Positions 1 to 44,364 of a stretch of 44,364 bases of DNA are shown here, piece by piece (positions within the stretch are counted from its first letter, which is position 1; each line of letters begins with the position of its first letter). The DNA is taken from positions 1-44,364 of IMG/VR virus record IMGVR_UViG_3300044984_000279; one strand, written 5' to 3'. The stretch comes from a virus. The notes below the pieces were generated by a model. The model made no database searches and was not told where the DNA came from. It saw only the letters and a list, made by a program, of their open reading frames with translations. Both the position numbers and the translations under genes were made by a program.

Positions 1-668
1 CCCACTGCTTTATTGACTCCAACAAATACACCCCCAAGTGATCGATTAATTGTGTCAATGCCGAACAATTCATAATCACTTTCTTCTAATACAAATCGCG
101 GAGCATTTAGCCAGCACATTAGTTGACTGGGCCGCATCCATTCAGGTGCGTGTAGTTCTTTTCGATAACTCAGTGCCCAGGATTCAAATTCATGACATAA
201 TAGATTAAGTTGTCGAATGTGCCAACGGGTAGTGGGGTCTGCAGCAGTGTAATAAGGACTCATCTGACCAGATACTCCTTGTAAATCTTCAAAGTATCTA
301 TGTAAGTGATTTAACTTATCGTGAACAATATTACGTACTGCTGGTTCGTCACCAATTGGATCATCAGTCAAACAATTATCCATTGAAAAATAATCATCAA
401 TTTGATAACCAAGGTTAGCTTGATTAATTGCAGCAATACTATGATTAACTTGATTTAAAATATACCAACCGTTACGAGGACTATTAGCAAACCCAAAGAA
501 ACAATAGTTCTTTTCTAAATGATAATTGTGCTGTATCAGATGATTTAGCGCATCAAGCCATTTACGGCTTAGGCTATTGTCAAATACATCAACATATACA
601 GTTAAATGACTGTCGTTGCCCTGTAAAACAATTTCAATAGTGTCAATTAATTGATTGGTACCATTCAT
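1..668 (-). CDS. Conserved-looking protein of unknown function, C-terminus cut by window edge
   Basis: An uninterrupted minus-strand frame runs from ATG at 668 to the window edge (222 complete codons), so the stop lies outside the window. The protein begins MNGTNQLIDTIEIVLQG and is soluble-looking, rich in Trp, Tyr, His and Asn. No signal peptide, membrane segment or catalytic motif that I recognise is present. Visible landmarks are FFGFANSPRNGW (about residues 57-68), LHRYFEDLQG (122-131) and WMRPSQLMCWLNAPRF (177-192). It overlaps the end of the upstream radical SAM gene by 26 bases, so it is probably translationally coupled and part of the same cassette. The first in-frame ATG was chosen; the only other nearby ATG (664) reaches a stop after five codons. 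Its function is unknown to me, although the long open frame with protein-like composition makes it a real gene. Confidence 0.8.
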   Translation of the reverse strand, partial: MNGTNQLIDTIEIVLQGNDSHLTVYVDVFDNSLSRKWLDALNHLIQHNYHLEKNYCFFGFANSPRNGWYILNQVNHSIAAINQANLGYQIDDYFSMDNCLTDDPIGDEPAVRNIVHDKLNHLHRYFEDLQGVSGQMSPYYTAADPTTRWHIRQLNLLCHEFESWALSYRKELHAPEWMRPSQLMCWLNAPRFVLEESDYELFGIDTINRSLGGVFVGVNKAV

Positions 669-1938
669 AAACATCAGGTCTCATTGATAATATGTCGGCC
701 ATGGTATATTCATCGCCACGGATATCTTCTAATTGTAACACACGTTGCTTGCCTTTGTCAAGTGCTAATTTCCAAGTGTCTGGGTATTGCTCTTGGAATG
801 TAGGTCTAGTTTTGAGCTGTATTAATATGTCCCTAAGTGAGTTATGAAGGGGACTACCCAAAATTTCGTCTATCCATGGATGTAATATATCCTTAGGTAG
901 GGCCAATGGCGACATAATAATATCAGGACTAAAACTAAAGACTACTTTGGCAAGAACATCTACATCCAATTCTTCAGCAAGGCGGCTAATGTTGGCGACT
1001 TCGAACATTCCGGGCAATGTGAGAGTGAAGTCAATGCGCATTTGGCGTCGGTGACTTGCGATTCTAACTCCTTGACGGAAGTTTGTAAGCCATGAATTAT
1101 AGTCAAGTCCTGTTCTAATATACTCACCAATTGGTCCTGTTCCGTCGAGACTGGCACAGATTTGCCAATCACGTAGCCCAGATAGAATGTCCCTATAGAG
1201 ATTGACGCCGCGATAGTCGACACGGCTAAGATTTGTATTGTACCTTGCGTAAACACGTTTACCATCTCCTAGTTCAACAATGCGCTTCATATAGCGCCAA
1301 TGTTGTTCGTACATTAGTGGCTCCCCGCCTACCCAATATACTTCTTCTACTTGATGACTTTCTACAGCACTCGCAAACTCTTGTTCTATTTGACTGTCTT
1401 GAAAAGCAGTAATCTGTTCTTTGATTTCGGGCTTCATCCAATTGTTCTTTGGATTCGACCAATTGATCATATTATGAGTGCGCTGTTCTGTTTCCCAGGC
1501 GCTGGATAACATATCTCCACACATACGACATTTGAAATTACATAGGTTACTAAAGCGATAATCCCAACTAACAGGACGAAGTGTAGTAGTTCCGTCTGGT
1601 TGGGTATTCTCTACTATACTATCATACTTATGAGCAAACATTTGATCAAAATAACTACGGTAAACGCTTGTGTTTAATAATTTGTCATTACATACTTCAC
1701 ACTCAGGTAAGGTCTCGCCGGCCATCATACGGCGGCGAACACTTTTCATGTGTTCGCTGTTCCAATGCTGTTCAAGTGTGATAGGAATATACCGACCAGT
1801 GCCGGCACTGGTGTCAATGTACTGTTCAAAGTTCTGTGCAGGCTCGCGACTAGCACAACACAATCTGCGTTCAGTCTGAGGACTTAGGTATGTGTGTACC
1901 CACGGTGCTAGACACAAAGTCTGTGGTTTAGGTTGCAT
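643..1938 (-). CDS. Radical SAM protein with N-terminal twitch-like cysteine region (rSAM A)
   Basis: Radical SAM enzymes bind a [4Fe-4S] cluster through CxxxCxxC and cleave S-adenosylmethionine to a 5'-deoxyadenosyl radical. Here the motif is CNFKCRMC (Cys133, 137, 140), followed by a GGEP motif near residue 203 and SLDGTG then YIRTG further on. The first 85 residues carry Cys9 (CLAPW), Cys27-Cys28 and Cys80/Cys83 (CEVC). This resembles a twitch domain that would hold one auxiliary cluster, but placed before the catalytic domain. I prefer the ATG at 1938 (431 residues) over 1983. It has GGAG seven bases upstream, cuts the overlap with the preceding gene to 11 bases, and puts CLAPW at the same depth as in its paralogues. 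It is the last of five related genes in this cassette. The substrate is unknown; SPASM/twitch enzymes often act on peptides. Confidence 0.88.
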   Translation of the reverse strand: MQPKPQTLCLAPWVHTYLSPQTERRLCCASREPAQNFEQYIDTSAGTGRYIPITLEQHWNSEHMKSVRRRMMAGETLPECEVCNDKLLNTSVYRSYFDQMFAHKYDSIVENTQPDGTTTLRPVSWDYRFSNLCNFKCRMCGDMLSSAWETEQRTHNMINWSNPKNNWMKPEIKEQITAFQDSQIEQEFASAVESHQVEEVYWVGGEPLMYEQHWRYMKRIVELGDGKRVYARYNTNLSRVDYRGVNLYRDILSGLRDWQICASLDGTGPIGEYIRTGLDYNSWLTNFRQGVRIASHRRQMRIDFTLTLPGMFEVANISRLAEELDVDVLAKVVFSFSPDIIMSPLALPKDILHPWIDEILGSPLHNSLRDILIQLKTRPTFQEQYPDTWKLALDKGKQRVLQLEDIRGDEYTMADILSMRPDVYEWYQSIN

Positions 1939-2983
1939 GTATCCACTCCAATGTTGGAGTAATAAATTCAACGTTAACTCCATTTAATACCTGAGCTCTA
2001 TCATAAAACTTATTGTAATTATGTTTAATTTTTTGTTCTGTTAGTGGATCTAAATATCCGTTACAATCGAAATTTATAATATTATTGTAGACAATTTCTA
2101 ATCTATCTTCAAAAAACTCTTCAACGTCGTAACTTTCATCAAACAAATGCCCGTAGGTTTCAAATCCCAATGAGCGTAGATGTGCTAGTGTTCCCTTCAT
2201 CCCCAACGACATAAATGGATGTTGGTGTGCTATAGGTTTATATGTCTTTTCTGTAATAAACAAGTCAGCAGGACAATGTTCGTCCGATTTAAGCCCTTGT
2301 TGCTCTTTTATCAAATCTGCACAGTCAAAATAAGTTTCAACAGCCACAGTAAAATATGTGTCATCATACCATTCAGATTCGAATTGTCTATCCCAGCCAA
2401 TACGTGCTACTGGATTATCCTCTTTAGTAACTAAAGGTTTTCCATTGCACCAGCGTTCAACATAACTCCAAGTGGCGCGATCTAATACAGGTTCAAATCG
2501 TTCAACGATTGCTGTTCTAAATGGCTTGCTACGTTTAATTGGCATGAAAAACAAATTATTGTTTGTACGATTTGGTACATAGTTTTGATATTGAAAATTC
2601 TTATCGCAGGTATACCAAAGACTTTCATTATACCAAAACCAATTTGGTACATTGATAATGTTCTTCCATCCATAAGCATGCGAATTCTTGCAACCCAATA
2701 CTACTAAAATATTATCTAAATACGGCTGAAAATCACGTGCTAGTAAGAATGGGCGAGCTTCCCATAAGTTTGCTAAAATTACTCTGAATCCGTCAGACAA
2801 GAATTTAATTAGAATATCGTTATTAAAAAATTCCGGGCGTGACACTACTAAGATATCTGTATCTTTATTATATGTTTTAGTATTATTATAGACACTTAGA
2901 TCAAACTCTGTTTGCAGTATCCATTCTAGGTAACTACTGTTCAGATCTGTCCAACCAACCCTGACTAAATTTATTTTACTCAT
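1928..2983 (-). CDS. Putative glycosyltransferase, GT10-like C-terminal motif
   Basis: A 351-residue soluble protein. Its best clue is a C-terminal block at about residues 240-290 with ITEKTYKPIAHQHPFM, then GFETYGHLFDESYD. This resembles the nucleotide-sugar-binding C-terminal part of GT-B enzymes of the fucosyltransferase (GT10) type, where a conserved E-K-x(n)-P block occurs. The N-terminal half is divergent and I see no diagnostic motif there. It overlaps rSAM B by 8 bases upstream and rSAM A by 11 bases downstream, so it sits between two radical SAM genes in the same operon. If the assignment is right, it transfers a sugar in the cytoplasm to a phage product or a glycan intermediate. It could instead be a non-catalytic relative; the family call is tentative, but the gene itself is certain. 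Confidence 0.6.
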   Translation of the reverse strand: MSKINLVRVGWTDLNSSYLEWILQTEFDLSVYNNTKTYNKDTDILVVSRPEFFNNDILIKFLSDGFRVILANLWEARPFLLARDFQPYLDNILVVLGCKNSHAYGWKNIINVPNWFWYNESLWYTCDKNFQYQNYVPNRTNNNLFFMPIKRSKPFRTAIVERFEPVLDRATWSYVERWCNGKPLVTKEDNPVARIGWDRQFESEWYDDTYFTVAVETYFDCADLIKEQQGLKSDEHCPADLFITEKTYKPIAHQHPFMSLGMKGTLAHLRSLGFETYGHLFDESYDVEEFFEDRLEIVYNNIINFDCNGYLDPLTEQKIKHNYNKFYDRAQVLNGVNVEFITPTLEWIHAT

Positions 2984-4169
2984 AGCCCATAGCCTTGGCC
3001 ATCTCAGGGTGTGTGGTTAAAAAACTTTGATCGCGGTATTCATCTGCCAGTTTCATATTGCGTAGGAATTCTTGGCCGTCACTGCTTTGACCGTTTCGAA
3101 TAAACTTAATAATACGTAGAATTTCTGCACGATATTTAGGATGAACTTGTATATTAGTTAATTTATCAATGACTAATTCTTGTGCATCTGCAGTCATACG
3201 ACTAATACACATGTGCCATGGATCGTGTAACATATTAAAGTAGATATGATCAAAAGTCTGTTTTTCAATCCATGCACATATCTCTGGAAGATAGTAAACA
3301 TTTTGTACATTAACTGTCAGACACAGTTGTGTAGAAAATTTATTGCTACGCATACTGGTAAATCTACTTAGATTTTCTTGTACTTCAGACCACAACGCAC
3401 CATATCGTTCATATTCAAATCGCTCTTCTGTGTTGTCAATTGAGAGTGCTACCTCTACCTGTTTAAAGTGACTCCACAGGTGATGTTGTTCAGGGAATAC
3501 AGTGCCGTTAGTATTATAATGAATTTCAATGTTTTTAGCGTAACCATGAGACACAGCATACTCTAATAGATCAAAGTGTTGTTGAATAAGAAAAGGTTCA
3601 CCACCAGTGAACTCGAGATACTTAATGTTTGGTAAAAGTTGCTTTAGATTGTCCCAAAATATTTCGCTTTCTCTAGGCCAAGCTCCCTGTTTCATCCATA
3701 TGTTTGCAATATGATCTTTTCTGTGTTCTTTAGGAACATAGTCTAATTCTTCTCTAGCCCACTTACTACTTGACCAGCTACCGCAGATACGACATTTAAG
3801 GTTACAGATATTACCCAGCTTAAGATCAATAAACCACAGTTGATTAGGGTTAGTATTTGTCCAATCTACACTGTCATAGTACTCCTTTAGTCTTATACGA
3901 CTGTTCATACGTTTACTAGTACGGCCTGCGGCTTCTTCATCCCAACAACGCTGACAGGTTTCTGGCTTATTGCCTGCAAGGAACTCTGAACGTAATGCCT
4001 GCATGTATTCGCTATGATATATTTCTTCTAAGGTATTTTCGCGTAGACTATATTTGGTACCGTCGGGCTTTGTAATCTCATCTACAGCAAGACAGCAAGG
4101 GCGAGCGGTGCCTATAGGACTAGTTTCAATACTAATCCACGGTAGCATACATATTTTCTCAGGCAACAT
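2976..4169 (-). CDS. Radical SAM protein with N-terminal twitch-like cysteine region (rSAM B)
   Basis: A 397-residue protein. The cluster-binding motif is CNLKCRIC (Cys122, 126, 129), followed by FTGGEPFL and then SIDNTEERFEYERYG, the counterpart of the SLDG..YIR block in its paralogues. The N-terminal region has CMLPW (Cys7), PCC (Cys25-26) and CQRC (Cys72, 75), the four-position cysteine pattern expected of an auxiliary iron-sulfur cluster. It is the shortest of the five and the most divergent in the YIR block (YERYG), suggesting a different substrate. Its start overlaps rSAM C by 11 bases and its end overlaps the glycosyltransferase-like gene by 8 bases. It groups with A and C, not with D and E. 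Radical SAM membership is secure; the reaction is unknown. Confidence 0.9.
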   Translation of the reverse strand: MLPEKICMLPWISIETSPIGTARPCCLAVDEITKPDGTKYSLRENTLEEIYHSEYMQALRSEFLAGNKPETCQRCWDEEAAGRTSKRMNSRIRLKEYYDSVDWTNTNPNQLWFIDLKLGNICNLKCRICGSWSSSKWAREELDYVPKEHRKDHIANIWMKQGAWPRESEIFWDNLKQLLPNIKYLEFTGGEPFLIQQHFDLLEYAVSHGYAKNIEIHYNTNGTVFPEQHHLWSHFKQVEVALSIDNTEERFEYERYGALWSEVQENLSRFTSMRSNKFSTQLCLTVNVQNVYYLPEICAWIEKQTFDHIYFNMLHDPWHMCISRMTADAQELVIDKLTNIQVHPKYRAEILRIIKFIRNGQSSDGQEFLRNMKLADEYRDQSFLTTHPEMAKAMGYE

Positions 4170-5475
4170 ACTGTCTTAGATCCTTATACTCTGTAAACAC
4201 ATCTTCAAATCTTTCTTTTCTATACTGATCATGTATATCGTTTACACGAAAAAACTCTCGAAGCAAATGGCTATTATCGTTAGCATTCATAAAGTGTAGC
4301 ATACCCTCATAACCACTAGTGGCACGTTGTAGGTGATCTTGTGGGCGTAGCCAATCAATATGTTCTTGCACTTTAGCTGTTACTTGTTCTTTATACCGGT
4401 GTGGCAGAATATCAATACGATCGCGGTCAGGACCTTGCAAGATATTAACATTCCAATCCTGTGCTCGTAAATAGCCTCGATCAACCCAATTACGATGAAA
4501 ATCTGTTACATGATTAGCATTATAAAGACTTACCGTTGAGCTAACATAAAAGTCAGTGTTGGGGCAACGTTTCATCATTTCTTCACGATTACGCTCAATT
4601 TGATCCCACTTAGTACCTTTACGTATATATTCGCCGTGCGCAAACATACCGTCTAGGCTAGCACCAACACTGACATTCTTAAATAATCTCCAGTAATCTA
4701 GTACATTGTCATCTTTAAGATGTAGACGACTGAAGTTTGTGTTATAAATCAATTTAACATCAAACATCTCACGAGCTGCTAGTTCTTTAAGAATCCAGAA
4801 ATGTTCCTCCATCATCAGAGGTTCACCACCGGCAAAATAAACTTGTTCTAAGTATGGTATGTGTTCCTGTAGTTGATTCCACATGTCGTGCTCATCGCGA
4901 CCAGCAAACATGATCTTAGGATAACTACGTTTACCATATAGTTGTTCTTCTTCTGCGTACCAACTTGAACTAAACCAGCCGCCACAGGTACGGCAGGTAA
5001 AGTTACATAGGTTACTGAAACGTATGTCATAGTAACGTAATTTAAAATCATCGAACTGTCCATCGGGTAGTGTTTGATCTACTATCTCAATGTGCTGTCC
5101 AAAGTTTTTATTTGTGCTGTTACGCATGCTTACAAATCCACTAGCTTCCTGCTCGTAGCATTTACTACATTCTTTGCAGGGCTTTTCTTCCAGCATGTTT
5201 TTACGCATGGTCTTATATGCGTCTTGATTCCAAACAGTAGCCATGCTATCTTGTTTGAAGTTACCGATAGGATGACGATCATCACCTAGACAGCAAGGAT
5301 AAGCACGACCATCAGGAAAGCCATGCATGTGTATCCAAGGTATCATACAGAATACATCACTCTTGGTCAGGCGATCTAACTGATCAGGACGTAGATCATC
5401 TTCACTGATATACACTGGTTTACGTGTATGATAGTGATGATTTTTATAGTAGTCGTTTTGTTGCTGATCGCTCAT
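4159..5475 (-). CDS. Radical SAM protein with N-terminal twitch-like cysteine region (rSAM C)
   Basis: A 438-residue protein with a roughly 40-residue polar N-terminal extension absent from A and B. The first conserved cysteines follow: CMIPWIHMHG (Cys43), YPCC (Cys61-62) and C-KECSKC (Cys100, 103, 106). The catalytic cluster motif is CNFTCRTC (Cys157, 161, 164), then FAGGEPLM and SLDGMFAHGEYIRKG. The segment around Cys43-Cys106 (PW..., DGRAYPCC, GN..., W...R..ML) reads like a SPASM/twitch region moved to the N-terminus. Start and upstream stop overlap by four bases (ATGA) with the SGNH-like gene, a classic translational-coupling arrangement. Of the five it has the most complete match to the A/B/C subgroup. 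Radical SAM chemistry is secure by family; substrate unknown. Confidence 0.92.
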   Translation of the reverse strand: MSDQQQNDYYKNHHYHTRKPVYISEDDLRPDQLDRLTKSDVFCMIPWIHMHGFPDGRAYPCCLGDDRHPIGNFKQDSMATVWNQDAYKTMRKNMLEEKPCKECSKCYEQEASGFVSMRNSTNKNFGQHIEIVDQTLPDGQFDDFKLRYYDIRFSNLCNFTCRTCGGWFSSSWYAEEEQLYGKRSYPKIMFAGRDEHDMWNQLQEHIPYLEQVYFAGGEPLMMEEHFWILKELAAREMFDVKLIYNTNFSRLHLKDDNVLDYWRLFKNVSVGASLDGMFAHGEYIRKGTKWDQIERNREEMMKRCPNTDFYVSSTVSLYNANHVTDFHRNWVDRGYLRAQDWNVNILQGPDRDRIDILPHRYKEQVTAKVQEHIDWLRPQDHLQRATSGYEGMLHFMNANDNSHLLREFFRVNDIHDQYRKERFEDVFTEYKDLRQYVA

Positions 5476-6134
5476 AATGTTAGTAGTATCTGTTGTGCTA
5501 TTTGTTCGTGGTCTGTTTTAGTAGGATGCCCTAACCCTTGCCGCCAAGTACCAAAATTGTCCATATTAATGTTTATGCTACCCACTGATCCCATACAACA
5601 AGTTTCAATTAATCGCACTCCTTGATGTTCACATAATACTCGTATCATGTCAACATAATTACTTTTTTTACTTTCATATTCTTCACCGTCGAATTTATAT
5701 CTAATAACGGTATCGTAGATTGTGGATAACGGATCTAAATATTCTGCACGATCACTGCATATTCTAGGGTGCAGATTAATATTACTATCTGTATAATCTT
5801 TAAAATGTGTAAATGATTGTCCCTGTTTAGCAGTGGCGCACCAACTTGGTATAATAAACCATTCTCTATCTTCAGCACGCCAATACTCACGCATAGTGCT
5901 AGTCCAGCCTACAATAACAAGAGTAATTTCTTGACTTTTATATCTGGCTAATGTATTTACTACATTGTGAAATATACCTTCATTACTAATACCACATACA
6001 GAATAATTTTTACATTCTACTCCTAGGGTATTTGCTACTAAATTAGGGTAACTGTATTTGACGTTGTCTTCGTGTTGATTTGCATGCACTAATTCTGCGC
6101 CGTGTGTAACCGAACAACCAAAGGCCAATATCAT
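5472..6134 (-). CDS. SGNH/GDSL-hydrolase-like protein
   Basis: A 220-residue protein opening with FGCSVTHG, which matches block I of the SGNH (GDSL) hydrolase fold with Ser8 as the candidate nucleophile. Near the C-terminus GHPTKTDHEQIA places His203 where the catalytic His of block V is expected, followed by a helix. The usual Asp three residues before that His is not seen (Gly200), so the triad may be incomplete or use another acid. SGNH proteins in glycan loci are often O-acetylesterases or acyl-transfer enzymes. It lies between two radical SAM genes and overlaps each by four bases, so it is expected to act in the same pathway. No signal peptide is visible, so it is probably cytoplasmic. 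The fold call is fairly good; the substrate is unknown. Confidence 0.7.
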   Translation of the reverse strand: MILAFGCSVTHGAELVHANQHEDNVKYSYPNLVANTLGVECKNYSVCGISNEGIFHNVVNTLARYKSQEITLVIVGWTSTMREYWRAEDREWFIIPSWCATAKQGQSFTHFKDYTDSNINLHPRICSDRAEYLDPLSTIYDTVIRYKFDGEEYESKKSNYVDMIRVLCEHQGVRLIETCCMGSVGSININMDNFGTWRQGLGHPTKTDHEQIAQQILLTL

Positions 6135-7507
6135 AGAGTATCGTACCAGTCTGCTATTTGTGGAAAAGTATATTTAAAGTCTAGACCACGTCGCCGGTCG
6201 TATTGCTGATAAAAGTTTTTAAAGTCACGTTGTAGAATCTCACGCGATAGTGCTCCGCTGTGTGGACTATCTACTGTCTGCAGATATTCAATTAATCTTT
6301 GTAATTGATTAAATTCAAACTCATGCATATCCGTCCACGCCGCCTTGCCAAATTGTTGTAGTTCTTCTGCGTATTGTTCACGCACCTCTAGCGGTAAAAT
6401 TAACGGACTTTGGAAACTTGGAAAGCGTAAAATGTTTAGACTAAAGTTAATACTATCCTTGCCATACTTTTGTTTAAGTTTGACTATCATCCATAGTAGA
6501 TCTGTTAAACTTAATAAGCATAGGGCATTGATTGTACACATAACGTGGAGCCCACGCAACTTACCGCTATCCAATAAGAACATAACATTATTAACCCACT
6601 GATCCCAATCCAAGCCATCGCGTATATACATTGCGTGACGACCCCAACTTTCATTGCTTGTGTATAAATCCAGTTCAATACCATCTGTAGCATCCAATAA
6701 GTGTTCTAATTTATCTTGTTCGTAGGCCAGGTTACTATTGATTGCTAGGCGTGTAGTACTTTGTCCTTTGTTCTTTTGGAACCAATCAATCAGACGCCAT
6801 GTATATCCGCTCATTAAAGGCTCGCCACCTGTGATGCGTAGTTCTTTTAATGTTCGGTGTAGGTCTGACTCCCACCAAGCAAAGAACGCTTCAACGTAAG
6901 GATTAACTTGATCAATAGTAAAAAGTTGACTACTATCGTGAGTGTGAGTAAAGTGATTGCGTCCGTCAGATACAAGATGTTCATAGGCTCCATTGCGTTT
7001 AATATCTCTAACCCAGGAGGTACTGAAAGCAGGGTTACAATAACTACAAGCAAGCTGACAAGTTCTGTCGAATGCAATTTCCAAAGTTTGTAAGTTGACA
7101 TCTTGATACCACCCAAGTTTATACGCATCATCTAAATCCTTATCATCATATATTACTGTTTTGTACACACGATCACTAATTGGCTCAGGAACATCCTGGC
7201 CTGCATACTTGGGATCTTTATACATGTCTTCAATCTTCCAGCAGTACTCGCAGCCACTAGGACGTTCTCCGGCATGCATCTGTCTGCGCTGTTCTTTCTT
7301 TTGGGGTGTGTTATGCAAGGCACTAGGATTGCTTAGTATTGCTTCTTTATCAATAGCATGTGGTAAAGGGTGGTGACAACTAGTAGTTTGTCCACTGCCT
7401 AACCATATAGTAGCGTTGTACCACTTGGCCGCACAGAAGCTTTCGCTCTTAATGTCAATCACTCTACGCTTGTATTGTAGATCTGTTTCGTTAGCTATTT
7501 TCGGCAT
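6131..7507 (-). CDS. Radical SAM protein with N-terminal twitch-like region (rSAM D)
   Basis: A 458-residue protein with CQLACSYC (Cys150, 154, 157), then ITGGEPLM and YIRDGLDWDQW. The N-terminal cysteines are Cys25 (CAAKW), Cys44 and Cys86/Cys89 (CEYCW). Where paralogues A-C have a Cys-Cys pair, this protein has Cys44-His45-His46. It is the closest relative of rSAM E immediately upstream. They share NPSALHNT/HPSALHNT, KKEQR, the G-E-x-P-x(2)-C-x-Y-C-W-x-I-E-D segment, SYCxPxFSTxW, NPYVEAF and a C-terminal YDxRRG. The pair looks like a tandem duplication that has since diverged. It overlaps rSAM E by 17 bases and the SGNH-like gene by 4 bases. An AGGAG lies ten bases before the chosen ATG. 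Reaction unknown. Confidence 0.92.
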   Translation of the reverse strand: MPKIANETDLQYKRRVIDIKSESFCAAKWYNATIWLGSGQTTSCHHPLPHAIDKEAILSNPSALHNTPQKKEQRRQMHAGERPSGCEYCWKIEDMYKDPKYAGQDVPEPISDRVYKTVIYDDKDLDDAYKLGWYQDVNLQTLEIAFDRTCQLACSYCNPAFSTSWVRDIKRNGAYEHLVSDGRNHFTHTHDSSQLFTIDQVNPYVEAFFAWWESDLHRTLKELRITGGEPLMSGYTWRLIDWFQKNKGQSTTRLAINSNLAYEQDKLEHLLDATDGIELDLYTSNESWGRHAMYIRDGLDWDQWVNNVMFLLDSGKLRGLHVMCTINALCLLSLTDLLWMIVKLKQKYGKDSINFSLNILRFPSFQSPLILPLEVREQYAEELQQFGKAAWTDMHEFEFNQLQRLIEYLQTVDSPHSGALSREILQRDFKNFYQQYDRRRGLDFKYTFPQIADWYDTL

Positions 7508-8900
7508 GCCATTTGCACTCCTGCCAAAACTCTTTCATCTGTGGAAATATATCTGTAAAGTATCCTATATCCGTTTCGTATGCTCCTCTACGTTTGTCAT
7601 ATTCATTAAAGAATCGATAGAAGTCCGCACGTTGTTCGTTGATATACTTTTCTGTAAGCTTCTTGCCATTCTTCATCCAAGCAAGGTCACGTTCCATACG
7701 TTGTATTTCGTAGTCTTTGAATCCATCAAATCTATTTTCACCTTCTTTAATCTGATATTGTTTCATCCACTTGATCACATCTTCTAAGATGCCTGTATAA
7801 GCTGGCGGAAGTATTTGTAGGCTTTGCCACTGTGGCGTTCTCAACACAGGAGTATCAAACCAAACACGTTGATAGGTTGTGCTGTGTAGTTTGCGCAATA
7901 CTAAAATGTGTTCTAATAGTCTTTGTAGACCTAAGATACTAAGGTTATTCATTGTGATGATAAACGTTAAGCTATTACGTCCAGGAATCTCAGTTAAAAA
8001 ACGATTAGTATAATCATTAACTCTATTAGAATTCAAACCACGACGAATATATTCAGCATGTTCAGGTATACCTGTATCTAAACTTACATACTGCATAAAG
8101 TGTTCAATCTTTGTACCAGTACACAAGTCTTTTACTTTGTCTAGATACTTTTCAAACAAACCAGGTTCAACACTGAAGTTACTAGTAACATCTACGTGTA
8201 AATCACTCTTAGGACTTGCTAAGATATAATCAAACACACGATGCGTATTCTTATCCATTAGCGGCTCACCACCAGTCATTCTAAAGTGTTTTAAGCTACC
8301 GTATAGTTCTGGCCACCATTTCCAGAACGCTTCTACGTAAGGATTATGATCTTTAACAGGAATAGGTTGTCTACGACCTTTAAAATGACTAGGGTCGTTG
8401 TGTGGTTTTGCTGTGGGATATGCTCCCCAGCGATCAATATCTTTCTGCCACTCTGTACTAAACTGTGGACTGCAATAACTGCATGCTAGGTTACAACCGT
8501 GACTAAAGTTTACCTCAACATAACTCGGAGTAACATCGGCATCCCACGGTAGGGCTTTAATAGTATCATAGTGTTCGGAGGCCCACGGCTCGCCACTGCG
8601 ATAGTGACGATCACTTAAGTGACCAGTATCTTCTATATGCCAACAGTAATTACACTCTTTAGGTTTTTCACCTTCGAGCATTTTCTTACGTTGTTCTTTT
8701 TTATGCTGTGTGTTGTGTAGGGCACTAGGATGAAACTCAACTACCTGTGCATCAATTTCGTGCAATGGTGGATGGTAACAGCTATTGTTAAGCCCAGTAG
8801 GCAAATGTAGGCTTACTTGTTGCCATTTAGCCAAACATAAACTAGGACCTAATTTGTCCTTCATTTCTTCTGCAGCCGACATGAATACTGATTTACTCAC
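7491..8900 (-). CDS. Radical SAM protein with N-terminal twitch-like region (rSAM E), GTG start
   Basis: A 469-residue protein with CNLACSYC (Cys136, 140, 143), MTGGEPLM and SLDTGIPEHAEYIRRG. N-terminal cysteines are Cys22 (CLAKW), Cys41 (SCYHP) and Cys83/Cys86 (CNYCW). As in rSAM D, the second residue of the usual Cys-Cys pair is lost and a His follows. The start codon is GTG at 8900, with AAGGA ten bases upstream. The next in-frame start is ATG at 8882, without a comparable ribosome-binding site. GTG overlaps the end of the preceding glycosyltransferase gene by 8 bases. It is the first radical SAM gene of the cassette and a tandem paralogue of D. Radical SAM membership is secure; its partner or substrate is unknown. 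Because D and E differ mainly outside the cluster motifs, they may act on related but distinct substrates. Confidence 0.92.
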   Translation of the reverse strand: MSKSVFMSAAEEMKDKLGPSLCLAKWQQVSLHLPTGLNNSCYHPPLHEIDAQVVEFHPSALHNTQHKKEQRKKMLEGEKPKECNYCWHIEDTGHLSDRHYRSGEPWASEHYDTIKALPWDADVTPSYVEVNFSHGCNLACSYCSPQFSTEWQKDIDRWGAYPTAKPHNDPSHFKGRRQPIPVKDHNPYVEAFWKWWPELYGSLKHFRMTGGEPLMDKNTHRVFDYILASPKSDLHVDVTSNFSVEPGLFEKYLDKVKDLCTGTKIEHFMQYVSLDTGIPEHAEYIRRGLNSNRVNDYTNRFLTEIPGRNSLTFIITMNNLSILGLQRLLEHILVLRKLHSTTYQRVWFDTPVLRTPQWQSLQILPPAYTGILEDVIKWMKQYQIKEGENRFDGFKDYEIQRMERDLAWMKNGKKLTEKYINEQRADFYRFFNEYDKRRGAYETDIGYFTDIFPQMKEFWQECKWHAENS

Positions 8901-9792
8901 GGTTCATTATTCCTTTGTTTACAAAATTACTCTTGTAATGATGTTTAAAAAATTTACTTTCTGCTGGATCCATATCTATAATAGGTAATCCCAATCGTGT
9001 ACGAAGTATCTGACCTAACCGTTGGCAATGTTCTACTGGTTCATTGATACTTTCGTATTCCTTCCATAATGCCCCGAGCGCATCAAAGTCTTGTACCTTA
9101 CGATAATCCCAATCTTCTAACATTGTTAAATACGTACCTTGACGTGATCCAACTATAGCCCAAAAACCATTCTCTACGTCTGCGCCTACGGTTTGCCAAA
9201 TACATAAGTTATCATAGTTACGACTATGTACACGCTGTTCGAAGTCTTCTAATGAAGGCTTTGTTCCACGATCTAAACACATCTTAACACCCTCACGGAA
9301 GCCCGCTCGCCATGCTTGGAAAGGTGTTTGGTTTGGATAGGTTGTTGAATAGCAGTCACTCATAGCCCAATAGTTAGGATAGAAACAAAACTCTACATCA
9401 TTTTCGGCTGAGCCGTCTGATGCTTCATGCGTTTTCATCTGATTGACGAAATCCTTTGTCCAACAAGATAAGCCACCGTTGCCGTATTGTAGGCCATTAA
9501 TGTAATTACGAGCACGCCAACGGAAAACGCAATCTCTATTAGTTTCATCGAGTTTAAGTTGAAGGTTAAAGAACTCGGGGTTAGGGAGGTTGTCACCGTC
9601 AATGAGGATAAACCGATCAGTGCCACTGGCACTAGCGGCCGCCTTGTGAGCCGCGTCACTGCCCTTGACTCCATCAACTCTAGTAGCCCAAGGAACCATG
9701 TTTTGTATCTTAATCCAATTTTGCTCTTTGTTAGGTTCGTCGTAGGTTAGGTAAACTACGTCTAAGTCTGCTATATCAACTATTTGGCTCAT
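8893..9792 (-). CDS. Putative GT-A-fold glycosyltransferase
   Basis: A 299-residue protein. VVYLTYDEPN near the N-terminus and FILIDGDN (Asp65-Gly-Asp67) fit the nucleotide-sugar-binding strand and metal-binding DxD motif of GT-A glycosyltransferases. The intervening VDGVKGSDAAHKAAA resembles the region that precedes the DxD strand in these enzymes. The later part is rich in Trp, Tyr and Phe and gives no further diagnostic motif. It overlaps the small upstream gene by 17 bases and rSAM E by 8 bases. This places it at the junction between the glycosyltransferase half and the radical SAM half of the cassette. It should transfer a sugar from a nucleotide donor in the cytoplasm; donor and acceptor are not predictable. 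It could also be a nucleotidyltransferase-like relative, but DGDN favours a transferase. Confidence 0.72.
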   Translation of the reverse strand: MSQIVDIADLDVVYLTYDEPNKEQNWIKIQNMVPWATRVDGVKGSDAAHKAAASASGTDRFILIDGDNLPNPEFFNLQLKLDETNRDCVFRWRARNYINGLQYGNGGLSCWTKDFVNQMKTHEASDGSAENDVEFCFYPNYWAMSDCYSTTYPNQTPFQAWRAGFREGVKMCLDRGTKPSLEDFEQRVHSRNYDNLCIWQTVGADVENGFWAIVGSRQGTYLTMLEDWDYRKVQDFDALGALWKEYESINEPVEHCQRLGQILRTRLGLPIIDMDPAESKFFKHHYKSNFVNKGIMNRE

Positions 9793-10138
9793 AATATTCT
9801 ACACTATCATAGGTTTCATCTAGCTCTAAGATTAGGCCAGCATGATGTTTTACAGTTTTAAATCCTTGATTACTACGCTTTAATTGTACACTCACTCCGG
9901 GGTTCATGTCAATCTTTATTAACCGTTTTTTCACAATATCTACATGATATTGAGTATAGTTGTTATATGTTTCTCGATCAACTACGATATATTGTTCACT
10001 TTCTGGATGTTTCTGCATACTACACATATGAATAGCACCAGTTTCGTCATAGTGTAAGCGATATTCTATAGGTTCCGGTACAATAGCCATGGCGGCCATA
10101 GCAGAGTTAAACTCATCTAACCATTCTTGCGAATTCAT
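9776..10138 (-). CDS. Small protein of unknown function in the modification cassette
   Basis: A 120-residue acidic protein. I place the start at ATG 10138 because AAGGAG ends seven bases upstream of it. The earlier in-frame ATG (10144) would leave only one base of spacing. Visible segments are EYRLHYDETGAIHMCSMQ, a YIVVDRETYNNY block and a basic VKKRLIKIDMNPG stretch, followed by an acidic C-terminus. The alternating pattern suggests a small beta-rich fold; no membrane segment, signal peptide or catalytic motif is evident. It overlaps its upstream neighbour by 26 bases and the downstream glycosyltransferase by 17 bases. Being embedded between two transferase genes, it may be an accessory subunit or a substrate-binding protein. 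I do not recognise the family. Confidence 0.8.
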   Translation of the reverse strand: MNSQEWLDEFNSAMAAMAIVPEPIEYRLHYDETGAIHMCSMQKHPESEQYIVVDRETYNNYTQYHVDIVKKRLIKIDMNPGVSVQLKRSNQGFKTVKHHAGLILELDETYDSVEYYEPNS

Positions 10139-10982
10139 CTGCATACTCCTTGATTAGTTCGTCTGTAACCCATGCTTTATCTTGATAGTGCAAGGGATGG
10201 TATTGATTAATGTTATTAATTCTAACCATTGGCACAGGTGTCTCATACACTACTAAATTGTGCCACGGTGTTGCTGTACTAAACTTATTAATTTTTGGCT
10301 TCATATGTGTAAAGTTAATAAAATCTACACCAGGTATAGTACAGACTTCTTCTCCCACAATCTTAGCGGCCAATGCATATACTACATCAGTAGTTGGCTG
10401 TTCGTCATAACACTTAATTAAGGTATCTTTAACCGTAGTCCAGTTTTGAAATATCTGTCGAGCATACCAAAAGAACTCTGCGGCTTCTTGGCTATAACGG
10501 AAATACATAATGCCATTATAAACATCAGGTAGTTGGTTGTCATCAAACACTTGTCTATATGTTCTGTCATCACTGAGTTTGCCTAGATAATCTCTACATC
10601 CTTGGCCAAGTACAATGTTTTTAAGTCTAAACGTAGTCCACCAATGCGCTATGCTACGAGTGAATACAATGTCGCTTTCTAATTTGATTGTTTCTTTAAA
10701 CGGCGTTAGATAAAACGCCTGCCATTCATTAGACAATTTCCATTCAACGTTAGCTGCTTCGTCGTTCTCAATGGTAGTAACATAGTCGAATACCTTGCGA
10801 TGCTCATCTGTCACTAGCTCTAAGGTAGCTTGATCAACTGCTACTGCATACAAACTACCTGGCATAGTTATCTTAATGCTCAGAGCTTGCAAGTATGCTA
10901 GGCGCAGATAATCCACATCTAAGGTATTCTGTGCAATAGTAAAAAATCCTTGCTGTGCTTGATATTGATCTACTTTGCGCAT
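10113..10982 (-). CDS. Glycosyltransferase-like (GT-A fold) protein with ESD in place of DxD
   Basis: A 289-residue protein that looks paralogous to its upstream neighbour. GFFTIAQN, then LRLAYLQALSIK, then FYLTPFKETIKLESDIVF correspond to the strand-helix-strand of a GT-A nucleotide-sugar domain. The neighbour has YELSPYDETILIDSDYLM at the same place. The metal-binding DxD triplet of the neighbour (DSD) is here Glu102-Ser-Asp104, a conservative change that may alter metal or donor use, or may reduce activity. Later, VYNGIMYFRYSQEA is typical of the acceptor-side strand in family-8-like enzymes. It overlaps the preceding gene by 13 bases. No signal peptide is visible, so cytoplasmic action is expected. 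Activity is uncertain; the fold call is moderate. Confidence 0.68.
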   Translation of the reverse strand: MRKVDQYQAQQGFFTIAQNTLDVDYLRLAYLQALSIKITMPGSLYAVAVDQATLELVTDEHRKVFDYVTTIENDEAANVEWKLSNEWQAFYLTPFKETIKLESDIVFTRSIAHWWTTFRLKNIVLGQGCRDYLGKLSDDRTYRQVFDDNQLPDVYNGIMYFRYSQEAAEFFWYARQIFQNWTTVKDTLIKCYDEQPTTDVVYALAAKIVGEEVCTIPGVDFINFTHMKPKINKFSTATPWHNLVVYETPVPMVRINNINQYHPLHYQDKAWVTDELIKEYADEFARMVR

Positions 10983-11779
10983 ATCGTATCTACAAAGTCT
11001 TTAAAGTTATCTGATAGCAAATAGCCTTTATCCATAACGTGTATGTTCTGACGAGGGATTACGTATCCCCTTTCTCGTTCTTTAACTACTAGCATAGAAT
11101 TCTTCACAGTGATACTAGTTGTAACATCAGCAAAGGTCAGCATTGGTGTAACTATACCTTGGTCAAAATTTGGATCATAGCCGTTTAGAATATTGTTAGC
11201 AATAGTAAAAGCATAGTCGTTACGAAAGTTTCCCTCACGCATATGATATAGTTTCATGTAGTAGGTATAGTTGCGTTGTATACGGCCCACCAGGTCAAAC
11301 AACATTTTTGTTTTAGCTGTTTTGCGGAATAGAATGACTGTAGCCCAAAGATAATCAAGACCAAACATGCCCATCTTTAACTTCCACGCCGTAGCAGGTT
11401 TATTATTCCAACTCATTATCCGATAATCAAAGTCTTGCTCAAATAATTTAATTAAATTAGTATCAAGCATTAGATAATCGCTGTCTATTAGAATAGTTTC
11501 ATCGTAAGGACTTAGTTCATATGCTCTAAAACGATCGCCATTGCGCCAGCTGCCTTCTACATCTATTTTGCGATTTTTAAGTTCGTTACTGACATAGACT
11601 ATGTTGTCAAAGCCCTGTGCTGTAGTTCCGTGCTCTGTAACTAAGGTAACAGGTAATCCTGTAGTATGTTTAACTAGTCGTGCGCAATGTTCAGCTATAG
11701 TAACGTAGCTGGTCTTTTCTGTGTCAAAAGCAAAAAGCAGTACTCCTCTAGACTTTGCGGGCACGTTTGATTTCGTCAT
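10970..11779 (-). CDS. Putative GT-A-fold glycosyltransferase (GT8-like)
   Basis: A 269-residue protein. VLLFAFDTEKTSYVTIAEHC begins the Rossmann-like donor domain. GLPVTLVTEHG is a second strand, and YELSPYDETILIDSDYLM supplies an intact DxD (Asp99-Ser-Asp101). This order matches family-8-like glycosyltransferases, where 'SP(Y/F)xxT(I/L)xxDxD' is the hallmark. The next gene encodes a diverged paralogue with ESD, so the pair may form a heterodimer or act in succession. It overlaps the 104-residue gene upstream by 32 bases and the paralogue downstream by 13 bases. It probably transfers a sugar to a phage-encoded acceptor in the cytoplasm. The acceptor could be the fibre proteins encoded just upstream, but this is inference. 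Confidence 0.75.
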   Translation of the reverse strand: MTKSNVPAKSRGVLLFAFDTEKTSYVTIAEHCARLVKHTTGLPVTLVTEHGTTAQGFDNIVYVSNELKNRKIDVEGSWRNGDRFRAYELSPYDETILIDSDYLMLDTNLIKLFEQDFDYRIMSWNNKPATAWKLKMGMFGLDYLWATVILFRKTAKTKMLFDLVGRIQRNYTYYMKLYHMREGNFRNDYAFTIANNILNGYDPNFDQGIVTPMLTFADVTTSITVKNSMLVVKERERGYVIPRQNIHVMDKGYLLSDNFKDFVDTICAK

Positions 11780-12062
11780 GTTGGATATGCCAGGTGTTCA
11801 TTACCATTTGATAATGTTGTCGACACAATGTCAGAAGCTCGAGCCTACTAACTAGTATTGGATTTTGATAGGTATCTTCTAGATATAACTCATCAGAGTC
11901 CCAGGCATTAAGGAACGCTATTAGCTCTGGGGTAACTTTAAACAGGCCGCTATTGTGTGTTACCTGTAGATCTGTTTGAATTTTTTCTCGTAAGATACGT
12001 TTGTTGACTTGATAGTCAGTGGCTAAACGTATTTCTTGGGTAAGGTTGTCTAAGTCGCTCAT
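11748..12062 (-). CDS. Small helical protein of unknown function, first gene of the cassette
   Basis: A 104-residue, charged, mostly helical-looking protein. It starts MSDLDNLTQEIRLATDY and includes the segments VTPELIAFLNAWDSDELYLE and YQNPILVSRLELL, ending in a basic tail (IKRARKV). No transmembrane segment or enzyme motif is seen. It is the first gene after the terminator at 12096-12117 and sits behind a possible promoter. No convincing Shine-Dalgarno sequence precedes its ATG, so it may be read from a very short leader. Its reading frame runs 32 bases into the glycosyltransferase gene. Its position between fibre genes and modification enzymes would suit a fibre chaperone, an adaptor for the enzymes or a substrate, none of which is shown by sequence. 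Confidence 0.8.
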   Translation of the reverse strand: MSDLDNLTQEIRLATDYQVNKRILREKIQTDLQVTHNSGLFKVTPELIAFLNAWDSDELYLEDTYQNPILVSRLELLTLCRQHYQMVMNTWHIQHDEIKRARKV

Positions 12063-12076
12063 ACTAGTAATTATCT

Positions 12077-12105
12077 AGTATAGCAACCCAGTGAGAAAAA
12101 AGCAA
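12077..12105 (-). promoter_or_regulatory. Possible sigma-70-like promoter for the modification cassette
   Basis: Reading the minus strand, TTGCTT (12105-12100) is separated by 17 bases from TATACT (12082-12077). The -10 box is good and the -35 box matches three of six consensus positions. Transcription would start about eight bases before the ATG at 12062, giving an almost leaderless message. The -35 box overlaps the T run of the terminator. The late-type (A/G)ATAAATA motif found in the structural region is absent here. The call is tentative. Confidence 0.35.
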
Positions 12106-12117
12106 CCGAAAAGGTTG
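12096..12117 (-). terminator. Rho-independent terminator after the fibre genes
   Basis: On the minus strand, directly after the stop codon of the 306-residue fibre gene, CAACC and GGTTG form a five-pair stem around a TTTTC loop. One C and a run of six T follow. Stem strength is modest, but its position immediately after a stop codon, before a new block of genes with a different function, supports it. It would separate late structural transcripts from the cassette, though some read-through is likely. Confidence 0.65.
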
Positions 12118-12118
12118 A

Positions 12119-13039
12119 TTAAACTGCTGCAATAGTTGGATTGCCCCAGCTAGCTGATAGATAGGTTGTTGCTGGTGGAGTGTATGTACCGTTATAGGCC
12201 ATGGTCACGTTTACAGCGTCGTTTAACCCTACGTAGGTTGTAGGGATATTCCACCCAATTGTAACGGTAATTTGTAGACCGTTATCACCATTACCGCCAA
12301 CGTTGGTGGTGCTTGTTTTTACGTTAAAGTTTGTATAATCACTGTTATATTCGTAACGATAATTACTTGAATAGACCTGACTTGCGAGTTGATTTGTTGT
12401 AGTTAATCCCCAATAACCAATACTATTTGTAGTACGGGTTGCGCCGTTAGTTCCTGTGTATGATGATGCGCTGTTAGTCATCACACCACCTTTAAGATTA
12501 GTGCCCAAGTTTGTCACTAAGTCGGCACTACGTAATGTACCATTATTGTTCGTAACACCTGTAATATTCCAACCAATACGTCCACCACAGTTAAAGAAAT
12601 AACGTGCAGCATTGCCACTTGCCCAGGTGAACGTCATGGCTTTTGTACCTGAGAATGCCCCAGTACCGCCAGTAATATTGTAACCGGTCAAGGTAGTTGT
12701 TGCTAGTGTGCCCGTGGCTGCAGCAGTTAGTCGACTACTGTAAGAAGTATTAACCGCAGTTTGCAGAGTAGCTAGATAGGTAATAGTTGTACCTGCTGTT
12801 GGCGCACTAATACCAGACCCTGCACCACTTTGGTGTAGCCTAGCATTGTTTAATGTATTAACTAAACTTGCCCATTGCGTGGCTGTCACCGTTCCGCTGG
12901 CACTAACAGCACTAACAGCAGTTTGGCCGTACCCAGCACTACCAGAGCCCACGTTCCAAACTGTGTTAAGTTGGTTTGACCCATTGATAAGATTATTATA
13001 ATCTGTAGCTTGGATTAATCCACCTGATGCGTATGTCAT
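12119..13039 (-). CDS. Tail fibre / adhesin-like structural protein
   Basis: A 306-residue protein rich in Gly, Thr, Asn, Ser and Ala with almost no Lys, typical of trimeric phage fibre or receptor-binding proteins. The N-terminus (GGLIQATDYNNLIN) has the 'I.A.DYN.L' form common at the start of fibre and baseplate-attached proteins. A similar TATQWASLVNTLN follows at about residue 52. The remainder is strand-rich with Tyr and Trp at intervals. It is last in the fibre block, eleven bases after the 615-residue fibre gene, and is followed by a terminator. AAGG lies upstream of the ATG. It is likely a virion surface protein; whether it is a receptor-binding tip or a decoration cannot be told. Confidence 0.65.
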   Translation of the reverse strand: MTYASGGLIQATDYNNLINGSNQLNTVWNVGSGSAGYGQTAVSAVSASGTVTATQWASLVNTLNNARLHQSGAGSGISAPTAGTTITYLATLQTAVNTSYSSRLTAAATGTLATTTLTGYNITGGTGAFSGTKAMTFTWASGNAARYFFNCGGRIGWNITGVTNNNGTLRSADLVTNLGTNLKGGVMTNSASSYTGTNGATRTTNSIGYWGLTTTNQLASQVYSSNYRYEYNSDYTNFNVKTSTTNVGGNGDNGLQITVTIGWNIPTTYVGLNDAVNVTMAYNGTYTPPATTYLSASWGNPTIAAV

Positions 13040-13050
13040 TTTTCTTTACC

Positions 13051-14898
13051 TTAACTGTTTAATTTAACTATAGCTTCAACGGTGCCTTCAGTCACTGTTG
13101 TTTTGTCTTCTAATGCGCGGCCAATTACATTGAACGCTGTCATTTCACTTCTGTCTGCAGCACGAGCTAGGCCGTTACCTGCACTTACTAAACGATCACC
13201 TTTCTTAACAGCACCAATTACACGAACTGGTACACGACCGTTAACTGCTACTGGTGGATGGGTAGCATTGGTACCTGCGCCGCCGTTTAGCAAGAAACCT
13301 GCAGCTGTACTTATAACACCAAATACTGCTTCTGACAATTCTTGTACTGCGGCTGTAATTTCTTTTAAGCCACCTAGTTCAACTACAGTACCCGGTACCA
13401 TAGGAACGTCTGCTTCAAAGCGTTCTGCCAAGTCAGCATAATTGGCCTGTACTGATAAGAAATTACCTGTTACACCGTAGATAAAGTTCCAGCGCGAAGC
13501 TGATGTACCTAAACTCGATGCTGCATTAGCTGATGGTACAGCATACGCAGTAGTAACAGTTAAGTTACCGTTTACTACTGTCGCGCCAGTGATTGTAGTA
13601 GCACCGTTAACTGTTAATGAACTTAATGTGCCTCCGGTGGCTAAAATATTACCTGCGGCATTAATAAATCCGCTAGATATTGTTAGTGTACCAACTTGTG
13701 TAGTTGCGCCGTTAACTCTTAATGAATTAAATAAACCACCCTGTGCTAATACGTTGCCAGATGTATTAAGTTGTGAGAACACCGTACCCGTACCTGATGT
13801 TAAACTTAGAACATCAATGTTAACACCATAAATTGTATTGTATCTATTTGTAGCATTACCCAAATATGCCACATTGTTTGATGTTGGAATAATGTTACCA
13901 CTGTGGTTTGTTATACCATTAACTGTTAGTGCATTATGTACAGCACCAGTTGATAAAACATTGCCCGATAGATTTAAGGACGTACCAGTAGTTGCACCAG
14001 CTACTGTTAGTGCATTAGCCACTGTGATTGTATTGGTACTTGCGGCAATAGTTAGTGCTGTGGTAGTAACGCCGCTTCTGTTTATATCTACACGAATATT
14101 TCTGTTTGATGTTGTTTCTGCAACAACCGCTGTACCGGAACTAGTATCAAATGTCAAGTCACCCCCAACAGTTAATCCGCCAGCTGCGCCAAATGCATAG
14201 TTGGTTGTTTGGCTAATATCGCTACGTAAGAATTGGCTAGCTGAGAAGCCGCCTAAAGTACTTGCGCCAGTTGTAGCACCTGTAAACTGTGCTCCAGCAA
14301 TAGTAGTTTGACTAACTAAATTTAAACCTGGGATAATTGTACTAAAGCCAGGAATTGCTGTTTGTGGTGTAAATGTTGCGTCTTTGCTTAGAATAGCAAC
14401 AATAGTATTTGATACATAAAATTTAGTTACATTGTGCGAAACTGCACCTGTGTCCAGAATACTTTCTGTTACCGGACCCGATGTACCTGATGTGCTAGTG
14501 TATGTAGGACCAATAGTAATCCAGGCACTACCGCTCCATACTTTCAATTGTGCATTAGTAGTGTCCCACCAAATATCGCCTGTTACTGAAATACCTGCGC
14601 TAGGCGAAGTTGCTTGTGTAATCGCACTTGAAATAGGTTTCCAAAGATTGTTTGCAGCATTGTAGACTTTTAAGATGTCGTTTACGTTATCATACCAAAG
14701 TTGACCTGTTAATGGTGCTGTTGGTGCTGTGCTATTACTAAAGTTTTCTAGTAATTGAACGTAGTTTTCATTTAAGAAAATACCATAACCAGCATAGTTT
14801 TTACCAATGAGCGTAAGACTAGTAGCAGTAGTATTAACTGTACCATCTGCGACTGTAGCTATCGATATCCCAGCTGTTGTAGTGACTGTATATGTCAT
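13051..14898 (-). CDS. Tail fibre protein with shared N-terminal module and self-cleavage-type C-terminal domain
   Basis: A 615-residue fibre. The first about 235 residues match the two neighbouring fibres: DGT..T....LTL.G.NYAGYG, LLENFS, TGQLWYD, GDIWWDTT and FTPQTAI. The central part (about 320-480) has Thr/Asn/Gly-rich repeats around 'SLxVNGATT', alternating with 'PS.N....LG....R.N.IYG' units. Residues about 485-615 begin YADLAERFEADV and contain PGTVVELGG, GVISTAAG and GRVPVRVIG. This C-terminal domain occurs in many phage fibres and neck appendages and is related to intramolecular chaperone/auto-cleaving (Peptidase G2-like) domains. A late-promoter-like motif lies 26 bases upstream. It is probably the main host-range fibre of the set, as the only one with this C-terminal domain. 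Confidence 0.82.
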   Translation of the reverse strand: MTYTVTTTAGISIATVADGTVNTTATSLTLIGKNYAGYGIFLNENYVQLLENFSNSTAPTAPLTGQLWYDNVNDILKVYNAANNLWKPISSAITQATSPSAGISVTGDIWWDTTNAQLKVWSGSAWITIGPTYTSTSGTSGPVTESILDTGAVSHNVTKFYVSNTIVAILSKDATFTPQTAIPGFSTIIPGLNLVSQTTIAGAQFTGATTGASTLGGFSASQFLRSDISQTTNYAFGAAGGLTVGGDLTFDTSSGTAVVAETTSNRNIRVDINRSGVTTTALTIAASTNTITVANALTVAGATTGTSLNLSGNVLSTGAVHNALTVNGITNHSGNIIPTSNNVAYLGNATNRYNTIYGVNIDVLSLTSGTGTVFSQLNTSGNVLAQGGLFNSLRVNGATTQVGTLTISSGFINAAGNILATGGTLSSLTVNGATTITGATVVNGNLTVTTAYAVPSANAASSLGTSASRWNFIYGVTGNFLSVQANYADLAERFEADVPMVPGTVVELGGLKEITAAVQELSEAVFGVISTAAGFLLNGGAGTNATHPPVAVNGRVPVRVIGAVKKGDRLVSAGNGLARAADRSEMTAFNVIGRALEDKTTVTEGTVEAIVKLNS

Positions 14899-14923
14899 AA
14901 TTCTAACCTATTTAATATTATAT

Positions 14924-14931
14924 TATTTATC
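14924..14931 (-). promoter_or_regulatory. Late-promoter-like motif before the 615-residue fibre gene
   Basis: The minus strand reads CTAAGATAAATA, whose last eight bases are GATAAATA. T4 late promoters are TATAAATA at -10, and T4-like marine phages use (N)ATAAATA variants. It lies in the 38-base gap before the gene, and the same 12-mer recurs before gp6 (37294-37301). Confidence 0.6.
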
Positions 14932-14936
14932 TTAGT

Positions 14937-15464
14937 TTAACCGGCCAATCCTAACAATGATCCGCTGTTTTCAAAAGTAGTAATAGTTTCCCCACTTAGA
15001 TAATATCCGGTACCTTTTGTTGCAACTATGGCATTAGCTGATCCACCAGCAATAGTACCATTGTTATTAATAATCAATGATGTTGCAGTAGAAACAGCAT
15101 TGCCGCCTGGCCAAGCTGCGTTCCCTGTGGCACCTTGTATAGTTCCATTGTTTATCAAATAAATTCTACTACCGGTTGGAAATCCACCAATGCTAAAACT
15201 AGCAACATTAGCATTAACTGATGTTACCCACACCCCAGCGTTTACTGTAACTTTTACATTTAATGGTCTAATAGGACTACCCATTATAGTGTATAAGTTT
15301 GCATTAGTTACATTAGAAGTGATAACTGCGGTATTATGTAAGGTCTGCCAAGCATTGCCACTAAAAATAGTTACTGATTTCGTTTCTGCCCAAACATTGC
15401 CATCCCAAACATATATTGCTTTAGGAACTTTCCATTGATAGTTGTCATAAACATTGATAGTCAT
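14937..15464 (-). CDS. Small fibre-associated adhesin-like protein
   Basis: A 175-residue protein of Gly, Asn, Thr and Ala-rich composition. The N-terminus has two 'W/F-x-G-x-x-W' units (VWDGNVW and FSGNAW), a pattern also seen in the WYD units of the adjacent fibres. The central part reads LYTIMGSP, and the C-terminal half contains INNGTIQGATG and INNNGTIAGGSAN. These are glycine-rich NNGTI-type turns found in receptor-binding tips and tail-fibre adhesins. It could be a detachable fibre tip comparable in role to T4 gp38, or a short tail-spike. It is only three bases from the upstream fibre gene and lies between two large paralogous fibres, which favours a partner role. Virion location is inferred from composition and neighbours. 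Confidence 0.6.
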   Translation of the reverse strand: MTINVYDNYQWKVPKAIYVWDGNVWAETKSVTIFSGNAWQTLHNTAVITSNVTNANLYTIMGSPIRPLNVKVTVNAGVWVTSVNANVASFSIGGFPTGSRIYLINNGTIQGATGNAAWPGGNAVSTATSLIINNNGTIAGGSANAIVATKGTGYYLSGETITTFENSGSLLGLAG

Positions 15465-15467
15465 TTG

Positions 15468-16745
15468 TTAAATTTGATACCAAATATCACCCACGGTGGC
15501 TGTGCCGCTCGGTGCACTTGTACTAACAGTTTTTGCACCTTGACTATTTTGACCAGCAGTTTGTACATATCCAGATACAAACGCCTGAGTGGCCATGGTG
15601 TTTCCAGATAGTGTTATGCTGTTAACCCCAATGGCTACATTACCCACGGTAACCGCACTAGCTGTTACATTACCATTTAAGCTACCGTTAAATGTTGTAG
15701 CATATACTGCGGCAAATTTTGTAGCACTAGCACCAATGTCAATAGTTCCGTCAGCACTCGGCACTATTTTATTTTGTAGTGTTGTGATATCAACTAATGT
15801 AGTTGTTCCGCTTAAGGTTGTTGCTCCAGTAACACCTAAAGTACCTGTTACTGATAGATCATTATCTACTGTAACACTAGCATCGGCGCCGCTAATACCA
15901 ATTGCCCTAGTTAGTGTACCTATATTTGAATAAAAATTTAAATTATATCCATTTAATAGACTTTGTACTGCTACCTCAGTGGTAGAAGTTATTTGATTTA
16001 ATACTAATGCTGTGCTAACTACTAAATTACCCACACCTAAACTATAAGGAGTGCTTGCGGGTTGATCGGCACGTAAAAATTGATTAGATCCTACACCGTT
16101 AAGTTTCAATGCATTACTAGCATCGCCTGTAAGCTGCGCACTGGCAACGGCTGTTGGCCCTGCCAGGTTAAAACCAGGATAAATTATACTATATCCATTG
16201 ATAGAAGTCTGCGGAGTAAATGCACTACTAGAACTAAAAATACCCACAACGGTATTTTCAATATACAATTTAACTACCACATGATCATTGCTACTAGAGT
16301 CTAAAATAGTTTCAACAATTGCACCACTGGTGCCGCCTGCTGAAGTAGTTGATGGCGGACCGATTAACTGCCAGCCACCGTTGTATGCATGCAGCTGATT
16401 ATTAGTTGTATCAAACCATAGATCACCTAAACTCGACACCGCACCTAATGGTTCAACGTCTTGCGCCAACGAGCTACTAATTGGTTTCCATTTATTAAGA
16501 CCAGTATTCCACACTTTTAAAGTGTTAACACTAGTGTCATACCATATTTGACCTGTTAGTTTCTGACTTGGTGCTGTATTTGCGGAGAAATTTTCTAATA
16601 AGTGAATAAAGTTTTCGTTAAGAAACGCACCATACCCAGCATAATCTCTACCTATGAGAGTTAATGCTGTACTTGTAGTATTAATCGTTGCGTCTTGTAC
16701 AGTTGCTACCGGAGCACCTGAAGTAGTTGTTATTGAATATGGCAT
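15468..16745 (-). CDS. Tail fibre protein, paralogue with shared N-terminal module
   Basis: A 425-residue fibre. Its N-terminal about 240 residues align with the 565- and 615-residue fibres: TSTALTLIGRDYAGYG, LLENFS, LTGQIWYD, LGDLWFDTT, FTPQTSINGYS and NQFLRAD. It is closest to the 615-residue protein. The rest is a short repetitive Val/Thr/Gly-rich shaft with 'VTGTLGVTGATTLSGTTTL' and 'PSADGTIDIGASATKFAAVY', the degenerate form of the 'PS.N..LG..RYN.IYG' unit. It ends GDIWYQI, similar to the GDFWFQY end of the 565-residue fibre. It lacks the chaperone-type C-terminal domain of the 615-residue protein. AAGG lies upstream of the start. It is probably attached to the baseplate or to a fibre hub by the common module. 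Confidence 0.78.
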   Translation of the reverse strand: MPYSITTTSGAPVATVQDATINTTSTALTLIGRDYAGYGAFLNENFIHLLENFSANTAPSQKLTGQIWYDTSVNTLKVWNTGLNKWKPISSSLAQDVEPLGAVSSLGDLWFDTTNNQLHAYNGGWQLIGPPSTTSAGGTSGAIVETILDSSSNDHVVVKLYIENTVVGIFSSSSAFTPQTSINGYSIIYPGFNLAGPTAVASAQLTGDASNALKLNGVGSNQFLRADQPASTPYSLGVGNLVVSTALVLNQITSTTEVAVQSLLNGYNLNFYSNIGTLTRAIGISGADASVTVDNDLSVTGTLGVTGATTLSGTTTLVDITTLQNKIVPSADGTIDIGASATKFAAVYATTFNGSLNGNVTASAVTVGNVAIGVNSITLSGNTMATQAFVSGYVQTAGQNSQGAKTVSTSAPSGTATVGDIWYQI

Positions 16746-16759
16746 TCTTTTACCTTATG

Positions 16760-18457
16760 TTATTCTGCATACTGGAACCAAAAGTCGCCGTTGTTGCTTC
16801 CAATATCATTTACACCTGGGTTAGGTGCTGCATTACTTACAAATTTAGCACTACCGCCCCACCATGTAGTTGCTGTTTTAGCAAATTGTGTTGTGGCAAT
16901 TAAAGTGTTTCCAGTTGTGTTATATGTTTGACCTTGTGTTGAGGCCGTTGCACCATTATTTAACACCACACCACTTGATGCGGCTGTTAAAACGGTTGTA
17001 CCGTCAATGACAATATTAGCACTACCTGTGCCACTATCGTTTACCCATATATGGGTGTTATTTTGATAAATCTTATAGCTAAAGAAGCCAGAATTATTAA
17101 CAACGAATGCAGTTGTAGCAACCATACTGTTAGCTGTTCCTGCTGGTGCTGTATCTGCTGTTGGTACACCATATAATACTGTGTCATTAAATTTGTTATC
17201 TACATAATTTGTCATAGCAACGTTTGCTTCATAGACAAACGCCGTAGTTGCGATTGTAGTGTTGGCCGAACCCGGATTCATTGTAACACTGCGTGGTAGG
17301 CCTGTTAGCGTAGGACTTGCAATATTTGCTTTTAATACAATATTGCCATCTAATATATCTCTAAAGTTATCTGAGTAACCTTTTAATGCTAAGTTTGCAC
17401 CTTGTACAAATGCTGTAGTTGCAATACTAACACTATTATCACTGTCTGCTGGTGTAGGTGCTTGTGGATTACCTGTTAGTGTTGGGCTTGCAATGTTTGC
17501 TTTTAATACAATGTTTGCATCAACATAACGTTTAGAAGTGATACCGTCCGGTGTTACAGGATCTACACCAACTTCTACATAACCGTTTGTGCCGTCAATA
17601 TGTAGATAACGTGTTTTTGTGCCGCCTGTGGTAGCATAAAGATCAATATCAGTATTACTAATACTATTCCATAGTACAAGAGTATTAGCAGAATCAATTG
17701 TTAAGTTAGCATTATTATATGCGCCAATGGTTACACCACTATTATTTAGAATAGTTAAATTGCCTGTGCCGCTATTATTTTGATTGTTACGGAAATAGTT
17801 GGCCGCCGGTTGTGCGCCTAAGTAACTAGCATTGTTAGCAGTGCCCCAAATAGTACCATTGGTACTAGTTGTGGTCATATTATAACCAACTTGAATTGAG
17901 GTAAATCCAGAAATACTTACGTTAGGAGTAAATTGGTCTTGACTGATAATTGCGGTACGAGTACCATTTAAGTATATTGATACAACATCATGTGATACAG
18001 TGCCGTCTGAAATTTGTTCGTATAAGGCGCCGCTCTTACCACTAGGTGTTGGGTAGCCCGGGCCGACTAAAATCCAACCTGCAGCATCATACGGACTTGT
18101 GCCATCGTAACAGTATAATTGTTTGTTGATACTATGCCACCAAAAATCACCGCCTATAGTAGTACTAGGTGCTGTTGATGAATATGTAGCACTACCTACG
18201 TTTTTCCAAGCACTACCTGTGTATACTTTAACTAACTTGTTACCACTATCATACCAAATTTGTCCAGTGTTAGGATTATTAGGGCTTACATTGTTACTAA
18301 AATTAACAAGTAATGCTACTAAATCTTCTGCTATGATTTCACCATAACCGCTGTAGTTACGACCTACTAAGGTTAAACTAGATGCCGAAGTATCTATAGT
18401 TCCATCTAAGATTGTTGTTAGTAGTTGTCCATCTGGTAAATTTACAATGTATGACAT
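16760..18457 (-). CDS. Tail fibre protein with shared N-terminal module and fibre repeats
   Basis: A 565-residue fibre, first of the three paralogues in transcription order. The N-terminal module (ASSLTLVGRNYSGYGE, LLVNFS, TGQIWYD, GGDFWWH, QDQFTPNVSISGF) matches the other two. Residues about 310-455 contain tandem units 'NIVLKANIASPTLTG', then 'IATTAFV', and again, with a third partial copy (VATTAFV). This is the classic phage tail-fibre repeat seen in P2-like and many other fibres. The C-terminus ends GDFWFQYAE, like the end of the 425-residue fibre. AGGA lies upstream of the start. Two repeats also remain alike at DNA level. The module probably anchors the protein to the virion, with the repeats forming the shaft. 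Confidence 0.82.
   Translation of the reverse strand: MSYIVNLPDGQLLTTILDGTIDTSASSLTLVGRNYSGYGEIIAEDLVALLVNFSNNVSPNNPNTGQIWYDSGNKLVKVYTGSAWKNVGSATYSSTAPSTTIGGDFWWHSINKQLYCYDGTSPYDAAGWILVGPGYPTPSGKSGALYEQISDGTVSHDVVSIYLNGTRTAIISQDQFTPNVSISGFTSIQVGYNMTTTSTNGTIWGTANNASYLGAQPAANYFRNNQNNSGTGNLTILNNSGVTIGAYNNANLTIDSANTLVLWNSISNTDIDLYATTGGTKTRYLHIDGTNGYVEVGVDPVTPDGITSKRYVDANIVLKANIASPTLTGNPQAPTPADSDNSVSIATTAFVQGANLALKGYSDNFRDILDGNIVLKANIASPTLTGLPRSVTMNPGSANTTIATTAFVYEANVAMTNYVDNKFNDTVLYGVPTADTAPAGTANSMVATTAFVVNNSGFFSYKIYQNNTHIWVNDSGTGSANIVIDGTTVLTAASSGVVLNNGATASTQGQTYNTTGNTLIATTQFAKTATTWWGGSAKFVSNAAPNPGVNDIGSNNGDFWFQYAE
17301..17512 (-). repeat. Direct repeat within the 565-residue fibre gene
   Basis: A 41-base unit at 17301-17341 recurs at 17472-17512 with four mismatches that I can count. 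It encodes the NIVLKANIASPTLTG part of the fibre repeat. The near-identity suggests recent duplication or gene conversion within the shaft. Confidence 0.8.
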
Positions 18458-18470
18458 TTTATTATCCTAA

Positions 18471-19085
18471 TTATGCTGTCAAGTTAGTTAGAGTTTGTAC
18501 TCGAACTGTATATTCTATTTGTATTAAACGATTCAACGCTTTTTGCACCGGGCTAAAAATCACGTGTGTTAATAATGGCAAGCCGGCTCCTAAACCGCTT
18601 GCACCTGGTATGTGGCCAAATAAGCCTAGTTCATCAAATACATAGTCACCGGACAATGTTTGACTATTATCAAATACTGCTTGCCCACTAGGCTCGCCGT
18701 AGTCTAATAAACAACTAACCACAATATCAGTATACTTTAATCCAGGAGTATGATTTACAATCATTTTATTGTTCGCAGGATCAGTATTTGCTGCATTTGT
18801 GTCATCTACAATTTTATAGTATGTAGGATTATACAAGTCAGCATTAGCCACATTAGTATTTGTTGGCAGATACGTAATAACACCGGTTGGGTCAACGGTA
18901 GTTCCCCCGTTACCAAAGTGCATCTCAGTAATAAAGTTTTGACTTTTATTTGCAGCATTTTGCGCCAAACATACTGAGAAATTTTCATAGTGGATAGCAT
19001 TAGTTTTATCAACAAATACTTCTTTGGTGATAGGATCAAAAATCTTAACCATACCAATAATGTCTAAGTTCATCGTTGATTTCAT
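18471..19085 (-). CDS. Baseplate- or fibre-adaptor-like structural protein
   Basis: I place the start at ATG 19085 (204 residues, beginning MKSTMNLDIIG). A longer reading to 19166 would add 27 residues that overlap, in another frame, the 53-residue gene just upstream. The N-terminal block GMVKIFDPITKEVFVDKTNAIHYEN is a motif often found at the start of virion proteins next to fibres. The same block (HIKIFDPETKEVFMD) is in the 53-residue gene. The C-terminal half contains YVFDELGLF and a strand-rich end. It follows the giant protein and precedes the fibres, as T4 gp8 and its neighbours follow gp7, and may connect fibres to the baseplate. I do not recognise a specific T4 counterpart. Confidence 0.7.
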   Translation of the reverse strand: MKSTMNLDIIGMVKIFDPITKEVFVDKTNAIHYENFSVCLAQNAANKSQNFITEMHFGNGGTTVDPTGVITYLPTNTNVANADLYNPTYYKIVDDTNAANTDPANNKMIVNHTPGLKYTDIVVSCLLDYGEPSGQAVFDNSQTLSGDYVFDELGLFGHIPGASGLGAGLPLLTHVIFSPVQKALNRLIQIEYTVRVQTLTNLTA

Positions 19086-19086
19086 A

Positions 19087-19248
19087 CTATGCTCGTCCGT
19101 CCATAAAAACTTCTTTTGTCTCTGGGTCAAATATTTTAATATGCCCTTGTATATGTATACCGCCACGCTCGTCGGGTTGTTTTTGAGGTTGTGTTTCCAC
19201 TTTCTCTTCTTGTTTATTTGTATCCATATTCTTATTTATCTTATCCAT
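19087..19248 (-). CDS. Short virion-associated ORF sharing the N-terminal motif of the next gene
   Basis: A 53-codon open frame from ATG 19248 to TAG ending at 19087. It has a Gln/Lys/Glu/Pro-rich first half (KQEEKVETQPQKQP) and then GGIHIQGHIKIFDPETKEVF. The latter half closely matches the start of the next protein (GMVKIFDPITKEVF). The stop lies one base before that gene's ATG. A second in-frame ATG at 19227 (46 residues) follows a late-promoter-like motif by five bases and may be the real start. The preserved protein motif in a gap with no other gene supports translation. It could be a small adaptor or assembly subunit, or a residual fragment of a duplicated gene. Confidence 0.65.
   Translation of the reverse strand: MDKINKNMDTNKQEEKVETQPQKQPDERGGIHIQGHIKIFDPETKEVFMDGRA
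19233..19240 (-). promoter_or_regulatory. Late-promoter-like motif before the adaptor genes
   Basis: The minus strand reads AAGATAAATA just after the stop of the giant gene. It shares AAGATAAATA with the motifs before gp6 and the 615-residue fibre. It overlaps codons 3-6 of the 53-residue ORF if that starts at 19248, which favours the downstream start (19227) or use for the 204-residue gene. Confidence 0.5.
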
Positions 19249-19261
19249 AATCTACAATTAT

Positions 19262-22200
19262 TTAAGCTGTTATAGTACCCGTGGCTGACGCAAACGGTAT
19301 TAGCCCGTAAATGCTGTTAAATGTAGTAGTACATCTAACTTGATATCCTATTGGTCCTGTTGGGTACCATGCGTGCGCAGGATCATTTAAGTTAACTAAA
19401 CTTAAGGTGTTATTTGTACCTTGAGCAAACTGTATTCCATCAATATAAGTCCAGCTATCAGTAATTACATTCCAAGTAATACCGTCAGCAGACCATTCCC
19501 ATGTATACTTCATTGTTCTGCTGGACGCAGGTAGTAGGCTTTCAGTGGCTGAACTAGTAACAACTACACCAAATACATCAGAAATTGTTACGTTAGATGC
19601 AAATCTTGCTGTGCTTGCGTTTACTGCTAGGCTCCAGTTAGTAACCGGTGTATTGATTACATAAGTATAGATGTTTGTTGGGTCATATGATGGCCAATCT
19701 TTTATAAACATTGCTGCACTAGTTGTTGAACCAACTAATCCATTGCCTTCTAATATATTTCCTCCAGTTCCTGAATTGTAAAGTACATTAGCATTTACCA
19801 TTAAATTACCGTATACTGTATCTGGTAATGTTTGGTTAGGACTAGCATCAGTTACCCGTACACCCACTGGATATAATACATTAGCACCGGTACCTTGGGT
19901 ACCGCGGCGTATTTGGCCAAGTACATTTGTACCAGGTAAGTAGCTGATGTTTGCAGTACTTACATAGTTCCAACTATTAGCATTAACGTTACCAGTAACA
20001 ATATAGTTATTACCTGCATAGTTAATTGCAGTGCCCGCAGCGTATGCTGTATTAGCTGACCATACCACAGGAGTATAGATATTTTTTTTGTAATACGTGA
20101 TACGTTCACCGTTAATAAACACTACACCAGGGCGAGCATATAATGGACTAGGTTCAGTTAATAATGTTGCATCTATAACATAAATGTTAGCATCTGTAAT
20201 ACTTAAATTAGTTGATAATTGTGTGGTATTGGCAGTTGAAATCTTCAAATATGCTGGTTCGTTAACCATATTATCAAATATACGATAAGCAGCTACGTTT
20301 GCACCAACTTTAGTATAGATACGCATATCTAACGTGTCAAACGTAATACCCGGTACAAGTTCTTCCGGAGCACGGCTATGATATGTATCAATAAATTGAC
20401 CACCCTGTGTTACTATATCTTCAGGTGCTGTACCCAATGCAATGTTAGCATATAGGCTATACAATGCTTGATCATACACGCTTGTTGATAATAATGCAAT
20501 ACCATCCTTGCTAAATTGTACAGGATCATACGGTGCAATATCATAACTACGTCCAAATAATGGATTTAGCGTAAATGGTACGCTTTGCGTTACTGATGTT
20601 GGATATGTTACTCCTGGTACTAATTGTTCTAAGCTGTCATAACGTGCTGTGATAGTTGTATCAGTAGCTAGTGTTACGTTGGTACTTAGTGTAACCTGTG
20701 TTACTTTAATTGGGATGCCGCCAAAGCTAATATTAGCCAATGTAAGATTACCACTGATTGTATCTGTTAAGTTAACGCTGTTTGTTGTATAGTTAACACT
20801 TACAATAGTGGCTTCAAATCCAATATTAGCACCAGTTACATACTGTCCAACTTGTAGACCCGACATGTTGGTAATATTTTCAATTGCAGTACTGCCTTTG
20901 TATAGATTACCATAAAAGTGTCCCAGGCTATTAACTTGTAAATTAATATTACCAATTAGACCCGTTACATAGCCCGCTTGTACACCACTTTCACCAATAT
21001 ACATATTTTTAGCAAGACTGGCTGCATTATACACATAGATAGTGTTTGTGTTAGTGGCTGTATTAGCCATAGTTACCGCAGTTTGTATAGTATCCACCGC
21101 CGGCATTACGTTTGCTGGCTCGTAGTAACCAATAATACGGTCGTTAGCATTGCTAAAGTAGCTTGCTGGACATACTGTATAATCACTAGGTATGAACTGT
21201 GTTGAGGTTGTGATATTAGAATTTATAAAATACGCTTTACGTAGCATAACATTGCCGTCTTGGAATGCATAGGTAATGATATCACCGCTACTTACACGAC
21301 CATTAGCATCAAACTGTGTTTGAATGTAGGTAGTATTAGCTGTCCACACCTTGACATTACTTGTATAGTTAATACGGTCAAATTTAAGTGTGCTGTTAAA
21401 TGAACGCACTACAGGGTTTTTCATTACTGCATACGCAGTAGCAACGGTACCTGCATTTATACTTGTATATCCGAAGCTAATTGCAGTGCCGGTAAATGAG
21501 GAAATATTAGCCGACGACATGGTAATTTGACTGTTTGCACTGTCAATTGCCGCAATCACTGTGGTTGCATCAAATGCTGTGTTTGCGCTCATTCCAGTGA
21601 ATAAACCAGCAGTTGAATTAATAGTGTATGTGGATGATATTAAGTTTACATTGCCACCAATAACTACAATATTACCTACTACAGAACCATTTACAATTAC
21701 AGTTGGGGTTGTGGTGTAGCCTGAGCCACTGTTTGTCACTGTAATAGAAATTAAACTACCCGAATTACCATCAAGAGTTGCAGTGGCCGTGGCACCGTTT
21801 CCATTACCGTCAGTGCTGATAATAGTTATCGCAGGTGGAAGGATGTATCCTTTACCGGCATTTTCAATTCTAATGCCATCTACTACAAGATTTCTATTAT
21901 TGTACCATTGGTTATACGGCCATGTTTGCCATGTTGCTGAATCCTTGGCCACATACGGTGCTTCTCCGCTCGGACTACGGAACATTGATGTAAGACCAAA
22001 TGTATCATAGTAAGCCGGTAAGTCAAAGTCTGTAATATCGCCGCCAAAAGTGTCATTGCCTGTATAATCTAATAGATATTCACGTATCTTAGTACGGTAC
22101 GGTTTAACTTCTTCAATGTAATTTTGATAGTATGTTTGGTTATCAACTACATAGCTCGGGAACTGACTTAGAGTTCTTAGTTTATGTGTGATACTAATAA

Positions 22201-25200
22201 AGCTAGATTTAAATAACCAATCTACATAAGTTTGTTCAGTTAATAGATAGTTAATCATTACAAAGAACAAGTTATTAAATTCACCTTGTAAGGTATTTTT
22301 AAAAATGTTATTATATAATGCTTGTACAATCGAACGAATTTCTTTGTTAGGATTTTGATCGTATCTGTTGCTATCAAAATCTTGATTACCAAACCCTAAA
22401 TTATTATCTACATAATTACCTAGTGTAGTATCTAATTGTACTGTACCGTTTTGGATGCCTACTACACCCAATCCACCGCCAACCTCAACTACTACTAGTT
22501 GCCATGTATTATTACCTGTAGCGTTGCGAATATAAATTACACTGCCGGCAATTGCTTGTAATGCAAGTGCATTAACTGTAGTTTCTACGCTAAAGTCTGG
22601 TTTAGTTGAAGCACTATATCCTGTAGCATACCAGTCAGCATATGACCAATAGATACTTGTTTTATAACTTTGTACTCTGGTGATCAGCCAACTCTTACTA
22701 TCTGTTAATGTATATAAAACCCACAATCCGTTTTGTGATGTATCGTTTTTAACTAGTACACGGTATCCCGGTGATAACGGCAATGTGTCTATATACTCTA
22801 ACTCAACTTCTGTCGACACTGCTTGATCATATTCACCTAATTTAAAATTAGGCTCTGCTTCTTGAGCATTTAATCCGGTTAAGTCAAATTGTTCAGCAAT
22901 AGGATTAATAGCAAAAATATCATTAACATATTGAATCATTTCATTGACTGCTGATAGTCTATCAACAAACATACTTTGGCGTGGACGAATATCAACACCA
23001 TATCGATCTGCTAAACTCAATGTTGGATCAGGCACCGTTGAACCCTGCTGGTCAATCCCTGCTAAACTGTCGACAAACTTGTTAACTAATTTAGTCGGAA
23101 TCGGATTATTAGGATTACCTTTTTGTATTAACTCGTATTCACTGTGAATCAAATCAGTGTTAATTTCTAATTGATGATCTAAGTGAACAATGGTATTATC
23201 GGAACTTAGGTAAGTAGCAACATTGTAGAATACAATAGCATTACTGCGTATCATAGCCGCATAAGGAATACCTTGTGATTTAGGATTTGCAATATAATCT
23301 ACGATTGCCTTCACTGGCAAGGTACGGCTCGGTATCGTGTCATCTAAATGAGTTTGATCGTATACCCAGAAAAAATACCTAGTAGTAATAATGCCTGTTG
23401 TCTGATCAACCGTAATTATTTCAACATACGCACTATCGTCTTCATGTTTAGGTATGCCCTGTAATGCTCCATTAGTGTTAACATATTGGCTTGGTAATAC
23501 TGTGCTTTCTATCCATTCATACACATTAATCGAACTTCCTGGGAACAACTCACCCCAATGTAGACTACGATAGGTTAGTGAATCTTGTTCGTAATCAATA
23601 AAGCGAACAGTACTTAAATCCCACCAAACTTTTCCTACTTGTTTGTCACTCCAGTAGACACTAGAATTAATATCAGCTTCTGAGTTATATCCTTTATTAT
23701 AAACAGCAGGATCGTATTCTGTCTTAAATGAAATATTTTCTTCTGCTTGTCCTAATATGCGCCCTTTAGCTGGATCAACAAATTGTAAATTTTCTTCAAT
23801 TAAATTAGTTTGACTACTGTATAGGTACGCACGAGTTACACTATCTAAATCAACTTTAGGAGATTGATAACGTATTAGTCCCCAGCCCCTAGCCATCGTA
23901 GGGTTACTAAACACATAGATACTACCGGATTTAGCAGGTGCACCCGCTGGTGCCATAAATGGTGCTGCAATAGTAATATATGCCCCTTCAATATCTAATG
24001 CATATCCAAATTGACCGCCGGGAATTAATATACCCGGGTCTAATTGTTGTGCAAATGCATATCGTCCCGGATCCTCTACATCATCACGTGGATCGTCATA
24101 TAATTCGTAAATGTAAACACTACCACTACCTGGTATTCTATCATGTAGTCTAGTAGACGCCGCGTCAAATACAGTTCCGTTGGTCGTAGTACTCACATCA
24201 ATGGTTGTAAGTTCTTTAGTAGTGCCTCGAGCACTACCAATCACTAGCATGTATGCATTTGCTGCTAGTTTAACTTTTGTACCAAAATATTCACCAGGTA
24301 ACCCGTAAGGATTAACAATAATCTGCATGAATGCAAATACAATCATTTCAGATTCTGCAAGTACACCTGCACTACTAGAATTCGTAATGCCTGAAAGTAT
24401 ACGTAGTTGGTCTTTGGCAACTTTAACATCTGAGTCTAAACGTAAATATCCGTTTTCATTTGTGGCTGTTACTCCTAAAATGTTAGCGTCATTTACATCT
24501 TGTACAAATTCGTCTAAGGTAGTTAACCTAACTGCAACATTTGATGCAGTCCACGAGTTATTAATTGCTACGTTTGCACCTGTTGAGAATACGTAGGCGT
24601 TTTGATATCCTGAAACTTTAACAATGTCACCTGTAGTACTTTCTGTCACTCGCACGTTAGCGCCAGTGCTTGGTTGTGTGATCCAATCTCCAGTACTTAC
24701 AGTTACGTTGCCTGTTAGGCCTAGACTAATACGAACTTCAAAATTGTTTAAACGAATTGTATCAACTGGATTAAATGTTGGGTTTAGTACATAGCCCGTG
24801 TCAGTACCATACAATCTACCGCGGTTATGGAATTTCCATACGGCACCACTGTTATATTCTGTACCGTTATCATAATATGGTGCACCAATGTAAATCGCAC
24901 AGTTATTACTACAAATTGTTAAGCTCGTACCGAACGCAGCGTTTGCCTGAATTGCAGCTAAGCCGCCTGTTAAACTATCTACACCGATTAGGCGTTCTAG
25001 GTAGTTAAATTTATTAACCTCAACAAGAATAACCTGGCCAATTGCAGGCGGATTAGTAAATCTGATTGTATTAGTACCTACTACTGTATATTGTATATTT
25101 TCAATACCGTCAATGGTAACTTTATGTACAGTTGCAATGATATTTTCAGTGTTATAGTCTTGGCCACCTGTACCAGCTACTGCATCAGTAACTGAATTAA

Positions 25201-28200
25201 ATGCTTCAATAACACGATCGTATACATAAACTGCACCAGCACCCAATTGAAGTATACCGTTGATATCTTCAACGGTATCGCCGGGGGCACCAACAGCTAC
25301 CTGTGCACCATCAAAACTTGAGGAAATAGCATATCCAAACTGTGCCCAACTGTTACCAGTAGGAACAGTTAATTTTTGTACCAAGGCATAGTAAGGGCGT
25401 TGCGTAATAGTAACGGTCGTTGCAGAAATATTAGCATTGCTGGCAATATTACCGTTGTTGATAAATCTAACGGTACGTGTGCTGTAATCGAATACATAGT
25501 CAATATTAGGTATAAATGTTTTATCTAAACTAGTAACTAATAAACTACTAGCATCACTACCCGAAGTAAAGTCTGGTGTAAATGAGTTTATCTGAATACT
25601 GCTCACTGCGGCATTGCTTCTTAGGTCGGTTGGATAAACACCATATGATACTAAGTTACCACTACTTAAAACACTAATGTTAGCAAGTATAGTTAAGTTG
25701 GCATCAATTACCACATTACCGTCTGTGCCTGTTGTTACTTTTACAAAGTTTGTAATGTTATCAACAACAATTTCTGTGCTAGAAACTACACTAAGAACAG
25801 AAGTTCTTGCGCCAGTATTAGCCTGTATTAATACGTCAGTTGGGTTAACTGAAATAGGACTGTTTAGGTATACAGTATTTTTGTTATTAACAGAAGTAAG
25901 CTGTGTTTGTACTGGAACATAACGTTTTAATCCGTATGCATAAACACTGTTATTACCCGGAGCACTGATGTATAACCACTCACCGTCTTGATTAAATGCC
26001 ATACTGTAACCGAATTGGTCACCAGTAACATTACTTACAAGAATTTGACTACGATCAAACGAGTAGCTTGATAAGGTTTTGTCATAGATATACACGTATC
26101 CGTTTCCTGACCAGCTACTCGGAGCACCGATTGCTACTTTAGTATTACCAGCAGCTGTAGTTGCTAGATCAACTGAATGACCGTATGCATAGGTATTTGC
26201 GGCTGTTGGGGTCAATATGAGACCTTGATCAAATTCGCCTGCATAGTTTTTAAGGAACGTATTTACATAACCAATGCGTGTAGTAGATGATATAAATTTA
26301 GCGCCAGTGTCTATAGAAAGTATAGATAAGTTACCAGTTGAGTCAAACGTAAAATTATTATTGTATTGACCAGCATATATGTTTCCACCTAGGTTGCTAA
26401 CTAAAGTTAAGTTAGCACCAGACGAAACCTGTTCGATATAAGCACCAACATTGGCGTTTAAATAGCCTGTTGTGGTAAATTGAATTTGTCCTTGTTGTGC
26501 TGCTCCGGCAACGATAATCAAACCGTCTGACGACATTTTTACTGAAGTCCCAAATCCGTCATTGGGCACATATTCACTACCGCCTTTAATTACCTCTTGA
26601 TCCAGGCCCCACGGCGTTTGTTTTTCATATACCTTCCATGTGCCGCTAGGTTGTGTGCCAAATGGTTGACCTTGTACTGCGGTGGTTTCTGCATCTATGT
26701 CAATCCAAATCTTATCTCCAACTTTCCAGCCGTTGGGTGGATTTAACAACCCGTACACACGACTTTCTTCCATGTATTTAAAGCGCATGCTATCTAAACG
26801 GAATAACATACCACTACCTGTTTGTGTAGTTAAGTTACCTAGGTTAGTAATATCGCCTGTATATCTTACCAAAAGACTCGATGCACCAGTTACACGTAGT
26901 ACTTGATAGAAGCCGTTGTAGGCCGCGTCAAAATTCTTAACTAAGAATATATCATATTTAGAAAGGCCGTGTGGATTATCTGTAGTAAATGTAATATATC
27001 CATTCAGACTATTTGTCACTGCGGTGATCTGATTATTAGTTTCTGTTACGCGAAATACATTCCAATCTTGCGTAAAGTCTTTAGCTACCCAAATTAGATA
27101 ACCACTGCCCATATCTGCAATCTTATTATCCAAGTCAACATAATTTGTTAAGTCAAAAATTTGCAAATCTACGTCGTCAATATTTACATATCCTGCTGTA
27201 GGAATATCATTGTCATAGTCACTATTTTCAGTTCTGTTCAAAGCAACATTAGCAGAGTATGCACCATATGATTTATGCAATTGTGTACTATTGAATATAG
27301 TAACCCCATTGGCTAAATTATTATCGGCAGCGTCTACAAAACTCGCCACACTAGGGTTTACCCCAAATGCTTTTTCATCTAAGGCAATTTCAACAAACGG
27401 ATTGCTAGTCAGTGCACCGTATTCACCAACACGCACTGCCCACTCTTCATATAGTGCAATGTTGCTAGTTAGGTTATTAATAGTTGCTTTGGTAAACGCA
27501 TCAACTGCATTCTTAGTACCTTTTTGCGCTACGTAACCTTTGTAGAATTCAATTTGTGTTGTTTCTGTTAGACCTAAATCACTAAGGTATTGACGTTCTC
27601 TAAAGCCAATAAGTGCATGACTGTAGGCCATTTGATTTTTGTTACGTATCTTAGCGTAACTATCATAAAATGATTGACTTTCTACAGCAATTGTGCTAAA
27701 ATTAGGCAGTAGGCCTGTTTGTATTTCGTTCTTGCCTAACACCTGCCAGTTTTGGAACTGAAATGTTCCATTAGCGGGGATATCTCGAAGAGCAGTATAA
27801 TATTGACTCTTGTATTGTACCAGATCACCTTTAAGATAATCTTGGCCTTGGTACCAGGCATCTACTACGCCGCTGTTATATATGTAACCTTCTGGGCTTA
27901 GACTACCGTCCCAATCTGCGGTGCGCTGACCAATTAGTTTTAAACGGAACTGGCGGTTACCACTACTTGGTTGGTAGATAACGTCATTGAACACTGTGGT
28001 ATTATCAAAAATTAGCGTATGTTCGTATTGCACCAATGAAACTTTTACATAACCGATAACACTGGCCTCATCTTGCAGCTCTAATTTGAACTCTGTAGGT
28101 GTTCTATAAACTGCATAATTGTTATTCTTAATAAGATTAAAGTTTTGGTCAACAACTCTACTACCGTATTGACTATCTTCGATGCCTTCTGTCACCGCAC

Positions 28201-31200
28201 CGCTGGTAATGGCATTTAATGTGTTCGATACTGGACTTACTACTAAAATACTGCCCGCTTTCCATCCTTGTTGAGCCCAGTATAAGAATTCACGTGCGCT
28301 TAACCGCCAGTTTTTGATTTCATTTAATTGGGGATCAGTATCTGTAAATGTCCATCCTTGTGCTATTAGATAACGTTCGTAGCTGATCATAAAATCAACT
28401 ACCTGTTGTTGCGTATTAAATTCATAACCGTAGGGTACATTCATTAATAGATTTTGATAATCATTATAGATGGTAGCTGTACTGTTCAGTACTTTAATTT
28501 TACTAGCATTATTGTTTATAATACTTGGAATGATTGTAAAGTAACTATTAAACAAATCATAGCCGCGCATACTATAACCATTATTTGTTTTTTCAATAAT
28601 TAACGCACTGTAAATGATTTCATCCATGGCCACTGGTTTTTCATTTAGGAATACTTTATAGTTTTCATTAGGTATAAGAATACTATCATTGGTACTTGTT
28701 GGACTGACTTGTTCGGCTAATACTTCTAGATATTTTTGATCTGTAAATCCGCTTACCTTATAGGTTAAATTAACTTGAAAGTTTTGTACCAGCGGCAGTA
28801 GATATTTTGCCGGGCTGACGCCTTGGTTGATCAAATATTCAGTAATCCAGTTAATATAGCCTGCGCCGCGATAAACTGTACCAGCACTGGTATTACCATT
28901 ATAGTCAACTGCAGACTGTGTAATCTGTCTATTTGTACTATCTTCAAGGTATTGAGTAATTTCTGTTGTAATACCCTGCACATCAGTTGAGAAAGTGTAT
29001 AGTGCATTTAACGGAGTATATGAGTTTACGTCAATTAATGTACCAAAATACTTAGCTGGTTTTAATAACGCCAAGGCCTGTTGGGCGGCGAATGGAAAGT
29101 CGCTGCTCGTACGCCAGGCAAATTCCACAGGACCTTGTTGGCCAATAGCCCAGGCTGCGCCTGCTTGTTTGCTGTTAAATGTACGACATAACAATTGTGC
29201 CACACTGATTAAGTTACCGTTTTCATCTACTGGAATAAAATCTGACAGGCCAGGGCGTACATAATGTGGGTCAATGCCTTGACGATCACCGTAACGGATG
29301 TATCCTGCTTCTAAATCGTCCCATAGAACTTTATTGCCGCCAGTAAATGGTGCAGGACCATAGAAGCCTTGCCACCAGTCTGGTTGACTAGGAAATCCTA
29401 ACATTTCCCAAGGTGTTAAATGCGGACGAATTGTATCATAGAAATACATATAACATGCACGCCAACTACCCGGCAACAATTCACCATTTACACGATCGCG
29501 ACTTGAACTGTAGTTCCAAGTGAACGGATCATTGGGGTCAAAAGTATCATTAATAGTATAATCAAGTTTGTTGTTACCAACCCAGTTTAAGAAACTTTGA
29601 CTTCGCACTTGGTTTGCATCTGCTAATGTATAATCGCTACTTCTAAATTTACCCGGAACTACACTAAAGATCTCGCTAAATGTAGTATTTGCAGATAATT
29701 TAATATTGTTATAGATACGTAGTTCTAATTCAAGTAAGAAGCTATCGCGATAGTCACCGAAACTTGGAGTAATACTACCATCGTGGCCACGAATAACAGT
29801 TGTAGATGTTCTATAAGTGTCATCTACAAAAATCTCAGGAGTGTATCTCGGCCATAGTCCTAACTTAGACGGAGTTTCTGGAATATAGTTACCATCAGTG
29901 TTACTATACTCAACAATTTTAATAATGTCGCCAACTGCCAACGCAATAGTAAAATCGATACTTGGCGTATCTGTTCTAAAGGTGTAGTCGAGCCCTTTAA
30001 TAAGCTGCTGATCATTTAAATAAACCAACACAGCTTGATTGCTTAGTTTTGTATCACTAAAAATATTTGTAATTTCGTAATTTGTCTGCAACGGATCAAA
30101 TACTTCAAAGCCGTCGATTGCTCCTATTTGTCCAACAATATTTTTTAACGGACCGTAAGGTACCATGTCACTATAATACCAAGGGAATGATTTATTTTTA
30201 ACAATATTAATTCTTGTTAAAATCTTATCAACGCTGCCTATAGGATCTGTTGGGTCAATACCTTCAAGACTAGTGCTCAATTCTAAGAATTTGTTTTTAA
30301 ATTTAGTGTATTCTTGTTGAGTATAACGAACACTGTTAATAAAGTTTGCTTGTTCGTCAATTAAAAATAAACTTGCATAAGGTACAGGGGCACTGTGTTT
30401 AAGAATGGTACCGCCCTGTTGCTTAATATCAATATCACGTAGATTACTTTGTGCTAATACATCACCTTCAACAATTGTACTGTTTTGTGCCAATGCTACT
30501 AAGTGGTTACGTAGCTGGCCTAGCGTTAAACTATCAATATCAATGTTCTGTGAATTTAAATCTAAATTTTGTGGAACTTGATAAAATGCTGTAGAACTTA
30601 TTTCGTTACTATAGACTAAAATATCAATTTGATCGTTAATATTTAATGTAGTACTAATAGTGATTTGATTACCAACAATTGTCCAATCGATTGTAGGTTT
30701 TAAATATACAAAATTCTGGAATACTTTTACATAAGGAATAGATTGTTCATCGCTTACTGGTGTGATGTCTAAGGTAAACGTATCAGTATAACCGTTGATA
30801 TTTAGATAATTGTCAGGGTTTGTTGGCTCAGTATAAACAAAGCTGAATAGCTGATATTGTTTGCTTTGCTCTGGAACTGTTAGCCATGTATTTTTTGGAT
30901 CCAATGTTTGGCTATCTACAATTTTTTGAATGTAGCCTAGATTAACATTACGCGACACAATCGTTCCAGACTCGTCAACGTAACTAAAGGTATCAGTATT
31001 AAAAAAGTTTTGGAATTTAATATCACCTTGAGTGGTAAAATTCTTATAACTTAAGTAAAAATTAGTAATAGCATTGCCATTTGCATCATATACAGGTGCA
31101 ACAGGGCCTCTACTTAACACACTATCAGTAGTTCCTGTAGTTGCTCTATCATATCCAAAGATCTGTGTGCCAATAAATGTACTACGAGTATACTGGCTTA

Positions 31201-33835
31201 GACTTTTACCTTGAATAACTTCTCCTGTACTTAGATCTAGTCTACTGTCTAAGACATCAAATAATGGGGGTTGTTGTAGATATTCTTTTTGTTGGCTTTG
31301 ATTCCAATTAACCCCATCAAACCACCATTGGCTACCTTTATATATTCCTAGTTTAACCACTGTGGTATTGTAGGCAATAACATCTCCATCGGCCGCTTTT
31401 GTAAGTTCAACATAATAAGGGCCCGATGGTAATTGTAACGAGTTAACGCTATATTGAACTAACGTTAATAGATAAATTTTATTTTTAACTAGCGGGTCAG
31501 TATCGTTGCCAAAAATTACACGTAGACCTTCTGGGTAGGCAATATCGCCGTTACTGTCAAACAGCTCAATACCAAATACACTGGTATATATTTTACCTTG
31601 TAGGTCAATGAACGCATTTTGAATAGTTGTATCTAATACGTCAATTGGTGCTTTAGCAATACGCCCATCATTGACCAATTGCATATTAGATTCAAATTGT
31701 ACAATAGGACGTTGGCCACGAATACCATTATTAAAAGTTGGAACAGTGCCATTATAGGCTGCTGTAGCAGTAATTACATCAACATGGAACCATCGATTGC
31801 CGCGAGACCATGCATTGCGTTCTTTACTTGCACGATTGATGGTAATGTAGTCGGGGAAATATTCACCTGGATAATTTATTGCTATTTCATCAATATATGC
31901 TTCTGGAGTTACTAGCTCGTCAACTGGTACTAATTGTATTCCGCCACCGATATCACCAACTTGTTCAACATAAAATTGACGATTTTGATAGTATGCTGGG
32001 GCTACATCATCACCAAATTGCACTTTAAGCCCTGATGTGAATTCAATACCATTAGGACTAGTATAGTTTTGCTGACCTATGATATCAGTCTCTACATCTA
32101 TTATCCACCCAGCATATTGAATAATTTTAATCGGAGTATAGATATTTGGCGCAACCCCATCTTGAATCCATAATTGATCATTTTGTGAAGTCAATAAAGG
32201 AACCGTAGCAAAGAAGCCGTCGTAATCTTTAAAGAATTCTTTGTTAGCATTTGCAATGCCAAGTTTAATATAGATCTTCTCATTAACTGCTACATCTTGA
32301 GTATGAACTAGTTTAAGCAACGGGTCGCCAGATGCAATGCTTGTAACTATAGTTCCGGCAGCAATGTCTGTGTACGATGCTGTTACATTCATTACTCCTG
32401 TATCGTTGGTTAAGGTAAATTCACTTCCACTAACCGTGTCGCTGATTGTAAATGTTGTTACTGAAGTAACATCTTTAATATAGTAAGTAGTACCTGAAAT
32501 TATTCCTCCCACTGCTGGGTTTCCAACAAATACCACAGGCATATTTGCTACTAAGCCGGTTGTAGTTGTAACAGTGATCTCGTTGGTACCAGATGCAGTT
32601 GCAGACAGTGCGGTTATGACATCTGTACGTTTTATAGTCGCATTAGCCGATACCGTAACAGTGTTAGGAACATAAACATATTCTTGTCCTACAGTTGCGT
32701 CATATAATAATGATACTACTTGACTTCCTACTGTTAAACTTGTACCAGCAATAATATTTGCAGCAATAGCAGTATCTAAACGTAATTTTTGACCAATGTC
32801 AACATAAACCACACGCCATACGTCATAACGATCTTCTTCAGCAATGACCGCATTGGCATCATACCCCGGAATAATATCGCCGTCATTGTCAACTACTACT
32901 GGATTCGTCCAGGCTTCTTCACCTGCATTTGTCCACGTGTTAACATCGACAAATATAGTATATCTGCTGTTTAGTTGACCTGTGATACCTGCATATTGTG
33001 GATATGCGGTTAAAAATTGGCTTAATGTTTTATTAGCTACCTGACTGTACGGGATAGGAGTAGCATAGTCTACACTAAACACAGTAGGCATATTGACATA
33101 ACGATCTTGTGCGTAGGTTTGTGGTACTTTGAATGTTACTATACCGTTATCAGCACCGTTATTTTCTACGCCAAATACATCGCGTGAACTTAAGGTAGGA
33201 GTAGCACTAACTACACCGTCTATACCAGTCTCTGTTTGAATCCAAAACGGCACACCCGGTTGGTCAACTACAAACTCATAAACTCCGCCGCGGGCACAAA
33301 TAATACTGTTATCAACAACACCGTTGTTTCTAAATATATAACGACCGTTAGCAGCATCACGTGTCACGGTGTAGGTAATCGTTAAATCAACCCCGCTAGT
33401 GCTTACATCAACAGGATCGGGCCCATCGGGCAACCAGTAGTATTGACTAAAATTAATTAATTTGTCGAAACTAATTTTAGGATCAAACGTATAATAATCT
33501 TGTTCAAATAACCGACTGTGATTATTTGTTAGCCCACCGTAATATCCAATTTTATCTAATAGGTCAATATAGTCAGCAACAAAGGTAACATTGTTCTGTT
33601 CATCTTGAATTACAACCCCCGGCTCCAACTGGTAATTTTGTCTAGTAGCGTTATATTCAATAACATAACTATCACTAGGTTTATATGTAGGAGCAAATTT
33701 ACGACCGATATATCCGTAAAGCGTTTCTAAGTTTGGTTCAGTTACTAACTGATCCATTGTAGCAGCTAAGAATTTCTTATTAGCATCACTTTGGAATACG
33801 GTAGGTAAAAATTTGTAGGTTTTTCTTGTTGCCAT
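19262..33835 (-). CDS. Giant baseplate/tail structural protein with FG-GAP propeller repeats (4857 aa)
   Basis: One uninterrupted frame of 4857 residues. The N-terminus (FLPTVFQSDANKKFLAATMDQL, then GYIGRKFAPTYKPSD) resembles the start of very large structural proteins of T4-like marine phages. Position directly after gp6 fits gp7 or a gp7 replacement; T4 gp7 is about 1030 residues. About residues 2420-3300 hold seven 'FG-x(n)-(A/G)AP/GSA' units, each in the FG-GAP style: GFGTSV, YGHSV, FGYSM, FGYAI, FGTSL, FGTKV and FGYAL. Three segments near residues 1990, 4165 and 4590 resemble CBM5/12 modules (W...Y..GD.V.Y...Y). The C-terminus contains FINGERITYY and RRGTQGT, motifs common in phage structural proteins, then a beta-sandwich-like end. 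It is expected to be a virion component that contacts the host surface. No signal peptide or transmembrane segment is seen. Confidence 0.85.
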   Translation of the reverse strand: MATRKTYKFLPTVFQSDANKKFLAATMDQLVTEPNLETLYGYIGRKFAPTYKPSDSYVIEYNATRQNYQLEPGVVIQDEQNNVTFVADYIDLLDKIGYYGGLTNNHSRLFEQDYYTFDPKISFDKLINFSQYYWLPDGPDPVDVSTSGVDLTITYTVTRDAANGRYIFRNNGVVDNSIICARGGVYEFVVDQPGVPFWIQTETGIDGVVSATPTLSSRDVFGVENNGADNGIVTFKVPQTYAQDRYVNMPTVFSVDYATPIPYSQVANKTLSQFLTAYPQYAGITGQLNSRYTIFVDVNTWTNAGEEAWTNPVVVDNDGDIIPGYDANAVIAEEDRYDVWRVVYVDIGQKLRLDTAIAANIIAGTSLTVGSQVVSLLYDATVGQEYVYVPNTVTVSANATIKRTDVITALSATASGTNEITVTTTTGLVANMPVVFVGNPAVGGIISGTTYYIKDVTSVTTFTISDTVSGSEFTLTNDTGVMNVTASYTDIAAGTIVTSIASGDPLLKLVHTQDVAVNEKIYIKLGIANANKEFFKDYDGFFATVPLLTSQNDQLWIQDGVAPNIYTPIKIIQYAGWIIDVETDIIGQQNYTSPNGIEFTSGLKVQFGDDVAPAYYQNRQFYVEQVGDIGGGIQLVPVDELVTPEAYIDEIAINYPGEYFPDYITINRASKERNAWSRGNRWFHVDVITATAAYNGTVPTFNNGIRGQRPIVQFESNMQLVNDGRIAKAPIDVLDTTIQNAFIDLQGKIYTSVFGIELFDSNGDIAYPEGLRVIFGNDTDPLVKNKIYLLTLVQYSVNSLQLPSGPYYVELTKAADGDVIAYNTTVVKLGIYKGSQWWFDGVNWNQSQQKEYLQQPPLFDVLDSRLDLSTGEVIQGKSLSQYTRSTFIGTQIFGYDRATTGTTDSVLSRGPVAPVYDANGNAITNFYLSYKNFTTQGDIKFQNFFNTDTFSYVDESGTIVSRNVNLGYIQKIVDSQTLDPKNTWLTVPEQSKQYQLFSFVYTEPTNPDNYLNINGYTDTFTLDITPVSDEQSIPYVKVFQNFVYLKPTIDWTIVGNQITISTTLNINDQIDILVYSNEISSTAFYQVPQNLDLNSQNIDIDSLTLGQLRNHLVALAQNSTIVEGDVLAQSNLRDIDIKQQGGTILKHSAPVPYASLFLIDEQANFINSVRYTQQEYTKFKNKFLELSTSLEGIDPTDPIGSVDKILTRINIVKNKSFPWYYSDMVPYGPLKNIVGQIGAIDGFEVFDPLQTNYEITNIFSDTKLSNQAVLVYLNDQQLIKGLDYTFRTDTPSIDFTIALAVGDIIKIVEYSNTDGNYIPETPSKLGLWPRYTPEIFVDDTYRTSTTVIRGHDGSITPSFGDYRDSFLLELELRIYNNIKLSANTTFSEIFSVVPGKFRSSDYTLADANQVRSQSFLNWVGNNKLDYTINDTFDPNDPFTWNYSSSRDRVNGELLPGSWRACYMYFYDTIRPHLTPWEMLGFPSQPDWWQGFYGPAPFTGGNKVLWDDLEAGYIRYGDRQGIDPHYVRPGLSDFIPVDENGNLISVAQLLCRTFNSKQAGAAWAIGQQGPVEFAWRTSSDFPFAAQQALALLKPAKYFGTLIDVNSYTPLNALYTFSTDVQGITTEITQYLEDSTNRQITQSAVDYNGNTSAGTVYRGAGYINWITEYLINQGVSPAKYLLPLVQNFQVNLTYKVSGFTDQKYLEVLAEQVSPTSTNDSILIPNENYKVFLNEKPVAMDEIIYSALIIEKTNNGYSMRGYDLFNSYFTIIPSIINNNASKIKVLNSTATIYNDYQNLLMNVPYGYEFNTQQQVVDFMISYERYLIAQGWTFTDTDPQLNEIKNWRLSAREFLYWAQQGWKAGSILVVSPVSNTLNAITSGAVTEGIEDSQYGSRVVDQNFNLIKNNNYAVYRTPTEFKLELQDEASVIGYVKVSLVQYEHTLIFDNTTVFNDVIYQPSSGNRQFRLKLIGQRTADWDGSLSPEGYIYNSGVVDAWYQGQDYLKGDLVQYKSQYYTALRDIPANGTFQFQNWQVLGKNEIQTGLLPNFSTIAVESQSFYDSYAKIRNKNQMAYSHALIGFRERQYLSDLGLTETTQIEFYKGYVAQKGTKNAVDAFTKATINNLTSNIALYEEWAVRVGEYGALTSNPFVEIALDEKAFGVNPSVASFVDAADNNLANGVTIFNSTQLHKSYGAYSANVALNRTENSDYDNDIPTAGYVNIDDVDLQIFDLTNYVDLDNKIADMGSGYLIWVAKDFTQDWNVFRVTETNNQITAVTNSLNGYITFTTDNPHGLSKYDIFLVKNFDAAYNGFYQVLRVTGASSLLVRYTGDITNLGNLTTQTGSGMLFRLDSMRFKYMEESRVYGLLNPPNGWKVGDKIWIDIDAETTAVQGQPFGTQPSGTWKVYEKQTPWGLDQEVIKGGSEYVPNDGFGTSVKMSSDGLIIVAGAAQQGQIQFTTTGYLNANVGAYIEQVSSGANLTLVSNLGGNIYAGQYNNNFTFDSTGNLSILSIDTGAKFISSTTRIGYVNTFLKNYAGEFDQGLILTPTAANTYAYGHSVDLATTAAGNTKVAIGAPSSWSGNGYVYIYDKTLSSYSFDRSQILVSNVTGDQFGYSMAFNQDGEWLYISAPGNNSVYAYGLKRYVPVQTQLTSVNNKNTVYLNSPISVNPTDVLIQANTGARTSVLSVVSSTEIVVDNITNFVKVTTGTDGNVVIDANLTILANISVLSSGNLVSYGVYPTDLRSNAAVSSIQINSFTPDFTSGSDASSLLVTSLDKTFIPNIDYVFDYSTRTVRFINNGNIASNANISATTVTITQRPYYALVQKLTVPTGNSWAQFGYAISSSFDGAQVAVGAPGDTVEDINGILQLGAGAVYVYDRVIEAFNSVTDAVAGTGGQDYNTENIIATVHKVTIDGIENIQYTVVGTNTIRFTNPPAIGQVILVEVNKFNYLERLIGVDSLTGGLAAIQANAAFGTSLTICSNNCAIYIGAPYYDNGTEYNSGAVWKFHNRGRLYGTDTGYVLNPTFNPVDTIRLNNFEVRISLGLTGNVTVSTGDWITQPSTGANVRVTESTTGDIVKVSGYQNAYVFSTGANVAINNSWTASNVAVRLTTLDEFVQDVNDANILGVTATNENGYLRLDSDVKVAKDQLRILSGITNSSSAGVLAESEMIVFAFMQIIVNPYGLPGEYFGTKVKLAANAYMLVIGSARGTTKELTTIDVSTTTNGTVFDAASTRLHDRIPGSGSVYIYELYDDPRDDVEDPGRYAFAQQLDPGILIPGGQFGYALDIEGAYITIAAPFMAPAGAPAKSGSIYVFSNPTMARGWGLIRYQSPKVDLDSVTRAYLYSSQTNLIEENLQFVDPAKGRILGQAEENISFKTEYDPAVYNKGYNSEADINSSVYWSDKQVGKVWWDLSTVRFIDYEQDSLTYRSLHWGELFPGSSINVYEWIESTVLPSQYVNTNGALQGIPKHEDDSAYVEIITVDQTTGIITTRYFFWVYDQTHLDDTIPSRTLPVKAIVDYIANPKSQGIPYAAMIRSNAIVFYNVATYLSSDNTIVHLDHQLEINTDLIHSEYELIQKGNPNNPIPTKLVNKFVDSLAGIDQQGSTVPDPTLSLADRYGVDIRPRQSMFVDRLSAVNEMIQYVNDIFAINPIAEQFDLTGLNAQEAEPNFKLGEYDQAVSTEVELEYIDTLPLSPGYRVLVKNDTSQNGLWVLYTLTDSKSWLITRVQSYKTSIYWSYADWYATGYSASTKPDFSVETTVNALALQAIAGSVIYIRNATGNNTWQLVVVEVGGGLGVVGIQNGTVQLDTTLGNYVDNNLGFGNQDFDSNRYDQNPNKEIRSIVQALYNNIFKNTLQGEFNNLFFVMINYLLTEQTYVDWLFKSSFISITHKLRTLSQFPSYVVDNQTYYQNYIEEVKPYRTKIREYLLDYTGNDTFGGDITDFDLPAYYDTFGLTSMFRSPSGEAPYVAKDSATWQTWPYNQWYNNRNLVVDGIRIENAGKGYILPPAITIISTDGNGNGATATATLDGNSGSLISITVTNSGSGYTTTPTVIVNGSVVGNIVVIGGNVNLISSTYTINSTAGLFTGMSANTAFDATTVIAAIDSANSQITMSSANISSFTGTAISFGYTSINAGTVATAYAVMKNPVVRSFNSTLKFDRINYTSNVKVWTANTTYIQTQFDANGRVSSGDIITYAFQDGNVMLRKAYFINSNITTSTQFIPSDYTVCPASYFSNANDRIIGYYEPANVMPAVDTIQTAVTMANTATNTNTIYVYNAASLAKNMYIGESGVQAGYVTGLIGNINLQVNSLGHFYGNLYKGSTAIENITNMSGLQVGQYVTGANIGFEATIVSVNYTTNSVNLTDTISGNLTLANISFGGIPIKVTQVTLSTNVTLATDTTITARYDSLEQLVPGVTYPTSVTQSVPFTLNPLFGRSYDIAPYDPVQFSKDGIALLSTSVYDQALYSLYANIALGTAPEDIVTQGGQFIDTYHSRAPEELVPGITFDTLDMRIYTKVGANVAAYRIFDNMVNEPAYLKISTANTTQLSTNLSITDANIYVIDATLLTEPSPLYARPGVVFINGERITYYKKNIYTPVVWSANTAYAAGTAINYAGNNYIVTGNVNANSWNYVSTANISYLPGTNVLGQIRRGTQGTGANVLYPVGVRVTDASPNQTLPDTVYGNLMVNANVLYNSGTGGNILEGNGLVGSTTSAAMFIKDWPSYDPTNIYTYVINTPVTNWSLAVNASTARFASNVTISDVFGVVVTSSATESLLPASSRTMKYTWEWSADGITWNVITDSWTYIDGIQFAQGTNNTLSLVNLNDPAHAWYPTGPIGYQVRCTTTFNSIYGLIPFASATGTITA

Positions 33836-33853
33836 GCTAGTCCCGTCTTTTTG

Positions 33854-36800
33854 TTAACTTACTATGATTGCACCAGTTTGATTTAATTGTGCCGCAGTAA
33901 TTGCTGTAATAATTTGTACGTTGTCTACTGTGGCTGCGCTTGTAATAATTTCATTGATGTTAGCATTTACCTGTAATAAACTACCAAATGCATCTGCTTG
34001 ATTAGCAGGAACAATGATAATGCTAGAAACATTAGGACTTAATTGAACATGTAGATAACTTGCTAGTTCACTAAAGTAAAAAGTTTCGCCGAAGTCCCAG
34101 TTTGAAACATCAAAATATGTGTTAATGGCAGCAATTACGCTGGTTTTAATTTCGTTATCACTGATCACTACGTTAGGATTTTTAACGATCTTAAACGTAG
34201 CCTGCAGCGTAGGTATTGCCTTGCTACCAAATAAAGGTTTAAACTTAGCTGGATTATAAATGATAGTGTCGCTAATTGCTTTGTAGTTGTCTAAGGTGCT
34301 GTAATCAAGTTGCAATTCTTCACTAGTAGGTGCCAGCGGCTGTGCAACTTGTCCAGATGTATCTTGTATCCATGTTAAGTAATCAATTGAATATTGCTGT
34401 GTTAATACATACAAGTCGATAATATTATTTGGGCTTGGGTCAATACGTCTGTTATTAGGACTGTTATGACGATATTGGAAGTATAAATCTTGACGACCCA
34501 GTTTAGCTGTGTACCCCGTAACTGTGTTAATTGCAAACACTGCACCGCTTACAGTTAATTGATAAAATATATCTAAATTAGGAATGTAAAATAATTGTCC
34601 TGTTTGATATAGTGTTTTTGCCTGTTCAATTGCACGCAAGGTATTGTATGATGACACCACGGTGGCATTATCCACAGGAGTTTGAATAACAAAGTTATCG
34701 TAACTTACAGTATCTTGAAAGTATACATATTTTTCAGCTGTGTTTACTGTAGGGTTAACAATGAGATCAAACAGTTCGGGATTATCAGGTATGCCGTCAT
34801 TGTCGCTATCGCTGAATGTTATATAAATTTTATCAATGTTTACATACCCGTCAACTTCAGTAATTGACTTATTGATGTACCATATATAATCTAATGCCAA
34901 TGGGTTGCTATCATCGGGATTGCTGTTAACTTTTAACACCTTAATTTGATCGTGTACTGTTAAGCCCGTTTTAGCATCAAAAATCTTTGTGGCGCCATCA
35001 TAGTAGAAATTAGTTTCTAGTACACTTTCAAATACATAATTTAATCCATGATACAATACAGTGTATGTTTTACCTACTGTTTGGAATGCAATAATCCAGC
35101 TAGCGTCTTTGGCTTGCCCGCTAGTGTCTCCCGCCCATGTTAGTCCAAAGTCACTGGTTAAGTCTAAGTCTGTTGGTAGTATAATTTTCCAGGTGCCGGT
35201 GTCTGTATCGTAGCGTAGACCAAAGTTGGCATACGCTTGTATGTAGCCCACCATTGATTGTACTAATGCGTTAGGGAAATCAACATTAAACACCGCAAAT
35301 ACTTTGTCACCAATAACAGTTTGTGCATTACCGTCTAAGCCAACTGCTGGAATAATTTGATTTAGTGTAACCGGTCCTGCACCACTGGCTAAATTACCTT
35401 GCCCACCATTGGTGCCGTCACCTACTACTAATTCAATAGCTGCATATACATAATATTTGTCTCCCGATTTGCTAGGAGTGCCTGTGCGTACATAGTTTTG
35501 GCTATCAAAGTAATTGCCTGTACCTGCACTAAATCTAATAATCGCGCCCTGGCGAATGTATTTGTTGCTGTTGGCAACTATATCACCAATTTGTAGGATA
35601 TTGCCTGCTACGTCAACAAAAAAGCCAGTACAACCGTTGGCAATTGTAGTTGATGTGTGCCAATATACATCTGTCAAAGTAATTAACGGATAGTCAGCGT
35701 AGAATAATTGTTGCGTTTCTGTTGCTTGTGCAATAGGAGCAACACGATCATAAATTGTACGATAGATGTCGTTGGTTGTAAAGAAGTCAAAACTAAATGT
35801 ATCAGTAAAGCTATCACGATATAACATACCATCTTGTGAAAAGATGTTAGTACTTGAATATTTGCCAGTTGCGTCAATGACATCTAAGTAACGACTAACA
35901 CCAGAACTTGTACGGTTAACTGCTTTTATTTTTAAAATATTACTGAATAGTGTGTAAGGTAAGATATTATAATCTTCACCTGTGATCATACGATTCTGTG
36001 TGTAGAATTGTTGTGGAGCCTTTTGTTTAATATCATCTAGACTTTCACGTGTACTTGAATTAGCAATAGTATATTGCAGACTAGCTGAGATATTTAATAC
36101 CTCAACCCGGCCCGATTGGCTAACATAATTAATAGACATAACTACACCCTGCATTTCATCGGGTGTAATTTTATACTGTAGGCCATTTGATGCTCTATAA
36201 TATACACGGAAGTTGCCTTGCGGGATATTACTAAATGCACCGTCACCAAATACTAGATCAATTTGATCAGCGGCTTGTGTGTTTACTTGATAGATATTCC
36301 GATTTGATGTATTGTTATAGATAACGTTAGTGTTAGCTACAGCAGGAACCTGTGTCCATAGCTGACCCAAAGTTCCGTCACTGTTTACACTGTATAACCA
36401 AACGTCACTATTATTGATGTTGTTTACGTTAATATTAAAAATACGGTTAGGGATACTTTCTGCAAAGTTAAAATCACGCGATTGTATAATACCCTGTACA
36501 AAGTACAAGAAGTAACCTGTGTTATTGCTACTGTTGCCTAGACCGTCATTTCTGTATAAGAAATTAAACGGTGCTGATACCAATGGGGGTGCTTCGTATA
36601 TGTAGCTTTCACCTGTACTAGTAGGGCTTACAAATTCAAAGTCCATACTTGTGCCAGCCACTGTGGCTTTAAATGGATAAACTGATAATCTACCAGGTAC
36701 ATAATTTATGTTATATTCTTCTACGTTGATACCTGCAATATTCTGACTACCTGCAGGTTTGCCAATCATTTGATTGCTTTGTAATGCGGCATTTAAAATA

Positions 36801-37273
36801 ATAGTGAATTGTTCTAACCAATTGCTGTTAGCACTGTCTGCCCAATTAACTACTAGTCCGCTTAGATTGATGCCGTTGCTGTCAAACACTGTTTCGGTTG
36901 TTGACACACTGTCAAATTTTAAGTAACCTTTGCTATTGATATTACGTTTAGGATTATATGAAATTAATCGTGCTAATTTAAGAACACTGTCACGACGTTG
37001 TGCAGTGTCAATAAAGTTTTCACGTGCGTTTAAGTCGCCACGGAAGGCCAATGATTGACCTAAGAAGGCAATCATATCGATTAGTGCAATGAATTCACTT
37101 GATTCAATATAGTCGTTGAAGTCTTCTGGGTAGTATAATTGAAGGTAACTAATCATACTAGCACGAATCGTTTCGTAATCGTAGCTTTGGAAGTCGGCGT
37201 TACGGAAGGTTTGATAGACTTTTGTCCAGTCCTCTGCAACTAATAAACTCGATTGTCTTGTGGTAATTGCCAT
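33854..37273 (-). CDS. gp6: Baseplate wedge protein, gp6-like
   Basis: A 1139-residue protein. Residues about 61-110 (FIALIDMIAFLGQSLAFRGD, ARENFIDTAQRRDSV, LARLISYNPKR) are a clear hallmark of T4 gp6, which forms the ring that holds the baseplate wedges together. A following region of strands and VYYRASNGLQYKITP also fits the gp6/baseplate-J group. It is much longer than T4 gp6 (660), with insertions in the second half, including DSDNDGIPDNPELFDL, a calcium-binding-like acidic loop near residue 825. It follows gp25 and precedes the giant protein, the T4 arrangement of gp6 before gp7. The ATG is preceded by GGGAAT and by a late-promoter-like motif at 37294-37301. Confidence 0.93.
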   Translation of the reverse strand: MAITTRQSSLLVAEDWTKVYQTFRNADFQSYDYETIRASMISYLQLYYPEDFNDYIESSEFIALIDMIAFLGQSLAFRGDLNARENFIDTAQRRDSVLKLARLISYNPKRNINSKGYLKFDSVSTTETVFDSNGINLSGLVVNWADSANSNWLEQFTIILNAALQSNQMIGKPAGSQNIAGINVEEYNINYVPGRLSVYPFKATVAGTSMDFEFVSPTSTGESYIYEAPPLVSAPFNFLYRNDGLGNSSNNTGYFLYFVQGIIQSRDFNFAESIPNRIFNINVNNINNSDVWLYSVNSDGTLGQLWTQVPAVANTNVIYNNTSNRNIYQVNTQAADQIDLVFGDGAFSNIPQGNFRVYYRASNGLQYKITPDEMQGVVMSINYVSQSGRVEVLNISASLQYTIANSSTRESLDDIKQKAPQQFYTQNRMITGEDYNILPYTLFSNILKIKAVNRTSSGVSRYLDVIDATGKYSSTNIFSQDGMLYRDSFTDTFSFDFFTTNDIYRTIYDRVAPIAQATETQQLFYADYPLITLTDVYWHTSTTIANGCTGFFVDVAGNILQIGDIVANSNKYIRQGAIIRFSAGTGNYFDSQNYVRTGTPSKSGDKYYVYAAIELVVGDGTNGGQGNLASGAGPVTLNQIIPAVGLDGNAQTVIGDKVFAVFNVDFPNALVQSMVGYIQAYANFGLRYDTDTGTWKIILPTDLDLTSDFGLTWAGDTSGQAKDASWIIAFQTVGKTYTVLYHGLNYVFESVLETNFYYDGATKIFDAKTGLTVHDQIKVLKVNSNPDDSNPLALDYIWYINKSITEVDGYVNIDKIYITFSDSDNDGIPDNPELFDLIVNPTVNTAEKYVYFQDTVSYDNFVIQTPVDNATVVSSYNTLRAIEQAKTLYQTGQLFYIPNLDIFYQLTVSGAVFAINTVTGYTAKLGRQDLYFQYRHNSPNNRRIDPSPNNIIDLYVLTQQYSIDYLTWIQDTSGQVAQPLAPTSEELQLDYSTLDNYKAISDTIIYNPAKFKPLFGSKAIPTLQATFKIVKNPNVVISDNEIKTSVIAAINTYFDVSNWDFGETFYFSELASYLHVQLSPNVSSIIIVPANQADAFGSLLQVNANINEIITSAATVDNVQIITAITAAQLNQTGAIIVS

Positions 37274-37293
37274 ACATTATTCCCAATATAATG

Positions 37294-37301
37294 TATTTAT
37301 C
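37294..37301 (-). promoter_or_regulatory. Late-promoter-like motif before gp6
   Basis: CTAAGATAAATA on the minus strand in the 51-base gap between gp25 and gp6, 20 bases before the gp6 ATG. It is the same 12-mer as before the 615-residue fibre gene. The spacing suits a T4-type late promoter followed by GGGAAT as ribosome-binding site. Confidence 0.62.
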
Positions 37302-37324
37302 TTAGAAATAAACTGTGTAGTTAA

Positions 37325-37705
37325 TTACTGTGCAGAAAGAGATTGGGATTCGCCGTTAAAATTTAACAGCATTGTATTGATTTGATTAGTTGGAACGTAG
37401 CGCAATTGTAGTTCAATTTGAATACCTTGGTCGTATTCTGTAACTATGATATTATCAAAACTAACACGAGGATCATAACCAGCAACGGCCGATATGTCTG
37501 CAATGATCACACTTTTTAAATCTTCTGTGAACGGCTCATACAGTACATTCCAGATAATTGTACCAAAGTTTGGGTTCATCAACTTCTCACCTTTACGGAT
37601 GTTGAAATGATTTATAATGTCTTGTTTGATTAAGTCAAAGTCAGTCAAGCGGAAATTTTTGCTTGCTCCTAATGTACTAAATCCTTTATAAGTTGCGCCG
37701 GCCAT
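37325..37705 (-). CDS. gp25: Baseplate wedge protein, gp25-like
   Basis: A 126-residue protein, close to T4 gp25 (132). The diagnostic stretch GEKLMNPNFGTIIWNVLYEP (about residues 39-58) contains the 'GE..M.P.FG..IW..L.EP' signature of the gp25/GPW family. In contractile systems (T4, P2, type VI secretion TssE) this protein nucleates the sheath and joins gp6 and gp53 in the baseplate core. The C-terminal part, IQIELQLRYVPTNQ, gives the closing strands typical of the family. It starts eight bases after the stop of the gp5-like gene and its promoter-like motif overlaps that stop. The assignment is secure. Confidence 0.95.
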   Translation of the reverse strand: MAGATYKGFSTLGASKNFRLTDFDLIKQDIINHFNIRKGEKLMNPNFGTIIWNVLYEPFTEDLKSVIIADISAVAGYDPRVSFDNIIVTEYDQGIQIELQLRYVPTNQINTMLLNFNGESQSLSAQ

Positions 37706-37710
37706 ATTAA

Positions 37711-37718
37711 TATTTATC
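37711..37718 (-). promoter_or_regulatory. Late-promoter-like motif overlapping the gp5-like stop codon
   Basis: The minus strand reads GGATAAATATTAATATG, the final ATG being the gp25 start. GATAAATA overlaps the TAA of the preceding gene. The distance to the start is only five bases, so if it is a promoter the transcript would be nearly leaderless. It could also be coincidental. Confidence 0.4.
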
Positions 37719-39762
37719 CAGCATTGATACTTGGTAGTTTGGGTGCCAGTACGCTGACCGCATACTTGCCTTGGTTAAACAATTCTGCGCCAGGTCCACT
37801 ACCAGATCTGAATGACAGGGCAGCATCTGAACCCAACTTATGAGCTACACTCATCATTCCTGCTACATCAGCTGGTGTTTGATCAGCCGTAATTGCACCG
37901 CTAGACAGTAGGTTAGTGTAATTTTGATTAGTTACTGCTGACATCACACTTTCTTGTTCTGTTTTGTTGCTTAAAAAGCTAGTTGCATCGGTGATACTGT
38001 TTTTGTTTGTCCAGCTATTAGGGTTAGTCAATTGATCGTTGCTGGTAACTGTGCTCTTAATATAGCCTTGCTCTTGTAACGCTTTGTAGTCTAATTGATA
38101 TTTGCCTAGTTTACCATCGCTGCCTGTGGTAGTATAGTCGTTGCCCTGTCCCAACTGTGACATTAAGGCAGTGGTTTCATCTTTAGTCAGCGAACCAGCT
38201 GGTGCAACCGCAGGTGGTTGATTACGAATATCTTTAGGAGTAGCTGCGTTTTCTACTCCCGCAGTTGAAGTTGTGTCGCTCTTAGTTGCATCGGTACCCG
38301 AGAACGAAGCATTGGGTTGTATACCTGGACTTGTCGGAGTAAATGCCCTGGCTCTAGTACCACGGTCGTAGGGCTCGTGTGTGGGTGCTATTGATACTAT
38401 AGTTTCTAGTGCGCCGGGTTTACTTGACCACGTACCGCCAGATCCTGTTACCTCGGGCAGTTTACGGGTTTGTATAGGGGTTATAGCTTTTAATGAATCT
38501 GTGCCGCCACTATTCTGTTTAATGCTAGCACCCTCAAGTGCAATTATGCCTCCGGCCTTAAGACCTATTTTTGCGGCCGAATCTACTTTAAATGCGCCCA
38601 CCTTAAATTCAGTACCAGAATTTGCAGTTACATTAAATTTACCCTCAGCAAGAAAATCTATCAAAGGTGTTTCTAATTTTAGACTAGTACCCGCCTTGAT
38701 ATTAATTTTGCCACCTACATCAAGATTAAAGTCGCCGTCAGCATGTATGTCAAATGTACCCTCTGTACGCAAGGCCATGCCTCGTTTGCTATAGGCTAAA
38801 ATTTTACCATCTTTAGTTAATTCTACCCAGCTAAAACCGTTGGCATGGGCAATATACAGTGACTCGTTGCTGTCGTGCATCAAGATTTGATGACCGCCTG
38901 CTGTACGTAATCGAATAAGTTGATCTTCACCAGTAGTGGCACCGTCATCCATTAAGAACACGTGTCCACCTTTGCGTGATTTTACCTCAGTATATTTAGA
39001 ATTTAATTTACCAGCTTCGAGATCTGGCAAATAACTTGGATCATCTGCAGGGTCATTTACAGGGCGACCTGGGGTACTAATACCAAATACAAAACTAGGA
39101 CTTTCTCGTTGGCTACTACTTGAAACTGGGCCACGGACAATATCTCTTTCTAAGCCTTGTTTTTGATATATCGAATACTGGTATGTATGTAACGGTTTGT
39201 TATTGTTATAAAAGGCGTTGTTAGTAAAATCGCTGGTATATTGATTGAACTCCACAACCGGTACAATATCACCTTCTTGAATTTGTTTACGCTGTCCGGG
39301 AGTTAAGCTATTACGATCAACATTTGATGTCCCTGCCAGACCGGGCATCATATAATGACTTAAATGCGGATTAACGCATGCTAATCCGTAACCACGCAAC
39401 GGATCGCCAGCTACAAAAATTACAATAATCTGCACGCCGATATCTGGTGGAACCATCCACATACCGTAGGTGTGGTGCACTGTACCAAATTTATTTTCTT
39501 GGCTAGGGCGATCAGTTGACGATTGTGTCTGACTAGTGTAACCTAAAAATGGACTAGTATAACTAACTGTGCGCCAGTTTTTGGGATCGTCCTCGGGACC
39601 GCCTAGGTCTGGGATATAAACTTGTAGTCTGCCGCTGCGAGTTGGGTCTAGGTTATTTTTAATAATACCAATATAAGGATACGGATCAACACGGGTGCCT
39701 GCAGCATCTTCACGACGAGCATTCTTAATAACCTTGTTGCCGGCTCTACTATCTATTGCCAT
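37714..39762 (-). CDS. gp5: Baseplate spike protein, gp5/VgrG-like, with C-terminal lysozyme-like domain
   Basis: A 682-residue protein. YIGIIKNNLDPTRSGRLQVY (about residues 30-49) and PPDIGVQIIVIFVAGDPLRG mark the N-terminal OB-fold of the T4 gp5/VgrG family. Residues about 265-415 are repetitive short strands (GHVFLMDDG, GTSLKLETP, GKFNVTANSG, IGLKAGGIIALEGASIKQNSGG) typical of the triple-stranded beta-helix needle. A Pro/Thr/Ser-rich linker follows. Residues about 527-670 (GSDGKLGKYQLDYKALQEQGYI, W near 584, AGMMSVAHKLG) resemble lysozyme/transglycosylase domains. In T4 the lysozyme lies between OB-fold and needle; here it is after the needle. The usual catalytic Glu position seems to be occupied by a Gly (GQGNDY), so its activity is doubtful. 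The upstream ATG has AGGAT at a spacing of eight bases. Confidence 0.88.
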   Translation of the reverse strand: MAIDSRAGNKVIKNARREDAAGTRVDPYPYIGIIKNNLDPTRSGRLQVYIPDLGGPEDDPKNWRTVSYTSPFLGYTSQTQSSTDRPSQENKFGTVHHTYGMWMVPPDIGVQIIVIFVAGDPLRGYGLACVNPHLSHYMMPGLAGTSNVDRNSLTPGQRKQIQEGDIVPVVEFNQYTSDFTNNAFYNNNKPLHTYQYSIYQKQGLERDIVRGPVSSSSQRESPSFVFGISTPGRPVNDPADDPSYLPDLEAGKLNSKYTEVKSRKGGHVFLMDDGATTGEDQLIRLRTAGGHQILMHDSNESLYIAHANGFSWVELTKDGKILAYSKRGMALRTEGTFDIHADGDFNLDVGGKINIKAGTSLKLETPLIDFLAEGKFNVTANSGTEFKVGAFKVDSAAKIGLKAGGIIALEGASIKQNSGGTDSLKAITPIQTRKLPEVTGSGGTWSSKPGALETIVSIAPTHEPYDRGTRARAFTPTSPGIQPNASFSGTDATKSDTTSTAGVENAATPKDIRNQPPAVAPAGSLTKDETTALMSQLGQGNDYTTTGSDGKLGKYQLDYKALQEQGYIKSTVTSNDQLTNPNSWTNKNSITDATSFLSNKTEQESVMSAVTNQNYTNLLSSGAITADQTPADVAGMMSVAHKLGSDAALSFRSGSGPGAELFNQGKYAVSVLAPKLPSINAG

Positions 39763-39773
39763 ATCTTATTATC

Positions 39774-42700
39774 CTAATATTGTTGCTCTAATATTGTTTG
39801 TCCGCCAACAACAATTGATGGGTTAGGACCTCTTGCAGTTGTGTTAAACTGCACACTAGACTGAATTGTTGCATTCATACTAAATCCCAGTGCTGGGATC
39901 GAATTTGCTGTATCTACTATCTGTTGATTTAGAGATTTTTGTTGTGCTAGAAGATTTTGTTTTCTTGCCAACAATGTAGCATATTCTTGTGATTTAGCTG
40001 CCAGATCTTTTTCACTCAAATCGGCATTGGCTGGATCATCAGCAATCAACTGATCTTCAACTCTAGTAAGTCCTCTATCAGTGGCTCTGTATGAGTTATA
40101 AACACTATCGCGTTGTATTACCAGGTCCTTAACTTGTTGTGCTATTACTTTTGCTTTACCTAAGAACTGTGCATTATTATCTGCTTCGGTTGGAACTGGC
40201 GGCGGCACTATAGCGGCTGGGGCATTTTGATTATTAATATCGGTTGCAACTCCGGCGGCCCTAACAGCTGCCAAATCTTGTTGTTGTGTAGATGGTGCAG
40301 CCTCTGCGTTATTTGCTATAGATACCTCTTGTTCTTGCCCTGGAATTTGATCAACAGCAGTATCAGTTGCTGTAGCAGTATCTGTTGTTGGCGGATTAGG
40401 TGCTTGCTGTACTGGAGTTGCAGCCACAGTAGCTGAGCCAGGTCGTTCTGCCGATTGATTGTTATTTCTACTTACATAGTCAAAGGCTACCTGTCTTGGT
40501 ATTCTAGTCATCGTAAGCTCTTGAGTAAATTGTCCTTTAGTAAATGTGCTAGTTACACTAAGCACTTGGTACAATCCGCTGAACACGCTATTTCTCTCGC
40601 CCGCATCATATTTCATAAAGCCTGTGCTATCATCTATGTCTCTAGGGACCTTAAACAACACTTGCACGTATAAACTACCGTCATCCATCACAAGACTGCC
40701 GCCATCAGGTAGTAGACGTTTGTCAATTTCTGAACTAACTCTTAAAGAATTTGAAGTGTCTGCACCGTAAAATATATCGTCTTGTTTAATGTAGTCAGGA
40801 TCACCAATGATAGTCATTTTTACCCTAAGCATATCTGCTTCACTACTACTCATAATACTATCTGCTAGATCAGCTGCACCGACTTCTTTAGCAGTACTTG
40901 GATTACCTGTAGCCACTGCTTTAGAGTTTTGCACAACAGGTTTCATTACTAGAGGCATTACCGCGTCATAGTTAATACCTTTAGGCGCATCGCCTCCCGA
41001 ATAGTTAGGAGCATTTTGAAATTCATAATTTGTAGTAATACTATCGCCTGTAGGATTTTGGCTAGCCATGCTACTTCTATAAGCAGTTTGTTGAGTATAA
41101 TATAATGTATTAAACACAATATCTAAATGAATGATATCGCTATTCTTTCCTGTAAAGAAATAGTTGTATGCCTTAACTGGTGTAACTACTGTTCCTTGCG
41201 GCGCAATATCGCTACGTAAGTTATACATCTTATAAGGCTTAACAGTGTAGGTTACTTCTTTAGCTTGTATTTTTCTTATTTTATCAAAGCCCAACGGTCT
41301 AACCTTAGGAATAATTCTAAACCATTTAAGTGGCTTATCTTTCATTGCATCTTTGCGGGCTTTATATTCTTCATTGGATATACCGTCAGGTAATACCAAT
41401 TGGTCGTGAATATAAGAACTATTACGTATTACATATTCTAATAATTTGTCAATTGTTGTACCATAATTAATACTAAAAATACCCCTACTAGTATCATATG
41501 TGTTTTGACTACTGCCAATGTCGGCCATTCTCATACTAACAGCATCTTTGATGTTTTCGTTTTTCTTCATTGGGGTTTCTTTAGGAGTATTACGTTTATC
41601 TTCTATAAACGTTGCTGTTCCTAAGATGTCTTGCCCTGTGTCGGGGTCAGGTAAGAATTCAAAACGATATACATCTGCTATGGCTATTTTGCCTGCGTCT
41701 TTTAAACCTTTGTAGTAGGCATTGATAGCGGTGCCAAACGAGTCAGCATTAAGTGTTGCAGGTGTGCCTGTGGATGGGGAGGTTGATTCCCGCTGATTAG
41801 TGTCAAACTGCTGTATAGCTTGATTAAGGCCGCCAACAGATGTGCCTTCACTGCTCTGAAAGAAATCAACTATAGTTCGTGATGTTACTTCCATGTTAGC
41901 TGGCACTGTTACTGTAGTGCTTTCAAATGCAGCATGGCCATACGGTGATGCTCTAAAGTCATATACGGCGCCACGTTCTGTAATCCTAATGCCTAATTTA
42001 TTGAGTTTAATTGGGAAACGTTTTTGTAATTCCGGAACCGCCCCAGTAATTTCCCCGGCATCGTCAATGGCAAAAAAATCAATCTGTACTAGATAGGGCA
42101 TGTCAAGATAATTACTACCACCCAAATCTTCAGTAGTTTTGATAATTCTCTCAACCATTGTAAAGCCATACGGCTCTATAATTTCAAAATTGCAGCTAAT
42201 GGCATTTGTATTGCCCGATTCGTCATTGGGACTTATGATAGTCTTCATACTGAAGTTTTCAAAATAGAAATCCTCAATCCAATTTTTATTACGTTGGAAA
42301 TTAGCACTATGGCGCCCTGCACTGGCTATAATGACATTTTTAGCCGAGTATTCCTGCGTTACAACTAAATTATCGTATTCTTCATTGGTCATCATGTGTA
42401 GACTTAAAGAATAGATATAACTGGCATATCGATGTAGTCTATTAGGTATTGGTGGCGCATTTTGCACTATAAAAATATCGGTGCCGGGAGTTGCTCTATC
42501 AACGTTATCTGATTCAGACGGTATTGGTCCGGTCCAAGGCACGCCTGATAAGCTAGGTGCTGCAATTGGGTTTGAGCCCGGAGCCGCCTGGCCGGCTTTG
42601 GCACCTTTTAATTGGAAATGAGGTAAATCTTTAAAGTTCTTCCAATTGCCGCCCCACTCTAAACCTAATCCTTCACCAATTTTACCAATTTGTTGCCAGG

Positions 42701-42962
42701 TAGCTTGTGAAGCATGATATCCACCATTTACAGGAATAACATCAAATGCCTGCCCTGTTTCGTGTATACCCTGGCCGCCTTTAAGATTTGTAACAATTTG
42801 CCCAGGTGCAGTGCGTCCTTGCGCATATAGTGTATTTTGTTCTGCAGAAGTTCTTAGTGTGCTGGTAAGTTTAATTGGCACCCCTGCGGCAGCACAAGCG
42901 TCGATGAGCTGTTGAGCTAGTTTTTGTGTAGCTGGGGTTAGTGACGTTATTCGATTATCCAT
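39774..42962 (-). CDS. Baseplate hub-like protein with N-terminal M15 peptidase domain
   Basis: A 1062-residue protein. Residues 1-120 are an M15 (VanY/L-Ala-D-Glu endopeptidase-like) domain: STLRTSAEQNTLYAQGRT, then GIHETGQAFDV (His67, Asp74), then LEWGG and DLPHFQ (His115). The zinc ligands His, Asp and His are all present. After a Pro/Gly linker, residues about 165-840 look structural; DMLRVKMTIIGDPDYI and FSGLYQVLSVTSTFTKGQFTQ resemble tail-hub proteins. A Pro/Ala/Gln/Thr-rich linker and a coiled-coil-like region (about 945-1030) end the protein. It should cut peptide cross-links in the cell wall during DNA entry. GAGAAG lies before the start, and position before gp5 is consistent with a hub. 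A T4 gp27 relationship is possible but not proven. Confidence 0.85.
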   Translation of the reverse strand: MDNRITSLTPATQKLAQQLIDACAAAGVPIKLTSTLRTSAEQNTLYAQGRTAPGQIVTNLKGGQGIHETGQAFDVIPVNGGYHASQATWQQIGKIGEGLGLEWGGNWKNFKDLPHFQLKGAKAGQAAPGSNPIAAPSLSGVPWTGPIPSESDNVDRATPGTDIFIVQNAPPIPNRLHRYASYIYSLSLHMMTNEEYDNLVVTQEYSAKNVIIASAGRHSANFQRNKNWIEDFYFENFSMKTIISPNDESGNTNAISCNFEIIEPYGFTMVERIIKTTEDLGGSNYLDMPYLVQIDFFAIDDAGEITGAVPELQKRFPIKLNKLGIRITERGAVYDFRASPYGHAAFESTTVTVPANMEVTSRTIVDFFQSSEGTSVGGLNQAIQQFDTNQRESTSPSTGTPATLNADSFGTAINAYYKGLKDAGKIAIADVYRFEFLPDPDTGQDILGTATFIEDKRNTPKETPMKKNENIKDAVSMRMADIGSSQNTYDTSRGIFSINYGTTIDKLLEYVIRNSSYIHDQLVLPDGISNEEYKARKDAMKDKPLKWFRIIPKVRPLGFDKIRKIQAKEVTYTVKPYKMYNLRSDIAPQGTVVTPVKAYNYFFTGKNSDIIHLDIVFNTLYYTQQTAYRSSMASQNPTGDSITTNYEFQNAPNYSGGDAPKGINYDAVMPLVMKPVVQNSKAVATGNPSTAKEVGAADLADSIMSSSEADMLRVKMTIIGDPDYIKQDDIFYGADTSNSLRVSSEIDKRLLPDGGSLVMDDGSLYVQVLFKVPRDIDDSTGFMKYDAGERNSVFSGLYQVLSVTSTFTKGQFTQELTMTRIPRQVAFDYVSRNNNQSAERPGSATVAATPVQQAPNPPTTDTATATDTAVDQIPGQEQEVSIANNAEAAPSTQQQDLAAVRAAGVATDINNQNAPAAIVPPPVPTEADNNAQFLGKAKVIAQQVKDLVIQRDSVYNSYRATDRGLTRVEDQLIADDPANADLSEKDLAAKSQEYATLLARKQNLLAQQKSLNQQIVDTANSIPALGFSMNATIQSSVQFNTTARGPNPSIVVGGQTILEQQY

Positions 42963-42974
42963 TGATACTTCTCA

Positions 42975-43277
42975 TTAAAGCCCTAAACTTGCTACTAGAT
43001 TTTGTTTTTGTGGGATATAGATAGTTACCCCGGGCTCAAAATCATATATAGGGTCTTGAATAACATTGGGGTTTCGTATAGCAAATACCCACCATAGTTT
43101 AGGGTCGCCGTATAAGTCGTAGGCTAATAGGTCGGGACGTTGTTTATAGATAACATCAATTTGATATTGTACATCTTTTGGATCAATGGGTATGCTAGGA
43201 ATTGTAGCCACATCCATAAAAAACCCATAAAAATCTGTTTTTGAATAGGGACTGGCTTTGCCGTAGTTTGTTGCCAT
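42975..43277 (-). CDS. gp53: Baseplate wedge protein, gp53-like (short)
   Basis: A 100-residue protein, about half of T4 gp53 (196). The diagnostic middle, RPDLLAYDLYGDPKLWWVFA followed by IRNPNVIQDPIYDFEPG (about residues 47-83), and a closing VTIYIP form a LysM-like fold found in gp53-type wedge proteins and other tail proteins. In T4, gp53 joins neighbouring wedges around the hub. Its start shares one base with the stop of the preceding gene (TAATG), so it is translationally coupled to it. The shortness suggests that only the core domain is kept. The call is good but by motif only. Confidence 0.82.
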   Translation of the reverse strand: MATNYGKASPYSKTDFYGFFMDVATIPSIPIDPKDVQYQIDVIYKQRPDLLAYDLYGDPKLWWVFAIRNPNVIQDPIYDFEPGVTIYIPQKQNLVASLGL

Positions 43278-44332
43278 TAGATAAATCCTCCTGCACCAGT
43301 ATCGCTGTTAGCTAGTAAAAACCCCTGTGCAAATTTATTAAGATCAAAATTGTCAGCAAGATTTTTACGACTGTACATCGGTTGTAATGTTATAGACACC
43401 GAACTTCTTGTTGGCAATCGTGATGTTGTAGTAATTGTATTATATTCTGTTTTTGTAGTATTGGCTTTGGCATTGTTGGCTGCTAATTTAGCATCACCTG
43501 CTGCAGACCCGGTAGATCCCCAATTTGGCGCATAAATTTCTCCGTTGGGTCCAGTAATACTATTAGTTGCCAAGTCTGGCGTAGTATTATTTGTCACACT
43601 TGGTGGCGAAATCTGCGACTCTTGCAGAGTGGTTCTACTAATAGGCACTTGAATATAGTCAACATCATCCGGCAATGTATGTTGGAATGATGTAACCGCA
43701 CAAGGTATGTGTGGGAAATAGTGACTACCATATCCATCTAAGAACACAATCGGCGGCGGATTACCTACGTTATCACCTTGTCCAAAGAACATTTTAGTAG
43801 CACTGCGGAAAAAGTATATTGCGGCCATCAAATACTGTCCATCGCTGGGGTTTTGTACCGTAAAGTCTCCACTAATCGTAATAGCTGCCACTTCTGAGTT
43901 GTTGTAGAAATACGCAGGATAATTACTATGTGTAAGGCTTGCTGAAGAATAGTTTGCGTTATGTGTAACTGTGATCGCAGGAGTATACGGAAATATAACT
44001 CCGTTAGTTTCAACCAATGGATACATTAGTGCATTAGGTAACATCGTAGGATCTTGGTACCAAATTTTAGCTTTAGGAGATAGACTTATTCTTACTCGCC
44101 AATCATCTTCATTAGCCGCAGTAGCTCCACCAGTACCATTTGCACTTTGGAAGCCTATGTTTGGTATACCTTTAGCTTCACTACTCACACCTCCTGGCAA
44201 CAGGCCAGAGATGGCGTTACGTGCGTTACTTGGGTTCAATAAAGAAAATACATCTTTGCCGCCACCTGTTAATGCACGGGTAGGTAAGCTACCAGCTGAT
44301 TGGTTAAATAAACCACCTAAATTTAATGCCAT
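43277..44332 (-). CDS. Tail tube cap/initiator-like baseplate protein (gp48/gp54-like)
   Basis: A 351-residue protein. The central block VIFPYTPAITVTHNANYSSA, SNYPAYFYNNSEVAAITISG, YLMAAIYFFRSATKMFFGQ and PPPIVFLDGYG is a recognisable signature of phage tail proteins at the tube-baseplate joint, such as T4 gp48/gp54 and relatives. The N-terminus is Gly/Ser/Leu-rich and the C-terminus polar. In T4 these proteins cap the hub and start tail-tube polymerisation. It is the first gene in the window and shares the last base of its stop codon with the start of gp53. AGAGG lies upstream of the start, and a late-promoter-like motif lies at the window edge. Which of gp48 or gp54 it corresponds to cannot be told. 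Confidence 0.62.
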   Translation of the reverse strand: MALNLGGLFNQSAGSLPTRALTGGGKDVFSLLNPSNARNAISGLLPGGVSSEAKGIPNIGFQSANGTGGATAANEDDWRVRISLSPKAKIWYQDPTMLPNALMYPLVETNGVIFPYTPAITVTHNANYSSASLTHSNYPAYFYNNSEVAAITISGDFTVQNPSDGQYLMAAIYFFRSATKMFFGQGDNVGNPPPIVFLDGYGSHYFPHIPCAVTSFQHTLPDDVDYIQVPISRTTLQESQISPPSVTNNTTPDLATNSITGPNGEIYAPNWGSTGSAAGDAKLAANNAKANTTKTEYNTITTTSRLPTRSSVSITLQPMYSRKNLADNFDLNKFAQGFLLANSDTGAGGFI

Positions 44333-44356
44333 ATAATAAAACCTCTTGCTTTACTG

Positions 44357-44364
44357 TATTTATT
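44357..44364 (-). promoter_or_regulatory. Late-promoter-like motif at the window edge
   Basis: AATAAATA on the minus strand, cut by the end of the window, so bases before it cannot be seen. It lies 24 bases before the ATG at 44332, with AGAGG between as ribosome-binding site. The spacing suits a T4-type late promoter. Confidence 0.45.

Follow-up and report, generated by a model that had tools for sequence, protein, structure and literature searches.

A conserved phage operon encoding five radical SAM and several glycosyltransferase-like proteins is linked to one fibre-like gene and may build an unusual glycan

The viral DNA analysed here, referred to as the window (44,364 nucleotides, positions 1 to 44,364 of the IMG/VR record IMGVR_UViG_3300044984_000279), carries radical SAM and glycosyltransferase-like genes next to tail-fibre genes, which raises the question of what these enzymes modify. 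The phage would be T4-like as judged by a gp6-type baseplate wedge protein (phrog_10646, 2e-299; ~35% to Atu_ph07, SCTP-2 and 121Q), and the genes upstream of the cassette match tail-fibre and baseplate families. Within positions 3-12062, the cassette consists of 13 overlapping genes, all on the minus strand, of which 12 are complete and one is truncated by the window end. They encode five twitch-domain radical SAM proteins, two GT8-like, one GT-A-like and one accessory glycosyltransferase-like protein and one SGNH-like protein, together with small or unclassified core proteins. The features of the region are as follows.

Other fibre genes, 13051..18457, minus strand: FIBx paralogues and a 175-aa protein, with tail-fibre/virion PHROGs
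FIB306, 12119..13039, minus strand: S/T/N/G-rich fibre-like protein, proposed acceptor
Intergenic gap, 12063..12118, minus strand: predicted intrinsic terminator and sigma70-like promoter
p104, 11748..12062, minus strand: small core protein, first gene of the operon; 76/88 contigs
GT269, 10970..11779, minus strand: GT8-like glycosyltransferase, invariant D99xD101; 80/88 contigs
GT289, 10113..10982, minus strand: predicted GT8-fold glycosyltransferase, invariant E102xD104; 82/88 contigs
p122, 9776..10144, minus strand: small protein; 65/88 contigs
GT299, 8893..9792, minus strand: weakly GT-A-like, invariant D65-G-D67; 82/88 contigs
R5, 7491..8900, minus strand: twitch-domain radical SAM, NF033640 4.8e-86
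R4, 6131..7507, minus strand: twitch-domain radical SAM, NF033640 5.8e-85
SGNH220, 5472..6134, minus strand: SGNH/GDSL-like accessory protein, sub-threshold in Pfam
R3, 4159..5475, minus strand: twitch-domain radical SAM, NF033640 2.3e-118
R2, 2976..4169, minus strand: twitch-domain radical SAM, NF033640 2.3e-102
GT351, 1928..2983, minus strand: accessory, glycosyltransferase-like by resemblance
R1, 643..1983, minus strand: twitch-domain radical SAM, NF033640 2e-86
p365, 3..674, minus strand: core protein, incomplete at the window end (contig L006, nearly identical, has 362 aa); 76/88 contigs

The preliminary description of this DNA had reported a cluster of radical SAM, glycosyltransferase-like and SGNH-like genes beside fibre genes, and this arrangement was recovered in the order FIB306-p104-GT269-GT289-p122-GT299-R5-R4-R3-R2-R1-p365 in 88 different contigs of IMG/VR. 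Genes meeting at the core junctions overlap, or come close to doing so, in 92-100% of instances, and the recurrence combined with such tight junctions is far above chance. In the window the overlaps measure 4-32 bases, one junction reaching 56 bases with the longest start for the gene at 643-1983. The description as a cassette of twelve overlapping genes is right about the overlaps and wrong about the number: the window holds 13 genes, and twelve is an artefact of the window because SGNH220 (9/88 contigs) and GT351 (25/88) are accessory members and the operon continues beyond the window end. The p122 slot is occupied by f23/p115-type proteins in other contigs, and some contigs carry added amidinotransferase-like and B12-type radical SAM genes. 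Almost no membrane proteins are predicted among the core families. The operon is conserved, its gene order fixed and its products soluble. It is carried by aquatic phages of a large family without cultured members, in which even marine versions that have diverged deeply (GT299 43-54% identical; also contig L057) have kept the link to FIB306. By tblastn against 50,697 phage records (threshold E 0.01; 0.001 for a second FIB306), no isolate homologue of p104, p122, p365, GT299 or FIB306 was detected. A simple auxiliary metabolic gene or a horizontally acquired bacterial block was rejected, GT299 relatives in genome bins being mostly on phage-like, fibre-bearing contigs; one genome scan for R3 relatives found none. 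Remote GT299 homologues lie beside glycosyltransferase-like genes in actinobacteria.

R1 to R5 all match NF033640 with E values of ~1e-85 to 1e-118 and scores of 286-396 bits, above the curated cut-off of 170 bits. The CxxxCxxC motif (C136/140/143 in R5, C150/154/157 in R4, C157/161/164 in R3, C122/126/129 in R2 and C148/152/155 in R1) and four N-terminal auxiliary cysteines (22/41/83/86 in R5 and 25/44/86/89 in R4) are 99-100% conserved among 85-96 orthologues per subfamily. These data indicate that the predicted radical SAM and auxiliary-cluster cysteines are intact in all five proteins, in agreement with the preliminary description. Additional conserved cysteines are present in R5 (C260, C462), R4 (C330), R2 (C283) and R1 (C276), the last protein being the best conserved of the five (median identity 74%, 80 contigs). 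The idea that radical SAM genes always lie beside fibres was rejected: many single copies occur elsewhere in the same genomes, so that only the cassette is tied to fibres.

The four glycosyltransferase-like proteins and the SGNH-like protein of the same description were upheld to different degrees. The AF2 model of GT289 (pLDDT 94.8) has a fold of the glycogenin/LgtC/UGGT type (Foldseek against glycogenin, E 1.3e-9, probability 1.00), and hhalign identifies GT269 as a paralogue (probability 99%), highlighting a predicted GT8 fold in GT289 and its paralogue. Their putative metal site is of the DxD type, D99xD101 being invariant in GT269 and an ExD variant, E102xD104, being found in GT289. Neither matches PF01501, and both are classed as GT8-like, not as family members. 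GT299, the most conserved core protein outside the radical SAM set, occurs in at least 595 viral stretches and is weakly GT-A-like; its structure model was too weak and a firm fold assignment was dropped. GT351 has no family match, and its transferase label comes from resemblance only. SGNH220 scores below the Pfam cut-off, and SGNH214 reaches only DUF6071.

Past the window, the operon encodes SGNH proteins, a NodU-type carbamoyltransferase and an unannotated, hyperconserved peptide of ~33 aa (...KRDPFIYK). The carbamoyltransferase was found in 11/11 long relatives; the cassette orthologue in contig L018 contains both Carbam_trans domains (PF02543 and PF16861) and the L006 copy belongs to the same family. 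The micro-ORF stays with the carbamoyltransferase in phages without a radical SAM cassette in the flanks retrieved, and its link is therefore not exclusive to the five radical SAM genes. The peptide was also considered as an amphipathic membrane helix and rejected as such, its hydrophobic moment being no higher than that of shuffled sequences. A nucleotide-sugar pyrophosphorylase was present in only 1/11 long records.

The fibre-like neighbour FIB306, which has no PHROG or Pfam match and would be a virion protein, directly precedes p104 at 70/75 loci in one count and at 72/76 in another. When the search was started from FIB306 alone, the cassette adjoined it in 75/75 testable (non-edge) genes. 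Co-conservation of the cassette with the fibre block across phages, which had been proposed as a check, is thus borne out for FIB306. Its divergence tracks that of p104, GT269 and GT289 (rho 0.56-0.61), and partial rho remains 0.40-0.45 against p104 and GT269 given GT299. Against the fibre gene that flanks it away from the cassette, the Mantel rho of FIB306 was 0.10-0.24 and the partial value 0.05; the fibre genes at 13051..18457 thus appear not to be co-inherited with the cassette. The gap at 12063..12118 contains a terminator (CAACC-TTTTC-GGTTG followed by a T run) and a sigma70-like promoter (TTGCTT-17-TATACT). Among 70 contigs, a terminator was found in the gap in 63% (0% in shuffled sequences) and a promoter scoring >=10/12 in 44% (2.6% shuffled). 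T4-type late promoters in the gap were rejected, TATAAAT being present in only 2/70. Because of this terminator and promoter, the cassette is predicted to be a transcription unit separate from FIB306, and the earlier view that by position it would follow fibre synthesis is not supported.

Taken together, these results favour, tentatively and at somewhat short of even confidence, a cassette for the cytoplasmic assembly and decoration of an unusual glycan, with FIB306 as its most likely carrier. GT269 and GT289, perhaps with GT299, would draw on host NDP-sugar pools and attach sugars to Ser, Thr, Asn or Tyr residues of FIB306, and R5 to R1 would then remodel the sugar by dehydrogenation, epimerisation or deoxygenation, the extra conserved cysteines in four of them being compatible with a hydrogen-atom donor. 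SGNH proteins might acylate or deacylate the glycan, which the carbamoyltransferase and its small partner would cap. Early-type transcription would make the enzymes ready ahead of fibre production, and the phage could benefit from a receptor-binding fibre that is masked or altered. This reading is supported by the adjacency and co-divergence of FIB306, the predicted GT8 fold, the constant carbamoyltransferase and the near absence of membrane proteins, and by a Vibrio phage K566 operon that joins a S/T/G-rich 225-aa protein to GT8 and radical SAM genes. Against it, the terminator and promoter part FIB306 from the cassette, co-divergence would also arise were fibre and enzymes each to follow the host surface, a host target would be served by early-type expression too, and peptides are among the substrates of twitch-type radical SAM enzymes. 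The preliminary idea of a modified fibre protein or small partner is in part supported by the linked fibre gene and the glycan-type enzyme set, FIB306 being a putative target. The most specific version, an early-expressed system that places a radical-SAM-remodelled, carbamoylated glycan on one fibre protein and in which the carbamoyltransferase has the ~33-aa peptide as its obligate partner, is rather unlikely to hold in full.

A close rival, possible though doubtful, is that the cassette alters a host envelope glycan (LPS/O-chain or capsule) early, blocking superinfection or aiding release; its place in the host-recognition region would then reflect co-adaptation between the fibre and the modification of the receptor. 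Surface polysaccharides typically bear SGNH, carbamoyl- and sulfo-type decorations, and the sigma70-like promoter fits such a target. The glycosyltransferase and radical SAM cassettes of pelagimyophage host-recognition clusters have been interpreted likewise (PMC7029224), and the K566 block adjoins PagP and is described as replacing an anti-defence island. However, a comparison with gtr-type O-antigen conversion, restricted to families for initiating transferases and flippases, gave no match to PF02397 or PF01943 and none above cut-off to PF00953 in 11 long records, so that no lipid-carrier or flippase gene was found in these relatives. Almost no membrane proteins are predicted, the GT8-like enzymes lack a basic C-terminal tail, and a host target alone leaves unexplained why FIB306 is constant while adjacent fibre genes get exchanged.

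Direct action of the radical SAM enzymes on a peptide or protein (FIB306, or in a RiPP-like manner the ~33-aa peptide), with sugars and carbamoyl groups added afterwards, is improbable. The placement of NF033640 in the SPASM/twitch group, weak NCBIfam similarities to peptide maturases and the hyperconserved micro-ORF inside the operon are compatible with it, but the micro-ORF tracks the carbamoyltransferase even where no radical SAM cassette flanks it, contains no cysteine and does not look like a leader and core. A diffusible small molecule or nucleotide-sugar-derived cofactor, unconnected to virion or envelope, is still less probable: the actinobacterial GT299 homologues and the amidinotransferase-like and B12-type genes would suit it, whereas the tight FIB306 linkage and the near absence of the pyrophosphorylase argue against it. 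Glycosyltransferases of T4-like phages often act on DNA, but hypermodification as with T4 glucosylated cytosine is hardly credible and was rejected, the core set containing no nucleotide-modifying genes and the gene position and FIB306 linkage being unlike such systems.

In aquatic T4-like phages, radical SAM genes turn up repeatedly with no role assigned to them, and a fibre-tied module offers them a target that is concrete and testable. Should the fibre be the acceptor, radical chemistry would act on a virion glycan, with consequences for receptor choice and evasion; should it be the host envelope, a new mode of host-surface remodelling would be at hand. The micro-ORF partner of phage carbamoyltransferases matters in either case; cyanophage NodU/TobZ-type carbamoyltransferases share both Pfam domains and differ in that no micro-ORF was found beside them in the five isolate phages examined. 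Phage glycans on virion proteins are known from mycobacteriophages (Freeman et al. 2023, cited in PMC12619734), where the targets are capsid and tail-tube proteins and the part consulted mentions no radical SAM or carbamoyl step. The island VPK566_0302-0314 of Vibrio phages K566/K567 (PMC12028318) likewise contains several NF033640-like proteins and two GT8 proteins, with the S/T/G-rich protein heading one operon; it differs in being ~20-27% identical, with no p104, GT299 or FIB306 match, and in adjoining a lipid A acylase gene ~25 kb from annotated tail fibres, which counts against the fibre as acceptor. Radical SAM and glycosyltransferase cassettes in T4-like phages (PMC7029224, PMC5332604), and in T4-like host-recognition regions, have already been described. 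The T4-like environmental genome of the latter resembles ours in its many radical SAM genes (12), which the consulted text interprets as Fe-S metabolism without mention of an operon or fibre link. The name NF033640 comes with no known reaction, and the cassette adds five fixed orthologous positions to this family. The pelagimyophage cluster (PMC7029224) is close in kind, being T4-like, in the tail-fibre region and equipped with GT8-type transferases and radical SAM cassettes; it is described as hypervariable without a fixed gene set, whereas the present cassette has an ordered conserved core, five distinct radical SAM positions and a tie to one fibre gene.

Window positions 3 to 12062, on the minus strand, carry thirteen overlapping genes, twelve of them complete; starts and overlaps are approximate, since gene calling simply took the longest ORF. 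The genes upstream of this cassette in the 44-kb viral record are T4-like fibre and baseplate genes, and a single ORF of 4857 aa (19262-33835, minus strand) lies between a baseplate gene and the fibre genes. Five cassette proteins (R1 to R5) are radical SAM proteins scoring far over the cut-off of NCBIfam NF033640, a twitch-domain radical SAM family. For the glycosyltransferase GT289, a GT8 fold is modelled with confidence (pLDDT 94.8), with glycogenin and LgtC among its best structural matches; glycogenin was also matched by sequence profile, and profile comparison identified GT269 as a GT289 paralogue. In the putative glycosyltransferase GT299, the DGD motif is invariant and the GT-A-like fold weak. 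Family support for GT351, another putative glycosyltransferase, and for the SGNH-like protein of the window (SGNH220) is weak or none.

IMG/VR was scanned twice, with R3 and with R4, and the loci collapsed to 88 distinct contigs, which are best matches related by descent and whose selection favours the frequencies of R3 and R4, not those of the other genes. The order FIB306 - p104 - GT269 - GT289 - p122 - GT299 - R5 - R4 - R3 - R2 - R1 - p365 recurs in them with insertions at a small number of sites, FIB306 being the S/T/N/G-rich fibre-like gene upstream of the small gene p104. At the core junctions, genes overlap or come close to it in no fewer than 97% of cases, R5-R4 (94%) and GT299-R5 (92%) being the exceptions; SGNH220 (9/88) and GT351 (25/88) are accessory. 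R1 to R5 each occupy an orthologous position of their own, in an order that does not change. Conservation of their CxxxCxxC motif and four auxiliary cysteines is 99-100%, and four of the five have at least one further conserved cysteine. Additional radical SAM genes are absent from 45 of the 88 contigs, the others having extra or missing paralogues, and 16 related records hold 6 to 16 NF033640 matches each. In a marine version of the cassette, one radical SAM protein carries a B12-binding domain (L057:11118-13388). Several long records share another radical SAM locus, RsA - rS28 - about 590 aa, located away from the fibres (G003:C1 7278-9450 (L146), L326, L340). At least 595 relatives of GT299 were confirmed; remote homologues occur in the actinobacterial genomes L474, L479 and L481, in L474 beside glycosyltransferase-like genes.

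Two elements were predicted between FIB306 and p104:
12103-12117 of the window: intrinsic terminator
after the terminator, in the FIB306-p104 gap: sigma70-like promoter, TTGCTT-17-TATACT
In 70 contigs, this gap contains an intrinsic terminator in 63% (0% when shuffled) and a sigma70-like promoter with at least 10 of 12 matches in 44% (2.6% when shuffled); in the same comparison the neighbouring gaps were without such signals. The cassette is therefore its own unit, probably transcribed by the host polymerase, and the preliminary description, which had it follow fibre synthesis by position, is overturned.

A contig (L006/L063) 99.2-99.3% identical to the window across the shared 15.5-17.5 kb continues with full-length p365 (362 aa), SGNH186, a micro-ORF, SGNH214 and SGNH266, followed by a carbamoyltransferase and a further radical SAM protein. 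Both NodU-type domains occur in the carbamoyltransferase family (copy of contig L018 tested), which is present in 11/11 long records. Related contigs also encode an APS-kinase-like protein, a weakly supported sulfotransferase-like protein and, as judged by eye and without Pfam support, amidinotransferase-, 2OG oxygenase- and epimerase-like proteins. The micro-ORF was located as follows:
L006:16416-16517 and at least 120 further loci (L341-L460): micro-ORF of about 33-40 aa ending KRDPFIYK
Of the 69 eligible cassette contigs, 66 contain an ORF of about 33 aa with the end ...YRKKLKELRKRDPFIYK, and one copy is present in a 354-kb relative. The ORF varies mostly at third codon positions and uses all six Leu and Arg codons at conserved sites, indicating that the peptide is under selection. 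A KRDPFIYK scan, in which the last eight residues are invariant by pattern selection, returned at least 120 viral loci. Among the 120 listed, the carbamoyltransferase lies downstream in 96 (68 within 150 bp; median distance -4), the micro-ORF usually overlapping or just preceding it; in many, no radical SAM gene was seen in the retrieved flank. The micro-ORF had no significant match in PHROGs, and KRDPFIYK was not found near the transferase in five isolate phages carrying it, nor nearby in phage C48C1. A related peptide, with DPYIYE, is present in the single-cell virus AG-345-D19.

The core proteins are nearly all soluble in a simple hydropathy test, and the 11 long records contain no initiating transferase above cut-off, no flippase and, in only one, a nucleotide-sugar pyrophosphorylase; the phage is thus probably unable to make a surface polysaccharide alone. 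It would use host NDP-sugars with a cytoplasmic acceptor, or act on a host lipid-linked glycan. For R5-R1, the SGNH proteins and the carbamoyltransferase, the proposed chemistry is extrapolated from what is known of their families. FIB306, by position and composition presumably a virion protein, directly precedes p104 in 70/75 loci found with radical SAM genes and 72/76 found with GT299. Searching from FIB306, the cassette was present in 75/75 non-edge loci, a count drawn from the 80 best matches among over 530 FIB306 loci. The link is kept in marine contigs from bacterial genome bins, whose GT299 shares only 43-54% identity, and the ORF upstream of the L057 cassette matches the FIB306 profile (1.7e-19). 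Among 50 common contigs, FIB306 divergence follows that of p104, GT269 and GT289 (Mantel rho 0.56-0.61; partial 0.40-0.45 given GT299 for p104 and GT269) and is hardly correlated with that of FIBx, the fibre gene flanking FIB306 opposite the cassette (rho 0.10-0.24, partial 0.05). The pattern is evidence that FIB306 and cassette are co-inherited or co-adapted; by itself, it does not prove FIB306 to be the acceptor, because both could follow the host surface. We tentatively favour FIB306 as acceptor over the host envelope, a somewhat less likely target.

In the open literature searched, we found no prior description of this fixed core of five radical SAM genes, of its association with one fibre gene, of a promoter and terminator belonging to it, or of the micro-ORF. 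Glycosyltransferases and radical SAM cassettes are already known from pelagimyophage host-recognition clusters (PMC7029224), and twelve radical SAM genes from a T4-like environmental genome (PMC5332604). The isolated Vibrio phages K566/K567, whose island was described as a substitute for an anti-defence island (PMC12028318), encode four NF033640-like proteins and, over the Pfam cut-off, two GT8 proteins, PagP adjoining this block. In K566, an operon (L143:17454-21441) consists of overlapping genes for an S/T/G-rich 225-aa protein, a 359-aa protein, GT8 and radical SAM. This independent parallel speaks for a recurring unit of radical SAM plus GT8, which would be compatible with either acceptor.
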